From positions 62,001 to 126,000 of the forward strand of contig NZ_JAUDBQ010000009.1 in assembly GCF_030372105.1 (NCBI RefSeq): a stretch of DNA of 64,000 nt, written 5' to 3'. The position numbers and the translations under genes were made by a program. This stretch comes from Cellulomonas cellasea. GTDB lineage: Bacteria; Actinomycetota; Actinomycetes; Actinomycetales; Cellulomonadaceae. The notes under the pieces were generated by a model. It saw only the letters and a list, made by a program, of their open reading frames with translations, searched no databases and was not told the origin of the DNA. Below are positions 1 through 64,000 of the stretch, piece by piece; positions within the stretch are counted from its first letter, which is position 1, and every line of letters begins with the position of its first letter.

Positions 1-378
1 TCGACCGACCTCGACGTGCTTCGCGGTGCGGTCCTCCGGCGGCCTCCCGGCCACTGCGTGTGGGTCCGGCGTGGGCTGTTCCTCCGGGTCGGCGGATTCG
101 ACGAGCGCTTCGAGGGCTGGGGCGGTGAGGACCTCGACTTCGTCTTTCGCCTGGACGTCGTCGGAGCGGTGGACCGGTACGACGACACTCTGATCCACCT
201 CTTCCACGAGCGCCCGCAGACCCAGGAGGACGGCCAGCGCTTCTACGCCGGTCGTCGGCTCCTGTCATGGCGCCCGTCCACGCCGATCGGCCAGCTCGCC
301 CGTCCCGCGACATCGTCTGACGACGATCTGGCCGGCCTGATCGAGCGAGTCGAGCACCTCCCGGCGACGACGGCATGA
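1..378 (+). CDS. Glycosyltransferase, family 2-like, C-terminal part (5' end outside window)
   Basis: The reading frame is open to the first base, so only the C-terminal ~125 residues are present. Visible is the FDERFEGWGGEDLDF stretch, the GGFDxxFxGWGxEDxD signature of the galactosyltransferase-like C-terminal domain (Glyco_transf_7C) found in GT-A type glycosyltransferases; the acidic residues contribute to metal and acceptor binding in that family. It would transfer a sugar from a nucleotide-sugar donor; donor and acceptor cannot be read from the fragment. It overlaps the next gene by 4 bp (ATGA), so it belongs to the operon with the ThiG/ThiS/MoeZ-like genes, which suggests a glycosylated product. 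Confidence 0.75.
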   Translation, partial: STDLDVLRGAVLRRPPGHCVWVRRGLFLRVGGFDERFEGWGGEDLDFVFRLDVVGAVDRYDDTLIHLFHERPQTQEDGQRFYAGRRLLSWRPSTPIGQLARPATSSDDDLAGLIERVEHLPATTA

Positions 379-1337
379 GGGCGTTGTCCTGCCTCGACGC
401 AGGCACGTCATTCGAGCGCATCGACGAGGTCGCGCGGGCGGCCGGCATGGACGCGGTGGTCATCGGCGACGCTGTCGCCACGAACCCCGAGCTCTGCGCA
501 CAACTCGAAGAGAGTCGTCTCCGCGTCGTGCTCAACCTGCCGCTGCTCTTCGACCCCGAGCTGCTCGCGCGACGTCCCGAGACCCTTGCGGTGACGAGCA
601 CCGGAGGGCGAGCGTCGGTGGGCTGGCTCCAGATGGCCTGTCCGCGCTCGGAGGACTTCTGGACCGACCGGAGCGACGTCCTGCGCACGGCGCTCGCCGC
701 GGTTCGTCCCGACATGGTGTCACTCGACTTCGCCAGGACCTTCGTCTTCTGGGAGCGTGTCGGGCCGGACACCCGACCGGAGCAGATCGAGCACGGCTGC
801 TGGTGCCCGAGGTGCCTCGACGGGCTGGAGCCCCCCGCCGACCGCGAGGAACTGGGCCGGCGGGCGGCACAGGCCGTCACGGCGCGGATCGGGCAGGCTG
901 TCGACCTCGTCCGCGAGTCCCACCCCGATGTGCCGATCGGGGTCAAGGTGGTCCCGTGGCGCATGGCCGACTACGACGGCGCCCGGGAGTGGGCGTGCGG
1001 GCAGGACCTGAGCGCCATCGCCCCCTTGGTCGACTTCCTCATGCCGATGTCGTACTCGGCGCTGATCGGCAGGCCGCCTGCGTACCTGCGGGAGATGCAC
1101 CGTGAGCTCCGGGAGACGGCCGGACGCCCTCTCATGCCGTGGCTCCAGGCGGCCGCACTCGACGGTTCCGACCCCCTCCCCGTAGACGAGATCGCCGCGA
1201 TGCTCGACGCGATCGAGCACGACGCGGAGCTCGGCTACTGCGTTTTCCACCTCGACGGCATCGCCGATCGACCGGACGTCCTCAAGCTCCTCGCCACGAG
1301 GGCGCCGACATCCAACGACGTGAAGGAGATCGTGTGA
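375..1337 (+). CDS. Putative TIM-barrel glycoside-hydrolase-like protein with CxCxxC motif
   Basis: A 320-residue soluble protein, not assigned to a named enzyme. Its pattern resembles TIM-barrel proteins related to glycoside hydrolases: alternating strands such as VSLDFAR and IGVKVVPW, an acidic segment, and a late PMSYSAL strand. A cysteine cluster CWCPRCL (about residues 141-147) resembles the C-x-C-x-x-C segment of bacterial family-10-like glycosyl hydrolase homologues, where it is thought to be structural. It sits in a 4-bp-overlapped operon between a glycosyltransferase and the ThiG-like gene, so it may act on a sugar intermediate. It could also be a non-hydrolytic TIM-barrel enzyme. 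No signal peptide is seen, so it is probably cytoplasmic. Confidence 0.55.
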   Translation: MRALSCLDAGTSFERIDEVARAAGMDAVVIGDAVATNPELCAQLEESRLRVVLNLPLLFDPELLARRPETLAVTSTGGRASVGWLQMACPRSEDFWTDRSDVLRTALAAVRPDMVSLDFARTFVFWERVGPDTRPEQIEHGCWCPRCLDGLEPPADREELGRRAAQAVTARIGQAVDLVRESHPDVPIGVKVVPWRMADYDGAREWACGQDLSAIAPLVDFLMPMSYSALIGRPPAYLREMHRELRETAGRPLMPWLQAAALDGSDPLPVDEIAAMLDAIEHDAELGYCVFHLDGIADRPDVLKLLATRAPTSNDVKEIV

Positions 1338-2074
1338 CCGACATGGAGCTCGACGTGTTCGGACCTGAGCCATGGCTGCGCATCGGCGACCGGGAGTTCC
1401 ACTCCCGGCTCCTCCTCGGGGTCGAGCAGTACACCGAGCCGCCGCTCGTGCGCGACGTCCTCAACGGCAGCGGCGCCGACGTCTTCATCACGACCTACGA
1501 CCTGGAGCGGACCCGGAGCAGCCTCCTGCTGTCCGACCTCGACCGCGAGGTCGACCTCACCAGGTTCACGTGGATCGGCACCACGTCCTTCTCGCACTCG
1601 GCAGCGGACGCGGTGGAGACGGCGCGGCAGCTGCGCTCGGCTCTCGGCCTGGACATCATCAAGCTCGACGTGCGCGACGGCGACAACCGGCCCGACGCCG
1701 AGGCCACGATCGCTGCTGCGAAGGAGTTGCTGAACGACGGCTTCAGCCTGCTGCCGTTCATCCTTCCCTCGGTCGAGACGGCACGCGTCCTCGAGGGCAT
1801 TGGCTGCTCGGCTCTGCGCCTGATGGCGGCTCCGGTCGCCAGCTACCTCGGCATCGTCGATCCCGAGAGCCTCCGGGCGTGCATGGACGCAGTCAGCATC
1901 CCGACAGTCGTCGAAGGCGGCCTCGGGAGCCCTGCCGACGTCACCCGTGCGTTCGAGCTGGGCGCCGACGCCGTGCTCGTCAACACGTTGGTCGCGCGCG
2001 CAGCCGACCCGGTGAAGATGGCGCGCGCCGTGCGCCACGCCGCTCTGGCCGGAGGGCTCGTGCGAACGCGATGA
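1334..2074 (+). CDS. Divergent ThiG-like synthase (thiazole synthase / 2-thiosugar synthase family)
   Basis: 246 residues starting at GTG 1334, which overlaps the preceding stop. The fold is that of ThiG, the TIM barrel that condenses a ketose phosphate with sulfur from a ThiS thiocarboxylate. The Schiff-base lysine is kept in IIKLDVRDG (Lys110), and the family landmarks LLNDGF, GLGSP, FELGADAVLVNT and DPVKMARA are present. By eye against B. subtilis ThiG, the GASPIGSGQG phosphate-binding loop is replaced by MAAPVASYLG, and the catalytic acidic pair is swapped (KxE to KLD, VDAG to VEGG). Genuine ThiG is very conserved at these places, so another substrate is likely. ThiG homologues that make 2-thiosugars (BexX type) are the obvious precedent. 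ThiS-like and MoeZ-like genes lie downstream. Confidence 0.8.
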   Translation: MTDMELDVFGPEPWLRIGDREFHSRLLLGVEQYTEPPLVRDVLNGSGADVFITTYDLERTRSSLLLSDLDREVDLTRFTWIGTTSFSHSAADAVETARQLRSALGLDIIKLDVRDGDNRPDAEATIAAAKELLNDGFSLLPFILPSVETARVLEGIGCSALRLMAAPVASYLGIVDPESLRACMDAVSIPTVVEGGLGSPADVTRAFELGADAVLVNTLVARAADPVKMARAVRHAALAGGLVRTR

Positions 2075-2742
2075 CGACGAGGGCGGCGGCGTACGCGGCA
2101 GTGCTGCTCGACGTGGACGGCGTGCTGGTCGACAGCGAGCACGCTGTCGTCGCGCTCTGGGACGAGGTGTGCGCACGCCTCGGTCGCGCGAGCCCGACTG
2201 AGCGGGACCGCCGCCACATCGTGGGCTGCAGCGTCGAGCACACGGCTCACCACCTGTTCCCGGACGCCGGTCCCGAGGCGCTCCGGCAGGTCCGCGCGCA
2301 CGTCACGGAGCTCGAGCCGGACCTGCCCGTCACGGAGGTCCCGGGCGCCGCTGCTCTCCTGCGTGGGCTGCACGCACAGGGAGCGCGCGTCGCCCTGGTC
2401 ACGGGGGCATCGAGCGAGCGGCTCGACCGGGTCCTGCAGGCGCTCGGCGCCGAGCCGTACGTCACGGCCACGGTGACGTGGGGACAGTCCGAGGGGAAGC
2501 CGCACCCCGGCCCCTACCTCCTCGCTGCGAGCCTGCTCGGGGTCCGGGCGGACGACTGCGTCGTCGTGGAGGACGCAGTCGCCGGTGTCCGGAGCGCCGT
2601 CACGGCAGGGGCCACGTGCATTGGGCTCGCTGCGCCGAACTCACCCGCGGGCCGGGCTCTCCTCGACGCGGGCGCGTCCAGGGTGCTCGAGACCCTGCGC
2701 GACGTGGCGGTCGCGCTGGTTCCAGAGCGGCTCCGCGCATGA
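2071..2742 (+). CDS. HAD-superfamily phosphatase
   Basis: 223 residues; ATG overlaps the ThiG-like stop by 4 bp. It is a HAD subfamily IA hydrolase: motif I LLDVDGVLVD (nucleophile Asp14, acid/base Asp16), motif II in LVTGAS, a motif III lysine in GKPHP, and motif IV VVVEDAVAGV. The cap domain lies between motifs I and II. Close relatives are beta-phosphoglucomutase and sugar-phosphate phosphatases, so it probably dephosphorylates or isomerises a sugar phosphate. In this cluster the simplest role is removing the phosphate from a ThiG-like product or preparing its substrate, which is inference from context. Confidence 0.85.
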   Translation: MTTRAAAYAAVLLDVDGVLVDSEHAVVALWDEVCARLGRASPTERDRRHIVGCSVEHTAHHLFPDAGPEALRQVRAHVTELEPDLPVTEVPGAAALLRGLHAQGARVALVTGASSERLDRVLQALGAEPYVTATVTWGQSEGKPHPGPYLLAASLLGVRADDCVVVEDAVAGVRSAVTAGATCIGLAAPNSPAGRALLDAGASRVLETLRDVAVALVPERLRA

Positions 2743-2809
2743 CATCGGCCGGGACCTGCCGCGACGCCGGCCGCCCGAGCCACAACACTCACACACCGAA
2801 GGGAACGTC

Positions 2810-3082
2810 ATGACAGTGACCATGCTCCTGCCCGCTGTGCTGGCAGGACGCGCAGGGGGCCTGCGCTCAGTCCGTACGGCCGGCAGCACGCTGGGCGAGG
2901 TGCTCGACAACGTCGCGGTCGAGCACTCCGACCTTGTGCAGGTCATCCGCGGGCGCGATGGGCTCTCACGCTTCGTCAACCTGTATGTGAACGAGGTCGA
3001 CGCGCGCGGGACCGGAGGCCTGGAGACACCGGTGGCCCCGGGGGCCGAGATCTCCGTCATCCCCGCCGTGGCGGGAGGGTGA
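2810..3082 (+). CDS. ThiS/MoaD-family sulfur carrier protein
   Basis: A 90-residue beta-grasp protein ending in AVAGG. The C-terminal Gly-Gly is the hallmark of ThiS/MoaD/CysO sulfur carriers: it is adenylated by an E1-like enzyme and converted to a thiocarboxylate. The segments VNLYVNEVDAR and PGAEISVIPAVAGG match the end of MoaD/CysO-type carriers. The start is the ATG after GAAGGGA. It lies 67 bp after the HAD gene and overlaps the MoeZ-like gene by 4 bp, so carrier and activator are co-translated. It is expected to deliver sulfide to the ThiG-like enzyme. Confidence 0.85.
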   Translation: MTVTMLLPAVLAGRAGGLRSVRTAGSTLGEVLDNVAVEHSDLVQVIRGRDGLSRFVNLYVNEVDARGTGGLETPVAPGAEISVIPAVAGG

Positions 3083-4266
3083 CCGGCGTGTCCGCGCCGG
3101 ACGCCCGGCCCCTCGATCCGCTGGTGGCGCCCTCGGAGGAGCTGACTACCGAGGAGCTGGCGCGCTACAGCAGACACCTGCTCCTTCCCGAGGTCGGCGT
3201 CGAGGGCCAGCGACGGATGAAGTCCGCGCGGGTGCTGGTCGTGGGGGCCGGCGGGCTGGGGGCGCCGGTGCTCACGTACCTCGCCGCCGCGGGCGTGGGC
3301 ACGATCGCGGTCGTCGACGACGACGTCGTCGACGTGTCGAACCTGCAGCGCCAGGTGCTCTTCGGTCGCGCGGACGTCGGTCGGCGGAAGGTGGACGTGA
3401 CCGCCGCCCGGCTCAACGAGATCAACCCACACGTGCGCGTCATCACTCACGCGACGCGCATCGACGCCTCGAACGCCCTGGACCTGTTCCGCGGGTACGA
3501 CCTCATCCTCGACGGCACCGACAACTTCGCGACCCGGTACCTCGTCAACGACGCCTGCGTCATCTTGGGGCTGCCGTACGTGTGGGGCTCGGTCTTCCGG
3601 TTCGAGGGTCAGGTGAGCGTTTTCTGGGAAGAGCACGGACCGCAGTACCGCGACCTGTACAGCGAGCCGCCGCCGGCCGGGCTCGTGCCCTCGTGCGCGG
3701 AGGGAGGCGTCCTCGGCTCCCTGTGCTCGATGGTCGGCGCGACCATGGCGACCGAGGCGCTCAAGCTCATCGTGGGAACTGGAGAGCCGCTGGTCGGTCG
3801 CCTGCTCGTGCTCGATGCGCTGTCGATGAGGTGGAGGAGCTTCCCCGTCCTGCGCCAACCGAACACTCTGCGGGTCCGCGACCTCGACGAGTGGCCCTAC
3901 GAGGAGCGGTGCGCACTGCCGGCTCCTGCGGCGGTCGAGCACTCCCCCGGCTCGCACATCACGGTCGGGGACTTGCGTGCTCTGCTCGCTCAGCCGGATG
4001 AGGCTGCTGGCGTCACGCTCGTCGATGTGCGGGAGCCCTGGGAGCATCAGATGGGAGCGATCCCGGGCAGCGTCCTGATGCCCAGCGGGAAGCTGTCGGA
4101 CGCGACTGCGCGAGCCGAGCTGCTGCGCCACGACTCCGTCATCCTGTACTGCAAGTCGGGGATGCGGTCCCAGACCTGCCTCACCGCCCTCCAGGCGGAC
4201 GGTCACCCGGGCGCCCGGACGCTGGTCGGTGGCTACGACGCCTTTGCGGAGGACGCCTCCCGCTGA
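3079..4266 (+). CDS. moeZ: MoeZ-like E1 adenylyltransferase with C-terminal rhodanese domain
   Basis: 395 residues, the usual length for MoeZ/MoeBR. The N-terminal ThiF/MoeB domain (about 20-270) has the ATP loop GAGGLGAPVL, the conserved NLQRQ stretch and the DGTDNFATR segment with the catalytic aspartate. The CxxC pairs of zinc-binding MoeB are not visible, as in mycobacterial MoeZ. The C-terminal rhodanese domain (about 290-390) carries the active-site loop YCKSGMRS with the persulfide-forming cysteine. It should adenylate the GG end of the adjacent carrier and load sulfur on it. MoeZ normally also serves Moco and cysteine carriers and is often unlinked; clustering here with a private carrier and a ThiG-like enzyme points to a dedicated pathway. 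Confidence 0.85.
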   Translation: MTGVSAPDARPLDPLVAPSEELTTEELARYSRHLLLPEVGVEGQRRMKSARVLVVGAGGLGAPVLTYLAAAGVGTIAVVDDDVVDVSNLQRQVLFGRADVGRRKVDVTAARLNEINPHVRVITHATRIDASNALDLFRGYDLILDGTDNFATRYLVNDACVILGLPYVWGSVFRFEGQVSVFWEEHGPQYRDLYSEPPPAGLVPSCAEGGVLGSLCSMVGATMATEALKLIVGTGEPLVGRLLVLDALSMRWRSFPVLRQPNTLRVRDLDEWPYEERCALPAPAAVEHSPGSHITVGDLRALLAQPDEAAGVTLVDVREPWEHQMGAIPGSVLMPSGKLSDATARAELLRHDSVILYCKSGMRSQTCLTALQADGHPGARTLVGGYDAFAEDASR

Positions 4267-4301
4267 CACGCCTCCAGCACTTCATGGCGCCCACGCGTCT
4301 T

Positions 4302-4324
4302 GACCTTGACACCGTGACAAGGTC
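4302..4324 (+). promoter_or_regulatory. MerR-type operator/promoter, near-perfect 23-bp inverted repeat
   Basis: GACCTTG at 4302-4308 and CAAGGTC at 4318-4324 are perfect inverted arms. The inner bases continue the dyad (CAC/GTG) except for one mismatched pair. A TTGACC box (4300-4305) is followed after 19 bp by a weak TTGGGT (4325-4330). The long spacer with the dyad inside is typical of promoters remodelled by MerR proteins. The GTG at 4336 falls where transcription would start, suggesting a leaderless mRNA. The likely regulator is the MerR-HEAT protein encoded as the second gene of this operon. Confidence 0.7.
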
Positions 4325-4335
4325 TTGGGTGGGCT

Positions 4336-5001
4336 GTGGAGGTGGTGACGATGGTGGAGATGGACCCACGGCTGATCGAGGCCCTGGCGGCCCGCGACTC
4401 GTCCACCCGGCTGCGCGCGGCACTCGCGGCAGGGACGCGACCTGACCCGCGACTCGTTGGCGTGCTCGTGGAGCGCTGCGCCATCGAGCCGGACTTCTTC
4501 GTGCGGGACATGCTCACGTGGGCGCTCACCCGGGCGCCCGGCGAGCACGCCGTGCCACTGCTGCGCGCCGAGCTCCGGTCCGACCGGCCGCAGGCGAGGA
4601 GCCAGGCCCTGCACACGCTCTCCAAGATCGGCGACACCACCGCGTGGCCATTCGTGACCCGGGGCCTGCTGAGCGACCCCGATCATGAGGTCGCGCGCGC
4701 CGCCTGGCGGGCGGCCGTCGTCCTCGTGCCCGCAGGCCAGGAGGAGGCGCTCGCCGCCGACCTCGTGGCCCAACTCGGCCGAGGCGACCGGGAGGTGCAG
4801 CTCAGCCTCAGCCGCGCGCTCGTCGCCCTCGGTGACGTCACCCGACCCGCCGTCGAAGCCGCCCGCACACACGCCGACCCAAGGGTGCGCGCCCACGGGC
4901 GGGCCACCGAGCTGCTCCTCGACGACCCCGACGCGGGCTTCGACCTGGCGGTCAACGAGGCGAATCGGGCCTACGCGCTCGGCCCCGACCGGACGCGCTG
5001 A
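4336..5001 (+). CDS. HEAT-repeat protein
   Basis: 221 residues made of repeated pairs of helices with the HEAT/PBS-lyase-repeat look, for example ALAARDSSTRLRAAL, LLRAELRSDRPQARSQAL and AVEAARTHADPRVRAHGRA. Such alpha-solenoids bind proteins or scaffold complexes; no catalytic motif is visible. GTG 4336 was chosen because it sits directly behind the putative MerR-type promoter; ATG 4351 is the alternative. It is three bases upstream of a MerR regulator that carries the same kind of repeats, so the two probably act together, perhaps as effector/partner and regulator. No signal peptide or membrane helix is seen. Confidence 0.75.
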   Translation: MEVVTMVEMDPRLIEALAARDSSTRLRAALAAGTRPDPRLVGVLVERCAIEPDFFVRDMLTWALTRAPGEHAVPLLRAELRSDRPQARSQALHTLSKIGDTTAWPFVTRGLLSDPDHEVARAAWRAAVVLVPAGQEEALAADLVAQLGRGDREVQLSLSRALVALGDVTRPAVEAARTHADPRVRAHGRATELLLDDPDAGFDLAVNEANRAYALGPDRTR

Positions 5002-5004
5002 CGC

Positions 5005-6054
5005 ATGCTCATCGGTGAGGCGGCCCGCCGCTCCGGGGTGAGCGCCCGCATGCTCCGGCACTACGACACCCTCGGGCTGGTCCGGCCGACGGGGCGGACC
5101 GTCGGCGGCTACCGCGAGTACTCACCGCAGGACATCCGCCGGATCTTCCACGTCGAGAGCCTGCGGTCGCTCGGCCTGTCATTGCGGGACATCGGGCGGG
5201 CCCTCGACGACCCCGGCTTCACCCCCGCCGCGCTCGTCGCCGACCTGATCCGACGCTCGGAGGAGCGCCTGCGGCGCGAGCAGGAGCTCCTCGAGCGGCT
5301 CCGCACGGTCGACTCCTCCGGGCCCGACGCATGGGAGGACGTCCGCCGGATCGTCGAACTGCTGCACGGCCTCGCCTCGCCCAACCCCGCCCGCCGACAG
5401 CAGACGGCACTGGCCGCCGCCGAGGACACCCCCGCGACAGCCCGGATGCTCGCCGAGGCGCTCCTCGCCGAGCCCAATACGAACGTCGCCGGGGCGCTGC
5501 GCTGGGCCCTCGCGCGCACCGGCGGCGACGGGGTGGCGGCGGTGGCCGCCGGGCTGGACTCCGACGACGCCGAAGTGCGCCGCCGTGCGGTCTTCACCCT
5601 CGCCGGAACGACAGGGGACGACGCGGCGGCATGCCTCCTGCGGGCGCTCGACGACCCTGACGGTGCAGTCCGCGAGCACGCCGCCCTCGCGTTGGGCGGC
5701 CGCGGCGAGCCGGCAGCCGTGCCGGTGCTCATCGCGATGGTGGTGACGGGGACGAAGGACGTCGAGGCAGGCGAGGCGCTGGGCGCCGTGGCCCGGAAGA
5801 CGGACGACACGGCGATCGTCGGCGCACTCGTTGACACCCTCGCCGCCCACACCGCCGACCCCGCGGTGCGGCTGCGCGTGGCGCAGGCCCTCGCCGAGGT
5901 GCCCGGCGCCGGCGCCGCTGGGGTGCTCGCCGACCTCATGCGCGACCCCGATCGGGCGGTGGCCCTCACAGCCTCCGCGATCTCGCGAATGCGCGACCGC
6001 ACCGCGCGCACCTCGACCAAGAATGCGGATGACCGGCCGGCGCCCGGCAACTAG
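5005..6054 (+). CDS. MerR-family transcriptional regulator fused to HEAT repeats
   Basis: 349 residues. Residues 1-70 form a MerR winged helix (IGEAARRSGVSARMLRHYD, then VGGYREYSPQDIRRI), followed by the usual helical dimerisation region to about 110. From about 115 to the end are 5-6 HEAT-like repeats, such as DSDDAEVRRRAVFTLAG and DDPDGAVREHAALALGG. The solenoid replaces a small-molecule effector domain, so the signal may be a protein or a large ligand. It is co-transcribed with the upstream HEAT gene behind the inverted-repeat operator, so autoregulation is likely. The MerR assignment is firm; the signal is unknown. Confidence 0.9.
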   Translation: MLIGEAARRSGVSARMLRHYDTLGLVRPTGRTVGGYREYSPQDIRRIFHVESLRSLGLSLRDIGRALDDPGFTPAALVADLIRRSEERLRREQELLERLRTVDSSGPDAWEDVRRIVELLHGLASPNPARRQQTALAAAEDTPATARMLAEALLAEPNTNVAGALRWALARTGGDGVAAVAAGLDSDDAEVRRRAVFTLAGTTGDDAAACLLRALDDPDGAVREHAALALGGRGEPAAVPVLIAMVVTGTKDVEAGEALGAVARKTDDTAIVGALVDTLAAHTADPAVRLRVAQALAEVPGAGAAGVLADLMRDPDRAVALTASAISRMRDRTARTSTKNADDRPAPGN

Positions 6055-6147
6055 AGTCCCGCTCATGCGCTCCTGACCTGCGAAAACCCAGTGTGCCGCA
6101 CCACCGCTGCGGCGCCTCCGCACGTCCTCTCGCACCAGGAGCACCCC

Positions 6148-6987
6148 ATGCCCTCAGCCCTGCCCCGACCCGAGCCGTTCAGCACCTTCACCACCCCCGA
6201 GTTCTGGGACGACGCGCACATCTCCGCCCAGATGCTGGCCCTGCATCTCGACCCCGAGGCGGCGCCGGCCTCCCGCCCCCACGCCTTCATCGACCGCTCA
6301 GTGGAGTGGCTGGTCGAGGCATTGGGACTCCAGCCTGGAGGCCGTGTGCTCGACCTCGGGTGCGGACCCGGCCTGTACGCCTGCCGCCTCGCCCGCCAGG
6401 GCATCGAGGTCACCGGGCTCGACGTGTCGCGTCGGTCGATCGCCCACGCCCGCTCGATTGCAGACGCCGAAGGGCTGCCCGCCGAGTTCCACCGGGCCGA
6501 CTACCTGCGGGACGACCTGGGCCACGGGTTCGACGCCGCGATCCTCATCTACGAGGACTTCTGCACCCTCAGCCCGGATCAGCGCGCGGGCCTGCTGCGC
6601 CGAACCCGGGAGGCGCTACGTCCTGGGGGCGCCCTCGTGATGGACGTGACCGCTGCCCCGCGCTTCGACCTCGAGAGCGCGGGAGTCGTGCGCGAACCCG
6701 ACCTTATGGGAGGTTTCTGGGCTCCGTCGGCTTACATGGGAACTCATGAGACCTGGACGTACCCCGAGTTCCGGCTGGTGCTCGACCGCTACACGATCGA
6801 CACCGGGTCCGAGGTCCGGCAGTTCTGGAACTGGCTGCACTGCCTGACGCCAGCCCAGGTCACCGTCGAGCTCGACGCCGCGGGCCTGACGGCGCCAGAG
6901 CTGTTCGGCGACGTGACCGGCGCCCCGTTCGACCCGACCGCGCCGACGTTCGCCGTCCTCACTCGGGCTGCGCCACCCCAGCCCTGA
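6148..6987 (+). CDS. Class I SAM-dependent methyltransferase
   Basis: 279 residues from ATG 6148, which has AGGAG six bases upstream. The Rossmann motif I is VLDLGCGPGLYACRLA, followed by VTGLDVS with the acidic residue that binds the SAM ribose, and a motif around ALRPGGALVMDV. The C-terminal half (WTYPEFRLVLDRY) is beta-rich, as in small-molecule methyltransferases of the Methyltransf_25 type. Substrate unknown. It converges on the SWIM gene with a 14-bp gap. Confidence 0.85.
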   Translation: MPSALPRPEPFSTFTTPEFWDDAHISAQMLALHLDPEAAPASRPHAFIDRSVEWLVEALGLQPGGRVLDLGCGPGLYACRLARQGIEVTGLDVSRRSIAHARSIADAEGLPAEFHRADYLRDDLGHGFDAAILIYEDFCTLSPDQRAGLLRRTREALRPGGALVMDVTAAPRFDLESAGVVREPDLMGGFWAPSAYMGTHETWTYPEFRLVLDRYTIDTGSEVRQFWNWLHCLTPAQVTVELDAAGLTAPELFGDVTGAPFDPTAPTFAVLTRAAPPQP

Positions 6988-7001
6988 CCGCCGTCGGGCC
7001 G

Positions 7002-9026
7002 TCAGCCGAGCGCTCGCTCGACCTGCTGCACCAGGTACAACGACCGCAGCAGCGACTCCGCCGGGGTGATGCTCGGGTCGGGCTCGGCGAACACGGACAG
7101 GCCGACCGCTCGGGCGGCGGCGTGGCCCTGCGCGAGCCGACTGTGGACCTCCCCCGGCACGGTCCCGCCGCACCCGCGTTGCGCGGCCTGCTCGACGATG
7201 GATCGCAAGGCCGCCACCGGGGCGGGGACCAGCCCGGCATCGTCGACCCTCGCGTCCGGTGGGGTCGGTCGGTCCGCGGCGCCGGCGGCCAGCAGTCCGG
7301 CCACGAGCGCAGACTCCGCGGTGGACCCGGGGTCGGGGTCGAAGTGCAGCGCGTCGATCTCGTCGGCGCGCTCGGGCAGCACGAGGCTGAGCGGCTCACC
7401 CACCAGCTGACCCCGCACTCGTTGGACACGTGCCACCACACCCGCGCCCTGCGGGAGTGCCCCACCGAGCGCCTCGATGCGGCTGATCGCATGCGCGTGC
7501 AGCCGGGACCACGGCACCTCGAGCGTCAGGACGTCGCCCTCCCCGTCCAGCAGCGGCCAGCGCAGCGTCTGGGCCACGCCATCCCACTGCACCGGCAGCG
7601 AGCCAGCCGCTCGCAGGGCGGTCCACATCGAAGACTGGTCGGCCGGGTCGCGCAGACCGGTGGCCCGGCGGACGGCCAGCTCACCCCAGGACTCCCGCAC
7701 CGGCAGCGCATCCAGCAGGGCCGCTCCGCGCAGCTCGGTGACTGCGGCTGTCGTGGCCTCCACCCCGGACAACCGCCCGTCCGGGCTGACCTGCGCATGC
7801 GTCAGGACGATCCGCCGGCCGGTCGCCGCCGCGGGTGTGGAGAGGCCGGTCCACGGGCCAGGCTGCGTCCACCGCGCACGCGGGGCGAACCCGGGCAGCG
7901 TGTCGGGGCGCGCGTCGGTCCAGGTGAGCATCCGGGACCCCGCCGCATCCCAGAAGAGGCACGTCAGCCCCTGGTAGCCCGAGCCTGTGCGCCACGGGCG
8001 GCCGCCAAGCCCCACCAGGTCGAGTCGGCGCACCTGGTCGTATGACGCGCGGGCCCTGCCGAGCAGGGTGGGCGGCTCCTCACCGGCGGCGTTGTCGAGG
8101 GCGGCCACGAGAGCGTGTGCGACGGCCACCTCGTCGAGCAGGGCCAGGTCGTCCGCCCGCGCCGATCGGGCCAGCAGGAGTTCGACCTCGTCGGCGATCC
8201 GGCGCATCAGCAGGGCGAGCCGGTGGTACTCGACGCCCTGCGCCCACACGGCAGATGTCACCAACCGCTCATGGATCGCGGGCGACAAGTGGGAGATGCC
8301 GACGCGGACTGTGTCGTGGAGAACAGCCGTGACCGTGCCTCGCAGGCGCTGCCGGGACTCCACGCGCGACCGCGACTCCTCACTCGGCCGCGACTTCAGC
8401 GGTGGGGGTGGCGCCAGGACCAGGCCGTGCGCCCGCTGCCACGCGAGGACCACGGCCACCCGGAAGCGCTCGACGTGGGGCACCGCCTCGTCGAGCAGCA
8501 GGGCGTCGAGGCCCCCGCCCAGGTAGCGGGCCGTCAGGCCGCGGCGCGGGAACGTGACGCTCAGGTAGCCGTCACGCGTCAGGACGGGAGGCTCGTCCGC
8601 GTCGTCCAGCGCCTGGCACGCCCACCGGTATCCGGGCAGCCCGGCGTACGCCGTCAGGGTCTCGACGTCGAACCCCATGAGCTCCGCGTGCAGGGCGTCC
8701 GCGGCGCCGCTGGCTGACTCGCCCGCGTCTGGCGCGGCCGGCGCCACGGCTCCGGCGGCGAGCCACAGGCCGGCGGTGAGGATGTGCTGGCAGATCACAG
8801 CGCTCGGGCAGGAGCACGTGGCCTGGCTAGGACCGGCCACCCCGATGCGCACCGTCACCTCCCCGACGCCGACCTCGACGTCGGCGCCGTGGTCCGCGAC
8901 GACCCGCACAGACGACGACTCGAGGTCCTTGCGGGCGCGCCGCAGCAGTCCACGGTTCGCCAGGGCCACCCACGCGTCCTCGTCGTACCGGGCCAGCACC
9001 GCTGCGACGTCGGCACTCCCGCTCAT
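7002..9026 (-). CDS. SWIM zinc-finger protein (YehQ-like)
   Basis: 674 residues from ATG 9026, overlapping the VWA stop by 4 bp. Near residue 75 is a SWIM zinc finger with the CxCxnCxH spacing (CSCPSAVICQH). The remainder is a large region without recognised catalytic motifs. SWIM domains bind DNA or protein. It is the last gene of the DUF4132-MoxR-DUF5682-VWA-SWIM operon, the same set and order as E. coli yehI, yehL, yehM, yehP and yehQ. The function of the set is not established. Confidence 0.8.
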   Translation of the reverse strand: MSGSADVAAVLARYDEDAWVALANRGLLRRARKDLESSSVRVVADHGADVEVGVGEVTVRIGVAGPSQATCSCPSAVICQHILTAGLWLAAGAVAPAAPDAGESASGAADALHAELMGFDVETLTAYAGLPGYRWACQALDDADEPPVLTRDGYLSVTFPRRGLTARYLGGGLDALLLDEAVPHVERFRVAVVLAWQRAHGLVLAPPPPLKSRPSEESRSRVESRQRLRGTVTAVLHDTVRVGISHLSPAIHERLVTSAVWAQGVEYHRLALLMRRIADEVELLLARSARADDLALLDEVAVAHALVAALDNAAGEEPPTLLGRARASYDQVRRLDLVGLGGRPWRTGSGYQGLTCLFWDAAGSRMLTWTDARPDTLPGFAPRARWTQPGPWTGLSTPAAATGRRIVLTHAQVSPDGRLSGVEATTAAVTELRGAALLDALPVRESWGELAVRRATGLRDPADQSSMWTALRAAGSLPVQWDGVAQTLRWPLLDGEGDVLTLEVPWSRLHAHAISRIEALGGALPQGAGVVARVQRVRGQLVGEPLSLVLPERADEIDALHFDPDPGSTAESALVAGLLAAGAADRPTPPDARVDDAGLVPAPVAALRSIVEQAAQRGCGGTVPGEVHSRLAQGHAAARAVGLSVFAEPDPSITPAESLLRSLYLVQQVERALG

Positions 9027-10165
9027 CGTGCGGTCACCTCCGCGAGCCACTCGGCGAGCCGTCCCGGGGTCAGCGCGGAGACCGGCATCCCGACATCGGC
9101 GAGGTCCTGGGCCATCCGCTTGTCATAGACCGGGTGCGCGGTCCCGTCGAGGGAGGCCAGGCCGATCGTCGTCACCCGCGCCTCGACGAGACGCCGGACG
9201 GCCGCGACAAGGTGGGACGGCGGCCCGCCCTCGCAGAAGTCGCTGACCAGCACCACGACAGCCCGAGCCGGGTTCTCGATGATCTGCTCGGCGTACGTGA
9301 CCGCCTGGGCGATGTCGGTGCCACCCCCGAGCTGAACCGTCATGAGGAGCTCGACGGGATCGCCCGCGAGGTCGGTCAGGTCGACGACGCTGGTGTCGAA
9401 GACGACCAGGCGCAATCGGTAGGCCGGCAGGCCGGCGAGGATGCCCGCCATCACGGCGCTGTGGATGACGGACCCGACCATCGACCCGCTCTGGTCGACG
9501 AGCAGGACGACCTCCCAGGGGATGCGTCGGGTGTCCCGCTGGAAGAACAGCGGCCGCTCGACGATGAGCCGCTGGCTGTCCGCGTCCCAGTGCCGCAGGT
9601 TGGCCCGGATGGTGCCGCGGGGGTCGAAGTTCGCGGTGACGGCGAGCGGCGAGTGGCGGTGCTGGCTGAGCCGGCCCGTCAACGCCTGGCGGACCTCGTT
9701 CTCGAGCCGGCGTCGCAGATCGTCCACGACGGCGCGGACGATCCTGCGCACCTCGCCCAGCACGGTGGGATCGAGGTGTCCTTTGAGGGACAGGAGGGTC
9801 TTGAGCAGCGCCTCGCTGGGCTCGATCCGGGCGAGCACCTCGGGGTCGCTCACGAGCTCTGTCAAGCCGTAGCGGTCCAGGGCGTGGCGCTCGATCGTCT
9901 CGACGGTCTCGCGCGGGAACAGCTCGCGCACCTCGCCAAGCCAGTCCACGATCGACGGTGCGGACGGGTCCAGGGAGCCGGGCGACAGGTCCCGATCGGA
10001 GCCGTCCGTCCCGTCATCGGCGCGTCCCCCGCGGCCGGCGTACTCCCGCCCGTAGAGGTAGTCCAGGGCGGCCTCGTAGCGCAGCCCGTCGGGGTGCTGC
10101 GCGGCGGGGAGGCGCCCGTCGGCGTACCGGCCCAGGACGAGGCGCCACCGGTCCGTCGGCCTCAA
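9023..10165 (-). CDS. VWA-domain protein (YehP-like)
   Basis: 380 residues. The C-terminal half is a von Willebrand A domain with a complete MIDAS: DxSxS in LLVDQSGSMVGS, the threonine in GGGTDIA, and the aspartate in VSDFCEGG. The N-terminal half is helical (VRRIVRAVVDDLRRRLEN). VWA proteins next to MoxR ATPases act as substrate adaptors that recruit the hexamer to a target. It overlaps its neighbours by 4 bp on both sides, so it is translationally coupled to the DUF5682 and SWIM proteins. Cytoplasmic; no signal peptide. Confidence 0.85.
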   Translation of the reverse strand: MRPTDRWRLVLGRYADGRLPAAQHPDGLRYEAALDYLYGREYAGRGGRADDGTDGSDRDLSPGSLDPSAPSIVDWLGEVRELFPRETVETIERHALDRYGLTELVSDPEVLARIEPSEALLKTLLSLKGHLDPTVLGEVRRIVRAVVDDLRRRLENEVRQALTGRLSQHRHSPLAVTANFDPRGTIRANLRHWDADSQRLIVERPLFFQRDTRRIPWEVVLLVDQSGSMVGSVIHSAVMAGILAGLPAYRLRLVVFDTSVVDLTDLAGDPVELLMTVQLGGGTDIAQAVTYAEQIIENPARAVVVLVSDFCEGGPPSHLVAAVRRLVEARVTTIGLASLDGTAHPVYDKRMAQDLADVGMPVSALTPGRLAEWLAEVTAR

Positions 10166-12618
10166 GGGTGCGACCGCCTCAGGGGCGGCGACCCGGTTGC
10201 CACCCAGGCGCCGAGGCCGTCGCGCTCGAGCACCTCGACGAGGCTCTGGGACAACTCCGCGAGCGCCTGGACCGTGTGCTCGTCGACATCGCGCCGCACC
10301 GGCACATCCGGCCGCTCACCCCCGCGCAGTGCCGCGACGGCCCCGGCGACGCGGTCCGTCTCGCGAGGCGTGAGTCCAGCGAAGGCGAGCCGGAGGTCGG
10401 GCAGCGTGGACAGGAACGTGGGCTGGTCCCAGTCGACGAGTCGCGAGTCCAACGCGGAGACCACGCCGGAGTCCTGCCACACCGTCTCCCGTGCCGTCGC
10501 GAACAGGCCGCGCACGTACCCGACTGACTCGTGCGCGTCGATCGAGCCGGCCAGGTGCCCCGCGACGTCCCGCGCCAGGTCGTCGGCGCCGAGCCGTCCG
10601 GCGGTGGACGCCAGCCCCGCCGACGCCCCCCGCACCAGCGCCCTCGTGTGCTCATGTCGCAGCCGTTCGACGAGCTCCCAGAACGGCGCGGCGTCCAGGT
10701 CCTGCCCCCCGGGCGAGGCGAGCAGCTCGCGCAGGCGCGCCAGCGCTGTCGCGACGTCTTCCGGGGGCTCCTCGTCGCCGCGCAGTTGCGCCCCCAGGTA
10801 CAGGCAGCGCGCGTAGGAGTGCGCGACCAGCTCGGTGAGGCCTGCGAGGCGCCCGGACTCGACTGCCTCGCGGCCGTCCGCCAGGAGCGCCAGCGCCCCC
10901 ACCGCGTGCACCGCGTCCACGAAGGACGTCTCGGCCCCCAGCGCGTGCCGCACCAGCTCGACCACCGGCGCGGTCCTGTCATGCAGCCCCACGACTGCCC
11001 CCTGGGCGAGCAGGGAGACCGCGTCGACGCTCCTCGGCGTCCGGCCGTCCTCCGTGGCAGCGGCGACGAGGGACCCGAACCGCCCCTCCACGGCCTCGTC
11101 CAGCGTGGAGCCCAGCATCGACACCTCCGCGAGGAAGCCCTCGGTGGACGGTCCCCAGAGATAGGTCCACCGTTCCTGCAAACGGGTCAGGCCCCTCCCG
11201 CGCACGAAGTCCGGCCCCGCGACATGGGTGGCGAACGGCACGCCGAGCAGCGCCAAACCGTGCAGGGCGCGGCTCGTGCGGCGGTGCGGTGCGCTGCGGT
11301 ACAGGTCCAGGGCCAGGGTGCGCGGCTCGATGGCGTCGGTGTCGAGGCGCAGTTCCCGCAGCCGGGCCAGGGTGTCCCGGACCAGCGGCGGTGTCCCGGC
11401 CCCGGGTGGCACGCGCCCCACCCGGTCGCCGGTGAGCATGCGACGGGTCGCGGTCGCCACGACGAGGCCCTCGACGTCGGCGTCGCCCTGCACCAGGCAA
11501 CTGGTGATGGCGTCGACCAGGTCGCTGCGCAACGGCGCCGGACGGCCTCGCAACTCGGCGAGCGTGAGCGCCTGCTGGTACGCCGCCGCCAGCGTCGGGG
11601 TCGCCACAGGCGACCCGTGGCGGCCCCTGAGCTCGGCCGCGAGGTCCAGCAGCGCCGTCAACGTCGCGTTCACCCGAGCCGTGTCGGCGGCCGCGCCGCG
11701 GAGGTGCTCGTCCCAGACGCGTTGGTGCCATCCCGGCGATGTCATGCCGCTGTCGTAGCCGTTGAGCCGGTCGAGCCGGTCGAAGCCGTAGCGGACCAGC
11801 GCATGGCCGTCCTCGACGGCCCCGACGTCCACGTTGGGCCTGGCGGATGCGGATGCGAGCAGGTCGGGCATGGCGACGGCGTGGAAGCCGCCGACGACGA
11901 CCATCACCGGGCCGTCGCCGGGTTGCCGTGCGCGGAGCGCCTCCCGCACATGCCACACCATCTCCGCCTCGCGCGGACCCGTCCCGTCACGGTCCAGCTC
12001 GGCGTCGGTGCTGTCCCGCCGTGCGAGCAGGCAGTACGCCGTCATCCGGTCCAGGTGGGCGTCCAGGCCGTCGTCGGCGCCAGCCTCGAACAGCAACTCC
12101 CACAGGTCTTCCTGGTCGCGGCAGCCGAGGCGCTCGGCGAGCGCGGCCAGCGACCGGCTGTGCGCGTACACGTCCTCGCGCAGCAGCGACCCGGCGCCAG
12201 GCAGCACAGCGCTCGACGCGGCCGCCGCCTGCTCCCCGACCTCGAGGTCGCAGAAGGCGACAGGCACGCCGGCCGCATGGGCCAGCCGCGTGGCGACCAG
12301 CTCAGGTGAGTAGTCGCAGAACGGGTAGTACCCACCGTGCCCCTCCCCGGGCGCGGTGGACCGGCCAGCCGGTCGGGACCACGCGTACACGGCAAGCGGG
12401 AACCGCGCCTCGGGATGGCAGAGCAGGTCGACCAGGCCCGTGAACGACCGCGGCCCCTCGATCAGCACACGTGACGGGGCATGCCGCTCGAACGCCGCGG
12501 TGACGGCGCGCGCGCACGCGGGGCTGTGGTGCCGCACGGGGATCACGACCACGTCGTCGCTGACGAGCCGGGCGGACAGCGCCCGCACGTCGTCGCCGGT
12601 CGGCAGCGGGAAGGTCAA
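10162..12618 (-). CDS. DUF5682 family protein (YehM-like)
   Basis: 818 residues. The N-terminus (VVVIPVRHHSPACARAV, then RVLIEGPRSFTGLV) is characteristic of DUF5682, found almost only next to MoxR/VWA genes. A further conserved element is VVVGGFHAVAMPDLL near residue 245. HHSP and GFHA resemble conserved histidine positions of a TraB/ChaN-like fold, a possible metal site; this is a by-eye suggestion. It lies between MoxR and VWA, overlapping both by 4 bp. Its biochemical role is unknown. Confidence 0.75.
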   Translation of the reverse strand: MTFPLPTGDDVRALSARLVSDDVVVIPVRHHSPACARAVTAAFERHAPSRVLIEGPRSFTGLVDLLCHPEARFPLAVYAWSRPAGRSTAPGEGHGGYYPFCDYSPELVATRLAHAAGVPVAFCDLEVGEQAAAASSAVLPGAGSLLREDVYAHSRSLAALAERLGCRDQEDLWELLFEAGADDGLDAHLDRMTAYCLLARRDSTDAELDRDGTGPREAEMVWHVREALRARQPGDGPVMVVVGGFHAVAMPDLLASASARPNVDVGAVEDGHALVRYGFDRLDRLNGYDSGMTSPGWHQRVWDEHLRGAAADTARVNATLTALLDLAAELRGRHGSPVATPTLAAAYQQALTLAELRGRPAPLRSDLVDAITSCLVQGDADVEGLVVATATRRMLTGDRVGRVPPGAGTPPLVRDTLARLRELRLDTDAIEPRTLALDLYRSAPHRRTSRALHGLALLGVPFATHVAGPDFVRGRGLTRLQERWTYLWGPSTEGFLAEVSMLGSTLDEAVEGRFGSLVAAATEDGRTPRSVDAVSLLAQGAVVGLHDRTAPVVELVRHALGAETSFVDAVHAVGALALLADGREAVESGRLAGLTELVAHSYARCLYLGAQLRGDEEPPEDVATALARLRELLASPGGQDLDAAPFWELVERLRHEHTRALVRGASAGLASTAGRLGADDLARDVAGHLAGSIDAHESVGYVRGLFATARETVWQDSGVVSALDSRLVDWDQPTFLSTLPDLRLAFAGLTPRETDRVAGAVAALRGGERPDVPVRRDVDEHTVQALAELSQSLVEVLERDGLGAWVATGSPPLRRSHP

Positions 12619-13721
12619 CGGTCGAGCTCTCCGCGGGTCTCCAGGACGGACTTCCAGCGTCGGTCCCGCTTCGCGCGGGGCCGCACGACGACGTCGAAGT
12701 AGTGCTGCAGCTTCTTCCCGTCCTCCGGGTTGTCCTTGAGCACGGTGCCGATGAGCTGCCGGGCGAGGTGTCCGCCGCCCACCTCGCCGTCGCCGAAGTA
12801 GTGGGCGTCCAGCGCCGCCGCGTATCCCACAGCGACAGCCTCGGCTGAGCTCATCACCGCGGTCGGCCTCTCGACGGCGATCCCGTCCGCCGTCACCCCG
12901 TCACGCAGATCGTGGAACGCCGTGACCAGCAGGTCCACGACATCCGGGGCGAGGCGGGTGTCGATGCCGCCCTGTGCGAGCAGCTCGGACGTCTGCTCCA
13001 GGATCAGGCGGCGCTCCAGGTCGCGGTCCCGGATCGGGCGCACCGTCTCGAAGTTGAACCGGCGCTTGAGGGCGCTGGACATCTCGTGGACGCCGCGGTC
13101 GCGCAAGTTCGCTGTGGCGAGGACGTTGAAGCCCCGGGCCGCGAACACGACGCTCTCCGGCCCGGCGAGCTCGGGGACATGGAGGACCTTGTCGGACATC
13201 ACGCCGATCAGGACGTCCTGGATCTCCGGCTGGACGCGGGTGACCTCTTCGAACCGGCACACGGCGCCGTCGGTCATCGCCCGGTGCAGGGGCCCCCGCA
13301 CGAGCGCGCGGGGGGTCGGGCCCTGCGCCAGCAGCAGCGCGTAGTTCCACGAGTACGTGATCTGGTCGTCGGTGGTGCCGGAGCTGCCCTGCACCGTGCA
13401 GGTCGAGTCGCCGGAGACCGCCGCGGCGAGCAGCTCGGACAGCATCGACTTCGCCGTGCCGGGCTCACCGACCAGCAGCAGGCCGCGGCTGCTCATGAGC
13501 GTCACGACGCACCGGTCCACCAGGGCGTCGTCGCCGTAGAACTTCCGGGTCACGCCGAGCCGTGGGTCGCCGACGATGAAGGCCCGCACCGCGCGGGGCG
13601 TCAGGCGCCAACCGGCCGGCCGGCTCCCGGCGTCGGCAGCGGCCAGGGCGGCCAGCTCGGCGGCGAACTCGACCTCGGCCGGGGCGCGCAGCACCCTGGT
13701 GGTCACCGGGTCAGCAGTCAC
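12615..13721 (-). CDS. MoxR-family AAA+ ATPase (YehL-like)
   Basis: 368 residues. Walker A is GEPGTAKS (about residue 85), the Walker B region is FEEVTR (Glu in place of the usual Asp, as often in MoxR proteins), and the sensor region is LATANLRDRGVHEMSSALKRRFNFE. MoxR ATPases are hexameric chaperones that work with VWA partners to remodel or activate metalloenzymes and other complexes. Here the VWA partner is encoded two genes downstream and the DUF4132 protein immediately upstream. No transmembrane segment. Confidence 0.9.
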   Translation of the reverse strand: MTADPVTTRVLRAPAEVEFAAELAALAAADAGSRPAGWRLTPRAVRAFIVGDPRLGVTRKFYGDDALVDRCVVTLMSSRGLLLVGEPGTAKSMLSELLAAAVSGDSTCTVQGSSGTTDDQITYSWNYALLLAQGPTPRALVRGPLHRAMTDGAVCRFEEVTRVQPEIQDVLIGVMSDKVLHVPELAGPESVVFAARGFNVLATANLRDRGVHEMSSALKRRFNFETVRPIRDRDLERRLILEQTSELLAQGGIDTRLAPDVVDLLVTAFHDLRDGVTADGIAVERPTAVMSSAEAVAVGYAAALDAHYFGDGEVGGGHLARQLIGTVLKDNPEDGKKLQHYFDVVVRPRAKRDRRWKSVLETRGELDR

Positions 13722-13723
13722 TG

Positions 13724-16700
13724 TCAGTACTCCGCCTTCTTCTGCCAGTCCGGGTCGAAGCCGCCGCCCTGTGCCGCCATCTGGCGCAGGTCATGCCAGC
13801 ACTCGGACACGAGGACCGCTGGGACGTCGCCGAGGGTGAGCTGCTCGCGCTCGGGCGTGCCGGGCCGCACGCGGTGGAAAGACAGCGTGCGCAGGGCCAC
13901 CAGGCGGTCCTCTTCGGGGAGCGTGTTCCCGGTGAACTCGACCTCCGCGACGATGCCGAGCGTCGGGAACCGCTTCGCGTAGGAGGTGAACCAGCCGCCG
14001 TCGCCGGGCGTACCGCGGGTGTAGCCCAGCCGGGTGGCGCGGCTCCGCAGCGCGAACGCCTGGAGCGTGTGCCCCTCGAAATCGTCCAGCGCGTGCCGCG
14101 AGCGGTCCTGCGCGGTGACGGCGTGCACGCCACGCCCGAGCTGCTGGAACAACGGGGAGATCTCGTAGTCGGCCAGGTGGGCGGTCCACGCCTCGACCTG
14201 GCCGGCGGTCAGGACGCTGTCATGCGCGAGCCGCACCCGTGCTGTCGCCCCCAGGGTCACCGGCTCGTCGTCGACGTCGGTGAGGCTCCCGTCGTCGAGC
14301 GGCCGGAACACGACCGGCTCGGCACCCGCGCCGTCGGTCGCGACCCACACCAGGCGCCGGACGGCCGGTCCCACGACGGGGTGCGCGGCGAGGTAGCGCT
14401 GCCAGTCCTCGGCCGACCACGACCGCTCGGTGCACAGCGCCTCGTACAGCCGCCGCGACTGCAGGTCTGCGACTGTCTTGACGTCCTTCTTCGCCATGGT
14501 GAGCGCCTTCTTGGCGGCCTTGGCCTGCTCGGGGTCGTCGGACTGCCGCGGCGCCGGAAGGGCCTTGATCGGCTTGCCGTCGGGGTCGCGCAGGACCACG
14601 GACAGGTCGGGGAGCAACCGGGCGGTGAAGACCCGTGGCCCATAGGACAGCTCGAGCAGCCCGTCGTCGTCGAACCCGCCCGTCGGGATGGTGCGGTCGG
14701 CCAGCTCGTCGACCGTCCACCCCTTGCGCTCGGCCAATGCCTGCGCCTGCGCCATGGCCTCCTCCTGGAAGCTCTTGGTGCGGAACCGGGAGCCGATGGC
14801 GAGCACGAGCTGCGTCGCGGACGGGTGGTCCACCCAGGCCAGCATGGCGATGAGGGCCTTGCCCTGGGCTGCGCGCTGGCCGAACCACTCGCGCAGGTAC
14901 CGCTCCGTGGGGGCGACAACGTCACGACCACCGCATGCCGCGATGACGGCGAGCACCCCCTTGCTGGAGATCGCCGATCCCGCCGGCTGTCGCAGATACA
15001 CGGGCAGCAGTGCTGCAGTCAGCTGCTCGACACTCATCCCGTGGAAGGGGCTGTCCGCGTCGCTCGCCACCCACTGATGGCTGCTCACGGCGTCATTCCG
15101 GGCGCGTTCCTCCGCGACGTCCGCGGGGATCGGGCGCAGGTCAGCCTGCAGCCACGCGGTCAGCAGGTGGTGCGCGAGCCGCTGCCTGTCAGCGGGCGCG
15201 AACAGTGCCGCGTACTGCCGCAGCACAGCGTCCGGCTCGGGCGAGCGGGCCTTGACGGCAGTCGCGCACAGCCACTGCACGACCTCGCGTGGCACCTTCT
15301 CCCCCGTGGCGGCCCAGGCGATGTCCGGGAGCGCGTCCCAGTCGCACCAGTCCAGCGCCGAGGGCAGCCCCTTGCTGACTGCCTTCGCCGCGTTCTGGCT
15401 CGTCGCCTGCGGGTCGAGGTAGGTCTCGGCGCTTTCACCCAGCGCGAGCAGGGCGTCGAGCAGGGCGCCGCGCACGACGTCGTTGCGTTCCTTGGCCCAG
15501 GCGGCCTGCAGCGCGGGAAGCGTCGCGGGATCCGCGAGCCGGGTCAGCCACTGCGTCGCGACGAGGCGACTGTCGCTCTTCCCGTCCTGAAGCCCGGCCG
15601 CCGCGCGGGACGCGATCTGGGGGACGCCGGCAAGCGCCTCCTGAGCGGGCCCACGCAGCGCCTTGCGGGACTCGAGCGCTAGCGGGACCAGGGCGTCGAC
15701 AAGCCGCGCGGGCCGCGCCGGCAGCGTGGCGGTCGCTGCGAACAGCGCGAGCTCGTCGACCTCCCACCCGGTGCGGGACGGCTCGGCGAGAATCCATTCC
15801 AGGTGCTCGGCGACGAACGGCCAGACGTCCGCGTCATCCCAGCCGCGTCCCAGCCGCGATCCGTAGGAGCGGGAGTAGGAGGCCCAGACCCGCGCGCGGC
15901 CGTCCAGTCCCATCTCGTCAAACATGACCTGGAGAGTGCGCAGGTCAGGCTTTCCGGTGCGGCGGTACAGGTCGTCCAGGACGGCCGCGCCCCCGCTGTG
16001 CGTGTCGCGCGTCTCGAGGATGCCGAGCGCGGCGATGAGCTTCACAGCGCTGACCGTGTCGAGGAGCCCGTCGCCGGCCAGCCGGAAGAGCAGCCGCGCT
16101 GGCGACCACGGCGGCGCCTCGAGCCACGGCTGTGTCGAGGGCGTCGCGTCGGAGACGAGCACCGCCACCACGTCCCGGAACGTGCGCTCCGTCGGCAGGG
16201 GCAATGCGCGCCCGGCCCCCTGCCCCGGCGAACGCGCCGTGACTCTCTGGTTGTAGCCCTCGATGGCGTTCGACAATTCCGCGACGAGGCGTTGCGCGCA
16301 CGCCTCCGCCGCCTGCCGGGGGACGGCCCAGCGGATCGGTGGCACAGGCTCGGGCCGGTCGTCATCCTCCGGCGAGTCGACGAGCGCCGCCGCGTCCCAC
16401 TTCGTGGCCAGGGCCTTGACGCTCGCGGCGCGATCGGCCAGCGCGGTCTTCCGGGCCCACTCGAACTCCTCGGGCCGGGCCGCGAGCAACTCGAGGGCGC
16501 GCCCGCGTACTTGAGGGCTGCCCTGGACCGCGGTGACTCGCAGCGCCGCCGATGCTGGACCAGCCACGCGCCCCAGGAGGGCCTCGGCGTGCTCGCGCAC
16601 CTGCCGGCTCGTCCCGGTGGCCGCCTCGACGAGCGGATCGACGACCGCCTCGAGCTCGTCGTCGGTGAGCGCGGCGCCGACGACGCCCAGCGCCGCGACC

Positions 16701-17341
16701 CGGGCGTCGACCGACTCCGCCGTCAGCATGGCCGCGACCCGGTCGGGGTGCGCGAGCAGCGCGTCGCCGAACCCGGGCAGCCGGCCCAGCTGCGCGCAGG
16801 TGTATCGCGGGCAGTAGTGCGACCGTGTCTCGATCGTCAGCATCGCGGTGACGAGCTCAGCAGGGTCCACCTCGTCCAGCGCGGCGATCCGCGCGATGTC
16901 GACGAAGCCGCCGGGCAGCGGCCCAGGCGCGGGGGTGGCAGCGACCATCTGGGCGATCATCAGGTCATGCCAGGACTTGCCGTCGAAGGGCGCCGCCGTC
17001 CTCCCCCAGACGCGCCGGCCCTGGACGGCGTCGAGGACGTGCCCCCACCTGCGCAGGACGGAGGCATCGACAGTTCCGAGCCCGGCATACAGGGACCGCA
17101 AGGCCGGCAAGTCGGCCTTGCCTGTGTCGCCATTCCCCCTCGGGAGCCATGAGATGTGGCTCGGGCTCATGAGGTTCGACAACACCCCCAAGACCGCGGG
17201 GTCGCGTCCGGTCAGCACATAGTCGGCGACCCGGCGGGCTTCCGGAAGTGAGGAGACGACCTTTTCCAGGTCCCGGACCCACGCCCGTGAGGGACGCCCC
17301 ACGGTGTCCACACCACGTCGTCTGAGCCCGAAAAGCGCCAT
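13724..17341 (-). CDS. DUF4132 domain-containing protein (YehI/MolR-like)
   Basis: About 1205 residues from ATG 17341, preceded by GGGAG at good spacing; the frame stays open further upstream. The middle contains HEAT-like repeats (for example ARLVDALVPLALESRKALRGPAQEALAG). The C-terminal ~250 residues, with KKDVKTVADLQSRRLYEAL, TLGDVPAVLVSECWHDL and a terminal DWQKKAEY, are the DUF4132 domain of the MolR/YehI family. It heads the five-gene operon. The size and repeats suggest a scaffold or the client of the MoxR-VWA machine. Function otherwise unknown. Confidence 0.8.
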   Translation of the reverse strand: MALFGLRRRGVDTVGRPSRAWVRDLEKVVSSLPEARRVADYVLTGRDPAVLGVLSNLMSPSHISWLPRGNGDTGKADLPALRSLYAGLGTVDASVLRRWGHVLDAVQGRRVWGRTAAPFDGKSWHDLMIAQMVAATPAPGPLPGGFVDIARIAALDEVDPAELVTAMLTIETRSHYCPRYTCAQLGRLPGFGDALLAHPDRVAAMLTAESVDARVAALGVVGAALTDDELEAVVDPLVEAATGTSRQVREHAEALLGRVAGPASAALRVTAVQGSPQVRGRALELLAARPEEFEWARKTALADRAASVKALATKWDAAALVDSPEDDDRPEPVPPIRWAVPRQAAEACAQRLVAELSNAIEGYNQRVTARSPGQGAGRALPLPTERTFRDVVAVLVSDATPSTQPWLEAPPWSPARLLFRLAGDGLLDTVSAVKLIAALGILETRDTHSGGAAVLDDLYRRTGKPDLRTLQVMFDEMGLDGRARVWASYSRSYGSRLGRGWDDADVWPFVAEHLEWILAEPSRTGWEVDELALFAATATLPARPARLVDALVPLALESRKALRGPAQEALAGVPQIASRAAAGLQDGKSDSRLVATQWLTRLADPATLPALQAAWAKERNDVVRGALLDALLALGESAETYLDPQATSQNAAKAVSKGLPSALDWCDWDALPDIAWAATGEKVPREVVQWLCATAVKARSPEPDAVLRQYAALFAPADRQRLAHHLLTAWLQADLRPIPADVAEERARNDAVSSHQWVASDADSPFHGMSVEQLTAALLPVYLRQPAGSAISSKGVLAVIAACGGRDVVAPTERYLREWFGQRAAQGKALIAMLAWVDHPSATQLVLAIGSRFRTKSFQEEAMAQAQALAERKGWTVDELADRTIPTGGFDDDGLLELSYGPRVFTARLLPDLSVVLRDPDGKPIKALPAPRQSDDPEQAKAAKKALTMAKKDVKTVADLQSRRLYEALCTERSWSAEDWQRYLAAHPVVGPAVRRLVWVATDGAGAEPVVFRPLDDGSLTDVDDEPVTLGATARVRLAHDSVLTAGQVEAWTAHLADYEISPLFQQLGRGVHAVTAQDRSRHALDDFEGHTLQAFALRSRATRLGYTRGTPGDGGWFTSYAKRFPTLGIVAEVEFTGNTLPEEDRLVALRTLSFHRVRPGTPEREQLTLGDVPAVLVSECWHDLRQMAAQGGGFDPDWQKKAEY

Positions 17342-17538
17342 CGCCATCTCCCTTGGGTCGATCCCGCCGCGAGCGTAGCGGCGCCCACCGACGCGAAGGA
17401 TCGACCAGCCTCGGGCAAATGGGTGGCACATCGCGCGACCGATCCTGTGCCGCCCTGGGAGATCCGTGCCCAGGTCAGAGCGCCAAGAGGCTCGTGATCA
17501 GCCGCCACGACTCCCGAGGTGACCGCGATGGCGCCGCG

Positions 17539-18216
17539 TCAGACCCCCGTGCGGCGCGGTGCGCGGGCGCCCTGCGGGGCCTGCAGGAACGCGAGCACGG
17601 CGAGCACGCGCCGGTTGTCATCGTCGGAGAGCTCCAACCCGAGTTTCGTGAAGATGCCGCTGCTGAACTTGCTGACCGACTTCTCGGCGACGAACAGCTT
17701 CTCGGCGATCGCCGCGTTGCTCCGCCCCTGCGCCATGAGCTCGAGCACCTCGAGCTCACGCGGCGAGAGCCGGGAGACGACGCCACCCGGGGCCTGGACG
17801 GCGAGCATCTGCTCCACCACCTGCGGATCCATGACCGTCCCTCCCCCGGCGACGGTGCGCGCGGCGCCGACGAACGTCTCGATGTCGGCGACCCGGTCCT
17901 TGAGCAGGTAGCCGACCCCGCCCCGCCCGTCGGCGAGGAGCTCGCGCGCGTACAGCGCCTCCACGTATTGGGAGAGCACCAGGACCGGCATCCCCGGCCG
18001 GCGGCCCCGAGCCTCGATCGCGGCGCGCAGGCCCTCGTCGGTGAACGACGGAGGCAGCCGCACGTCGACAACCGCGAGATCGGGCTCCTGCTCGGCGAGC
18101 GCGCGCCGCAGCGACGGCCCGTCGCCCACGGCCACGACATCGCAGCCGGACGCCGTCAGGAGCCGCGTCAGACCGTCGCGCAGCAGCGCCAGGTCCTCCG
18201 CTAGGACGACTCGCAC
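17539..18216 (-). CDS. NarL/LuxR-type response regulator
   Basis: 225 residues. The receiver domain has the acidic pocket (Glu7, Asp8) and the phospho-acceptor Asp51 in LAVVDVRLPP, with the conserved lysine in YLLKD. The C-terminal LuxR helix-turn-helix (about 148-205) is LSPRELEVLELMAQG, then NAAIAEKLFVAEKSV; the recognition region reads SVSKFSSGIF, where most NarL proteins have TVKxHVxxI. Its start overlaps the 3' end of the kinase gene by 16 bp, so the two form a two-component system. Confidence 0.9.
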   Translation of the reverse strand: MRVVLAEDLALLRDGLTRLLTASGCDVVAVGDGPSLRRALAEQEPDLAVVDVRLPPSFTDEGLRAAIEARGRRPGMPVLVLSQYVEALYARELLADGRGGVGYLLKDRVADIETFVGAARTVAGGGTVMDPQVVEQMLAVQAPGGVVSRLSPRELEVLELMAQGRSNAAIAEKLFVAEKSVSKFSSGIFTKLGLELSDDDNRRVLAVLAFLQAPQGARAPRRTGV

Positions 18217-19322
18217 GGCGCCTCCATGAGGATCTCGGTGGGGCCACCCACAGGGCTGTGGATGCTCAGTGCGCCATCGAAGGCCTGCAGGCGGTGCCGC
18301 AGGCCCACCAACCCCGTCCCGGCGCGGGGGTCGACTCCTCCGATGCCGTCGTCGACGACCCGGATGCGCAGCACCTGTGCGTCGATCCGGAGGCTGACCT
18401 GCACGAGCGTCGCGTCGGCGTGCTTCACGGCGTTCGTCAGCGTCTCGGAGACCGCGAAGTACGCCGCTGACTCGAGCGCCGCGGAGAGCCTCCGCGGCGG
18501 GAGGTCCACCTCAACGTCGACGGGGACGGGCATGGACAGCGCGAGCGCGCGCACGGCGTCGCCGAGGCCACGCTCCGAGAGCACGGGCGGGTAGATGCCG
18601 CGCACGAGATCGCGGAGCCCGGTGAGGATGTCCCCGCTCATGTCGCGCGCCTCGAACACCAGGCGCCGCGCCTCGTCCGGGGCGGTGTCGAACATCGCAT
18701 CCGCCATCCCGAGGTGCAGGGACAGGGCGATCAGTCGTGCCTGGGCGCCGTCGTGGAGGTCACGCTCGATGCGGCGCAACTCCGCCGCCTGGCTGTCGAC
18801 CGTGAGTGCGCGCCAGCGGGTCAACTCGCTCACACGCTCCTCGAGCCCCGCTCCTGGCGGACGCAGCAGGCGCACCGAGCACCGGCTGTGCAGGGTCAGC
18901 GCATACGGGCCCGGCAGCCACCACAGCACGAGGTGCGTCACGCACTCGAGCACAGACAGCGCGGTGACCAGCACCCCGACAGTCGCCTGGTACGTCAGCC
19001 AGAGCAGCTCGCGTCGTGCCCCCGGATCGGCGACCCGCGCGGCGAGACGAGTGTGGACAGAGCCGGCCGATGGCGTCGACGACGGCGGGGGCAGGTGGAC
19101 GCGCAGGTGCTCCCGAGCCCGCGCCCGCTCAGAGTCGGCCCGCACGCGCACCACGTCGGCGACGGCGAGCAAGAGCGGGACGCCGACCCACACGGGGGTC
19201 AGCGCAGCGGCGCCCAGCACCGCCGCGAGCAACACGAGAGCCTCGAGCGCGCGCATGAAGAGGCGTGAGCTGTCGCGCACGAGGGTCAGCAGCAGGTCGA
19301 CCCTGTGCCCTCGCGCGTCCAT
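18201..19322 (-). CDS. Sensor histidine kinase (HisKA_3 family)
   Basis: 373 residues. N-terminal hydrophobic segments (ALEALVLLAAVLGAAALTPVWV, and a second group near residues 115-145) anchor it in the membrane. The HisKA_3 phospho-acceptor box is ERDLHDGAQARL, and the ATPase domain has the N box TLTNAVKHA and G1 box VVDDGIGG. It is the type of kinase paired with NarL regulators, and it overlaps its regulator gene. No periplasmic sensor domain of known type is evident, so the signal is unknown. It is divergent from the serine hydrolase gene, a possible regulatory target. Confidence 0.88.
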   Translation of the reverse strand: MDARGHRVDLLLTLVRDSSRLFMRALEALVLLAAVLGAAALTPVWVGVPLLLAVADVVRVRADSERARAREHLRVHLPPPSSTPSAGSVHTRLAARVADPGARRELLWLTYQATVGVLVTALSVLECVTHLVLWWLPGPYALTLHSRCSVRLLRPPGAGLEERVSELTRWRALTVDSQAAELRRIERDLHDGAQARLIALSLHLGMADAMFDTAPDEARRLVFEARDMSGDILTGLRDLVRGIYPPVLSERGLGDAVRALALSMPVPVDVEVDLPPRRLSAALESAAYFAVSETLTNAVKHADATLVQVSLRIDAQVLRIRVVDDGIGGVDPRAGTGLVGLRHRLQAFDGALSIHSPVGGPTEILMEAPCESS

Positions 19323-19440
19323 CCCGCCCCCGTCGCATCGCCGGCGCGGACCATCCGAAACCGGGGGCCCAGGCCCACTGTGTCAGGAGTCGCCCGCTCA
19401 GACACTGGACGGAAAGGTGTCACACAGCGAGAGGGCGGAC

Positions 19441-21018
19441 ATGGCCGGGTCGAAGGGCGAGCGGGTGGAAGCACTGTGGCGGGGCGTCGGAATGCGCATC
19501 GGGCCGACGCTCGCGCTCGTCACCCTCGCGGTCGTCGGGCTGACGCCGGGCGCCCAAGCCGACGCGCAGGAGCCGGATCGCGGACAGCCCTTGACGTCCG
19601 GCTCGGCAGGACAGCGCGCCGCCGATGCCGTGCGGGCCCAGCTCGAGGCGGCGCACGTCCCCGCCGCCGCATTCGCCGTCCTCGACGACGGGGCGGTGCT
19701 GACCGGCTCTGTCGGAGCCAGCACCAGCCCGCAGACCCCGTTCGTGCTCGGCTCGACGAGCAAGTCGTTCACCGCGCTCGCCGTGACCCAACTCGTCGAC
19801 GGCGGCCTCGTCGAGCTCGACGCGCCCGTGACCCAGTACCTGCCGGGGTTCGAGGTCGCGACGCCGGGCGCGGTGATGACGGTGCGCCACCTGCTCGCGC
19901 AGACAAGCGGGCTGCCGACCTCGGCCGGGCTGGCCATCGCCGTCAGCCCCGGCACGCCGCTCGTCGAGCGGGTCCAGGCCGCCGCCGATGTGCAACTCGA
20001 CACCGCGCCGGGCGGGCGGTTCGCGTACTCGAACCTCAACTACGCGATCCTCGGCCGGATCGTCGAGGAGGTGTCGGGCATGTCCTTCGCGTCGTACGTC
20101 GAGGAGCGGATCTTCGCCCCGCTCGGCATGGACCACAGCCACACCTCGATGGCCGCAGCACGGGCGGACGGCTTGCCTGACGCGTCGACCGTCTGGTTCG
20201 GGCACGACGTCGGGCAGGAACCGGTCGAGGCCCCCGGCGCGCTGGCGGACGGCTTCCTCATCTCCACCGCCGAGGACATGGCGCATTACCTGCAGTTCCA
20301 GCTCGGAGACGGGACGTGGGACGGCGCCCGCATCGTGTCCGCCGAGGGCCTGCGGCTCATGCACAGCGTCCAGGCGACGACCCCGCCCGACGTCGCGGCG
20401 GCCTCCACGGACGCGTACGGGTTCGGCTGGGGGCTGGGCCTTCTCAACGGCCACGCCCTCGTCGCGCATGACGGCGACGTGACCGGGTTCCACTCCTCGA
20501 TCGCGCTCCTGCCGGATCTCGATCGCGGGCTCGTCGTGCTGACCGCGCGGAACGGAATCCTCGTCAACGCCGGGGCTGCGTCCCGCGCCGGGACACAGGT
20601 GCTCGCTGGCCAGCCCGCGCCGGCCGTCGAGGACACGTTCGACCGGACGTACGCGGTCGTCACGGGCGTCGCCGCGCTGGTCGTGCTCACGCTTGTCGTC
20701 GGGTTCGCGCGACGCCGGAGTTCGGTGCGCCGTCGCGTGCAGCGCAGCGGCCGGCCCGGCGTCGTGCGCGCCGTCACAGCCGACGTGATGGGGGCGGCCG
20801 CCGTGCTCGGCGCGGTGTTCGTCGGGCTCGGGATGCTGGTGCTGGGCGGCCCTCTGCCGCTCGCGCTGGCGTGGACCAACGCCCCGGATGTGACAGCGCT
20901 CGTGCTGCTCGTGGCCGCCACGCTCCTCGTGCGGGCACTGCTCACGCTCGGCTGGGGTCTCGCAGCGCTGAGCAGATCGTCAGCGGACTCGCCTCCGCAG
21001 CCCACGGCGCCGAGGTGA
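19441..21018 (+). CDS. Membrane-anchored serine hydrolase, class C beta-lactamase fold
   Basis: 525 residues from ATG 19441; ATG 19492 would place the start directly before the hydrophobic signal segment (TLALVTLAVVGLTPGAQA). The catalytic domain (about 60-390) has the SxxK motif STSK (Ser105/Lys108), the YxN motif YSN (Tyr196), and a later HDG (equivalent to KTG). The C-terminal ~130 residues hold about four transmembrane helices (VVTGVAALVVLTLVVGF and following). This architecture belongs to DD-peptidase/esterase-like proteins of the cell surface in Gram-positives. Substrate unknown: peptidoglycan peptide or ester. It is divergent from the two-component genes. Confidence 0.85.
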   Translation: MAGSKGERVEALWRGVGMRIGPTLALVTLAVVGLTPGAQADAQEPDRGQPLTSGSAGQRAADAVRAQLEAAHVPAAAFAVLDDGAVLTGSVGASTSPQTPFVLGSTSKSFTALAVTQLVDGGLVELDAPVTQYLPGFEVATPGAVMTVRHLLAQTSGLPTSAGLAIAVSPGTPLVERVQAAADVQLDTAPGGRFAYSNLNYAILGRIVEEVSGMSFASYVEERIFAPLGMDHSHTSMAAARADGLPDASTVWFGHDVGQEPVEAPGALADGFLISTAEDMAHYLQFQLGDGTWDGARIVSAEGLRLMHSVQATTPPDVAAASTDAYGFGWGLGLLNGHALVAHDGDVTGFHSSIALLPDLDRGLVVLTARNGILVNAGAASRAGTQVLAGQPAPAVEDTFDRTYAVVTGVAALVVLTLVVGFARRRSSVRRRVQRSGRPGVVRAVTADVMGAAAVLGAVFVGLGMLVLGGPLPLALAWTNAPDVTALVLLVAATLLVRALLTLGWGLAALSRSSADSPPQPTAPR

Positions 21019-21074
21019 AGCGACGGGCGAACAGCCCCCGGCCGCCGAGTTCTCCCGCGACGGCAGGTCAAGTG

Positions 21075-21430
21075 TCACTCGGATTCGAAGAGCGAACGGT
21101 CCGTGCGGCGCCCCGCAGCGAATGCCTCGACCATCTGCCCCAGCGAAAGCGCTGAGACACCGAAGAGCACTGAGCCATCGCGCCCGACGATGAGTTGTCG
21201 ACCACCCCGAATTGGCACCCCGTAGAAGAAAGCGTCAACCTCCGGAAGGTCCATCGAGTTCTCCAGAGCGTCACCGAACGACACGCGGAGCATTTCGCGC
21301 GCGAGGGCCGCGCCAGAGGCGGAGACCCCGAGGTACCCAGCGACGAGCTCGAGGAGTCCCGTTGCCGCGACGTTCGCGACGACGTCGCCTGCGAATGCGA
21401 TCGCACCAAGATGCTCTCGTTAGGTGCGCA
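21075..21430 (-). pseudogene. 3' relic of an AbiTii-like gene
   Basis: The leftward frame reads GAIAFAGDVVANVAATG, then LLELVAGYLGVSASGAALA, and continues to SLFESE. The first part matches the C-terminus of the intact AbiTii protein at 22.66 kb (GAIALAGDVAANVAASG, LLELVAG) at protein and DNA level. An in-frame TAA lies just upstream of GAIAF, so the N-terminal part is missing. The last 72 residues from an internal ATG (21293) could still be translated. The relic extends past the point where the intact copy stops, so the intact copy may itself lack a tail. Extent on the 5' side is approximate. Confidence 0.6.
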
Positions 21431-21553
21431 GGACGACTTCGCGGACCGACGCCGACTCGTCCGCTCGTGCGACGAACGAACTTGCGCGCACGCCCTCGCG
21501 CCTCGACCGGACGGTGCAGGTGCACGCGCTCACCCGACGCTCGGACGATTGCT

Positions 21554-21772
21554 TCAAATCGAGCGGTCCCGGAGGAGTTTCGGACTGAGGAAGCGGCTCG
21601 CTTCGAGAACCTCGATTCCCAATAGCCGACCCTCTGCGTCGAAGTCAAGATTGATCATGCCATCGATCTCACGAGGGTCGACGGGAACCGTTCGGGCAAC
21701 ACCGCCAGCGGTGATCTCGTCGACAAGATAGATGTAGGCGGCATCGACGGACGCATCGAACGTGACCCTCAT
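21554..21772 (-). CDS. DUF2283 family small protein
   Basis: 72 residues from ATG 21772 (an upstream ATG at 21835 is possible). The pattern VTFDASVDAAYIYLV, GGVARTVPV, INLDFDAEGRLLGIEVLEAS is the DUF2283 signature, a small beta-rich domain common in genomic islands and often near toxin-antitoxin genes. The molecular role is not established. It lies between the AbiTii relic and the transposase relic, at the left edge of the accessory island. No partner toxin gene is evident next to it. Confidence 0.75.
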   Translation of the reverse strand: MRVTFDASVDAAYIYLVDEITAGGVARTVPVDPREIDGMINLDFDAEGRLLGIEVLEASRFLSPKLLRDRSI

Positions 21773-21949
21773 GGTGAGGCTCGCCTTCAGGTTGCTGATG
21801 TACTTCGGACTCGCTCCACGGATAACGGTAGTCACCTCGCCGTTCGCTGGCCCAAGGAAAATGCGCGAAGCTGGGTCGTAGCATCCCGTCTTCCAGACCC
21901 CTATGTGGAAGTACGGGAGAGATTCCCGAGCCAGCGTGCTCTCAGTTGC

Positions 21950-22310
21950 GCCGCCTGGTGCGTCAACAACCCCGAGTCGATGCGCCTGGGCTACGACCGC
22001 CCGACCACCACCTGCAAGGCGGCGTACACCGAACCGACCACCGGGAAGACCGTCGTCCCGTGCGGGTGCAGCAAGACCGTCACCGTGTCCTTCGACGACT
22101 ACGCCCGCGAACGTCAGGACGAGCTATTCGGCACGACGGACTGGGCCGCGTCCTACGGGCGACGTACCGCGATCGAAGCGCTCAACTCCGAGCTCCGGAC
22201 CCACCGCGGCATGAATATCCGCCGCGACTGGCACACGATGCGTGGAGCCCGACGCCGCATCAGCCAACCGCGACACCACCGCGGACTCTCCGCCCGACCA
22301 GCCCGGCTAG
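21950..22310 (+). pseudogene. Transposase relic (3' part of a copy of the 50.2-kb DDE transposase)
   Basis: From 21950 the DNA matches 51450-51740 almost base for base, coding CVNNPESMRLGYDRPTT and on to RTAIEALNSELRTHRGM. Relative to the intact copy it has a 5-bp loss near its start. An ~84-bp deletion joins two CGCGACTGG repeats (about 51727 and 51811 in the intact copy). A larger deletion then fuses the frame to the last ~60 bp of the gene. The first two aspartates of the DDE triad are absent, so it is not functional. Confidence 0.9.
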
Positions 22311-22566
22311 ACCTCACAGGCGGCGGGGGCACCACCCGCACGAACTGAACAGCACCACCAGCACAGCCCGCTGACCACCACGGTCAGCGGGCTCACCGGC
22401 ATGCGCCCGCAAGCGCCATCGGACCCACGCGTCAGCACCTGAGCACGCCAGCGTGCTAGTAAAACCGCAGGTCAGGCCCACAAACAAGAAACCCCTGGCC
22501 GGAGTCACTCCGACCAGGGGTTACCTGAACTGCTCTGCCTGTCCTAGACGAACAAGCCCACGTGGC
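21950..22566 (+). repeat. Left copy of the island-flanking direct repeat
   Basis: Same orientation and sequence as 51450-52360 apart from the deletions noted for the transposase relic. After the coding part the two copies stay near-identical for about 250 bp. This stretch includes a 12-bp-arm hairpin (22365-22393), a 7-bp hairpin (22442-22457) and a GC-rich hairpin with T-rich tail on the minus strand (22490-22522). The match stops at CACGTG (22559-22564). Here it is followed by GGCTTGTTC-type sequence, in the right copy by the tRNA-Leu gene. Confidence 0.88.
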
Positions 22567-22657
22567 TTGTTCCGCTAACTCTCTGACCAGTTGGTACGTC
22601 ATATCTGGTCAGGTGCCTTGTACAGGCTGGAGGTGGTGTTGTGTACAGGCTGGGTGG

Positions 22658-23563
22658 TCAGCCCGAGAAACCAGCGACGAGTTCGAGAAGACCTGACGCG
22701 GCGACGTTCGCGGCGACGTCACCTGCGAGAGCGATCGCACCGACTCGGACTCTCTCCACGAAGGTCCTGGTGCGCGCTCCGACTACACCGCCGTCCGCCT
22801 GGACCGCGGCACCGAACTCGGTGGCGTGCTCGGCGCTCAAACCGAGTTCGCGGGCCGCGCGAACCAGGTCCGCGAGGTCACCCTTCTTCACGGTCGAACG
22901 CTGCCGCGCGCCTTCGCCGGTGGCGATGTTGGCACCATCGCCGTTGACAGTGATGTTGAACGTCTGCACGACCGAGCCGAGCTGATGATCCGCAACGGTC
23001 GGACCCCCTGGTTCGCCAGCGTCTGGGGCGACGTCTTCGAGAGCCAGGGCTAGGTCCAGCACTCGAGTTCGGATCTTGTCGAGGATTCCGGCGAGCATCG
23101 TCCGTGGAACCACGAGCCACGCCTCAGAGAGCACGAGCAGCTCGATTCGAGCGCCGCCCTCTCCGTTACGCGTACGCCGGTCGTACTCGTTCACCTGGTA
23201 CGGGTCCCACTTGATCATCGGGTCGCGGTCGCCAGTGCTCAACCGCTCGAGCTCGGCCACAGGCTCGCGGAACTCGGTCGAGAATATCGTCAGGAAGTCC
23301 TCGGCAATGCCCGCGGGTGACACCTGGCCCGGGACGCTCAAGCCACCCGGGCCAGACCACGTGCCACGAGCCGGCAGGTGCCGCCGAGCGCGGTACTCCG
23401 GAAGGTCCTGATCCTGCCCGTAGCCGTTGAGCTCGTTGGTGGCCCACCGGGCGAGCGTGTCGTCACCGATTCTCGCGGCGAGGATCTTGACCTGACGGAT
23501 GACGTCGGAGAGCGACCGCGAGCCATCGGCCGCCTGGTCGATCAGAGTTGCAAGACGTGACAT
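22658..23563 (-). CDS. AbiTii-domain protein (abortive-infection type)
   Basis: 301 residues from ATG 23563, with GGGAG six bases upstream. The N-terminus (SRLATLIDQAADGSRSLSDV, then ILAARIGDDTLARWATNEL, NGYG) is the AbiTii domain, seen in abortive-infection proteins and other defence genes. A middle section follows, then a Gly/Asn-rich segment (FNITVNGDGANIATG) and a helical C-terminal part (GAIALAGDVAANVAASGLLEL). AbiTii proteins are linked to phage-induced growth arrest; their activity is not known in detail. It is divergent from the SEC-C gene (158-bp gap). The C-terminus looks shortened compared with the relic at 21.1-21.4 kb. Confidence 0.75.
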   Translation of the reverse strand: MSRLATLIDQAADGSRSLSDVIRQVKILAARIGDDTLARWATNELNGYGQDQDLPEYRARRHLPARGTWSGPGGLSVPGQVSPAGIAEDFLTIFSTEFREPVAELERLSTGDRDPMIKWDPYQVNEYDRRTRNGEGGARIELLVLSEAWLVVPRTMLAGILDKIRTRVLDLALALEDVAPDAGEPGGPTVADHQLGSVVQTFNITVNGDGANIATGEGARQRSTVKKGDLADLVRAARELGLSAEHATEFGAAVQADGGVVGARTRTFVERVRVGAIALAGDVAANVAASGLLELVAGFSG

Positions 23564-23709
23564 CGGCATCTCCCGGGTTGGTGGCATGCCGATCGTAGAT
23601 GCTCTCGTCCGCAACGCTCGTGGTCCACAGGACTGGTCCGCAGCCCCTCCTGTTGAGACGGGATCGAAGCTGGGACTGACGTTGGCTGCCGCGCTGAGTC
23701 CGCGACGGA

Positions 23710-23715
23710 TACCGT
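23710..23715 (+). promoter_or_regulatory. Candidate -10 box for the SEC-C gene (leaderless)
   Basis: TACCGT ends six bases before GTG 23722. This is the spacing expected if transcription starts at the first base of the start codon, a common arrangement in actinobacteria. No good -35 box is visible. Confidence 0.35.
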
Positions 23716-23721
23716 GCCTGC

Positions 23722-25233
23722 GTGGACCCTCTCGCCCCATTCGGACGTCAGGAACCGTGCTGGTGCGGTTCGGGCAGGACTTACCGGCTGTGCCACAAGC
23801 GCTGGACCACCCCGCAGTCTCAGCCAGGCGACCCGACACCGCCCGACCCCGAAGACGCGATCTACCTGAGCCCACGAGTCAGCCTCGCTATAGGCGCCCT
23901 GTCGAACGCCATGCCGGCGGGCACCCCGATCACGATGCCCGCTGCGCCGTCAGAGCCCCGGCCTTCCCCAGTGAGCTACGTCGAGCACGCCATCGCCACG
24001 TTCCCGATGGAAGAGCCCGCGCTGTCGGTCCGAGACCTCGGACGGTTGCGCATCGAGTTGCTGCACCGCCTCTCTCGGCTGCCCGACAACACCGACGAAG
24101 TCCGACCGGAACTGCGCGAGGGCGTCGCGCAAGCGGCGCTGCTCGCCTGGCAGACCGTGGGGACTCTGGCCTTGACTGCTTCGACTCTGCTGTGGAACGA
24201 GGAACTCGACCCGACGACGTTCATCGGTCGGACCATCCTGCTCGCAGACCACGTCCTCACTCCCGACAGGCTCATCGCGGCCGCCTCCCGCCGCACGACC
24301 AACGCCGCACTAAGACACCTCGCCCGCGACGAGCTGCTCCGCGAGGGTCTGATCCGAACTGGCCGTGTCATCTCGGTGCCGTCCGGCCCTGCACTGGCCA
24401 CCGGAGGCGAAGCCGCCTACGAAGCCGCCCGCCTCGACCTCGCAAACGCCGAACTGACGGAATTCATCCGCGACCAGCTCGTGATCGAAGGGCCCACCGC
24501 GCGTGAAGCGCTGTTCGTGAACGCCAAAGACGACTTCGAGCACCATCCACATATGTGGCTCTACGCGCACCTGGTACCCGGTAGCGTCGACGACGAAGGC
24601 CACTTCCAAACACGAATGCTCGGGCATTTCGACCCTCAGCACGACTACCGGCCATGGATCACACAGACCGTCAACGACGCCGTTCGCGCCTACGTGCAGC
24701 GCACCGCCGAACGTCTCGTCGTTGCCGACCTCGTTGGAGCCGAATACGTCGCGGCTTCGCCGTTCGAAGCCCGGTTACTGCGCCGACGTAACCCAACCTT
24801 CGCACCAGGTCCCGCCTCCGCCGGCGTCTGGGCAGACGTTCCCATCTTGCGCAGCCTGGAGTCGAAGGACCTAGCGAAGATCCTCGACGAGGATGAGGCC
24901 GTGCACGACCTGCGAGGGCGAGTGCAGCTGGCAGTCAGAAGCGCGCCGGATCTGGCTGGGCAGACCAAAGCGATCCAAGAACTGACCGACGAGCTTGACC
25001 ACTCGTCCGCGATCCTGGATCGCAAGTTGCGCACCGAGCGCGCCTACTCCGCGCTCACTCCAGCCGCCCTCGGAATGGCAGGTCTCATCGTCGGTGCCGC
25101 TGGCGGCGTGCCTGGACTCGCGGGCGCTGCCATCGGCGCGGTCGCCGGGATCGTTCCGTGGATCGGCGCCCGCCGGAACGCGCGCCGTGACGCGTCGTAC
25201 GTGTTCGTCACTGCGCGGCGCCGAGCGCGCTGA
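23722..25233 (+). CDS. SEC-C motif protein, possible defence partner
   Basis: 503 residues. The N-terminus has a SEC-C zinc-binding motif, PCWCGSGRTYRLCH (CxCx8CH), best known from the SecA C-terminus but also found at one end of many defence-island proteins. The long middle region shows no recognised catalytic motif; charged patches such as KDDFEHHPHMWLYAHLV hold conserved-looking His/Asp. Near the C-terminus is a Gly/Ala-rich hydrophobic segment (LGMAGLIVGAAGGVPGLAG and on, about 455-485) that could insert in a membrane. It is divergent from AbiTii, so the pair may be one system; inference only. Confidence 0.65.
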   Translation: MDPLAPFGRQEPCWCGSGRTYRLCHKRWTTPQSQPGDPTPPDPEDAIYLSPRVSLAIGALSNAMPAGTPITMPAAPSEPRPSPVSYVEHAIATFPMEEPALSVRDLGRLRIELLHRLSRLPDNTDEVRPELREGVAQAALLAWQTVGTLALTASTLLWNEELDPTTFIGRTILLADHVLTPDRLIAAASRRTTNAALRHLARDELLREGLIRTGRVISVPSGPALATGGEAAYEAARLDLANAELTEFIRDQLVIEGPTAREALFVNAKDDFEHHPHMWLYAHLVPGSVDDEGHFQTRMLGHFDPQHDYRPWITQTVNDAVRAYVQRTAERLVVADLVGAEYVAASPFEARLLRRRNPTFAPGPASAGVWADVPILRSLESKDLAKILDEDEAVHDLRGRVQLAVRSAPDLAGQTKAIQELTDELDHSSAILDRKLRTERAYSALTPAALGMAGLIVGAAGGVPGLAGAAIGAVAGIVPWIGARRNARRDASYVFVTARRRAR

Positions 25234-25619
25234 CCGACGGTCGTCATCACGCGCCGGCGCGCGCAGATAAGCGTCCGACACCGCCCTGTTTGCGAGCCTC
25301 CCTGCGTACCTCTGAACAGACTCGACCCGACGGCTCCAGCCTGTGGGCACGCGACTCGGTCATCTGGGTCTGCTGCACGAGTAGGTGACACCTTGACCTG
25401 TGGTGCCGACAGCCGCCGCTGAGAGGATGTCGAACGTGCCCAGACCCCGTCCGAAGGAGTTCCGCGAGGACGTCGTGGCCGTGGCTCGCGCGCGCCCCCC
25501 ATTGGATTCCAGTGTGATGCGGATGGTTCGAGGGCGTGCGTTCAGACAAACACTGCTGCCGCTCGCGCAGGCTCGGGCACAGTTGGTGAACCGTGGATGC
25601 CCAGGGAGGACGGAACTAC
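25234..25619. other. Non-coding stretch with an IS3-type relic
   Basis: No intact gene. At 25436-25500 on the plus strand VPRPRPKEFREDVVAVARAR is the typical beginning of an IS3-family OrfA transposase (HTH_Tnp_1); it breaks off after about 20 codons. The preceding bases resemble the usual leader of such elements. Nothing else recognisable. Confidence 0.6.
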
Positions 25620-26372
25620 ATGAGCGAGCAGTTCTACTCGGATGCCAAGCTGTACGACCGGCTGTTCCCCGGAAGCGAGCAGCCCCTCTCCTTCTACCGT
25701 GCCGAGGCTGACCGGCAGGGCGGCAGTGTCCTGGAACTCGGGTCGGGGACCGGGCGCAAGTTGATCCCGATCGCGTCTGACGGCCATCCGAGCACGGGCC
25801 TGGAGCTCTCGCCGGAGATGCTTGCCGAGGCTCGGCGCAAGGCGGACGAGCGCGGAGTGGTGGTGGAGTGGCTGCTGGGCGACATGCGCGAGTTCGACCT
25901 GCGTCGGACGTTCGACCTCGTGTTCATCGCCGCCAACTCACTGCTCCATCTTCATGAGGCTGACGACCTTGTGGAGTGTTTCCGATCGGTGCGACGACAC
26001 CTGGCACCGGGTGGGCGGCTCGTCTTCGACGTGTTCAACCCGAGCGTGCGCATGCTCGCCGAGGCCGACGGCGTGCGACGCGGGCGCGACACGTTGTCGT
26101 TCGTGGATCCGGATCGCGGCGTCGTTCAGGTCGATGTCGAGGAGACATACGACGCGGCTGCGCAGGTCACGCGCGGGACGTGGTTCTTCTCGACCGACGC
26201 CGAGCCCGACTTCGTCGTCGCGCCTCTTGAGATGAGGAGCATCTTCCCCCAGGAGCTGCCGCTGCTGCTCTCGCTCGGTGGTCTGCGAGTCGTTGAACGC
26301 TTCGGCGACTGGTCTCGTGCCCCTTTCACCTCTGATGCGGCGCTCCAGCTCTACGTCTGCGCACCGGACTGA
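25620..26372 (+). CDS. Class I SAM-dependent methyltransferase
   Basis: 250 residues from ATG 25620, with AGGGAGGA nine bases upstream. Motif I is VLELGSGTGRKLIPIA, followed by TGLELSPEMLAEARRKA, an acidic WLLGDMREFDL, and LVFIAANSLLHL. The C-terminal half is beta-rich (GTWFFSTDAEPDFVVAPLEMR). It resembles small-molecule methyltransferases of the Methyltransf_25 class. It stands alone between two transposase relics, which suggests it is cargo that arrived with mobile DNA. Substrate unknown. Confidence 0.85.
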   Translation: MSEQFYSDAKLYDRLFPGSEQPLSFYRAEADRQGGSVLELGSGTGRKLIPIASDGHPSTGLELSPEMLAEARRKADERGVVVEWLLGDMREFDLRRTFDLVFIAANSLLHLHEADDLVECFRSVRRHLAPGGRLVFDVFNPSVRMLAEADGVRRGRDTLSFVDPDRGVVQVDVEETYDAAAQVTRGTWFFSTDAEPDFVVAPLEMRSIFPQELPLLLSLGGLRVVERFGDWSRAPFTSDAALQLYVCAPD

Positions 26373-26490
26373 CCGAGAGCGGTCGGATCGTGTGTCCGCT
26401 AGCGAGAGCCTCCAAGGAAGCCTGGGCGGTTCAACACCCGGTGTGGTGCCCACGCGCTCGGCCCGGGCAATCGGGACACACCCAGCAGCG

Positions 26491-27230
26491 TCAGGATGGC
26501 GGACGAGCCGTGACCGCGACGGGGACGCGCAGCGACGGTGTCGCACGGGTGGCGCCGGGTGCGTAGTTGTCCCTGCCTGTTCGCTGTCGTCGGGCGGCCG
26601 AGCCGCCGTTGGCTTCGGCATGTTCACGCAGGATGCGGTGGTAGGTCTGAACGTCGTCCGCGTTGTTCAGGTGCAGCCGCGCGAGGCCGAGCAGGAGGTT
26701 GGTGCGGCGCGCGTTGCGTAGCGCGAACGACCGAGCCTCGAATATCTTGCGCAACCGCGCAGCGGCCGCCTCTGCACCGGCCGTCGATCGGTGCGGCGGC
26801 AGCTCGTGGCGACGCGCCACCTGGACAGCAATGGCCGGACCGTGCTCGGCGACCCACGCAGCCGCTGCACCGAGCTCACCTGCGACGGCGACGAACTCCT
26901 CCCAGCCCTCAGTCCGCCGGAACGCCGTGTCCAGGCGACGCATCCAGCGTCCCCGACCCGCATCTGCCTTGTCCTTCGCGAGCGCGCTCTGCGCCCTCAA
27001 GCGCAGGTGGTGCTCGCACGAGAAGGCGAACGGCGCGTCCGGTGAGCCGTCCGGCCACATCTGACGAACAGCAGCCGCGATGGCTTCGTCCTTGTCGCTG
27101 ACGACGGTCTTGGGCGCGGCTGGAAGGTGCAGTCCCTCGAGCAGGTCGCGGTAGTCGTCAGCCCTCGCCGTCGGCGACGCGGCGGCCGCGCCGTAGTACA
27201 CACCTCCAGCGCACTCGGGACCACGGCCGG
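26491..27230 (-). pseudogene. Transposase relic, N-terminally truncated
   Basis: The leftward frame codes a transposase-like segment: TVVSDKDEAIAAAVRQMWP, FAFSCEHHLRLRAQSALAKD, FRRTEGWEEFVAV and NARRTNLLLGLARLHLN. The D-K-D-E..A.....P pattern and the CEHH segment resemble the second half of a DDE-type transposase catalytic domain. Upstream of about 27230 the frame stays open but the sequence turns into low-quality Arg/Cys-rich translation, so the N-terminal half is lost or frameshifted. The family cannot be fixed by eye. Confidence 0.55.
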
Positions 27231-27514
27231 AGCCCATTCGCCTGCAAGTGGGCGGGGCTGCTCTACCGAGCGAGGGCAGCCCGCGGTGCCAACACCGCTG
27301 CCAGGCTGAACGCCAACCTTCGAAGATCAGCCGGCCTCGGTGCTCACCGTCGTGGTGAGACGGCGACGAGAGCTCGCCCGCCGTTCGCGCATCGCGTGTG
27401 GATGGGTGCCGGTACTGTCGACAAGACGTGACACGAGTGCCCGGTGTGCGGACGCACCGCACGCGCGCTCCGCACCCCAACCGGTGCCTACACGAAATCA
27501 CACGGCAGGAGGAA

Positions 27515-28669
27515 ATGAGCAGCAACGAGAGCATCGGCGAGCGCCTGGCGACGTTGGTCGCGCAGGTGTCGGTCGACCCGGCCAGCTTCGTCAGAGAGCT
27601 CGGCCTCCCCGCGAGCATCACGTTCGAGGACGTTTGTGACGGCACCTTCACCCTGGACGCATCCGACATCGTCGCGGCGTCAGACATCCTGGATGTCCCG
27701 ATCCCCGTGCTGACCGGGGATGTTCCCGTCGCGGGTCACCTCGGCGTTTCGTTGCGGCTTGGTCTAGTCGGCGATCGGGAGCAGACACCCGAAGCAGCCT
27801 TGTCGTTCGCAGACCGCGTGCTGTCGCACATGGATGTCCTCGACGCCGTTCTCGGCCCGGCGGCCCGCGAGGCGCACCCGCCGATGAGCACGCACTCGTA
27901 CGGCAAGCGTGCCGGGCGGGACAGCGCGGACCGCATCCGCCGTTCCCGCAAGCTGGGTCGCGACCCGGTGTCCGACCTCGTCGGGCTCGTGGAGTCGTAC
28001 GGTTTCCCAGTCATCTTCCAGGAGCTGCCCGAGGGCCTACACGGCATGAACGTCCGCGACCAGCGAAGCGGATCGGTCCGCCGGGTGATCGTGATCTCGA
28101 CGCGAGGAACCTGGCCGATGCAGCGGTACACCCTCGCGCACGAGCTCTGCCACGCCTTGTTCGACGACGCCGGACAGGTGATCTTCGACCACCTCGAGGA
28201 ACCCGATGCCATGGAGGAGGCCCGCGCGGAATCCTTCGCTCGCGAGCTCCTACTTCCTTCAGCGGCGCTCAGGAACGAGGTGACTACCCGCGGTCTTGGT
28301 CCGCGCTCCATGAGCGAACGGTGGCTGCGAGCCGTCCCCGACTTGATGCTGCGTTGGGGTATCAGCAGGCGCGCACTCGTCAGATCGCTGATTGAAGAGC
28401 GGCACGCGGCCGAGGCTGCCCTGGCTGACGTCATGAACCTGTCGGTGCGGGAGAGCATCGAGCGTGCCGGCCTGACCGAGCAGTGGTCGATGATGTGCGG
28501 TTCTGAGCACCTCCCGTCAGGTTCTCCGATGCTGACCGAGCGCGCCGTGCAGGCGTTCGGTCATGGGCACGTCTCGGTTCGGTTCGTCGCGGAAGTCCTC
28601 GACCGAGACGTCGAATCCACCGCGTCGGATCTCGCGTCCGCCGGCTGGCTGGAGCCGGTCCGGTCTTGA
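27515..28669 (+). CDS. ImmA/IrrE-family metalloprotease
   Basis: 384 residues from ATG 27515, preceded by AGGAGG. The zinc protease motif HExxH is in RYTLAHELCHALF (about residue 210), with a downstream glutamate in EARAESFARELLLPSAAL, the usual ImmA/IrrE pattern. ImmA/IrrE proteases cleave repressors or antitoxins in response to stress or phage. The N-terminal ~110 residues (IGERLATLVAQVSV and on) could be a degenerate HTH/sensor region, as in XRE-ImmA fusions. The C-terminal ~80 residues are helical. It converges on the PIN gene with one base between the stops. Confidence 0.88.
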   Translation: MSSNESIGERLATLVAQVSVDPASFVRELGLPASITFEDVCDGTFTLDASDIVAASDILDVPIPVLTGDVPVAGHLGVSLRLGLVGDREQTPEAALSFADRVLSHMDVLDAVLGPAAREAHPPMSTHSYGKRAGRDSADRIRRSRKLGRDPVSDLVGLVESYGFPVIFQELPEGLHGMNVRDQRSGSVRRVIVISTRGTWPMQRYTLAHELCHALFDDAGQVIFDHLEEPDAMEEARAESFARELLLPSAALRNEVTTRGLGPRSMSERWLRAVPDLMLRWGISRRALVRSLIEERHAAEAALADVMNLSVRESIERAGLTEQWSMMCGSEHLPSGSPMLTERAVQAFGHGHVSVRFVAEVLDRDVESTASDLASAGWLEPVRS

Positions 28670-28670
28670 G

Positions 28671-29468
28671 TCAGTCGCCCGTGACGGCGCAGTCCTGACA
28701 CTCGCCCTCGGTACGACGGCAAGTGAAGTCGTCCCGACCGCGCTGTCTGGCGTTCGTGGGAATCCCGGAGATGGCATGTCCAGCCTGAAACCGCGCCCAA
28801 CAGCTGTCGCAGTCGAGCGACGCATCGGAGCACGCGAGTTCGGCGAGCATGTCTCCTCCGTGACGTGACGGAAGGTGTCGCCTGCCCGCGACGACACTGG
28901 CCGCGGCGTCGTTCGTAAGCAGGACGTTGCGCCGGTCCGGGCGGTCATTGGCCGCCCGCGAAGCCAAGACGATCAGTTCGGCTTCGCCGCCGTGACTCTT
29001 CTTGGCGTTGGTGTTCGACATCGCTGCCAGCTGCTGCTTGATGGGCTCGATGAGCGGAAGCTCGTGGTCAGTGAGTCGCTGGACCTGCAGCGCTGTGGGT
29101 CCGAGCAGCAGAGCGTTGATCGCGGCTGTCGCGGCTTGGTACCGCGCGTGCTCGTCCTCGGGTGCATCCACCGCGGGCGCGTCCCGCGCGAACCCGCGGA
29201 CCTCACGGTCGACCTTCGGTCCGAGGTAGGCGCGGTTAGCGTAGTGGGTACGAAGCCGGTCGAGTGTGTCCCCGTAGGTACCGGCGAACAGGAACACACC
29301 GGTGTCGATCCACACGCTTGAGTCTTGCCACCCACGCCGCGGGATGCTGCTCGCTACCTCGTACCGCACGCTCACCGGCGCGGCCGACGCCGGTCGTACG
29401 GGAATCTGCGGGAGGCGACGGCGCGGAATGTCCGCCGGCGATACGGGCTTCGGGGTCGACACGGTCAC
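28671..29468 (-). CDS. PIN-like ribonuclease with Cys-rich tail
   Basis: 265 residues. The first PIN motif is VWIDTGVFLF (catalytic Asp), followed by GEAELIVLASRA with the acidic residue of the second site and LLTNDAAASVV for the third, the order of PIN/DUF4411-type nucleases. The C-terminal ~60 residues have seven cysteines (CSDASLDCDSCW, CRRTEGECQDC), enough for a zinc-binding knob. PIN proteins usually cleave RNA as toxins. It follows the dual-Cas4-like gene by 20 bp on the same strand, so the two are co-transcribed, and faces the ImmA/IrrE gene tail to tail. Confidence 0.7.
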   Translation of the reverse strand: MTVSTPKPVSPADIPRRRLPQIPVRPASAAPVSVRYEVASSIPRRGWQDSSVWIDTGVFLFAGTYGDTLDRLRTHYANRAYLGPKVDREVRGFARDAPAVDAPEDEHARYQAATAAINALLLGPTALQVQRLTDHELPLIEPIKQQLAAMSNTNAKKSHGGEAELIVLASRAANDRPDRRNVLLTNDAAASVVAGRRHLPSRHGGDMLAELACSDASLDCDSCWARFQAGHAISGIPTNARQRGRDDFTCRRTEGECQDCAVTGD

Positions 29469-29488
29469 CTTTCCTAGCTGTCGGCGGA

Positions 29489-31108
29489 TCAGAACGTTGC
29501 GGCGCTAGCCGCCCCTGATCCCGGGAGGGTGCCTAGGCCATTCGCCCAGACGTCTCGGTCTAGGCACCACCGGCGCACTGGACACCACGTACAGGCTGGC
29601 GACGGCGTGGTCAGCCAGTCGGTGTCGTTGTGCCACGGCTCGGCGACCGTTTCGAGCTGGGACTCCGCGAGCATCATCGTCTCGTCGTCGTCCGTGCTCC
29701 AGGACCAAACCCGCGCGTCATCGACCGTGAGGACCTCGAGCTCGACGACTCCGCGGTCGAAGCCATGATGCTCGGCGAGCCCGCTCGCGAGTGCTCGAAG
29801 CGCGAAGGGCACCTGAAGGTGCGCGTCGAACGCCTCGTTTGCGGAGCCCGGAGGCATCTCGGTGGTCTTGACCTCACGAAGGATCAGCGACGAGCCGTCG
29901 GAGTACACCAGGTCAGGCGCGAGCGCGACGACCACCTCGGCGTCGTGGTCGTACCCCCGCAACGACTCCTCGATCGCAAGAACGCGCGGTGACGGAACCG
30001 CCGCCAGGGGGCAGCAGCCGACGTGCCGCATCAGGAACGGTCGCGCGACGGCGTAGTCCTCACGGTTCAGCGTCTCGGTGCCGATCATCGCCCGACCCAA
30101 CGTCGACGGGAGGTCCGCCGCGGTGCACGGCACCCCGCGGGCATGAGCAGCGCGCAACCAGGTGTGCACCGCACGCCCGCGGTCCGCTGCGGGGGAGCCT
30201 GTGTCCTCGCGAGGCACACCCGCCGCGGTCATCATCCACTGGGCGGGGCACGCCTGGTAGGTGCGCAGGTCCGTCGGCGACACCGCTCTGCTCTCGACCC
30301 CGCGACTGTCTTGACCGAGGAACCCGTCGAGATCGAGCAGGCCGGGGCAGACTCCGGCAGCCTTGCAGTCACCGCAAGAGCGAGACGCCTGGACGTGGTC
30401 TGCGTCGCACAGCGCACGCGCCCGTGGCTGCCCGTAGCAGGCGTACGCAGCCTTGGCAGCGGCGACGTCACCGTCGAATGTGACCGCGGTCGAGCCGTCG
30501 AGCAGGCCGATCTCGACGACCTGGATGCGCGCGGGCGCTGCGCGTCCACGGATCGTCGCCGCGATCCCCGCAGCCGTCGCGGACCAGGGATCCACCCCGT
30601 CGAATGCTGCCGGGTGCGCTGACTTCACCCGAAGGCGATGTACCTGGCGCAGGCCGTTGTCCCCGTCATACACATCAGCCCACACTGACAGCGAGCGCCC
30701 TTGCTGCCCGACCTCCGGGTCCGACTTGATCAGGTGAAGCGGACCGCTAGTCGCCTCGATCGAGTCGCGCGCGTCGACCACGTTCCACACGGCGTGCTCA
30801 ACCCACGGCCGCAGCTGGCGCACCACCGGGCGCGAGTCGAACGCACGGGCGATGGCGGCACCGATCTCGCTCGGGCTGTGAACGATGGGCGAGCCGAGCG
30901 AGCGGACGATGTCACGCACGTGCTTGAGAGCGAACCGGTCTGGGACGGTCCGGGCCGCCCACAGGCGGCGCCAGCCGCTGACGTAGGCATGTCTGCGTAC
31001 CTTGAGCGACAGGAACTGCCCGCAGGGGCTGGTGCTCTCCACGTCGGACGCGGACACCCACACCGAGTCACGGTCTCCCTCGACCGTGACCGACGGGTTC
31101 CAGTTCAT
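29489..31108 (-). CDS. Protein with two tandem PD-(D/E)XK (Cas4/RecB-like) halves
   Basis: 539 residues from ATG 31108 (ATG 31150 possible). The second half (about 280-530) is a Cas4/RecB-like nuclease: SPTDLRTYQACPAQWM with the first Fe-S cysteine, LILREVKTTE with the E-x-K pair (Glu412/Lys414), and CTWCPVRRWC with the last three cysteines (C-x2-C-x5-C). The first half repeats the layout: SASDVESTSPCGQFL, SVWADVYDG, HRLRVKSAHP where the E of E-x-K is Arg, and CGDCKAAGVC with identical C-x2-C-x5-C spacing. One half looks active and one inactive, each with its own Fe-S site. It is upstream of the PIN gene in one operon. A helicase partner is not present nearby. Confidence 0.7.
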   Translation of the reverse strand: MNWNPSVTVEGDRDSVWVSASDVESTSPCGQFLSLKVRRHAYVSGWRRLWAARTVPDRFALKHVRDIVRSLGSPIVHSPSEIGAAIARAFDSRPVVRQLRPWVEHAVWNVVDARDSIEATSGPLHLIKSDPEVGQQGRSLSVWADVYDGDNGLRQVHRLRVKSAHPAAFDGVDPWSATAAGIAATIRGRAAPARIQVVEIGLLDGSTAVTFDGDVAAAKAAYACYGQPRARALCDADHVQASRSCGDCKAAGVCPGLLDLDGFLGQDSRGVESRAVSPTDLRTYQACPAQWMMTAAGVPREDTGSPAADRGRAVHTWLRAAHARGVPCTAADLPSTLGRAMIGTETLNREDYAVARPFLMRHVGCCPLAAVPSPRVLAIEESLRGYDHDAEVVVALAPDLVYSDGSSLILREVKTTEMPPGSANEAFDAHLQVPFALRALASGLAEHHGFDRGVVELEVLTVDDARVWSWSTDDDETMMLAESQLETVAEPWHNDTDWLTTPSPACTWCPVRRWCLDRDVWANGLGTLPGSGAASAATF

Positions 31109-31548
31109 GCCGCGCCCCCCAACACTCACCGGCTGCCGCCGCACGTCCACCGTTCGCAGTTGACCAGCCCGGGTCGCCGCACTTGAGCGCCGAAGTCCTA
31201 GGTGGTGTTCACCGCCGCCGGTCCGCGGGGAACAAGACGCCGAGATCAGCAGACTAGGCGAGTTGCCCTCGGTCCACTGGCGATTCGCGCGACGAGCACG
31301 TGGCGAATCGCTGTGGGTTCGCGGGATGTCCTCGAACGAACGAAACGCGGGTCCGCGGTGGCTCTCCCTACTTCGAACGCCCTCGCCCGGATTGGGCGTT
31401 CTGCGTTACTGGGCCTGCCGACTTCGCCGCTTCTCTCGCTGACCGAGCCTCGACCCCCAGGACACCCATTCGCGCGCACGCGATCTCCGCGATCAGCATG
31501 CCGATGGTCACGCGGGTAGCTCGGCGTCGTCGCAACGTGGTCGACTCG
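31109..31548. other. Intergenic stretch, nothing recognised
   Basis: About 440 bp between two leftward operons. Short open frames on both strands have low-complexity Arg/Ser-rich translations and no homologue I recognise. It must contain the promoter of the Cas4-like/PIN operon at its left end, but no convincing -35/-10 pair is visible. Confidence 0.4.
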
Positions 31549-32382
31549 TCATGCGCCGAGACCGAGAACCCGCCGTTCATATGAGTTGAGCTGGCCTGAG
31601 CACAGAGCCCACCCGGACACCTCTTGAACCGTGCGCGCGACATCCCGCACCGCCCGCGTCACGATCTCGCTGTCCGCCTGATCCGGTGCCACGTCGACCC
31701 ACCAGAAGATCATGTCCCGGAAAAAGGCGAGGGACAGGTAGCCGCCGACGTCGACCAGCACTTCGTCGTAGGCGGCCGGGTTGCCTTGCCCGTCCTCGCC
31801 CTCGCTAGTCGCCTCGCGCACGGCGTGTCCCGCCGCTCGCAGCCGGTTGGCGATCGCGTGAGACCACTCGTGCCCCTGGGCGGTGGTAGTCGCATCGACG
31901 TGCGCCCCCGCGGAGATGGGCTCACCGCCAGCGGTGAAGTCGACCTGCATCCGCAGGCCCGCCCATGCGGGGTGTTCCGCCTTTGCCGTCAACCAGCCCG
32001 GAGTCATTTCGGCTGCACGGGGATAGCGTTCCGCATCCGCGGCCCACGACAGTGGCGCGAACGGGTAGGCCGGCTCATTGTCATAGTCAAAATTGGTCTC
32101 GATACGACCGTCCGCATAAACCGTGACGGCGGCCGTGTACCAGGTTCCCACCCCGGGGTGGTACATACGTTCGCGAAGCCCTCCGAGAACTATTCTCACG
32201 TCCCGCGGGATCTTGGCGTCGACCGTCACCTCGCCTGCCTGGGTCAGCGCGACGATGTCATACGTAGCAGTAGGTCCTACTCGCTGATAGGTGAGGGTCA
32301 CACTCGCCCACCCGCCGGGGGCGATAGAAGCGAGTCCAGCGCCAAGGGCTTGGAGGTCGTCAGGTGCGGGCACGGTTGTCAT
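31549..32382 (-). CDS. YezG/DUF600-family immunity protein
   Basis: 277 residues. Segments WYTAAVTVYADGRIETNFDY, PAYPFAPLSW and AAEMTPGW match the YezG (DUF600) immunity family, whose B. subtilis member neutralises the LXG DNase YeeF. The protein is about twice the usual length. The C-terminal part (EVLVDVGGYLSLAFFRDMIF) repeats a similar alpha/beta pattern, possibly a second immunity domain. Its start overlaps the toxin stop by 4 bp, as expected for a toxin-immunity pair. It should act in the cytoplasm of the producer. Confidence 0.75.
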   Translation of the reverse strand: MTTVPAPDDLQALGAGLASIAPGGWASVTLTYQRVGPTATYDIVALTQAGEVTVDAKIPRDVRIVLGGLRERMYHPGVGTWYTAAVTVYADGRIETNFDYDNEPAYPFAPLSWAADAERYPRAAEMTPGWLTAKAEHPAWAGLRMQVDFTAGGEPISAGAHVDATTTAQGHEWSHAIANRLRAAGHAVREATSEGEDGQGNPAAYDEVLVDVGGYLSLAFFRDMIFWWVDVAPDQADSEIVTRAVRDVARTVQEVSGWALCSGQLNSYERRVLGLGA

Positions 32383-33956
32383 TGCTCGAACAGTACCTTT
32401 CCGGCCTTCTGCCCGTCGACGAGGACGTCGATATCCATTGAGTCGGGACGCAAAGAGTCGGTTGGATACTCAAGGTCGATCCTCAGATCGATGTGCGCCC
32501 CTGGGTTCGCTGCCGCGATCGAGCGAATTTGGGCCTCCATTCCGCCATAATCGCCGCCACCACCGTTGATGAGCTTATGCAACGGCACCAGGTTGATGCC
32601 CTCACCTGCCCCGCCTCCACTCGCGGCGATCAGGTGTCCTCCGACATCATCTGGCAACCGGTCCGTTCCGCCAGCGATGCGTTGTTGATAGTTGTTGCGG
32701 CTCGCCTTCGCGTCAACAGAGTTGGTCGGCTCCCACCGCCCTTCGACGTGGTCGACCCGGCCGAGGTGGTCGGTGACGTACACGTTGCGCCCGTCGACGA
32801 CGTACACGCTGTTGGGTGCGGGGCGGTGTAGTTCCTTGTTCCACCCAAGTCGCTGTCCGGACACCTCGACGCGCAGGGCCTTGTCGGGGAAGCGCTTGGC
32901 GATCTCGTCGACCTGGAGGAGGCGTCGCGCAGAGGCGTCCGGCGTGACCGGCCAGAAGCGGATCTGACCTGCGTCGCTGGGAAGTCCGCTGGCGAGCATC
33001 CGCCCGTTCCAGAACCCAGACACTGATTGGCTCAGGGAGCGGGAGGCGGACACCAGCGCGGAGTTCTGCACCAGCGAGCGGGTGCCCGACCGCACCGCGC
33101 CCGTCACGGCCGCCCGGGTGCTGATGGTGGCCCCGGCGCGTGCGCCACGGACGGCGGCCGCGCCGGCGCCGGCGGTGAAGATCGCGATGATCGCGTCGGG
33201 TGCGAGGGTGCCGAGCGCGCGTGCTGGGCTGGTGTGCCAGGTGTCCCAGTCGATCAGGTCCTTGGCGAACTGCTTCGGGTCGTGCAGGGAGGTCCACAGG
33301 CCCTCGATGAGGGACCTCTTCGCCTCGACGGCGCCGTAGGGGTCCCAGAGGAACCGGAAGCTGTTCTGCTCCCACACGAGGATGCCGAGGTCGCGGACGG
33401 CTCCCCATGCGCCCTGCCCGAACTCTGAAAGGTGGTATCCGACCTGGTTCCAGAATGTGGGGTCGATGGGCGCGTCCCTCGTGGCGGCCTCGACGACGGC
33501 CGCGGCGGCTCGGGCGGCGGCATTGACGTCGACGCGTAGACGCTCGAGCTCGGCTTGGGCGCGGATCTGCTCGGGCGCGAGAGTCGGCAGCAGCCCGGTG
33601 GCCGGGACGCAGGGCGCGGTGCGCCATTGCCGGGCGAGTTGGCGGGCCCGGGTCTGGGAGTACTCGAGGATGTCGGCGTGCCCGCGCAGCGCGTAGGCGG
33701 CCTCGCCCAGTGCGGTTCCTGCGACAGCGAGGCGTGTGCTCAGGTCTCCCTGGGCGGCGGCGAAAGCGGTCTGCGCCTGACCGGTCCAGTCGCCCAAATT
33801 GGTGCCTGCGACGGCGCTCGAGGCCCAGGTGAGGTCCTGGGCCAGCGTGTCGATTCGGCGCGCGTCGGCGCGGAGCGCCTGCGGGTCGCCGGGGATGAGG
33901 AGTGTGGGATCAGACGTGGAAGCGAGTGAGGGGCCGAGCATCGAGGCAGAGGTCAC
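32379..33956 (-). CDS. LXG/WXG-type polymorphic toxin with DNA/RNA non-specific endonuclease domain
   Basis: 525 residues from GTG 33956. The N-terminal ~200 residues are a helical WXG100/LXG-like secretion domain (DARRIDTLAQDLTWASSAVA, NLGDWTGQAQTAF with the W-x-G turn). A Gly/Ala-rich linker (about 250-290) precedes the C-terminal toxin domain, where DDVGGHLIAASGGG holds the catalytic His441 and GINLVPLHKLINGGGGDYG the conserved Asn, matching Endonuclea_NS_2. The same toxin class occurs in B. subtilis YeeF, whose immunity protein YezG is homologous to the next gene. It should be exported by the type VII ATPase encoded divergently and degrade target-cell DNA. Confidence 0.85.
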   Translation of the reverse strand: MTSASMLGPSLASTSDPTLLIPGDPQALRADARRIDTLAQDLTWASSAVAGTNLGDWTGQAQTAFAAAQGDLSTRLAVAGTALGEAAYALRGHADILEYSQTRARQLARQWRTAPCVPATGLLPTLAPEQIRAQAELERLRVDVNAAARAAAAVVEAATRDAPIDPTFWNQVGYHLSEFGQGAWGAVRDLGILVWEQNSFRFLWDPYGAVEAKRSLIEGLWTSLHDPKQFAKDLIDWDTWHTSPARALGTLAPDAIIAIFTAGAGAAAVRGARAGATISTRAAVTGAVRSGTRSLVQNSALVSASRSLSQSVSGFWNGRMLASGLPSDAGQIRFWPVTPDASARRLLQVDEIAKRFPDKALRVEVSGQRLGWNKELHRPAPNSVYVVDGRNVYVTDHLGRVDHVEGRWEPTNSVDAKASRNNYQQRIAGGTDRLPDDVGGHLIAASGGGAGEGINLVPLHKLINGGGGDYGGMEAQIRSIAAANPGAHIDLRIDLEYPTDSLRPDSMDIDVLVDGQKAGKVLFEQ

Positions 33957-34249
33957 CGCGCCAAGTTCCTTGCGGCTCTGGCGGCCTGGGCGTCAACGTC
34001 CTCGAATGCCGCGGCGGCCTGCGTGAGAGCTGTGCCTGCCGCCCTGACGTCCGTGGCGAGCGCTTCGAGCCCGATGGCCCAGCGGGTCGCGAGTTGGCCG
34101 GTCGCGTTCGCCAGCGCGGCGTGCCCGTAGTCGTCATGGCCGGAGGCGACCGACGCGGCGGAGATCCCGTCGAATGCGGATGCCTGCGAGGCCAGGCGTG
34201 ACCCGGAGTCAGCCAGTGCTCCTGTGTCGACCCGCAGCCAGCCAGTCAT
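33953..34249 (-). CDS. Small helical type VII secretion partner (WXG100-like)
   Basis: 98 residues from ATG 34249. Nearly all helical and Ala-rich, with the length and two-helix layout of WXG100/EspC-like proteins, though no W-x-G turn is seen (the middle reads SGHDDYGHAALANATG). It overlaps the toxin start by 4 bp. In LXG operons the genes upstream of the toxin encode small helical partners that dimerise with the LXG domain for export. That role fits here and is inference from position and shape. Confidence 0.7.
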   Translation of the reverse strand: MTGWLRVDTGALADSGSRLASQASAFDGISAASVASGHDDYGHAALANATGQLATRWAIGLEALATDVRAAGTALTQAAAAFEDVDAQAARAARNLAR

Positions 34250-34424
34250 CGTCGCGACGCCCCCAGTCGTTGTGAGGTGCAGTCGTACCGCATGGACATA
34301 CCGGGCGGCAACTGTCGGACCGCGTTGTGCGTCCGATCGAGGGACACGGCGCCTGCATCGGTGATGGCCGTGGCACGATCGCCGCTGGAATGGCATTTGT
34401 CATGGTCAGGGCCGACGGGGGGTT

Positions 34425-37400
34425 GTGGTGCGCACACGCCTGACAGTCCGCCATGGCCAAGGCCACACCGATGTGGTCGTCGGCACCGACGCTGCGGCGA
34501 CGGTGGGCGACGTCGCCGGGGCGCTCGTCCGCGCGGGGACAATCGCGGGGCAGGTCGGCACCCCGACCTTGCAGGCTGTGGCTCCCGATGGCATTCCCGG
34601 GCCCGTGCTGCGGCCGGCGACGCTGCTCACGGACGCGGGTCTGCGTTCGGGGGCGACCGTCGCCGTCGCCGATGCCGGCGCACGGTTCGTCGCTCCGCAC
34701 GCGGGAGGCGCCGTCCTGCGTGTGCATGTCGTGACGGGGCCTACCGCCGGAGCCGTGTTCGACCTGCCCGCCGGAGTCTCGGACGTGGGGCGAGGACCTG
34801 AGTGCGAGGTTCGCCTCAACGACCGGCAGGTCTCGAAGAAGCACGCCCGCCTCGTCGTGACCGACCAGGTGCTCATCGCGGACTCCGGGTCACTTAACGG
34901 CGTCGTCGTGGACGGGGGGCGTGTCGACCGGGCGGAAGTCCGCCCGGGTCAGGAGGTGAAGGTCGGCGACTCCACACTCCGCATCGAGTGGCTGGTGGAC
35001 GCCACGACGATCGTCGCCGGGGGCGCTGCCATCGCGTTCAACCGCTCTCCGCGGGTCGTGCCTCGGTATGCGGAGCGATCTGTGCAGGCCCCCGAGCCGC
35101 CTGCGCCTGCGTCCCCCGGCAGATTCCCCTGGGTGGCGATGGCCGCTCCGATCGCGATGGGCGCGGCCCTGTATGCGGTCACCCGTTCAGTGCTCTCACT
35201 TGTGTTCATCGCGTTGTCCCCGCTCCTCGCGGCCGGGACGTGGGTGGACAAGAAGATCCGGGACCGCCAGCAGCTCAAGGACGGCACCGCCCAGTTCCGC
35301 ACTGCGTTGGACGCTCTTCGAGAAGAGATGACCGCCGCCCACGAGGAGGAGCAACGGGTCCGCCGCGAAGAGGAGCCCGACACCGACGCCGCAGTGCAGG
35401 CTGCGTTCGCCGCGGATCCTGTGCTGTGGTCGAGGCGCCGCGAGGCGGACACGTTCGCCACTCTCCACCTCGGACACGGCACCGACGCCTCGCGCACGAC
35501 AGTCGCGATGCCGTCGCGTGGTCGCGCGCTGCCTGACCTGTGGGCAGAACTCGAGCGCACAGTCGACGCGTTGCGCGACGTCGCGTCGGTGCCACTGCTG
35601 GTGAACCTGCGCGCCGCTGGCGCGTTCGGACTCGCCGGCCTGCAACGCGACGACACCGCCCGCGCCCTGGTGGCGCAGCTCGTCGCCTTGCACTCCCCGG
35701 CGGACCTCACGGTCGCCGCGTTCGCGTCCAAGCGCACGGCCGGCACCTGGGAATGGCTGAAGTGGCTTCCGCATGTCGCCGGACCGCACACCCCGCTGGG
35801 CGCCCCGCACCTGGCGGCGTCGCCTGCCCCGGCGCGGGCGCTCCTGTCCGCGCTCGAGGAGCTCGCAGCCGCACGTAGCCCGCGCAGCGGCGCTCAGACG
35901 TCGCGGTACCCGATGGTGGTCGTGCTCGTGGAGGACGACTGCCCGGCCGATCGTGGGCGGCTGGTGCGACTTGCGGAGGTGGGCCCGGCCGCCGGGGTGC
36001 ACTTGGTGTGGGTGGCCGATCGGGTGCGCGACCTGCCCGCCGCCTGCACGGTGTTCCTGGATCTGGCCGACCCAGCCGCGCCGCGCCTGGGGTCGACCAC
36101 TGACCGGGCTTGGCGCCCGGCAAACCCGCCAGGTATCGACGCGGGCACCGCGGTGGCGTTCGCCCGGCACTTGTCCGCGTTCAACGACGCCGGAGCGCCC
36201 ACCCTTGACGAGTCGGACGTCCCCCGGCACGTCACCTACCTGCAGGTCGCCGGAACAGATCTCGCAACCGACTCGTCCGCTGTGATCGACAGGTGGACGC
36301 AGACCGCCTCGATACTGGACCGCGACGCGCCGCCTGCCCGCCGGACAGCCGACGCGTCCTTGCGGGCTGTCGTCGGCGTCGGCGCAGATGGCGACTTCGC
36401 GTTGGACCTGCGCGAGCAGGGCCCCCACGCGCTGGTCGGCGGGACTACCGGGTCGGGCAAGAGCGAGTTCCTCCAGTCCTGGGTGCTCGGCATGGCGTCC
36501 GCGCACTCCCCGGACCGCGTCACGTTCCTGTTCGTGGACTACAAGGGCGGGGCCGCGTTCGCAGACTGCGTGCACCTGCCGCACTGTGTCGGGCTGGTCA
36601 CCGACTTGACTCCCCACCTGGTCCGCCGCGCGCTGACCTCCCTGCGCGCCGAACTGCGCCGCCGTGAGCGCCTCCTGGCGGCCAAGGGCGCCAAGGACCT
36701 GCTCTCGCTCGAACGCACCGGCGACCCGGACACACCGCCGGCCCTGGTCATCGTGGTGGACGAGTTCGCCGCCCTGGTGTCCGAGGTGCCGGAGTTCGTC
36801 GACGGCATGATCGACATCGCCCAACGCGGGCGCTCCCTCGGGCTCCATCTGATCCTGGCGACGCAGCGGCCCGCCGGCGTCATCAAGGACAACCTGAGGG
36901 CCAACACCAACCTGCGGGTGGCGCTCAGGGTCGCCGACGCCCACGACTCCACCGATGTGCTCGGAACCGACCTCGCGGCGAAGTTCGACCCTGCGCTCCC
37001 CGGTCGCGGTGCTGTGCGCACCGGCCCCGAGCGGGTCGCGATCTTCCAGACCGCCTACGCGGGCGGCCACACCCCAGCCATGCCACCGCCCCCACCCGTC
37101 GACCTGTCGACCCTGGAGTTCGGGCCCGGAGTGCCGATCGATGTGCCCTCCGACAACCGGACCAGCGGACGCGGCGACGGCTCGAGCGACATCTCCCGGG
37201 TGGTGGCCACGATCCGCGCGGCAGTCGCGACCGCGGGCATTCCCGCCCCGACCCGCCCGTGGCTGCCCGAGCTGCGCGACCTCTACGACATCGCCCACCT
37301 CCAGCCGAGCGGGAGTGACAGCGTCGTGTACGGCGTGGTGGACGTTCCCAGCGAGCAGAAGCAGAGCGCCGCGGCGTGGAACCCGGACCAGCACGGGTCG

Positions 37401-38819
37401 ATCGTCGTGCACGGCACCACCGGCTCAGGGAAGTCCGCGACGCTGCGGACCATCGCCGCCGCGACGCCCGGCCCAGTGCACGTGTACGGCATCGACGCCT
37501 CGTCCGGCGGTCTGGACATGCTCGAACCGCTGCCACAGGTGGGCGCGATCATCGACTCGGACGACACCGAGCGCGTCAGCCGACTCACCAGCCGTCTTGG
37601 CGCGCTTCTCGACGAGCGCGCCACCGCCTTCAGCACCGTGCACGCCGCATCGCTGACCGACTTCCGCGCCAAGACCGGGCGGAGCGAGCCGCGCGTCCTC
37701 GTGCTGATCGACGGGCTCGGAGCCCTGCGCGACGCCTACGAGACCGACCTCGCCCACCAATCGGTGTGGGCCGCACTGGCACGTGTGGTCACCGAGGGAC
37801 GGCCCCTCGGCGTGCACTTGGTCGCCTCCGCCGAGCGCGCCGCCGCGGTCCCCACCACCTGGGGCGCCTCCATCGGATACCGGGTGGTGCTCAGGCAAGC
37901 CGACGAGAACGCCTACGTCGCGTACGACATCCCCCGCGATGTCCTGGCCTCCACGTCACCGCCCGGTCGTGGTGTGCTCGCCGGGACTGACACCGAACTG
38001 CAGGTAGCCGTGCCCGGCGGTTCGGCGGACCCCGCCGATCAAGCAGCAGCCCTCCACCGCCAGGCCACCGCCGAGCCCGACGCAAAGGCCCCGACCATCC
38101 ACCGGCTACCTGCCCTTATTGCAGGTGAGGCCATCCCCTCCGACGTCGACGCCTTCCCCGTGCTCGGAGTCGCCGGGGACACCCTCGAACCTCTCGGCTT
38201 CGACCCTTCGGGCGCGATCGTCGTCGCAGGCTCGCCCGGCTCCGGACGCTCCACCACACTCGTGTGGCTCGCCCACGCCATCCGCCGCGCCCGACCGCAC
38301 GCCCACCTGGTCTACATCGGCAATCGGCGCTCCCCAGCCGCGTCCGCCCCGGACTGGGCCGAGCGGGCGCTCACGCCAGAAGACGCGGCAGACCTCGCAC
38401 GCGAACTCACCGTCGCGGTCGCTGACGAACCAGGCCAAACACCGGTCGCACTGGTCGTCGAGGCGCTTGCCGACTTCATCGGCACACCTGCAGAGGCCCC
38501 ACTACTGGCTCTGATGAAGGCCGCCCGGCGAGGCGGCCACCTTGTCGTCGCCGAAGGCGACACCCCCGCCTGGGCATCCGGCTGGCCACTGATCGCCGAA
38601 GTCCGCAACGCCCGCCGCGGGCTCGTCCTCGCACCCGAGCCGACCGACGGCGAAGCGCTGTTCCGTGTGCAGTTCCCGCGCACGGCACGCGCCGCCTACC
38701 CGCCCGGGCGAGGCGTTTGGGTGGAAGGCGGAAGGGCGCGCGTCGTTCAGATCCCGATGCCACCACCTAGCCCTGCGCCGCCCCACCCCAAGACGCTCGC
38801 CCTAAATATGGGCATCTGA
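34425..38819 (+). CDS. essC: EssC/EccC-like type VII secretion ATPase with FHA domain
   Basis: 1464 residues. Residues 1-85 form a beta-rich, possibly ubiquitin-like domain. An FHA domain follows (about 100-185; VGRGPECEVRLNDRQVSKKHA). Two transmembrane helices lie near 225-270. Three FtsK/SpoIIIE ATPase domains come next: GTTGSGKS (Lys679) with Walker B LVIVVDEFAAL, GTTGSGKS (Lys1003), and a third GSPGSGRS where the P-loop lysine is Arg1275. This is the motor of type VII secretion; degenerate later ATPase domains are usual and bind substrate. It is divergent from the toxin operon and upstream of a WXG100 gene. GTG 34425 or GTG 34428 can start. Confidence 0.92.
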   Translation: MVRTRLTVRHGQGHTDVVVGTDAAATVGDVAGALVRAGTIAGQVGTPTLQAVAPDGIPGPVLRPATLLTDAGLRSGATVAVADAGARFVAPHAGGAVLRVHVVTGPTAGAVFDLPAGVSDVGRGPECEVRLNDRQVSKKHARLVVTDQVLIADSGSLNGVVVDGGRVDRAEVRPGQEVKVGDSTLRIEWLVDATTIVAGGAAIAFNRSPRVVPRYAERSVQAPEPPAPASPGRFPWVAMAAPIAMGAALYAVTRSVLSLVFIALSPLLAAGTWVDKKIRDRQQLKDGTAQFRTALDALREEMTAAHEEEQRVRREEEPDTDAAVQAAFAADPVLWSRRREADTFATLHLGHGTDASRTTVAMPSRGRALPDLWAELERTVDALRDVASVPLLVNLRAAGAFGLAGLQRDDTARALVAQLVALHSPADLTVAAFASKRTAGTWEWLKWLPHVAGPHTPLGAPHLAASPAPARALLSALEELAAARSPRSGAQTSRYPMVVVLVEDDCPADRGRLVRLAEVGPAAGVHLVWVADRVRDLPAACTVFLDLADPAAPRLGSTTDRAWRPANPPGIDAGTAVAFARHLSAFNDAGAPTLDESDVPRHVTYLQVAGTDLATDSSAVIDRWTQTASILDRDAPPARRTADASLRAVVGVGADGDFALDLREQGPHALVGGTTGSGKSEFLQSWVLGMASAHSPDRVTFLFVDYKGGAAFADCVHLPHCVGLVTDLTPHLVRRALTSLRAELRRRERLLAAKGAKDLLSLERTGDPDTPPALVIVVDEFAALVSEVPEFVDGMIDIAQRGRSLGLHLILATQRPAGVIKDNLRANTNLRVALRVADAHDSTDVLGTDLAAKFDPALPGRGAVRTGPERVAIFQTAYAGGHTPAMPPPPPVDLSTLEFGPGVPIDVPSDNRTSGRGDGSSDISRVVATIRAAVATAGIPAPTRPWLPELRDLYDIAHLQPSGSDSVVYGVVDVPSEQKQSAAAWNPDQHGSIVVHGTTGSGKSATLRTIAAATPGPVHVYGIDASSGGLDMLEPLPQVGAIIDSDDTERVSRLTSRLGALLDERATAFSTVHAASLTDFRAKTGRSEPRVLVLIDGLGALRDAYETDLAHQSVWAALARVVTEGRPLGVHLVASAERAAAVPTTWGASIGYRVVLRQADENAYVAYDIPRDVLASTSPPGRGVLAGTDTELQVAVPGGSADPADQAAALHRQATAEPDAKAPTIHRLPALIAGEAIPSDVDAFPVLGVAGDTLEPLGFDPSGAIVVAGSPGSGRSTTLVWLAHAIRRARPHAHLVYIGNRRSPAASAPDWAERALTPEDAADLARELTVAVADEPGQTPVALVVEALADFIGTPAEAPLLALMKAARRGGHLVVAEGDTPAWASGWPLIAEVRNARRGLVLAPEPTDGEALFRVQFPRTARAAYPPGRGVWVEGGRARVVQIPMPPPSPAPPHPKTLALNMGI

Positions 38820-38866
38820 CCAGTATCGTGAATCCGTTCCCAACACCTCACTGAAAGGCCCACACG

Positions 38867-39163
38867 ATGAGCAACCTCAACGTCAGCTACCAGGACATCC
38901 GCACCGCCGCCACGCGTCTGACCACTGGCCAGGACGAGATCACCACCAAGCTCAACGAACTCAAGGCGTACATCGCCTCTCTGATCTCCTCTGGCTTCGT
39001 CACCGACCAGGCATCGGTCGCCTTCGGCGAGTCCTACGAGCGCTTCACCGCCGGAGCGACCGAGGTCATCACGAGCCTGACCGGCCTCTCCCAGCACCTC
39101 AACACCACGGCGACCACCCTCGAGGAGACCGACGCGTCACTCGCGGCCAGCCTGCGGCGCTGA
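38867..39163 (+). CDS. WXG100-family secreted protein
   Basis: 98 residues, ATG with GAAAGG nine bases upstream. A helix-turn-helix hairpin of WXG100 size: MSNLNVSYQDIRTAATRLTT and so on, a central SSGFVTDQASVAF turn (Gly-Phe in place of W-x-G), and a second helix ending in LEETDASLAASLRR. It lies 47 bp behind the EssC gene, so it is probably the co-expressed substrate that activates the ATPase. No YxxxD/E tail is evident. Confidence 0.85.
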   Translation: MSNLNVSYQDIRTAATRLTTGQDEITTKLNELKAYIASLISSGFVTDQASVAFGESYERFTAGATEVITSLTGLSQHLNTTATTLEETDASLAASLRR

Positions 39164-39356
39164 CCCGAGGAGAGGGCACGCTCAAGCTGTGAGGTCTGAC
39201 CGGGAGTAAGTGACGCGAGCAGTTCGAACACGGTCGAGGGGCTGCTCGAACGCAAGCATGAGAGTGCAGTACGGGCGCCCACCGCACGCCACCAACTTCG
39301 ACGGGCTTCGTGAGCACCCCGGCTGCTTATAGGCACACCCCGATGCCTGGTGACAG

Positions 39357-39956
39357 TCAGTCGTCGTCGCGACAGTCTTCTTCCAGGCCGACCGGTACCC
39401 GCCCGTCCCACCGGGCGTCCCCGTAGATGCGCCACGCCTCGTCTGGGTCCGGCTCGCGGCCGGGGGGCACGCGCTCGGCCGGCACCAGCTCGATGGCGGC
39501 GGCCTGCCGCTGCACCCACCGGCGCAGGTCGCGGCCCGTGTGGCCGGGATCTGTCACGTACCGGTGCCGGTGGCCCACCGTGACGACCCATCGCTCCCCG
39601 CTGGTGCTCGCGACGTCGACGGTGGGTGCGGGACTGCCGACGCGGACGTCTTCCGAGGCTGGCTATTCCGCCGCTCCTGGTGGGCTCGCCGACGGCGAGG
39701 GTTGAAGCGAGGCGGGGACGTCCGCGTCGCTGATGTCCGAGGGTGGAAGCGCCGGGGCATGCGGTCGCCGTCGTGACCGCTGCACCTGGGTCTCGATGCG
39801 GTCTTCGACTGCGCGGTCATGGACAGCCGCTCGTCGCATTGGCAGGCACTCACGAACACCCTCCCTTCTCGCGAGCCTCGTTTCGTTTGGTACTGACGGT
39901 CCTGTCCTGCCGGCTCCGGCGGAGGCCGGAGTTGACCTCATGCGGATCGCACGCAC
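39357..39956 (-). pseudogene. Hypothetical gene interrupted by an in-frame stop
   Basis: The leftward frame reads through DISDADVPASLQPSPSASPP to a TAG at 39663-39665. It then continues in the same frame with PASEDVRVGSPAPTVDV, RWVVTVGHRHRYVTDPGH and AWRIYGDARWDGRVP to a normal stop. Both sides look like genuine protein with a Pro/Ser-rich linker at the break, so one nonsense mutation in a ~200-codon gene is the simplest reading. The 5' end is uncertain. A GTG at 39578 could still express the last 73 residues. Confidence 0.45.
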
Positions 39957-40256
39957 CGCCCGGCAGGCCCCAGCTCGCGGAGCGCGATGCTCCTACGTCA
40001 TCAGCGGTGGTGTCATCACCCATCAGCACCGCAAACTGGGCCCCTATCGGGGATTCGTCGTTATCCCCCATTGTCTAGACGTTGCGTTGTTTGAGAGCCT
40101 CAGGCCCTTGCGTGCACCATTCTCCAGCCCTTGACGCCTATTTAAATCTGCCTATTATCGGCGGTGTAGGTCGCTCGCGCCGGCGCCATCGACGCGGTCG
40201 ATCGGCCCGATGCTCGGCTAGTGATGCCCCACTCCACAACGCGAGGGAAGGCAGCC
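39957..40256. other. Intergenic region upstream of the D-A-B-C cassette
   Basis: Holds no credible gene. Its right half is clearly AT-richer than the surroundings and contains the strong promoter listed separately. Confidence 0.5.
40131..40158 (+). promoter_or_regulatory. Sigma-70 type promoter for the D1-A1-B1-C1 operon
   Basis: TTGACG (40131-40136), 16-bp spacer, TATTAT (40153-40158), inside a locally AT-rich patch (TATTTAAATC). This is the best consensus promoter seen in the island. Transcription would start near 40165, about 90 bp before ATG 40257. Confidence 0.7.
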
Positions 40257-40496
40257 ATGCGAGATCACGACTACCTGTGCAACTCGACCCCGCCGCGAAC
40301 GAGGAACGCGCAGGCTCGGTGGTGGTCTAGGGCGTCTGTCATGTCGGTCGCCCAGCTGATCGGTGGCGTTGCCTCCCGCGTCGCCGGGGAGTCGCCCAAC
40401 GTCACGCTCGCGTGCTTCGCCGTCACTGGCGTCGCCAGTTCTGACGGAATCCGAGCCCTCGAGGAACCCCCCGTCCGCGCGCGGAGCAGGGCATGA
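40257..40496 (+). CDS. Cassette protein D1, small membrane-type protein
   Basis: 79 residues, ATG 40257 preceded by GAGGGAAGG. Aligns by eye to the 123-residue D2 protein at 47.4-47.8 kb: AQARWWS.. with VAQVAWWA.., LIGGVAS with LFGGIAS, then VTLACFAV and VTIWAFAI. D1 retains this hydrophobic part but lacks the C-terminal ~50 residues. First gene of a four-gene set (D-A-B-C) that occurs twice in this window. Function unknown. Confidence 0.55.
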   Translation: MRDHDYLCNSTPPRTRNAQARWWSRASVMSVAQLIGGVASRVAGESPNVTLACFAVTGVASSDGIRALEEPPVRARSRA

Positions 40497-40858
40497 CCGG
40501 CGCGCACGTCAACGAGCTCGTCGTCGCCGAGGCCGCTGGCGTGTGGGCTGTCCGCTCAGCGAGCCAGACGGTCTACCTCATCGACGCGGACTCCTCGCTG
40601 CTGCTGCGGCAGACCGGTCCGAGGTCCTCTCGTGGCCCCGGTGACGGCCGGTGGGTCCCGCTGATCCAGGTCGAGGCGCTCTTCCGCGGTGACCTGGGAA
40701 CCATCCGGGTCGGAGATCGGCACAAGTACTTGTTCGACTGGGAACCCGGCGGCAACGATTTCGGCTTCTGGATCCAGAGGCTCGTGACGTCCATCGACTA
40801 CGTCGAGGCCGAGGAACTCGCCGGGCTGCCGGCCTTCCCGCAGGATGACCCGCTGTGA
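40493..40858 (+). CDS. Cassette protein A1, hypothetical
   Basis: 121 residues; overlaps D1 by 4 bp. A compact beta-rich protein: GVWAVRSASQTVYLIDADSS, then GDGRWVPLIQVEALF, HKYLFDWEPGG and FGFWIQRLVTSIDYVEAEEL. It is clearly paralogous to A2 (47058-47423) over nearly its whole length. No catalytic motif; the Trp/Tyr-rich strands suggest a binding protein. Stop overlaps the B1 start by 4 bp. Confidence 0.8.
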   Translation: MTGAHVNELVVAEAAGVWAVRSASQTVYLIDADSSLLLRQTGPRSSRGPGDGRWVPLIQVEALFRGDLGTIRVGDRHKYLFDWEPGGNDFGFWIQRLVTSIDYVEAEELAGLPAFPQDDPL

Positions 40859-41328
40859 CCGGCGCGCGCCGAGAAGCGGGGCGCTGGGTGGTGCGCCCCC
40901 GCGTCGAGTTCGTCGGTGACGCGACGATCCGGCTGGAGCAGGTCGATCATGGTCCGGAGCCGTTCTCCATGGACCTCGTGGACGACCTGTTCGCGGTCGG
41001 CCTCCTCGCTCCATCTGAGGAACCGGAACCGCAGCACGTTGGCGCCTCCTCGTCCTTCACGCAGGTCGTGCTGTCCGGCGATGCCCGCTTCCTCGTCGGC
41101 GAGGTCGACCTCGGCCGCGAACTTGGAATGGAGATCCTGAGCCGAGGGCTCCATCACACGGTCCAAGCGGCGCGGGGGGAGAGTCGCGCGGTGCGCGACA
41201 CCGGTCGATCGGGTCCGGAATCGGACCCACCGCCGGAGGACACCGAGCTCGCCGACGAGGCCGAGATCGTCATGCCGGACAACAACGCTTGCGATGGGCG
41301 CGGCGATGACGACGCCGGCGCCGACTGA
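40855..41328 (+). CDS. Cassette protein B1, hypothetical (short paralogue of B2)
   Basis: 157 residues, ending Asp-rich (DGRGDDDAGAD). The middle section LSGDARFLVGEVDLGRELGM is nearly identical to LTGDARFLVGEVDLGPEVGM of B2 (46357-47061). B2 is 77 residues longer and carries a helical, Trp-rich segment that B1 lacks, so B1 appears internally deleted after HHTVQAARGES. Overlaps A1 by 4 bp and C1 by about 23 bp. Function unknown. Confidence 0.75.
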   Translation: MTGARREAGRWVVRPRVEFVGDATIRLEQVDHGPEPFSMDLVDDLFAVGLLAPSEEPEPQHVGASSSFTQVVLSGDARFLVGEVDLGRELGMEILSRGLHHTVQAARGESRAVRDTGRSGPESDPPPEDTELADEAEIVMPDNNACDGRGDDDAGAD

Positions 41329-41674
41329 CCCGTTCTCGGTCCCTGGGATCTGGCCGGTCACGACGGCCTCAGGTGCGAGACACCTCATCGACACGACCCA
41401 CCCGGACCGCACAGCGCTGATCACACGGGTGGCTGTCTCACCGGTGCCGCCGACGGCTGGGTTCACTCCCGGGGCGCTCCGGCGGGACGGTGCCCCGGTC
41501 CGGCTCCTGGCCGTCCAACACCTGGCGGCCGGAGGGGCCCATGACGGCATCATGGTCGGCGCAGACATGCTCATGACGCTCGAGCCGCTGGCGGAGGACG
41601 CGCTCGCCACCGTCCGCCGCACGACGCCCGTCGTCAGCATCATCGCGGCTTGCGCGGAGGACCTCGATGAGTAG
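41306..41674 (+). CDS. Cassette protein C1, hypothetical
   Basis: 122 residues from ATG 41306 (ATG 41294 is an alternative), starting inside the end of B1. Features: GIWPVTTASGARHLIDTTH at the N-terminus and TVRRTTPVVSIIAA at the C-terminus, an alpha/beta protein without a known motif. A 5'-deleted paralogue lies at 46124-46310 beside B2. Last gene of the cassette. About 260 bp of apparently non-coding DNA follow before the convergent gene. Confidence 0.7.
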   Translation: MTTPAPTDPFSVPGIWPVTTASGARHLIDTTHPDRTALITRVAVSPVPPTAGFTPGALRRDGAPVRLLAVQHLAAGGAHDGIMVGADMLMTLEPLAEDALATVRRTTPVVSIIAACAEDLDE

Positions 41675-41932
41675 CCATGACGGCGCGAAGGACCAGGGTT
41701 CGGCGGAGTCCTACAAAGAATGCAAACGAGTTCAAAGCCACGCGATCTAGCGCGCACGACCTGGCCCGCAACCTGGGGCAACGCATGAGTGGTGCCACAC
41801 GTGTCGCTACGCACCGCCTCCTCCACCTCGACGGACGTCCGTTCAAGCGCAGGCACGTCAAGGCGCCGCCGCGTCGGGCTGTGTCGGCATCGCGCGAGGT
41901 TCGGGCCGAGTGGTGGGCCACCGCGCCCGCGA

Positions 41933-42547
41933 TCAAGGGAGGGGTGGCCACCACTCGTCATGGGTGCCCATGAGCCGGTCACGCTCCCCGAAGAAACCGC
42001 GCGCCGCCTCGAGGGTGTCGAGCACCAAGTAGCCCGCCAGGTGCGCGTCGTAGTATCCAGCAAGCCGTGGCCCGTTCTGGGCGTCACGGGAAGTCAGGTC
42101 GTAGCCAAGTTCCGAGCGATCGCGCCAGTAAAGGTTGTGGTCGTCGGGAAACAGGTTGTAACTGGGGAACGTCCGAGGCCCTGGGTACGCGGAACGGGCG
42201 CGCGGTTCCACGTCGCGCATGAAGTCATGCTCACCAGCACCGCGCACCAGAACTATCGCCTCGACAATTCGGCCAGTCAAGTCGCGCGAAACGATTTGTC
42301 GGTAGCGGCCTCTATCGTCAACGAGTTCAACGACGCGGTTACGGAGCCGGTAAACGCATCCCATAGCCTCGTTCAACGCTCTTCGTTGCTCGGCTGCGTC
42401 CGTCCGCCGAGCCATGCGCAGTCGTCTGATCGCGGCGTCGAGGTCGCCGAACACATCGGCGTAGGTGACTGTCACCGAATCATCGTGCCAGCACGCCGCC
42501 GTGTGCAGCCCGCCGTTCAGCATCCTGTGGACAGATAGAAGCGACAT
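41933..42547 (-). CDS. Hypothetical protein downstream of the restriction-modification genes
   Basis: 204 residues from ATG 42547, behind GAGGTGGG. Helical N-terminal half (DVFGDLDAAIRRLRMARRTD, NEAMGCVYRLRNRVVELVDD) and a C-terminal half rich in Tyr, Asn and Asp (PSYNLFPDDHNLYWRDRSEL, LAGYYDAHLAGYLVLDTLE). Not recognised. It is the last gene on the minus strand after the endonuclease, methyltransferase and vsr relic, so it may be part of that operon. Confidence 0.65.
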   Translation of the reverse strand: MSLLSVHRMLNGGLHTAACWHDDSVTVTYADVFGDLDAAIRRLRMARRTDAAEQRRALNEAMGCVYRLRNRVVELVDDRGRYRQIVSRDLTGRIVEAIVLVRGAGEHDFMRDVEPRARSAYPGPRTFPSYNLFPDDHNLYWRDRSELGYDLTSRDAQNGPRLAGYYDAHLAGYLVLDTLEAARGFFGERDRLMGTHDEWWPPLP

Positions 42548-42615
42548 TCGTTGCCCACCTCGGTCCACCCAACGACCTCTCGGATACGACAAGGTTCCTA
42601 CTGGCCGAAAACAGG

Positions 42616-42941
42616 CTATCCCTGGCCCTTAACCCGCTTGCAGCGGACAACGGTCACTCCCAGCGCATGAAGGGCCTGGTCGGTGCCAGCATCCCGGTCC
42701 CTCGTACGCGCCAGCTTCCACTGCCACCAGTCCCGGTTTGCTCGGGTACGGCACCGTGGACTGGGCACGAGTGCCAGTAGCACCCGTCCACGAGCACGCA
42801 CACACGCCAGCATGTGAACGCGATGTCGACCCTGCGCCTCGGCAGCCCTTCGATCCGCGCGTTGACCCGGGACCGCCGACGCTACGTTGCACCTGCTCGT
42901 CGGAGCAGCGACTCCGGCGCCGTTCCCGTGCGAGCAGGCAC
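42616..42941 (-). pseudogene. vsr: Decayed vsr (very-short-patch-repair endonuclease) gene
   Basis: Reading leftward from GTG 42941 gives ARTGTAPESLLRRAGAT, a TAG stop, then RRRSRVNARIEGLPRRRVD, IAFTCWRVCVLVDGCYWHSC and PVHGAVP. In the next frame it continues NRDWWQWKLARTRDRDAG and TDQALHALGVTVVR. These are the Vsr landmarks in order (TAPE..LR, RVN, VDGCYWH with the catalytic Asp/His, and the end). One nonsense codon and one frameshift at about 42745 break it. Vsr repairs T:G mismatches arising from 5-methylcytosine deamination, so it fits next to the C5 methyltransferase. Confidence 0.8.
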
Positions 42942-43038
42942 GAGTACCGCGCCGAGACGCCCGGTCCGGGCGTGACTGCGGCGGCTCGGCTCCCGTCCCC
43001 GCGCTCAGGCTCGCGGTTCGCAACTCGGCTGTGTCTCG

Positions 43039-44466
43039 CTAGACGGCACCGGCGGGCATGAGGGTCGCAACCGCCGACTGCCGACGTGCAAGGGCCCGGC
43101 GCAAGGGCTCGCGCGGGGACTCCGGGGCGTTCGCGACCGCGTCATAGATCGCGCGTCCCCGATCGGTCGCGTGTAGAAGGTGCTTGTCGCGCTCGACGTG
43201 CGCCTTGAGCACGTTCCAGACGACTCCGACGTTTACACCGTTGCCGAGTTGTTTGTATGTCAGGGCGTCACGCTGAGGGCCGAAATCGAACTCGTCGGGA
43301 AGGCCCTGGAGTCGAGCTGCCTCCCGCGGTGACAGCCGCCTGTCGCGCGGCCCAAGGATCGGTGTCTGCGTGATTGCGACGAGCGCAGGGAGGTGGGTCA
43401 TCCGCTTCGCGCGGATGCCGGAGGGCCTCAGCGACAGGACGCAGTTCCACAACGAGGTCTCGTCCTGGGCCTGCCATTCCAACTTCTGCCGGCTCTCAGG
43501 GAATGTCCTTGTCGTGTTGAGCCACGAGCGCAGCCACTTCGCGTCGACCCGGCGAATCCGGTCGTATAGCTCCCAGTTCTTGGTGAGAAAGTTCGCCTTC
43601 CACGCCGGGACGCGGACTCCCCCGGGGTGCATCAGTTCTTCCCGCTCCTCCTTGGAGGCCACCCAAACGTTCGACCAGACAGGGAAGCCAGGTAGGCGTC
43701 GCGCTGGCTCACCTGCGGCGTCAGCATCCGAAGCCCGCAGCGCGTGCATGAACTGCACCCACTTGTCCCAGTGATCGACCCACGCGACATCGTCGGCGCT
43801 GAGGTCCGTACCAGGGACGTGATGGCTCTCCTCGAGCGGCAGGTCTTCGACGAGGTCCCACTCCCGAGTCATGCGGACATGCGCGGGCAGGGCGAGCGGG
43901 CGCACCAGGGGGTCGCCGACATGCCCGTCCGGCACGTGCGTAGCGGTGATGAAGACGCGCTCCCGCACCTGCGGCGAGCCACCGAAGGCGGGGTCAATCT
44001 GGTGGGGGGAGAAGACTGCGGACGTCTCGGAGACCTGGTAACCCTCCGCACGGAGCCGTTCGATGATCACCTCCCACTCGTGGACGTGCCGTGGACCAGC
44101 GAGGTTGCGCACGTTCTCGAGGACCACAAGGGCCGGGTGGTGCGCCCTGACCACCTCCATGATGTTGAAGAAGAGCGTCCCTCGGATCTCGTCCATTCCC
44201 TTCTGCGCCCCACTCTTGGAGAACGGCTGGCAAGGGAAACCCGCGGCGAGGACGTCGTGCTCGCCGACCTTCATGACGCCGTCAGATGCGTCCTCGGTGA
44301 CGTCGCCGTACGGGTCGCGACCCCAGTTGCGTGCGTAGACCCTCGAGGCGTGCTTGTCGATCTCAACCGAGTACACGTGCTCGCCACCGAGGGCCTCGAG
44401 CACGGCGGCGAACCCGCCTATGCCTGCGAACAGGTCCGCGTATCGGAAGCCCGCCGTGCCGCTCAT
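43039..44466 (-). CDS. DNA (cytosine-5)-methyltransferase
   Basis: 475 residues with all main motifs: I DLFAGIGGF, II VEIDKHA, IV GFPCQPFSKSG (catalytic Cys79), VI ENVRN, VIII QVRERVFI, IX/X EAARLQGLPDEF and KQLGNGVNVGVV. The segment between VIII and IX (about 190-380) is the target-recognition region; the sequence it recognises cannot be read off. It follows the restriction endonuclease on the same strand after 115 bp and precedes the vsr relic, making a type II restriction-modification locus. Confidence 0.95.
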   Translation of the reverse strand: MSGTAGFRYADLFAGIGGFAAVLEALGGEHVYSVEIDKHASRVYARNWGRDPYGDVTEDASDGVMKVGEHDVLAAGFPCQPFSKSGAQKGMDEIRGTLFFNIMEVVRAHHPALVVLENVRNLAGPRHVHEWEVIIERLRAEGYQVSETSAVFSPHQIDPAFGGSPQVRERVFITATHVPDGHVGDPLVRPLALPAHVRMTREWDLVEDLPLEESHHVPGTDLSADDVAWVDHWDKWVQFMHALRASDADAAGEPARRLPGFPVWSNVWVASKEEREELMHPGGVRVPAWKANFLTKNWELYDRIRRVDAKWLRSWLNTTRTFPESRQKLEWQAQDETSLWNCVLSLRPSGIRAKRMTHLPALVAITQTPILGPRDRRLSPREAARLQGLPDEFDFGPQRDALTYKQLGNGVNVGVVWNVLKAHVERDKHLLHATDRGRAIYDAVANAPESPREPLRRALARRQSAVATLMPAGAV

Positions 44467-44581
44467 TCAGTCTCCCCAGTCATGACGCAGTCGAACACAT
44501 GTTGCAGCTTGCCGCAGTTGAGCGTAGCTTGCAAGTCTGCCGCGCCGCGCGGGCAGTGCATGCGCTCCGTAAGCACATCTG

Positions 44582-45988
44582 CTACAGGTCGTACCCCCGG
44601 TCCCAGATGTGATGCGCCACCTGCCAGTTTCCGGCGTCCGCGACTCGGGCCTTGAACTTGTCATTCCGCGCGACAGTGCCCTCCCACCGAGGTTGGGCGT
44701 CCTGCCGCAGCCAGCCGGACAGGATGGCAGCGTCGAGGTCGACGAGGTCCTCGATCCAGACAGCGCGCAACTCCAGCGGTGTGAAGGACGCCTTCCTCGG
44801 TCTGCTACGGCCGGTGCTCGGGACGTACTCACGCACCTTCCTGCCCGCACGGTTCCCAAGGTCCTTGTGCCAGTCCTTGAACTCACCCGTGGTGTCGAAG
44901 CCTGACAGGCCCTCGGCGACCAGGAACCCCAGTCCCTGGAGCTCGACGCACTCGCGCATGGCCCGGGCGTCATTGAGCCAGCAGACCGCGTCGCCCGAGT
45001 CACGGTACGGCTCACCGTCGGGAAGCATGACTCGCATCGCAGTGTGGGCCTTCGCGTCCCACACCCGGGTCGCCGACGCGTAGTCGAACACCGTGCTTCC
45101 GAAGCGGACCTGCGGGCCACCCACCGGCGGCGTCGGGTACGCCTCGTTGAGCACCTCACGGACCTTCTCCTCGAAATAGAACCCAGCCCACTCCATCTGG
45201 CGCCACTGGGTTGAGCCGCTTTCGCGCATCTCCAAGACCGCTTCGCGACCGTCCCAGTGGCTCGGAAGCCCCCGGCCCAGGACGGCGACGAGGGCAGCAC
45301 CTTCCTCGTGTGCTGTCGCCCAGCCCGCTGACGCGACGCGTGCTCGCCGCTCGGCACCCGCGAGGATGAGGTTGAGCCCGTCCAGCGTGATGCTCGCCCC
45401 TGTGGATCCTGCGCTGGCCAGCCAAGGGACCCCGAAGGCGTCACACAGGGCGGCGGCCAGTTCGTGCTTCGTCAGCCGCATGTCGAGGAGTTGGGGGGCT
45501 AACCGCCTCGCGAGGTCCTTCAGGGTCCATGTGTGCTCCTTGCCGCCAGGGCCGAGCATGTCCCACGGCACTCCTGCCAGGTCGCACATGCGGTTCACGG
45601 CCTCCTGCTTGCTACGTGCGGGCCGGAAGCCCGGAAACGCCAAAAGGACCTCGGTGGCGGAGGCGTCATCGACCCGCCTCTCCCGCGAGAGGCGTTCCAG
45701 GCTCTGTGTCGCACCTCTGAGCAGGTTGTTCATCCCGGTGAGAGTGACCTGCAGGTCGACGTAGTCCCGCCCAGCTCGCCACGAGAGGCCGAACTCCTCT
45801 GCGATCCTCTCGCCGAGGACGGCGTTCACCTCGACAAGGTCGACGTCCAGCCCAAGACCCGTCGCGAGCGCCACCAGTGCACGCTTCGGACCACGTGTCC
45901 CCGCGTCCGCCGATCGGCTCAGTGCGAACATACGTGCGGATGCCTCTGGCAGCGTCTCGGCAGGGTTGAATGTCCGGTCCTCGTCCAC
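44582..45988 (-). CDS. Putative type II restriction endonuclease, PD-(D/E)XK
   Basis: 468 residues. The first ~250 are helical and contain no known motif, probably DNA recognition. From about 270 the nuclease core appears: AGFYFEEKVREVLNEAYPTP, then VFDYASATRVWDAKAHT, which fits E...(P)D-Xn-D/E-x-K with the catalytic lysine in DAK. A later part contains RKVREYVPSTGRSR and ELRAVWIEDLVDLDAAIL. The position directly upstream of a C5 methyltransferase, plus vsr, supports restriction. No close named family is recognised. Confidence 0.7.
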   Translation of the reverse strand: MDEDRTFNPAETLPEASARMFALSRSADAGTRGPKRALVALATGLGLDVDLVEVNAVLGERIAEEFGLSWRAGRDYVDLQVTLTGMNNLLRGATQSLERLSRERRVDDASATEVLLAFPGFRPARSKQEAVNRMCDLAGVPWDMLGPGGKEHTWTLKDLARRLAPQLLDMRLTKHELAAALCDAFGVPWLASAGSTGASITLDGLNLILAGAERRARVASAGWATAHEEGAALVAVLGRGLPSHWDGREAVLEMRESGSTQWRQMEWAGFYFEEKVREVLNEAYPTPPVGGPQVRFGSTVFDYASATRVWDAKAHTAMRVMLPDGEPYRDSGDAVCWLNDARAMRECVELQGLGFLVAEGLSGFDTTGEFKDWHKDLGNRAGRKVREYVPSTGRSRPRKASFTPLELRAVWIEDLVDLDAAILSGWLRQDAQPRWEGTVARNDKFKARVADAGNWQVAHHIWDRGYDL

Positions 45989-46123
45989 ACCGGCACCCTC
46001 TCAGGACGAGGGCCGAGTAGCAGTTAGCCGCGGCGGGCGAGGGACAGCTTCACCCGACCAGCCTCGAAGTTGATGTCGCGCGTGCACTTCCGCGCTACGG
46101 CCAGCGCGGCGGTGCCTTCTTCG

Positions 46124-46310
46124 TCACTCAACGGTTCCGCCGCCCTCTGAGACGCTGTCGATCGACACGATCGGGGTGGTCCGACGGAGGGTCAGCACCA
46201 CGCGAGGGTCGAGCGGATCGATAACCAGGTGCATGTCTTTACCCACCTTCACTCCGTCGTGAACATAGCCGTCGTCCTGGCACCCGAGCGCGTCGTGACG
46301 CGCCAGCAGC
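46124..46310 (-). pseudogene. Relic of cassette gene C (C2)
   Basis: The leftward frame EHRQLLARHDALGCQDDGY, VHDGVKVGKDMHLVIDPLDP, RVVLTLRRTTPIVSI matches the C-terminal half of C1 (RLLAVQHLAAGG, AHDGIMVGADMLMTLEPLA, TVRRTTPVVSI). A TGA interrupts just upstream of EHRQLL, and the N-terminal half is absent between here and the end of B2. A start at ATG 46234 would give only 36 residues. Confidence 0.65.
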
Positions 46311-46356
46311 TGGCGGTGCTCGCCGGGTCAACGTGCGTCGTCGTCACCGTCCGGCC

Positions 46357-47061
46357 TCAGTCGTCGTCGCCGTCGGCCTCAACGGTCTCGGTCGGATCGG
46401 GGACTTCCCGGATGCGGGCATCTCGAGGCGCAAGCAGGCGCAGGGCGTCATGGGCGTATCCCGCCGCGTCGAAAGTCCCGGTGTGCCAGTGCGCCCAGTA
46501 GATGGCGGTGAGCGAAGCGAGGCACTCCTGCCGCAGCGACCACCAGTCCCACGCGACGATCACCGCGACCCGCTCACCGTCTTCGGTCAGCACGATCCGG
46601 TCCCACAACGCGACCCGGGGTCGCAGCTCGTCCCACCGCCCGACGGCCTCCTCCATGGTCATGATCAGCTGCCGAGCGTCGTCATCGCGGAAGTCATCCA
46701 ACGTGATCTCGTTTTCGTCGGCCGGGGCGAGCGGGTGCCGGTCACGGTGCTCACGCATCAAGGCATCGACCGCGGCCTCGAATCCTCGCGTCAGGACTTC
46801 CATGCCGACCTCGGGCCCGAGGTCGACCTCCCCGACGAGGAACCGTGCGTCGCCGGTCAGCGTCACCCCCGCGGGTACGCCCGGGTCGCGCTCCGAGGTC
46901 CGGGGCGGCTGCATCAGCCCGGCCTTGAACATCCGGTCGATCTGGGCCTGCGAGAACGGGATCCCAGGCTGGCCATGCTCTTCGAACTCGATCACGGCGG
47001 ACTCGGCCATCTCCACGCGGGTCGGCAGCGACCTCAGCCACGGGCGCTCGGCGGTAGTCAC
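46357..47061 (-). CDS. Cassette protein B2, hypothetical
   Basis: 234 residues. Features: IPFSQAQIDRMFKAGLMQPP, the conserved block GDARFLVGEVDLGPEVGM shared with B1, then an acidic helical part (ENEITLDDFRDDDARQLIM) and a Trp-rich stretch (VIVAWDWWSLRQECL, YWAHWHTGTFDAAGY). Asp-rich tail (EADGDDD). Overlaps A2 by 4 bp, like B1 with A1. Complete version of the family; function unknown, soluble. Confidence 0.75.
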   Translation of the reverse strand: MTTAERPWLRSLPTRVEMAESAVIEFEEHGQPGIPFSQAQIDRMFKAGLMQPPRTSERDPGVPAGVTLTGDARFLVGEVDLGPEVGMEVLTRGFEAAVDALMREHRDRHPLAPADENEITLDDFRDDDARQLIMTMEEAVGRWDELRPRVALWDRIVLTEDGERVAVIVAWDWWSLRQECLASLTAIYWAHWHTGTFDAAGYAHDALRLLAPRDARIREVPDPTETVEADGDDD

Positions 47062-47423
47062 AGCCGGCCGTCCTGCGGGAAGCGCGGCAACGCCGCGAGG
47101 TCTTCAGCCTCGACGTGGTCGATCGACGTCACCCGCCGCTGAATCCAGTACCCGAAGTCGGCACCGTTGGGGTCCCAGTCGAACAAGTACTCGTGCCGGT
47201 CCCCGACCCGGATCACGCCCAGGTCAGAGTGGAAGATCGACTTCACAGACACCAGCGGGACCCACCTGCCATCGCCAGGCCCAGGCGATGACGCCGGCCC
47301 CGCCAGGCGCAGCAGCAGCATCGAGTCCGCGTTGACGAAGTAGACGGTCTCGCTGGACGACCGGATCACCCACACCCCGGACACATCGGCCAAGACGAGT
47401 TCTTCGCGGTGTGCGGCGTTCAC
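47058..47423 (-). CDS. Cassette protein A2, hypothetical
   Basis: 121 residues from GTG 47423, overlapping the D2 stop; an upstream in-frame GTG is less likely. GVWVIRSSSETVYFVNADS, GDGRWVPLVSVKSIF, HEYLFDWDPNG and FGYWIQRRVTSIDHVEAEDL match A1 along the whole length. The two are clear paralogues on opposite strands, 6.2 kb apart. Confidence 0.8.
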   Translation of the reverse strand: MNAAHREELVLADVSGVWVIRSSSETVYFVNADSMLLLRLAGPASSPGPGDGRWVPLVSVKSIFHSDLGVIRVGDRHEYLFDWDPNGADFGYWIQRRVTSIDHVEAEDLAALPRFPQDGRL

Positions 47424-47791
47424 ATGAGGCTCCGAGGCTTGATCCAACGGGCGGGCTCTTCCCACGGCTCGGGAATGGGGTCGTCGCGCACGGCGATGCT
47501 TGCCTCAAGGTCCGGGGTCCTGCCGGGCTGGTACTCCAGAGCAATCCGGGCGGCGGACTCGGACCCGTACCGCCACCCACGGCGACACTCGCCGCGGGTG
47601 CGGATCTGGCCGGTGCCGGCGATCACGACGATGGCGAACGCCCAGATCGTCACCGCGACCGGCTGCGCGGCGAGCAGCGACGCGATCCCGCCGAAGAGCC
47701 CGAGGATCGCGATCAGGTAACCGGGTGCCCACCACGCGACCTGGGCCACGACGTCCCGGTAGCGGGTGGGTATGGGGGTGCTCGCACGCAT
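47420..47791 (-). CDS. Cassette protein D2, membrane protein
   Basis: 123 residues with two adjacent hydrophobic helices (APGYLIAILGLFGGIASLLA and PVAVTIWAFAIVVIAGTG), then a positively charged turn (RGECRRGWRYG) and a soluble tail with a Pro/Glu/Trp-rich end (IPEPWEEPARW). It is the first gene of the second D-A-B-C copy and the only clearly membrane-bound member, so the cassette may act at the membrane. D1 is a shortened homologue. Confidence 0.7.
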   Translation of the reverse strand: MRASTPIPTRYRDVVAQVAWWAPGYLIAILGLFGGIASLLAAQPVAVTIWAFAIVVIAGTGQIRTRGECRRGWRYGSESAARIALEYQPGRTPDLEASIAVRDDPIPEPWEEPARWIKPRSLM

Positions 47792-47952
47792 GGTGACGTC
47801 CTCGTCTCGAGGTGGAGCGCGGCGTGTCCTGTGCGGCCCGGTGGGTCGGGACTGTCGCCAACGAGGCGACCGACTCGACTCAGAGTACGCATGCTTGATG
47901 CTTCGTCAAGCGCACGGAACGTCAAGACCCTCGTAGATCCGCCCGGAATCTG

Positions 47953-47968
47953 CCGTACGTCTATACGG
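47953..47968 (+). promoter_or_regulatory. Inverted repeat over the promoter of the XRE regulator
   Basis: CCGTA (47953-47957) and TACGG (47964-47968) form a small dyad that contains TATACG (47962-47967), a good -10 box for transcription starting near GTG 47977. The dyad could be the regulator's own operator. Confidence 0.4.
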
Positions 47969-47976
47969 TGCGGGAT

Positions 47977-48312
47977 GTGAGTGGGGCGACTCAGAGTCCG
48001 TCGACCCAGAGACCACTTGTGTCTACCGTCGAGCAGGTGCCCGTGCCCCCCCGTGAGCAAGCCCAGCGCCAGTCATTTGGTGCCAGCTTGCGCCTGATCA
48101 GGGCAAACGCCGGCCTCACGCAGGAAGAACTCGCGCATGCCGCCGGCCTGGACCGGACCTACATCGGCAGTGTCGAAAACGGTCGCCGGAACATCTCACT
48201 CAAGGCCATGTGGCAACTCGCGGATGCCCTCGCCGTCTCTCCGCGGGCGTTCTTCCCGGTCCGAGAGGACGACCTCGACGCACAGCGGAGCTTCATGGCG
48301 TCAGGATCGTGA
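47977..48312 (+). CDS. XRE-family transcriptional regulator
   Basis: About 111 residues from GTG 47977 (GTG 47968 in the same frame possible). An HTH_3 domain (about 30-85): FGASLRLIRANAGLTQEELA, then GLDRTYIGSVENGRRNISLK, the classical Cro/C1 helix-turn-helix. The tail (FFPVREDDLDAQRS) is short, so no effector domain. Such regulators often control restriction-modification (C proteins) or mobile elements; it lies divergently upstream of D2. Its 3' end overlaps the convergent gene by 12 bp. Confidence 0.88.
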   Translation: MSGATQSPSTQRPLVSTVEQVPVPPREQAQRQSFGASLRLIRANAGLTQEELAHAAGLDRTYIGSVENGRRNISLKAMWQLADALAVSPRAFFPVREDDLDAQRSFMASGS

Positions 48313-48786
48313 CCCAGCTCCAGGATCCTGACGGGTCTGCGCCGGCCGTCCGGCGGGACGACGAGCGCCCTTCTCGCGCACGGCCACGGTTGTACGCCGC
48401 TCGCCCTTGAGGCTCCGCACGACGTCCTCAAGGTTGGTACTCGACCTGGCGACCCGCGTCCGGGCCTCGACTACCTGCCGCTTGGCCCCTTGGGTCAACC
48501 CCGGGATGTCATGCGAAAGCATCCTGGTCGCAATGTCCAGATCCCGGTTGAGGTGCTCCAATACGTTGATGACGTCGGGAGACACATAGACCCTGTCCAC
48601 GCGCACCCGCTCGGGGACGTACGTGCTCTCGCCCGACGCGCGGCCGGCCTTCTTCGCCTTCCAGTTCGCCTGATACCAGCGACGGTAGGCGGATCGGTGG
48701 GCGTCGCACCGCTCACCCTTGGCGGCGATGCGCTGGCCGAACCCCCAGCAGTCGACGCACATGTTCGCAGGAACGGCTGTCGACAA
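48301..48786 (-). CDS. Hypothetical protein with Cys/His cluster
   Basis: 161 residues. The N-terminus has CVDCWGFGQRIAAKGERCDAH, a CxxC...CxxH arrangement like a small zinc finger, followed by a basic stretch (RRWYQANWKAKKAGR). The middle is helical (VINVLEHLNRDLDIATRMLS). The C-terminus is Arg-rich and may be disordered. DNA or RNA binding is plausible. Not recognised as a family. Confidence 0.55.
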   Translation of the reverse strand: MSTAVPANMCVDCWGFGQRIAAKGERCDAHRSAYRRWYQANWKAKKAGRASGESTYVPERVRVDRVYVSPDVINVLEHLNRDLDIATRMLSHDIPGLTQGAKRQVVEARTRVARSSTNLEDVVRSLKGERRTTVAVREKGARRPAGRPAQTRQDPGAGSRS

Positions 48787-49223
48787 GAGTCACCCTTCGG
48801 GTGGAGAGTAGTCCTCGCCCCGGAGGGCGGTGGTGGCCGGTATTGACCGTCCTAGTGGCCCCAGAATACTCCGTGATGACCCACTGTGTAGACGTGGTGC
48901 AAGAGGACGGTCGACCGTTGTCGACAGGGAATCGGCCGATCCCGGCGATTCCGTCGGTCTGATCCGAACGATTGGTAGGTGTGCGGAACACGCCGCGCCC
49001 CGGGCCCTGTCCCGGTCAACCAGATCGCTGTACCGAGGTCCAGGCAAGCAAAAAGCGCCACCCGCAGGTGACGCTCTCGCTGGCCGAGGAGTTCCCGCTC
49101 CCGGGCCGAGGTCCCGCTTCAAGGAGTCCTCGTTGTCGACTCTAGACCGGCGCGCCCACGGCACGCCAGAGTTCCCTGCGCCCGCTGGCGCGGTCTTGAT
49201 CGCTGCAGTGGCGGTGAGCGCCC
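48787..49223. other. Intergenic region left of the mobile element
   Basis: About 440 bp without a credible gene. It contains the minus-strand terminator at 49045-49075. No terminal inverted repeat matching the right end of the element was found by eye. Confidence 0.4.
49045..49075 (-). terminator. Rho-independent terminator, leftward, with no gene assigned
   Basis: On the minus strand AGCGTCACC-TGCG-GGTGGCGCT forms a 9-bp stem (one G-T pair) and is followed by TTTTTGCTTG. No recognised gene reads into it from the right; the next leftward gene starts beyond it. It may end a small RNA or mark the old end of an integrated element. Confidence 0.6.
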
Positions 49224-50183
49224 GTGGCTAGGCGCTCGACGCCGAAGAAGTCCGCGCGAACCCCGGTCACGCACGAGTTGATTGAGCACCGCATAGTCAC
49301 TTACCGCCCGAAGGGTGTCGTCACGCCGGAGCAGTGGGTCACGATCGAGCAGGACGTGCGCGCCACGACTCGGCGATATGCGCCGGAGTCGCTTTCGGCG
49401 GTGTATCTGACGATGCGCGCAGTCACGATGTACTACCTGTGGGCGATCGGGCAGCACTTGCCGCTCGACGTCGAGCGTCTGTTCGCTGAGGAGAACGTCG
49501 AGCGGTTCTCCGAGACGGGGATGAACCACCTCGGGGAGCACTCGCAGGCGTCGTATCGGTCGGCGCTGCGCCGCATCGGCCGCACGGTGACCACGAAGGC
49601 GCCGTGGGCTCCGGAGCCGAAGCGCAAGAAGCGCTCGACGCTCGCAGACCCGTACGGGCGCCCGGACCTGGCGTGGCTGTGGGAGATCTGTCTGACGCAG
49701 CGCTCGGAAGTCCGTCGCCGTGCCGGCGTGGCAACAATGGCGTTGTGCCATGGCGCGGGCCTCGCTGGAGCGGAGTTCTCCGTCCTGCCGGGCTCCAGCA
49801 TCGAGTTGATCGACGGGGTCGCCGTCGTCCACATCCCCGGAGCCCATGCCCGGGAAGTACCGGTGCTGCCGCAGTACGCCGACGAGCTCGTGCGCCTGTC
49901 GCTGGACTACTGGGACCGTCCGATGTTCTCCGACCGGACTCCGTCGAGGAACTGGACGTCGAACGTCCTCAGTCAGCTGGAACTGCCGACCAGTGCACCC
50001 CGGTTGGTGCCGTCGCGTCTCCGGACCACGTGGATGGTCGAGCTGTCCACGGCGGGGCTGCGAGTCTCCGAGCTGCAGCACCTGGCCGGGGTGAAGACGT
50101 TGACGGGCTGGGAGGACTTCTCAAAATTCGTTCCCCTCCGCGACCCTGCGGTGCTGCGCCGGCTGATCGGTGGTGGCGTATGA
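49224..50183 (+). CDS. Tyrosine-recombinase-fold protein lacking the catalytic residues
   Basis: 319 residues. The C-terminal part aligns to phage-integrase domains: RRRAGVATMALCHGAGLAGA corresponds to the GLRxSE box but the catalytic Arg is Ala; HIPGAHAREVPVLP corresponds to the KGxKxRxVP strand; VPSRLRTTWMVELSTAGL to HxLRHTFA with His replaced; LAGVKTL to the LGH box with Val instead of His; WEDFSKF stands where the nucleophilic Tyr should be. Only the second Arg is retained. It may bind DNA as an accessory factor. It overlaps the DDE transposase gene by 4 bp, and the pair forms one mobile unit. Confidence 0.65.
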   Translation: MARRSTPKKSARTPVTHELIEHRIVTYRPKGVVTPEQWVTIEQDVRATTRRYAPESLSAVYLTMRAVTMYYLWAIGQHLPLDVERLFAEENVERFSETGMNHLGEHSQASYRSALRRIGRTVTTKAPWAPEPKRKKRSTLADPYGRPDLAWLWEICLTQRSEVRRRAGVATMALCHGAGLAGAEFSVLPGSSIELIDGVAVVHIPGAHAREVPVLPQYADELVRLSLDYWDRPMFSDRTPSRNWTSNVLSQLELPTSAPRLVPSRLRTTWMVELSTAGLRVSELQHLAGVKTLTGWEDFSKFVPLRDPAVLRRLIGGGV

Positions 50184-52105
50184 CCGCCCCGCTGCTGCTG
50201 GCTCCGCTGCCCAAGCACGTCGTTGAGGCGTGCGACCTGTCGCTGGCCCAGGCGACGAAGGTCGCGGAGGCGATCGTCGACACCACGGGTCTCGCGCACG
50301 CGTTCGAGTTCTCACTCACGGCCCGGACGGGCGCGCCACGGCAGGTGTCGTGGCGGACGCTGCTGGTCGTGTTCCTGACCGCTGGCATCCGAGGCGGTGA
50401 CATGCACCTGACGTTGGTGCAGAAGGTCGCCGCGGAGATGCTCCGTGACGGGCTGCTGCCCGCGAAGGTGTCGTACTGCCAGCTGTGGGACAACCTCGAC
50501 CACTTCACCACGGCCATGGATGCCGGCACGGTCGTCTCCGCGCACAACCACGAGTTCGACGTGAACCGAGTGACAGGCGAGCTCGCCGATTGCCCGGCCG
50601 GGTGCACGGGCGGTCGGACGATCACCCGCGAGCTGTTCGCCGCGCTGCTGCTGCAGGCGTCGGCGTTCCCCGCCGGGATACACCCGTCCACGACGGTGTT
50701 CGCTTTGGACTCCACGGACAAGGAGACGTGGGCGGCCCGCCGGTCCTGGGACAACCTCCCTGACATCGACCGATCGTCCGGTGCTGTCCACCCGAAGGAC
50801 GAGGGCGAGAAAGTCGAGTCGCATGACTCGTTCACCACCCCGGGCTGGCCGCTCCTCGGGTACGACGGCCGCGCCCAACACACGGTCGACACGGACGCAC
50901 GCGAGGGCTACCGGTCGGGCAAGAACCTGCGCCGCAAGGAGGTGTTCATCGGGTTCGACGAGCACATCGTCACGCAGGTCCCGGAGTTCGGTGCGGGCGA
51001 GCTCCCGCACACCGCACTGAGCTTGGTGACGGCGCCGGCCGGGTCGGACAAGGCCGCGGCCGGCATCCTCGCCCTGGACGCGCTACGAAACGTCGGGTAC
51101 GAGGTGTGTGAGCTGCTCTCCGACCGCGGGTACACGTACCTGGCCGCCGAGAAGTGGGCGAACGCCCTGCGTGCGCGTGGCGTGAAGCAGACTTTCGACC
51201 TCCACAAGAACCAGCGCGCCGTCCGACCAGGCCCGGTCATGGGATCCATCTGGGTCGACGGTGGCCTGTTCTCCGACGCGCTTCCGCAGCATCTGCGCAA
51301 CCTGCCCGGGTTCCGTCTGGGCATCTCGCTCGAGGACAAGATCGCCCTGCAGGCGAAGTACAACGAGCGCATCCCGTACTCCTTCGTCCCGTTCGGTGAA
51401 GTCGGCACCGCTCGTGGCACGCAGCGGTGGCGCGGCCCGGCGCTGCGCCGCCTGGTCCGGTGCGTCAACAACCCCGAGTCGATGCGCCTGGGCTACGACC
51501 GCCCGACCACCAGCTGCAAGGCGGCGTACACCGAACCGACCACCGGGAAGACCGTCGTCCCGTGCGGGTGCAGCAAGACCGTCACCGTGTCCTTCGACGA
51601 CTACGCCCGCGAACGTCAGGACGAACTGTTCGGCACGACGGACTGGGCCGCGTCCTACGGGCGACGTACCGCGATCGAAGCGCTCAACTCCGAGCTCCGG
51701 ACCCACCGCGGCATGAACTTCCGCCGCGACTGGTGCCGCGTCCGCGGCGCCGCACGCACGCATGCCCTTGTGACGTTCGGGCTAGTCGGCGTGAACGTCC
51801 GCATGCTCCGCGACTGGTACACGATGCGCGGCCAGGCCGACCCGTGGATGGTCGCCATTGGCGACACGACCGACCCGGACTTCTCCGCCATCCACGCTCG
51901 CCGCACCCCCCCACCCCGCAAGCGAGCGCTGCACGTGCGCGTCACCATCGGCGACATCCCTCGGCGCACCGAACCCCGACGCCGCTACCCGCTCGTCGCC
52001 AAGCACCACCGCGACGCGGCCAACATCCCCGTCCCGGCGGAGCCCGACGCCGCCGCAGCCAACCGCGACACCACCGCGGACACTCCGCCCGACCAGCCCG
52101 GCTAG
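50180..52105 (+). CDS. DDE-type transposase with Cys-rich insertion
   Basis: 641 residues. The likely catalytic triad is Asp177 (FALDSTDKETW), Asp315 (LLSDRGYTYL) and Glu500 (RRTAIEALNSELRTHRG), the IS4/IS1182-like D-D-E layout with the R..IE..xS.L signature. Between Asp315 and Glu500 is an insertion with CVNNPE, SCKAAY and PCGCSK, four cysteines that could bind zinc. N-terminal helical DNA-binding region (about 1-100). The last ~100 residues are Arg/Pro-rich. Translation is coupled to the upstream recombinase-fold gene. Its 3' part is duplicated as a relic at 21.95 kb. The exact IS family is not assigned. Confidence 0.75.
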   Translation: MTAPLLLAPLPKHVVEACDLSLAQATKVAEAIVDTTGLAHAFEFSLTARTGAPRQVSWRTLLVVFLTAGIRGGDMHLTLVQKVAAEMLRDGLLPAKVSYCQLWDNLDHFTTAMDAGTVVSAHNHEFDVNRVTGELADCPAGCTGGRTITRELFAALLLQASAFPAGIHPSTTVFALDSTDKETWAARRSWDNLPDIDRSSGAVHPKDEGEKVESHDSFTTPGWPLLGYDGRAQHTVDTDAREGYRSGKNLRRKEVFIGFDEHIVTQVPEFGAGELPHTALSLVTAPAGSDKAAAGILALDALRNVGYEVCELLSDRGYTYLAAEKWANALRARGVKQTFDLHKNQRAVRPGPVMGSIWVDGGLFSDALPQHLRNLPGFRLGISLEDKIALQAKYNERIPYSFVPFGEVGTARGTQRWRGPALRRLVRCVNNPESMRLGYDRPTTSCKAAYTEPTTGKTVVPCGCSKTVTVSFDDYARERQDELFGTTDWAASYGRRTAIEALNSELRTHRGMNFRRDWCRVRGAARTHALVTFGLVGVNVRMLRDWYTMRGQADPWMVAIGDTTDPDFSAIHARRTPPPRKRALHVRVTIGDIPRRTEPRRRYPLVAKHHRDAANIPVPAEPDAAAANRDTTADTPPDQPG

Positions 52106-52360
52106 ACCTCACCGGCGGCGGGGGCAACCACCCGCACGAACTGAACAGCACCACCAGCACAGCCCGCTGATCACCACGGTCAGCGGGCTCATCGGCATGC
52201 GCCCGCAAGCGCCATCGGACCCACGCGTCAGCATCTGAGCACGCCAGCGTGCTAGTAAAACCGCAGGTCAGGCCGACAAACAAGAAACCCCCGGCCGGAG
52301 TCACTCCGACCAGGGGTTACCTGAACTGCTCTGCCTGTCCTAGACGAACAAGCCCACGTG
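51450..52360 (+). repeat. Right copy of the island-flanking direct repeat
   Basis: Matches 21950-22566 in the same orientation; contains the transposase 3' end, the hairpin at 52161-52189, the hairpin at 52238-52253 and the terminator-like hairpin at 52286-52318. The identity ends at the CACGTG whose last two bases are the first two of the tRNA-Leu 3' end. Confidence 0.88.
52286..52318 (-). terminator. Terminator downstream of tRNA-Leu
   Basis: On the minus strand AACCCCTGG and CCGGGGGTT arms enclose a second stem (CGGAG/CTCCG) and are followed by TTTCTTGTTT. It lies 41 bp after the tRNA 3' end and probably terminates its transcript. The same structure occurs in the left repeat at 22490-22522. 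Confidence 0.65.
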
Positions 52361-52441
52361 CGCGAGGGGGGATTTGAACCCCCACGCCCTTTCGGACACT
52401 GGCACCTGAAGCCAGCGCGTCTGCCGTTCCGCCACTCGCGC
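52359..52441 (-). tRNA. tRNA-Leu, anticodon CAG
   Basis: 83 nt on the minus strand, 5' end at 52441. The acceptor stem GCGCGAG pairs with CTCGCGC, with discriminator A at 52359 and no encoded CCA. The anticodon loop is TTCAGGT inside the CTGGC/GCCAG stem, giving anticodon CAG (reads CUG). A long variable arm (GTCCGAAAGGGC) is typical of leucine tRNAs, and the T arm contains GGTTCAAAT. The element and the flanking repeat end exactly at its 3' end. Confidence 0.95.
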
Positions 52442-52811
52442 GTGCTGCAGAACATTATCACGATGCGGAGGGCCCTCTGATCACCCCCCGGGAGGCCCCG
52501 GACCACCAGCCCGTCTCGCTCCGTGGCGACGGGTTTCGGAGCCCCGGCCCTGGTCGGAGCGGTGGCGCGCCCGGGGTGCAGGCGGCTCTCAGGTTGGGCG
52601 GTGATCCTTGTCGCATGAGACTGACGTGCAGGTCATCACGTCGGCGATCGGGACATAGGGGGACACCTGCGCACAGCCCGCACGCCGCGGCGACCGGCGC
52701 TAGCGCACGACGCGGGCGCCAAGTGCCAGGCGAACGAGGGTTCTGGGCGGTGTCCGTGGATACGATCAAGCCCGACGACCAGCGTAGGAGCACCTGAAGG
52801 GAGGTGGAGGC
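52442..52811. other. Upstream region of the fha-pst-rod-pbp-pkn operon
   Basis: About 370 bp with no gene. It must hold the operon promoter. A GGATACGATC patch (TACGAT at about 52759) is a possible -10 box. A strong ribosome-binding site, AAGGGAGGTGG, ends five bases before GTG 52812. Confidence 0.5.
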
Positions 52812-53522
52812 GTGGGCATCCTCGACAAGTTCGAGCACTCTGTGGAGCGCGTGGTGAACAACGCCTTCGCCAAGGCGTTCCGTTCTGAGGTGAAGCCCGT
52901 CGAGCTCGCGAGCGCGTTGCGCCGTGAGGTGGACGATCGTGCTGCGGTGGTGGATCGCGACCGGACGGTCATCCCGAACGAGTTCACCATCGAGCTGTCC
53001 CCTGCTGACTATGAGCAGGTGGAGGCATGGGGCTCGGAGGCGCTGGCTGATGAGCTGGCGGCGAATGTCACGGAGCACGCGGCGAGCCAGCGGTACGCGT
53101 TCGTGGGCCCGGTGACTGTGACGTTCTTGGAGCATGAGGACCTGGAGACGGGCCGGTTCCGGGTGCGCAGCGCCACCATCCGCGGCGCGGTGGCCCCGGC
53201 GACCACGTCGGCGCCGAGCCCGCGGCATCCGCTGGTGGACATCGACGGCCAGCGGTATCTGCTGACGGGCCCGGTGACGGTGATCGGCCGGGGTTCCGAG
53301 GCGGACATCATCGTGGACGACCCGGGCGTCTCCCGTCGGCACCTGGAGATCCGGGTGACGCCGGAGGGCGTGGTGGCCAGCGACTTGGGCTCGACGAACG
53401 GGTTGTTCGTGGAGGGCCATCAGGTCCCGGCGGCGACGCTGCTCGACGGCAACACCCTCACGATCGGCCGCACCCGCATCATGTTCTGGACAGGCGAGTC
53501 GTCCGATGAGCTGGACGAGTGA
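52812..53522 (+). CDS. fhaA: FhaA: DUF3662 and FHA domain protein
   Basis: 236 residues from GTG 52812, with a very strong ribosome-binding site. The N-terminal DUF3662 domain (about 1-115; KFEHSVERVVNNAFAKAF, EFTIELSPADYEQVE) is followed by a C-terminal FHA domain (about 145-230; GRGSEADIIVDDPGVSRRH, GSTNGLFV). FHA domains bind phosphothreonine. In mycobacteria FhaA binds the pseudokinase MviN and is phosphorylated by PknB, linking kinases to peptidoglycan precursor export. The protein is shorter than the mycobacterial one because the central linker is short. First gene of the operon. Confidence 0.93.
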   Translation: MGILDKFEHSVERVVNNAFAKAFRSEVKPVELASALRREVDDRAAVVDRDRTVIPNEFTIELSPADYEQVEAWGSEALADELAANVTEHAASQRYAFVGPVTVTFLEHEDLETGRFRVRSATIRGAVAPATTSAPSPRHPLVDIDGQRYLLTGPVTVIGRGSEADIIVDDPGVSRRHLEIRVTPEGVVASDLGSTNGLFVEGHQVPAATLLDGNTLTIGRTRIMFWTGESSDELDE

Positions 53523-53531
53523 TCGGCCCGC

Positions 53532-54032
53532 ATGAGTGAGCTGACGGTCACGTTGCTGCGCGTGGGGTACTTGGTGCTCCTGTGGGTGTTCGTGCTGTCC
53601 GCGATCAGCGTGCTGCGCCGCGACTTGTACGGCACCAAGATCGTCGACCGGCGTGTCCGGTCCTCCCGTCAGCCGGCTGCGGTGAGCGCGGGCGGTGATG
53701 CGCCTCGCGTGGTGACCCCGTCCCGTGGCCGTGGGTCCGCCGGCCCGACGCGGCTGGTGGTGACTGAGGGCCCGTTGCGCGGCACGACGCTGCCGTTGGG
53801 CACGTCGTCGGTGCTGATCGGACGGGCGCCGTCGTGCACGCTCGTGCTGGATGACGACTACTCGTCGTCGCGGCATGCCCGGATCTTCCCCCAGGGCGAC
53901 CAGTGGTGGGTGGAGGATTTGGGCTCCACCAACGGCACTTTCCTCGGTGACCAGCGCGTCGACCAGCCCACTCCCGTGCCACCAGGTATGCAGGTGCGCG
54001 TGGGTCAGAGCGTGCTCGAGCTGCAGAGGTAG
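53532..54032 (+). CDS. fhaB: FhaB/FipA: membrane-anchored FHA protein
   Basis: 166 residues. One N-terminal transmembrane helix (VGYLVLLWVFVLSAISVL), a basic linker, and a C-terminal FHA domain (LIGRAPSCTLVLDDDYSSSRHA, GSTNGTFL) with the phosphothreonine-binding Arg, Ser and His. In mycobacteria this protein links FtsZ and FtsQ/PBPA under oxidative stress and is a PknA/PknB substrate. It begins 9 bp after fhaA. Confidence 0.92.
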   Translation: MSELTVTLLRVGYLVLLWVFVLSAISVLRRDLYGTKIVDRRVRSSRQPAAVSAGGDAPRVVTPSRGRGSAGPTRLVVTEGPLRGTTLPLGTSSVLIGRAPSCTLVLDDDYSSSRHARIFPQGDQWWVEDLGSTNGTFLGDQRVDQPTPVPPGMQVRVGQSVLELQR

Positions 54033-54038
54033 CCCCCG

Positions 54039-55337
54039 GTGTCTATCGCGCTGCGTTATGCGGCCAGGTCCGACGTCGGGCTGGTCCGCTCCAACAACCA
54101 GGACTCCGCCTACGCGGGGCCGCACCTGCTGGTGGTCGCGGACGGCATGGGCGGCCATGCGGGCGGCGATGTGGCGTCGTCGGTGGCGATCGCCGCGCTG
54201 GCGCCGTTGGACGGCGAGTCCCATGGGCCCGACGACGCGCTCGACGAGTTGGAGCGCGCGTTGGAGGCGGCGCGGGACGAGATTGTGGCGCGCACCCACT
54301 CCGACCCCGATCTGGCCGGGATGGGCACCACCGTCACGGCGATCCTGCGGGCGGGCAACAAGCTGGCGATGGTGCACCTGGGCGACTCGCGCGGCTATCT
54401 GCTCCGTGATGGCGCGTTGTCGCAGGTCACCACGGACCACACCTTTGTGCAGCACCTGGTGAACACCGGCAAGATCACCGCCGAGGAGGCGGAGCACCAC
54501 CCGCAGCGCTCGGTGGTGATGCGGGTGCTGGGCGATTTCGAGCCCGATGTCGCCCCCGACTTGTCGGTGCGCGAGGCGCGCCCGGGCGACCGGTGGCTGC
54601 TGTGCTCGGACGGGCTGTCCGGGTTCGTCAGCGCCGAGACCATCGCCGACACGATGCGCTCGCTCGAGGATGTCGACGCGTGCGCGGACCGCCTGGTGCA
54701 GCTCGCGCTGCGCGCGGGCGGCGGGGACAACGTGACGGTCATCGTCGCGGACGTGGTCGAGTTGGACGACGTGCCCGACGGCACCGGTCCCTCGACGGCG
54801 GCCAGCGTCGTCGGCTCCGCGGCCTCGACCCGGCACCGCCCCACGGCGGCCGCCGACGGCCCCGCGGCGCGTGCGGCCACCCTCAGCAAGCAGGCGGCGG
54901 CAGCGGCTGCCCGTGACGGCGACGAGGGCCACTCCGGCCCCGACCTCGACCCCGACGACGAGGACGCGCACCTCGACGACGACCCGGTGGACCCGGTCCG
55001 CCGGCGCCGGCGCCGCGTGGTGGGCTCCCTGTTCAGCGTGCTGCTGATCGGCCTGCTCGCGGGCGCCGGGTACCTCGGGTACCGCTGGACGCAGACGCAG
55101 TACTACGTGGGCGTCACCGACGATGTCGTGACGATCTACCGGGGCATCCCGCAGACCATCGGCCCCATCAAGCTGTCCACCGCGCTGGAGAGCTCCTCGA
55201 CGCACGTCAAGGAGCTGCCCGCGTACGTGCGCGACCGCCTGGACCAGACCATCCCCGCTGACTCGCTCGAGGACGCGCGCGACCGCGTGCGCAAGCTCGA
55301 GGACGACGCCCGCACAGCCTCGGTGGCGACCGGCTGA
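54039..55337 (+). CDS. pstP: PstP: PP2C-type Ser/Thr protein phosphatase
   Basis: 432 residues. The PP2C domain (1-240) shows all metal-binding motifs: VRSNNQDS, VADGMGGHAGG, LGDSRGYL, LCSDGLSG and GGGDNVTVIVAD. A charged, Asp-rich juxtamembrane linker, one transmembrane helix (LFSVLLIGLLAGAGYLGY, about residues 328-345) and an extracellular tail of ~85 residues follow. It reverses PknA/PknB phosphorylation on division and wall-synthesis proteins. It overlaps rodA by 1 bp. Confidence 0.95.
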   Translation: MSIALRYAARSDVGLVRSNNQDSAYAGPHLLVVADGMGGHAGGDVASSVAIAALAPLDGESHGPDDALDELERALEAARDEIVARTHSDPDLAGMGTTVTAILRAGNKLAMVHLGDSRGYLLRDGALSQVTTDHTFVQHLVNTGKITAEEAEHHPQRSVVMRVLGDFEPDVAPDLSVREARPGDRWLLCSDGLSGFVSAETIADTMRSLEDVDACADRLVQLALRAGGGDNVTVIVADVVELDDVPDGTGPSTAASVVGSAASTRHRPTAAADGPAARAATLSKQAAAAAARDGDEGHSGPDLDPDDEDAHLDDDPVDPVRRRRRRVVGSLFSVLLIGLLAGAGYLGYRWTQTQYYVGVTDDVVTIYRGIPQTIGPIKLSTALESSSTHVKELPAYVRDRLDQTIPADSLEDARDRVRKLEDDARTASVATG

Positions 55338-56845
55338 TGGCCACCGTCCAGCCGCACCGCGTCCGGCCGGGCAGGGGTATCGAGCTCGGCCTCCTCGCCC
55401 TCGCCCTCGCGATCGGCATCGCCGCGTACGCCCTGGTCGGCATCGGCGTGACGGGCGAGGTGCCGGCGGATGTCGTCGGGTACGGCATCGGCATGACGGT
55501 CCTGGGCTTGGGCCTGCATGTCGTGCTGAGGTGGCGCGCGCCGTATGCGGACCCCGTGATCATGCCGGCGGTCATGGCGCTCAACGGCATCGGCCTGGCG
55601 ATGATCTACCGGCTCGACCTCGCCGAGGACGCGTCGTTCGCGACCCGCCAGCTCGGCTGGACGGCTGTGTCGGTGGTGCTCGCCGGCGCGGTGATCGTGC
55701 TGCTGCGGGATCACCGCACACTGCGCCGGTACACGTACACCGCGATGATCGCCGGCCTCGTGCTGGTGGTGCTGCCGCTGGTGCCGGGCCTGGGCGCGCA
55801 GATCAACGGCGCGAACATCTGGATCCGCCTCGGCCCGTTCTCGTTGCAGCCCGCCGAGCTCGCCAAGATCGCGCTGGCCATCTTCTTCGCCGGGTACCTG
55901 GTGACCAACCGGGACACGTTGGCGCTGGCCGGCCCCAAGGTGCTGGGCCTGCAACTCCCCCGCATCCGCGACCTGGGGCCCATCATCATCGCGTGGGCGG
56001 CGTCGCTGGCCGTCCTGGTCTCCGAGCGCGACTTGGGCACCTCGCTGCTGTTCTTCGGGTTGTTCGTCGCGATGCTGTACGTCGCCACCGAGCGGCTGAG
56101 CTGGGTGCTCATCGGCCTGAGCATGTTCGTCGTCGGCGCGGGCGTCGCCGCCACCACGTTCCCGCACGTCGGGGCCCGTTTCGACGTGTGGCTCAACGCC
56201 TTGGACAACGACATCTACGCCCGGGCGCCCGGCGGTTCATTCCAGCTTGTGGGCGGGCTGTTCGGCCTGGCCAGCGGCGGGCTGTTCGGCACCGGCTGGG
56301 GCGCCGGCCGCCCTGACCTGGTCCCCTACGCGGAGTCCGACTTCATCGTGGCGTCGCTCGGCGAGGAGCTGGGCCTGACGGGCGTCCTCGCGATCCTGCT
56401 GGTGTACCTGGTGCTCGCGGAGCGCGGCATGCGCACCGCCATCGGCGTGCGGGACGGCTTCGGCAAGCTCCTGGCGGGCGGCCTCGCGTTCGTCGTCGCG
56501 TTCCAGTGCTTCGTGGTGGTGGGTGGGATCACCCGGATCATCCCGCTCACGGGCCTGACCACGCCGTTCCTCGCCTACGGTGGGTCCTCTCTGCTCGCCA
56601 ACTGGATCATCGTCGCGCTGCTGCTGCGTATCTCGGATGACGCCCGTCGTCCCGCGGCTGCGGTGCGGGGACCGCAGAGCGGACCTCCCGCCACCCCGCC
56701 GCAGGGCTCCCCGAGCCCGATCAGGGTGGGCGGGTCGACGAGCCCGGCGCGGCCGCCACTGTCCGCGCGCGACGCGGGCACGCCCGGCGCGTCGGACACC
56801 CGGCCCACCGAACGGATCGACGAGATGCGAGGTGATGACGCATGA
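55337..56845 (+). CDS. rodA: RodA/FtsW-family peptidoglycan glycosyltransferase
   Basis: 502 residues with about ten transmembrane helices and the SEDS signatures NGANIWIRLGPFSLQPAE, ERDLGTSLLFFGLF, and near the C-terminus GLTTPFLAYGGSSLLANW. SEDS proteins polymerise lipid II and work with a class B transpeptidase, here the adjacent PbpA. A Pro-rich cytoplasmic tail of ~70 residues follows the last helix and may be a regulatory target of the kinases. Confidence 0.94.
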   Translation: MATVQPHRVRPGRGIELGLLALALAIGIAAYALVGIGVTGEVPADVVGYGIGMTVLGLGLHVVLRWRAPYADPVIMPAVMALNGIGLAMIYRLDLAEDASFATRQLGWTAVSVVLAGAVIVLLRDHRTLRRYTYTAMIAGLVLVVLPLVPGLGAQINGANIWIRLGPFSLQPAELAKIALAIFFAGYLVTNRDTLALAGPKVLGLQLPRIRDLGPIIIAWAASLAVLVSERDLGTSLLFFGLFVAMLYVATERLSWVLIGLSMFVVGAGVAATTFPHVGARFDVWLNALDNDIYARAPGGSFQLVGGLFGLASGGLFGTGWGAGRPDLVPYAESDFIVASLGEELGLTGVLAILLVYLVLAERGMRTAIGVRDGFGKLLAGGLAFVVAFQCFVVVGGITRIIPLTGLTTPFLAYGGSSLLANWIIVALLLRISDDARRPAAAVRGPQSGPPATPPQGSPSPIRVGGSTSPARPPLSARDAGTPGASDTRPTERIDEMRGDDA

Positions 56846-58302
56846 ACACCCCTCTGCGACGTCTGTCGCTGGTCGTCGTGACGATGTTCCTCGCGTTGAT
56901 GGTCGGCACCTCCTGGGTGCAGTTCGTGCAGGCCGACGCGTTGAACAACGACTCCCGCAACGTGCGGACGCTGTACCGCGAGTTCGGCAACCCGCGTGGC
57001 CCGATCATCGTGGCCGGCACACCCATCGCGTGGTCGGAGCCGGTGGACGACGCGTTCGGGTACCAGCGCATCTACGCCCCCGGCGCGATGTACTCCAACG
57101 TCACGGGGTTCTACTCGATCGTCAACGGCCGCACGGGCATCGAGTCGGCCGAGAACGACGTGCTGACCGGCAGCTCCGACTCGCTGTTCCTCAGCCGCAT
57201 CCAGGACCTCATCACCGGCAAGCAGCCGCAGGGCTCGTCGGTGGAGCTCACGTTGAACCCGGCGGCGCAGCAGGCGGCGTGGGACGCGCTGGGCGACCAG
57301 GTGGGCGCCGTGGTGGCCCTCGACCCGACCACGGGCGCCGTGCTGGCCCTCGTCTCGACGCCGGGCTTCGACCCGAACTCGCTGGCCACGCATGACACCG
57401 CGGCGGCCAGCACCGCGTACAAGGATCTCAACGCCGCCGCGAACGACCCGCTGGTGGACAAGGCGATCAGCGGCAAGACGTACCCGCCGGGGTCCACGTT
57501 CAAGCTGGTCACGGCCGCTGCGGCCCTGGAGAGCGGCCAGTACTCCGCCGACACCGTTCTCGCGGCCCCTGACGTGTTGTCGCTGCCGCAGACCACCGCC
57601 ACGATCGGCAACTACGGTGGCGCGTCCTGCGGCTCGGGCGGCCAGACGACCCTGTCCGACGCGCTGCGCGTGTCCTGCAACACCGCGTTCGCGCAGCTCG
57701 GCATGGACCTGGGCGCCGACGCGCTCCGCGAGCAGGCGGAGAAGTTCGGCTTCTCCACCCCGCTGAGCATCCCGATGAAGGTCACCGAGAGCTACTTCCC
57801 GCCGAATGAGGACCTCGACCCGGCGAAGCTCGCCAAGTCGGCGATCGGCCAGCAGGACGTGCGGACCACCCCCATGCAGATGGCGATGGTCTCCGCGGCG
57901 ATCGCCAACGGCGGCAAGGTCATGACGCCGTACACGGTGGCCACGGTCCGCACCGCCGACTTGGACGTCATCTCCGAGACCGAGCCGTCGGTGTTCTCCA
58001 CGGCCATCTCCGCCGGGACCGCCTCGACGCTGCGGGACATGATGGTCTCCGTCGTGGACAGCGGCACCGGCACCGCCGCGAAGATCCCCGGCGTGCAGGT
58101 CGCGGGCAAGACGGGCACCGCGGAGACCACCGCCGAGCAGTCGCCGCACGCCTGGTTCACCGGCTTCGCCCCGGCGAACGACCCGAAGGTCGCCGTCGCG
58201 GTGATCGTCGAGCACGGCGGCAGCACCGGCAACGAGGCCACCGGCGGCAAGGTGGCGGCGCCCATCGCCAAGGCAGTCATGCAGGCGGTGCTGGGCCAAT
58301 GA
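56842..58302 (+). CDS. pbpA: PbpA: class B penicillin-binding protein (transpeptidase)
   Basis: 486 residues; overlaps rodA by 4 bp. N-terminal membrane anchor (LSLVVVTMFLALMVGTSWV), then a PBP-dimer-like region and the transpeptidase domain with SxxK in PPGSTFKLV, SxN in RVSCNTAF and KTG in VAGKTGTAET. It cross-links peptidoglycan outside the membrane, partnered with RodA. In mycobacteria PbpA is needed for septation and is regulated by PknB. Confidence 0.95.
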   Translation: MNTPLRRLSLVVVTMFLALMVGTSWVQFVQADALNNDSRNVRTLYREFGNPRGPIIVAGTPIAWSEPVDDAFGYQRIYAPGAMYSNVTGFYSIVNGRTGIESAENDVLTGSSDSLFLSRIQDLITGKQPQGSSVELTLNPAAQQAAWDALGDQVGAVVALDPTTGAVLALVSTPGFDPNSLATHDTAAASTAYKDLNAAANDPLVDKAISGKTYPPGSTFKLVTAAAALESGQYSADTVLAAPDVLSLPQTTATIGNYGGASCGSGGQTTLSDALRVSCNTAFAQLGMDLGADALREQAEKFGFSTPLSIPMKVTESYFPPNEDLDPAKLAKSAIGQQDVRTTPMQMAMVSAAIANGGKVMTPYTVATVRTADLDVISETEPSVFSTAISAGTASTLRDMMVSVVDSGTGTAAKIPGVQVAGKTGTAETTAEQSPHAWFTGFAPANDPKVAVAVIVEHGGSTGNEATGGKVAAPIAKAVMQAVLGQ

Positions 58303-59666
58303 GGCCGACGACGGGCACGATGCTCGGCGAGCGCTACCGCCTGGTGCGGGAGATCGCCGTGGGCGGCATGGGCGAGGTCTGGGTGGGGCATGACGACGCC
58401 CTGGCCCGCGACGTGGCCGTCAAAGTGCTGCGCGAGGAGTTCGCGGGCGACCCCGGGTTCATCAAGCGGTTCCGCACTGAGGCCCGCAACTCCGCGTCGC
58501 TCTCCCATCAGAACATCGCCCAGCTCTACGACTACGGCGAGCAGGAGGGGTCGGCGTTCCTCGTCATGGAGCTCGTCCTCGGCGAGCCCATGAGCGACCT
58601 GCTCGAGCGCGAGCCCGTGCTGCCCATGCAGCGGCTGCTGCGGATCCTCGCGCAGACCTCGCGCGCGCTGCACGCCGCGCATGTGGCCGGTGTGGTGCAC
58701 CGTGACGTGAAGCCGGGCAACATCCTGCTCGGCCGTGCCGGGCGCGTGAAGATCACCGACTTCGGGGTGTCGCTGGCCACCAACCAGGTGCCGATGACTG
58801 CCACCGGCATGGTCATGGGGACCGCGCAGTACCTCTCCCCCGAGCAGGCCGTCGGCAAGCCGGCCACCCCCGCGTCCGACCTGTACTCCCTGGGCATCGT
58901 GGCGTACGAGTCCCTCGCCGGGAACCGCCCGTTCACCGGCCCGACGGCTGTGGACATCGCCGTCGCGCATGTGAACTCGCCCGTCCCCCCGCTGCCGGCC
59001 TCCGTCGACCCGCGCCTGGCGGACATCGTCATGCGGCTGCTGTCCAAGGACCCGGCGGAGCGCCCCCGCTCGGCGGCGGCACTGGCGCGCAGCCTCGACG
59101 CGATGGTCGAGAAGACCCCGCCCACCGGCATGTCCGTGGTCGTGGCCGAGCCGGTGGCCCGGCGCCCGGAGCCGGTGGCGCATGCCGTCGAGGTCCCGGC
59201 CGCTCCGACCGGCAAGGACCCGGAGCCCGCCCTGCGATCCCGCGCGGCGGCCCGCAAGGCCGCCGAGGAGCCACCGCCCCCGTCGTACCCGCCGCGCCGC
59301 GAGCTCCGCGACGGCGCCGAGGCGCGCCGGTCCTCCGGCTCGCATCGCGCGCAGTCGAAGCCGTTGCGACGCGGCCCCCTGACCACGGGGATCCGCTTCG
59401 GGCGGCTGACCTGGCCGCTGGTGGCACTGCTCTTCCTGGTCGTCGCGGTCCTGGGGGCCGCCGTCGCGGATAGGCTCACGCGGGCCGAGCAGACGATCGG
59501 CACAGAACAGCAGGTCACAGCGACGACGACCACGCAGACCGAGGTCGCCCCGGCAGTCAGCCTGCCCGGATACCCTTCTCCGGGCCCTGACGATGGGATG
59601 ATCACCGAACGCGCGCTGACCGCCACCGCGGACAGCGCCGGAACGACGACAGCTAAGGACGTCTAG
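58299..59666 (+). CDS. pknA: PknA-like Ser/Thr protein kinase
   Basis: 455 residues. Kinase domain (about 8-270): glycine loop IAVGGMGEVWVG, catalytic lysine in VAVKVL, HRDVKPGN catalytic loop, DFGVSL in place of the common DFGIAR, and APE-equivalent SPEQA. Then a Pro/Arg-rich juxtamembrane segment, one transmembrane helix (WPLVALLFLVVAVLGAAVA) and a ~65-residue extracellular tail without PASTA domains. It phosphorylates division proteins together with PknB. Overlaps pbpA by 4 bp and pknB by 1 bp. Confidence 0.93.
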   Translation: MRPTTGTMLGERYRLVREIAVGGMGEVWVGHDDALARDVAVKVLREEFAGDPGFIKRFRTEARNSASLSHQNIAQLYDYGEQEGSAFLVMELVLGEPMSDLLEREPVLPMQRLLRILAQTSRALHAAHVAGVVHRDVKPGNILLGRAGRVKITDFGVSLATNQVPMTATGMVMGTAQYLSPEQAVGKPATPASDLYSLGIVAYESLAGNRPFTGPTAVDIAVAHVNSPVPPLPASVDPRLADIVMRLLSKDPAERPRSAAALARSLDAMVEKTPPTGMSVVVAEPVARRPEPVAHAVEVPAAPTGKDPEPALRSRAAARKAAEEPPPPSYPPRRELRDGAEARRSSGSHRAQSKPLRRGPLTTGIRFGRLTWPLVALLFLVVAVLGAAVADRLTRAEQTIGTEQQVTATTTTQTEVAPAVSLPGYPSPGPDDGMITERALTATADSAGTTTAKDV

Positions 59667-61699
59667 TGATGGACGACGGATCCCGGATCCTCGCCGGACG
59701 ATACGAGGTCGGCGAGCTCATCGGGCGCGGCGGCATGGCCGAGGTGCACATCGGGCATGACACCCGGCTCGGGCGCACCGTCGCCATCAAGGTGCTGCGC
59801 TCCGACCTCGCGCGCGACCCGTCCTTCCAGGCGCGCTTCCGCCGCGAGGCCCAGGCCGCGGCCTCCCTCAACCACCCGGCGATCGTCGCGGTGTACGACA
59901 CGGGCGAGGACATCGTCACGGAGCCGTCCGGCGTCGTCGCGCACGTCCCGTTCATCGTCATGGAGTACGTCGAGGGCCACACTGTCCGCGACATCCTCCG
60001 CGACGGCAACGCGGTGCCGATCGAGGAGGCCGCGGAGATCACCGCTGGCGTCCTCTCGGCGCTCGAGTACTCCCACCACGCGGGCATCGTGCACCGCGAC
60101 ATCAAGCCCGCGAACGTCATGCTCACCCCGACGGGCGCGGTCAAGGTGATGGACTTCGGCATCGCGCGCGCCGTGGCCGACTCCGCCGCGACGATGACCC
60201 AGACGCAGGCCGTCATCGGCACCGCGCAGTACCTCTCCCCCGAGCAGGCTCGCGGCGAGACCGTGGACGCGCGCTCCGACCTGTACTCGACGGGCTGCCT
60301 GCTCTTCGAGCTGCTCACGGGCCGCCCGCCGTTCATCGGCGACTCCCCCGTGGCCGTCGCCTACCAGCACGTCCGCGAGGCCGCGCCCACCCCGAGCTCG
60401 ATCGCCTCGGACATCCCCGAGACCCTCGACCGGATCACGCTCAAGGCCCTCGCGAAGGAGCGCGACTCGCGCTACTCCACGGCGGCGGAGTTCCGATCCG
60501 ACCTGGAGGCCGCTGTGCGCGGCGGCCACGTCGGGGCGCCTCCCGTGGGCGCGCTGATGGCCGCTGGCTCCGGCGACACGACGCAGGTGATGGGCGCTGC
60601 CCCCGGCTCCACGCAGGTCATGCAGGGCGCGGCGGTCACCGCCGCCGGCACCCCGCCCTGGGGCATGACCAGCCCCGGCGGTCCCGGCTCGGGCCTGCCC
60701 GAGCAGCCCGGCGCGGACGCTGAGGACGAGGACGCTCCCAAGAAGCGCTGGCTGCTGTGGACGCTGATCGCCGTCGCCCTGGCGGCAGTCATCGGCATCG
60801 CCGCGCTGCTCATCGCCCAGAACCAAGAGGACCCGCCCGCACTGGTCACCATCCCCACCACGCTGGTCGACACCCCGGCCGATGAGGCGGTGGCGAAACT
60901 CAGCGAGTTGGGCTTGGTCCCGGTGGAAGAGTCGCAGGCCAGCGACTCGATCGCCGAGGGCAACGTCGTCGGCACCGACCCCAAGGGCGGGGAGCAGCTC
61001 GATGAGGGCTCGGAGGTCACCGTCTTCGTCTCCACCGGCTCGGACTCCGTCCAGCTCGAGAACCTCGCCGGGCTCACCCAGCAGGCGGCTCGTGAGCGAC
61101 TCGACGCGCTCGGGCTCACCCTGGGCGAGTTGACCACCGCGCACAGTCCCGAGCAGGCCGCTGGGCTGGTCGTCAGCACCACTCCTCCCGCGGGCCAGTC
61201 CGTCCCCAAGGGGTCGGCGGTCGACCTCGTCGTGGCCAGTGGCAACGTCGAGCTGCCGAACCTCGTCGACATGACCCAGGCTGACGCTGAGGCGAAGCTG
61301 CTCGAGCTGAAGCTCACCCCGGTGGTCGAGGAGGAGGAGTCCGACGACGCGCCTGCCGGCACTGTCATCAGGCAGAACCGGCAGGAGGGCCTCGTCCAGC
61401 AGGGCGCCGTGGTGCGCATCACCGTGGCGACGGCCCGCGAGCTCCCGACCGTTCCCGACGGCCTCGTCGGGCTGACCTACGAGCAGGCCGCCGCGCGGCT
61501 CGACGCCGTCGGGCTGCGCGCCCAGCGCGAGAACGTCGACTCCGACGCCGCCAAGGACACCGTCATCTCGACGAATCCCGCCAAGGGCACTCAGCTCGAG
61601 GAGGGCTCCACGGTCAAGCTGAGCGTCTCCAAGGGCTCATCGGGCGGCAACAACGGCAACAACCCGACGCCCACGCCCACGCCGACCGCCAACCAGTAG
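59666..61699 (+). CDS. pknB: PknB: Ser/Thr protein kinase with PASTA repeats
   Basis: 677 residues (GTG 59666, or ATG 59669). Kinase domain (about 10-280): IGRGGMAEVHIG, VAIKVL, HRDIKPAN, DFGIARA, and the activation loop with TMTQTQAVIGTAQ holding the autophosphorylated threonines. One transmembrane helix (WLLWTLIAVALAAVIGIAAL), then four PASTA domains (about 395-665), which sense peptidoglycan fragments/lipid II, and a short Asn/Thr/Pro-rich end. It is the central regulator of growth and wall synthesis in actinobacteria and the last gene of the operon. Confidence 0.96.
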   Translation: MMDDGSRILAGRYEVGELIGRGGMAEVHIGHDTRLGRTVAIKVLRSDLARDPSFQARFRREAQAAASLNHPAIVAVYDTGEDIVTEPSGVVAHVPFIVMEYVEGHTVRDILRDGNAVPIEEAAEITAGVLSALEYSHHAGIVHRDIKPANVMLTPTGAVKVMDFGIARAVADSAATMTQTQAVIGTAQYLSPEQARGETVDARSDLYSTGCLLFELLTGRPPFIGDSPVAVAYQHVREAAPTPSSIASDIPETLDRITLKALAKERDSRYSTAAEFRSDLEAAVRGGHVGAPPVGALMAAGSGDTTQVMGAAPGSTQVMQGAAVTAAGTPPWGMTSPGGPGSGLPEQPGADAEDEDAPKKRWLLWTLIAVALAAVIGIAALLIAQNQEDPPALVTIPTTLVDTPADEAVAKLSELGLVPVEESQASDSIAEGNVVGTDPKGGEQLDEGSEVTVFVSTGSDSVQLENLAGLTQQAARERLDALGLTLGELTTAHSPEQAAGLVVSTTPPAGQSVPKGSAVDLVVASGNVELPNLVDMTQADAEAKLLELKLTPVVEEEESDDAPAGTVIRQNRQEGLVQQGAVVRITVATARELPTVPDGLVGLTYEQAAARLDAVGLRAQRENVDSDAAKDTVISTNPAKGTQLEEGSTVKLSVSKGSSGGNNGNNPTPTPTPTANQ

Positions 61700-61717
61700 C
61701 GGTCAGCGCCCACGCAG

Positions 61718-61774
61718 AGAGCCTGCGACCGGGGCGGAGCGAGCCGAGAGGCTCCCGCGCTGGTCGCAGGCTCT
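61718..61774. terminator. Bidirectional hairpin between pknB and the amidotransferase gene
   Basis: AGAGCCTGCGACC (61718-61730) and GGTCGCAGGCTCT (61762-61774) are perfect 13-bp inverted arms around a 31-base GC-rich loop. There is no clear T-run, as is common in actinobacterial terminators. It sits in the 111-bp gap between convergent genes. Confidence 0.8.
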
Positions 61775-61810
61775 TCGTGTGCGTGGCCGCTGGTGACGGC
61801 GGCGCTCAGG

Positions 61811-62446
61811 TCAGGCGCGCACCAGTGGGTGCAGCCCGGCGGATCGCCCCACCGCGTCCGCGTCGCCGCAGATCTCCAGCCAGTTGGCCAGCAGCCGATG
61901 GCCGCCCTCGGTGAGCACCGACTCGGGGTGGAACTGCACGCCGTGCAGGGGCAGGGTCTTGTGCTGCAGTCCCATGATGATGGGCCCGTGCGCGGAGGCG
62001 ACGGTGGCCGTCACCTCGAGCTCGTCCGGCGCCGTCTCGCCGATCACGGCCAGCGAGTGGTACCGCGTCGCGGTGAACGGCGTCGGCAGGCCGGCGAGCA
62101 CCCCGGCGCCCGCGTGCTCGACCTGGCTGGTCTTGCCGTGCATCAGCTCGGGGGCGTGCGCCACAGTGCCGCCGAAGACCTCCCCGAGGGCCTGGTGGCC
62201 CAGGCACACGCCGAGCATGGGGGTGCCGGACGCGGCGCAGTCGCGGATGACCTGCATGCTCGCACCGGCCTCGGCGGGCGTGCCGGGCCCGGGGGAGATG
62301 AGCACCCCGTCGAACTCGGCGCGCTCGTCTGCGGGAGGCACGGCGTCGTTGCGGACCACGACCGTTTCCGCGCCGAGCTGTGCCAGGTAGCCCACGATCG
62401 TGTAGACGAACGAGTCGTAGTTGTCGACCACGAGGATCCGGGTCAC
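61811..62446 (-). CDS. pabA: Glutamine amidotransferase, anthranilate/aminodeoxychorismate synthase component II
   Basis: 211 residues from GTG 62446. Class I amidotransferase: ILVVDNYDSFVYT at the start, oxyanion SPGPGTPAEAG, nucleophilic Cys in GVCLGHQALGE, and His/Glu in VQFHPESVLTEGG. It supplies ammonia to the chorismate-using partner for p-aminobenzoate or tryptophan. The partner gene is not here. At this locus mycobacteria carry the same gene (annotated trpG); which pathway it serves cannot be decided from sequence alone. Confidence 0.92.
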   Translation of the reverse strand: MTRILVVDNYDSFVYTIVGYLAQLGAETVVVRNDAVPPADERAEFDGVLISPGPGTPAEAGASMQVIRDCAASGTPMLGVCLGHQALGEVFGGTVAHAPELMHGKTSQVEHAGAGVLAGLPTPFTATRYHSLAVIGETAPDELEVTATVASAHGPIIMGLQHKTLPLHGVQFHPESVLTEGGHRLLANWLEICGDADAVGRSAGLHPLVRA

Positions 62447-62447
62447 G

Positions 62448-62609
62448 TCACTCCCCCACTGTCGTGTCACTGAACGGCATGTACGGCGCCACCGCGGGGA
62501 ACACCCACTGGAAGCACGCCGCGAGGACGGCCACCGCCGCCACGGCCAGGATCAGGGCCCGCACGGGCGCCGGCCCTGGCAGGTGTCGCCACAACCAGGG
62601 GTACATCAT
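62448..62609 (-). CDS. Small membrane protein, 53 residues
   Basis: Starts at ATG 62609, overlapping the sortase stop by 4 bp, and stops one base before the amidotransferase GTG. The protein has one transmembrane helix (VRALILAVAAVAVLAACF) preceded by a basic, Trp-rich N-terminus (MYPWLWRHLPG) and followed by a short polar tail. The tight coupling on both sides argues that it is real. Function unknown; a helper of the sortase is possible. Confidence 0.7.
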   Translation of the reverse strand: MMYPWLWRHLPGPAPVRALILAVAAVAVLAACFQWVFPAVAPYMPFSDTTVGE

Positions 62610-63388
62610 GCGCCTCCGAGGAGCTCGGCGGGGGTGCCGTCCGCGACGGGCGCCCAGTAGTCCAGCACGCCGTGCACGATGTACCTCTCGCGCGCGGAGA
62701 ACATCGGGTGGCAGGTGGTCAGCGTGATGGTCCGCTCGGTCGGCTCGACGCCGGGCTGCCCGGGCGCGGGGGCGATCACGTCGACGTCCTGCGGGGTGAC
62801 GATGGCACTGGAGGTCGCCCGGTAGACGTACCAGGTGTCCGCGGTGCGCACGACGATCGGGTCGCCCTCCTGCAGTTCGGCCACCCTGTTGAACGGCTTG
62901 CCGTAGGTGGTCCGGTGCCCGGCGAGCGCGAAGTTGCCGACGGCGCCGGGCATGGCTGTCTCGGGGTAGTGCCCGATGCCCAGCACGTCCAGCACCGTGG
63001 GCCTGTCGACGCCCTGGCTGATGGGCCGCTCCGGCTCCCCCTCCCAGCGCGGCACCTGCAGCGTGGCGAACATGACGGCGTGGTCGGGCTCGGCGATGAC
63101 GGGTGGCTCGTCGCGGCGCGGCTCGGCGATGACGGGCCCGCTGTCGTCAGTGGTCGCCGGGGGCGGCTCCCAGGGCAGGCTCTCGATGACCTCCGCTTGG
63201 GCGCGGTTCCCCTCGACGTCGGTCCACCAGAGCTGCCACACCAGGAACGCGAGCACGAGGACGCCGAGGGTGATGAGCAGCTCGCCGACGATACCGACCG
63301 CGTGGTAGACGATCTTCGACCCGCCGGACCCGCGTCGTGACGACCGGCTGTGCCGCGGGACGACTCCCGGAGCGGACGTCATGGTCAT
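62606..63388 (-). CDS. srtE: Class E sortase
   Basis: 260 residues. N-terminal cytoplasmic basic stretch, one transmembrane helix (GELLITLGVLVLAFLVWQLW), a Pro-rich linker and a C-terminal sortase domain with catalytic His in NFALAGHRTTYGKPF, Cys in TLTTCHPMFSARERYIV and Arg in the same segment. The TLTTC-P-FSA-R form is typical of class E sortases, which anchor LAxTG-type proteins to peptidoglycan in actinobacteria. It overlaps the DUF881 gene and the small membrane protein gene by 4 bp each. Confidence 0.93.
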   Translation of the reverse strand: MTMTSAPGVVPRHSRSSRRGSGGSKIVYHAVGIVGELLITLGVLVLAFLVWQLWWTDVEGNRAQAEVIESLPWEPPPATTDDSGPVIAEPRRDEPPVIAEPDHAVMFATLQVPRWEGEPERPISQGVDRPTVLDVLGIGHYPETAMPGAVGNFALAGHRTTYGKPFNRVAELQEGDPIVVRTADTWYVYRATSSAIVTPQDVDVIAPAPGQPGVEPTERTITLTTCHPMFSARERYIVHGVLDYWAPVADGTPAELLGGA

Positions 63389-64000
63389 CTGTCGTCCTCG
63401 TCGCTTGTTCCGCGGGGGAGTGTCGTCTGCTTGCGGGGGGCCGCGGCGACATCGTGGGACATTACCTCGACGCCCTGGGGAACCGCAGCGTGTGCCAGGT
63501 CCGCCGGCCCCTCATACGCGGGCAGCTCCAGCGCGTCCTGGGTGGCCACCGACCAGCCCAGGCCGTAGGTGTCCACGTAGTCCTGGTACCGGTCGATGAC
63601 CGGGTCCTTCGCGAGGGCGGCCTGCAGCCGGTCGGGGTCGCCGATGACCTCGATGACGTACGGCGGCGAGTACCGCAGACCATGCAGGTAGACCACGGCG
63701 CCGATGCAGCGGACCGCGCTGGTCGAGATGACGCGCTGGCCCATCAGCGTCATGGCCTCGGCCCCGCCGGCCCAGAGGGCGTTCATCACGGCCTGGATGT
63801 CCTGCTGGTGCACCACGAGGGAGTCGAGGTCGACGTTGGCGCTGGTCGACCTCGGGGGCGCGTCGTCGAGGCGGACGGTCAAGCCGGCGCCCGTGACCGG
63901 GATCTTCGCCGAGGCCACCCGCTCAGCGTCGCTGGTGGCCGGAAGCCGCAGCCCGGTGGTGCTCGTCTGCGCGTCGAGCAGGTCGGCGACTTCCGCGCGG
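63385..64000 (-). CDS. DUF881 family protein, 5' end outside window
   Basis: The frame is open to the window edge; about 204 C-terminal residues are visible. Features typical of DUF881 (YlxW-like): NVDLDSLVVHQQDIQAVMNA, LWAGGAEAMTLMGQRVISTS, RCIGAVVYLHGLRYSPPYVI and LGWSVATQDALELPAY. Members are membrane-anchored with a coiled coil near the N-terminus, here missing. The same gene lies next to trpG/crgA in mycobacteria. Role unknown, probably at the cell envelope. Confidence 0.88.
   Translation of the reverse strand, partial: RAEVADLLDAQTSTTGLRLPATSDAERVASAKIPVTGAGLTVRLDDAPPRSTSANVDLDSLVVHQQDIQAVMNALWAGGAEAMTLMGQRVISTSAVRCIGAVVYLHGLRYSPPYVIEVIGDPDRLQAALAKDPVIDRYQDYVDTYGLGWSVATQDALELPAYEGPADLAHAAVPQGVEVMSHDVAAAPRKQTTLPRGTSDEDDR

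Follow-up and report, generated by a model that had tools for sequence, protein, structure and literature searches.

A conserved but rare locus of Cellulomonas cellasea joins a tandem Cas4-like nuclease to a PIN-like protein and an M78 protease

Three neighbouring genes in a 64,000-nucleotide stretch of the Cellulomonas cellasea genome (the window) encode an ImmA/IrrE-type (M78) metallopeptidase, a PIN-like protein, and a protein with a doubled Cas4-like layout. Do the three genes form one system, and what might such a system do?

Layout and recurrence of the three genes

A first-pass annotation had located the three genes and described the M78 gene as facing the PIN-like gene one base away. 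Both points are confirmed (Table 1): the two genes are tail to tail, with a single base between the facing stop codons. The PIN-like gene and the tandem gene, both on the minus strand, are separated by only 20 bases. Therefore, these two genes are probably co-transcribed.

Table 1 Features of the locus (positions in the window)
Feature	Position	Strand	Basis
ImmA/IrrE (M78) metallopeptidase, 384 aa, ATG start	27515..28669	+	Pfam Peptidase_M78, E 2e-11
Probable N-terminal HTH-like region of M78 protein, about residues 1-75	27515..27739	+	homology
HELCH zinc-binding motif, H209-H213	28139..28153	+	invariant residues
PIN-like protein, 265 aa	28671..29468	-	invariant acids, sub-threshold PIN_4, PDB 1o4w
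Cys-rich tail of PIN-like protein, C213...C250-x6-C257-x2-C260	28689..28832	-	4 Cys invariant
Tandem Cas4-like protein, PprPDDEXK family, 539 aa	29489..31108	-	PADLOC PprPDDEXK, E 1.7e-49
C-half: Cas4-like nuclease domain, D387, D399, E412, K414 and 4 Cys	29492..30304	-	
E412-V413-K414 catalytic motif	29867..29875	-	sequence
N-half: degenerate Cas4-like domain with 4 Cys but no catalytic residues	30305..31108	-	hhalign, 32-row residue table

The proposed linkage of the three genes is borne out by a neighbourhood search. The trio occurs in identical order and tail-to-tail layout in the window and at three other named loci in three genera, on plasmids of Rhodococcus antarcticus and Streptomyces albidoflavus and in Verrucosispora sediminis, so that two of the four loci are plasmid-borne. 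Because order and orientation recur while the proteins share 29-46% identity among the loci, the module is real; judged by sequence, the three genes form a conserved unit. It could be argued that a PIN/M78 toxin-antitoxin pair and an unrelated, mobile PprPDDEXK nuclease are neighbours by chance, as both parts occur apart elsewhere. However, the repeated arrangement at this divergence, together with the fact that the PIN-like protein and the tandem protein match the same pair of plasmid records, makes this highly improbable.

The trio is sporadic and partly on plasmids. A PIN profile search of 394 genomes of the class matches the own genome only, to which a single-protein search adds two marginal short matches (E 6.7e-4 and 9.1e-4), and none of the six Cellulomonas relatives searched carries the tandem protein. 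The trio seems to be a genuine, though uncommon, form of toxin-antitoxin defence module. A viral origin is rejected: searched with the tandem protein, 50,697 phage records give no match at E <= 0.01, and pattern scans of IMG/VR (two for the tandem protein, one for the PIN-like protein) confirm no relative.

The first-pass annotation also placed the genes in a defence island, a setting that turns out to be weak. In a PADLOC scan of 15 other window proteins, AbiTii (22658-23545) is the only clear match. The methyltransferase at 25593-26372 matches mad2 (E 2e-21, profile positions 267-405 of 492), but is read as generic because many methyltransferase families of Pfam and NCBIfam match it as well. 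A candidate Wadjet system at 7-19 kb of the window has no PADLOC support and was discarded; the Pfam domains there are DUF4132 and DUF5682.

The tandem Cas4-like protein

The tandem protein belongs to a known defence family, PprPDDEXK, the extra nuclease of pPIWI-RE operons. The PADLOC profile (PDLC02423) is matched over positions 71-442 of 449 by residues 138-516, and Pfam PDDEXK_1 matches residues 276-515 (E 3.4e-21). A search of solved structures with the tandem profile gives no match up to E 0.1.

The doubled layout described in the first-pass annotation holds at the sequence level. Both cysteine sets are present (C29...C245-x2-C248-x5-C254 and C287...C506-x2-C509-x5-C515), with a spacing that we take to be of the Cas4/AddB Fe-S type. 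The N-half profile aligns with a single-domain Cas4-like nuclease family over 230 columns (hhalign probability 69%, E 4e-5), well above two reversed controls (0.1% in each), indicating that the repeat is genuine. The direct alignment of the N-half with the C-half is weak and in register (22-24%, versus 0.6-0.8% reversed). On this profile evidence, the N-half looks like a degenerate member of the nuclease family.

The E-x-K pair ascribed to the C-half stands as a motif: of the 32 tandem proteins aligned, 26 have E412 and 25 have K414. The R-x-K ascribed to the N-half is there (R160-V-K162, at the E-x-K position), but it is no conserved motif, since K162 is found in one of the 32 proteins, the window's own. 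The N-half lacks catalytic residues across the 32 proteins, and both halves lack them in six, whereas the Fe-S-type cysteines are retained wherever covered. The active site is retained in the tandem proteins of all four module loci. Not included in the residue table or the accompanying tree (a quick tree with SH-aLRT as its sole support measure) are L062 and L067, whose match regions are shorter than 380 residues, and L068, whose E of 1.8e-11 exceeds the 1e-20 limit.

PprPDDEXK of pPIWI-RE systems has the same layout of two cysteine sets and a C-terminal nuclease, and its gene precedes those of PprRE, PprDinG, and PprPIWI. Relatives of these three proteins (queried with the proteins of locus L008) are not found in the window, and in the tree the window protein belongs to a different clade. 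A genome-wide search for RNaseH_pPIWI_RE gives no match, but its control is silent as well (0/14 genomes), so this result does not establish absence. The tandem protein is a PprPDDEXK relative, but the locus is no pPIWI-RE system. CRISPR Cas4 likewise has a PD-(D/E)XK site and four cysteines; the window protein differs in being a tandem with one degenerate half, and its PADLOC Cas4 matches are weak (best E 0.0041). Identity with CRISPR Cas4 is rejected because Cas1 has no match in the own genome, in a search whose control is positive in 9 of 14 genomes.

Elsewhere in the class sample, none of the 27 other genomes with a tandem-family match links it to PIN/M78 genes. In three Aeromicrobium species, close relatives of the tandem gene stand alone in the same chromosomal position, following xseA and an xseB-like ORF; therefore, the nuclease can work without the PIN/M78 pair. 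That most of the tandem family is unlinked to PIN/M78 genes counts against a toxin-antitoxin reading of the trio.

The M78 and PIN-like proteins and their relatives

The protease part of the M78 protein (residues 125-277) matches RmrA in PADLOC (E 8.2e-12), and CapP is matched at E 1.2e-11. Among solved structures, IrrE is the best relative, with a four-row profile matching its structures 3dte (E 1.1e-11) and 8slm (E 2.1e-11). The HELCH motif is followed by E235-x2-A-x2-FA, and H209, E210, H213, and E235 are invariant at the four module loci. Pfam HTH models match none of the four M78 proteins directly, but the module profile aligns over positions 5-370 with the M78 protein of locus L073 (E 1.7e-34), which has an HTH_31 match. 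By this homology, the module proteins probably carry an N-terminal HTH.

The likeness to IrrE raises the possibility of a stress-response or DNA-repair operon, in which a repair nuclease and an RNase would be under the control of an M78 sensor of DNA damage akin to IrrE. The fixed site of the tandem gene after xseA in Aeromicrobium is in line with this idea, but the sporadic, half plasmid-borne occurrence of the three-gene form is not. In addition, IrrE, in the available text of its sources, acts on a separate repressor, DdrO, and none is seen in the module. We consider a repair operon unlikely.

The PIN-like protein is predicted to be an RNase toxin. D55, E89, E162, and D187 are invariant at all four loci, as are the four cysteines of the tail, in accordance with the earlier description of a PIN protein with a Cys-rich tail. 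The tail is missing from the two distant relatives aligned (L072 and L073). A PIN fold is suggested by the Streptomyces module protein (L007), which matches PIN_4 below the cut-off (E 0.00089, 20.0 bits versus 21.9), and by the top match of a six-row profile in the PDB, the PIN domain 1o4w (E 0.026). Against a toxin-antitoxin reading, Pfam finds nothing in the window protein, and single-sequence hhalign with two PF01850 PIN proteins from that genome gives no signal (0/2). PADLOC, RmrT included, gives no match at E <= 1.

The PIN-like gene adjoins the M78 gene at all four loci, and both proteins have homologues in two-gene PIN/ImmA pairs. Such a pair, without the nuclease, occurs at L073, and both plasmid matches of the L073 PIN protein (2/2) adjoin an ImmA/IrrE gene. 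These relatives point to a toxin-antitoxin core, in which the M78 protein is the predicted antitoxin or regulator. According to the available text of PMC2701414 (Makarova 2009), Xre-COG2856 fusions share operons with PIN or RelE toxins, and a COG2856-Xre/PIN toxin-antitoxin type was predicted there. These pairs place an HTH-M78 protein with HExxH beside a PIN protein; the module shares the HExxH and, probably, the HTH and the PIN neighbour. However, they are co-directional, whereas the window genes converge and add a PIN cysteine tail and a third gene; the lack of a common operon for the M78 and PIN-like genes counts against the toxin-antitoxin reading.

The available text of PMC10440598 associates an ImmA antitoxin node with PIN-like domains and reports that one RosmerTA gives phage defence. 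The ImmA-protease antitoxin of RosmerTA, often with an HTH, is matched by the window M78 protein, but RmrT of the phage Kita RosmerTA that was assayed is membrane-depolarizing rather than PIN, and that text describes no Cas4-like gene. CapP/CapH and IrrE/DdrO share the M78 protease family, but CapP, like IrrE, is described in the available sources as cleaving a separate repressor. No separate Xre gene is seen in the module. A shared operator for the HTH was also considered and rejected: no repeat common to both promoters and no palindrome exceeds the best of 20 single-base shuffles at any of the four loci, again counting against the toxin-antitoxin reading.

A possible coupling of DNA attack to dormancy

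With moderate confidence, we propose that a PIN toxin under M78 control has acquired a Cas4-like protein for DNA processing, and that DNA attack is thereby tied to dormancy. The tandem protein, a catalytic Fe-S-type nuclease joined to an inactive copy, would grip and trim the ends of invading or broken DNA. Single-stranded DNA would then switch on the M78 protease; this signal is proposed because PprI, and by citation CapP, are reported to be activated by single-stranded DNA (available text of PMC10904395). The HTH-M78 protein, both regulator and antitoxin of the PIN toxin as in COG2856-Xre/PIN pairs and RosmerTA, would cleave its own repressor/antitoxin HTH region, in cis or trans, as suggested by the missing Xre gene, and the freed PIN RNase would stop growth. 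The PIN fold, toxicity, neutralisation, Fe-S binding, and an anti-phage effect are all presumed in this scheme.

An alternative trigger is a redox-zinc switch, with the partners' cysteine sites releasing metal under oxidative stress and activating the M78 protease in place of single-stranded DNA. The eight conserved cysteines of the tandem protein and the four of the PIN tail would suit such a switch, but the presumed Fe-S spacing of the tandem cysteines is a nuclease rather than a sensor feature, and no direct link joins the cysteine sites to the protease. We therefore find it quite unlikely, even though redox and zinc activation of IrrE is reported in the available text of PMC7907104. It is very unlikely that the trio serves only to maintain plasmids or islands by addiction, with no anti-phage role: the plasmid-borne loci and the toxin-antitoxin core would fit, but the added DNA nuclease, with its active site kept in all four module proteins, would be left unexplained.

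The first-pass annotation called the system undescribed. This holds for the combination, which our literature search did not find in print, but not for the parts, as the tandem nuclease is of a known family and the PIN and HTH-M78 pair is of a toxin-antitoxin type that had been predicted before; the same search found no paper naming the PprPDDEXK protein. The cassette joins two hitherto separate defence themes, M78-protease toxin-antitoxin and the pPIWI-RE nuclease. Being small and testable, it is a concrete candidate for the coupling of DNA attack to programmed dormancy argued for in PMC3506569 (available text), and would open the way to work on the PprPDDEXK protein without the PIWI machinery.

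On a less likely reading, the tandem Fe-S protein, with one live and one dead domain, may be a shared DNA-recognition adaptor, here in a novel two-step suicide module. If so, the adaptor is plugged into a PIWI-RE helicase-nuclease complex or, in another lineage, into a protease-guarded PIN RNase, where the DNA that it produces would itself set off the M78 protease, freeing the toxin. In that case, the subgroup with both halves dead and cysteines kept would be pure DNA sensors.

The three-gene module and its conservation

The window encodes an M78 protease, a PIN-like protein and a tandem protein as neighbours.

Open reading frames of the module in the window
Feature	Coordinates	Strand	Description
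ImmA/IrrE (M78) protease	27515-28669	+	384 aa; Pfam Peptidase_M78, E 2e-11
PIN-like protein	28671-29468	-	265 aa, GTG start; no Pfam match
Tandem protein	29489-31108	-	539 aa; Pfam PDDEXK_1 over 276-515, E 3.4e-21

The ORF coordinates bear out the first-pass annotation, which had the M78 protease gene facing the PIN gene at one base. The two ORFs lie tail to tail with stop codons 1 base apart, and the PIN-like and tandem ORFs share a strand with 20-base spacing. PADLOC assigns the tandem protein to PprPDDEXK (E 1.7e-49, over positions 71-442 of the 449 in the profile); its Cas4 matches are only weak (best E 0.0041). The M78 protein is RmrA/CapP-like by PADLOC (best E 8.2e-12).

By tblastn, the tandem protein matches two of 72,556 plasmid records, NZ_CP110616.1 (Rhodococcus antarcticus, L006, 42%) and NZ_CP108380.1 (Streptomyces albidoflavus, L007, 33%), and the PIN-like query matches the same two only. 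On both plasmids, a PIN-like homologue adjoins the tandem gene and the facing gene is annotated as an ImmA/IrrE metallo-endopeptidase. A contig scan of the genome collection, run once from a three-row alignment with two short patterns only, gives four loci. All three genes are present in Verrucosispora sediminis (L012); the other three loci belong to three Aeromicrobium species and contain the tandem gene, with no PIN or M78 gene in 13.5 kb. The genes that the first-pass annotation had grouped together are thus linked in three loci besides the window, and the three-gene module is real. Our counts of rarity and linkage describe samples (394 and 295 genomes and one two-pattern scan), not a census.

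The tail-to-tail PIN/M78 layout is found in 4/4 module loci, with gaps between the stop codons of +1 base (window), +18 (L006), -4 (L007) and -29 (L012). Identities to the window in the other three module loci are 32-42% for the tandem protein, 29-38% for the PIN-like protein and 29-46% for the M78 protease (the 46% being from a three-row alignment). The tandem protein has no match in any of six congeners. In L006 (7995-8090), the Rhodococcus tandem protein WP_265385008.1 probably starts 32 codons earlier than annotated, because the upstream frame contains the first conserved cysteine.

Residues and genomic settings of the tandem protein

In an alignment of 32 tandem proteins, the window one among them, residues C245, C248, C254, C287, C506, C509 and C515 are cysteine in every row, and C29 is cysteine in all 29 rows that cover the position. 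The cysteine spacing, which we take to be of the Cas4/AddB Fe-S type, suggests that the tandem protein contains Fe-S clusters. In the C-half, D387 is conserved in 32 rows, D399 in 31, E412 in 26 and K414 in 25. Of the two motifs noted from the sequence alone, the R-x-K of the N-half does not hold as a conserved motif: K162, like D145, occurs in 1/32, the window protein alone. In the profile alignment of the N-half with a single-domain Cas4-like nuclease, Y147 rather than D145 lies opposite the nuclease aspartate, and no Asp at position 147 is seen in the motif windows of the 32 rows.

E412 and K414 are both lost in six rows, all from one family (L056, L059, L060, L061, L065 and L066), and K414 is replaced by A at the pPIWI-RE locus L008. 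Set against the cysteine conservation, these losses indicate that the cysteines are more strongly constrained than catalysis. The six proteins, which keep the covered Fe-S-type cysteines, could possibly be purely DNA sensors or scaffolds.

By hhalign, the N-half aligns over 230 columns with the single-domain Cas4-like nuclease encoded just upstream of the tandem gene in nine loci (69% probability, E 4e-5; 0.1% in each of two reversed controls). The N-half and C-half align at 22-24% probability (reversed, 0.6-0.8%), and the ExK strand is in register, as are the last three cysteines.

Of 394 class genomes, 28 match the tandem profile at E <= 1e-10, the window's own among them. Around the other 27 loci, about 7 kb on each side was examined, contig permitting (L068 is a 5.5 kb contig). 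Six lie directly upstream of PprRE, PprDinG and PprPIWI (L046, L047, L055, L058, L063, L064), nine lie directly downstream of a separate single-domain Cas4-like gene (L042, L048-L054, L057; Pfam PDDEXK_1 in L054), and 12 have neither setting (L043-L045, L056, L059-L062, L065-L068). The module profiles find a PIN or M78 gene beside the tandem gene in 0/27. A seventh pPIWI-RE case is genome G110 (L008), by Pfam and PADLOC. A search with the three L008 proteins finds no pPIWI-RE genes in the window; a search of the window's whole genome was negative, but its positive control gave no match in 0/14 genomes either, so that absence is shown for the window only. The available text of PMC3702460 treats pPIWI-RE as a three-gene island and mentions no fourth gene of the tandem type, as does that of PMC10991935. 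The name PprPDDEXK is used in PADLOC and was not found in the literature searched by name.

In the tree, the four module and three Aeromicrobium tandem proteins form one clade (SH-aLRT 99) apart from the pPIWI-RE rows, with the Aeromicrobium rows nested among the module rows. Given this nesting, the simplest account would be that the nuclease joined the PIN/M78 pair once, with one loss afterwards. The tandem gene occupies one chromosomal site in the three Aeromicrobium loci (L009, L010, L011); in L011, its neighbours are xseA and a small ORF judged by eye to be xseB-like on the upstream side, and DUF4245 and glpX on the downstream side.

The PIN/M78 pair

At E <= 1e-5, the four-row PIN profile matches 1/394 class genomes (the window's own) and 2/295 genomes of the genus of genome G314. 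One of these two, the distant relative L073, is a two-gene pair, in which an HTH_31 and M78 protein is followed by a PIN gene; no tandem gene was found in 13 kb around it. The module M78 profile aligns with the L073 HTH_31-M78 protein from 5 to 370 of 391 (E 1.7e-34), which argues for an HTH at the N-terminus of the module M78 protein. The L073 PIN has hits on two plasmids, and in both an ImmA/IrrE gene adjoins the hit.

Several observations favour a PIN identity. Acidic residues are invariant in the four module PIN-like proteins, and D55, E89 and E162 remain so in a six-row alignment. The Streptomyces protein scores 20.0 bits against PIN_4 (cut-off 21.9), and the top match of the profile is PDB 1o4w (E 0.22 with four rows, 0.026 with six). 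Against it, the window protein has no Pfam match, and hhalign with two PF01850 proteins of the genome gives no signal. All four module proteins carry the cysteine tail, which L072 and L073 lack.

On a Streptomyces plasmid (L081:2817-8498), a two-gene ImmA/PIN pair lies directly before DUF2397, TIGR02678 and TIGR02680 genes. At L072:2930-7072, the second of the two profile matches in the genus of G314, a distant PIN relative adjoins a protein with two HATPase matches, possibly a separate conflict system.

Proposed mechanism and window neighbourhood

In the available text of the sources, Xre-COG2856 fusions form operons with PIN or RelE, and the protease is proposed to cut an Xre-family repressor or antitoxin (PMC2701414); PIN-like domains are associated with ImmA antitoxins, and one RosmerTA defends against phage (PMC10440598); PprI is activated by ssDNA, with CapP cited likewise (PMC10904395), and IrrE by zinc (PMC7907104); and DNA-targeting nucleases are argued to be coupled with toxins, Cas4 being discussed (PMC3506569). 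Our analysis itself establishes gene identity, conservation and linkage only; from these papers we infer a model in which the tandem nuclease would trim DNA, the M78 protease would sense ssDNA and cut an antitoxin, and the putative PIN toxin would then act. The literature search, which covered few subscription papers and no bioRxiv preprints, gave no title recognised as describing the three-gene combination, and the combination is therefore apparently undescribed.

Besides the module, the PADLOC scan of the window covered 15 proteins, and the neighbourhood annotation is partial. A DUF5682 (818 aa) and a DUF4132 (1235 aa) protein lie close together at 10162-17431; neither matches a PADLOC profile at E <= 0.001. 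An AbiTii gene is located at 22658-23545 (E 8.5e-32 in Pfam, 1.3e-33 in PADLOC). The methyltransferase gene at 25593-26372, which is probably generic, matches mad2 in PADLOC over part of the profile (E 2e-21) and a daptide methyltransferase family below the cut-off (E 6.5e-27). Beside the module, 32379-33956 encodes a protein that combines a T7SS signal and a DNA/RNA non-specific endonuclease domain; the gene adjoining it (31549-32382) matches no family above cut-off, and an EccC/EssC-like protein is encoded at 34425-38819.
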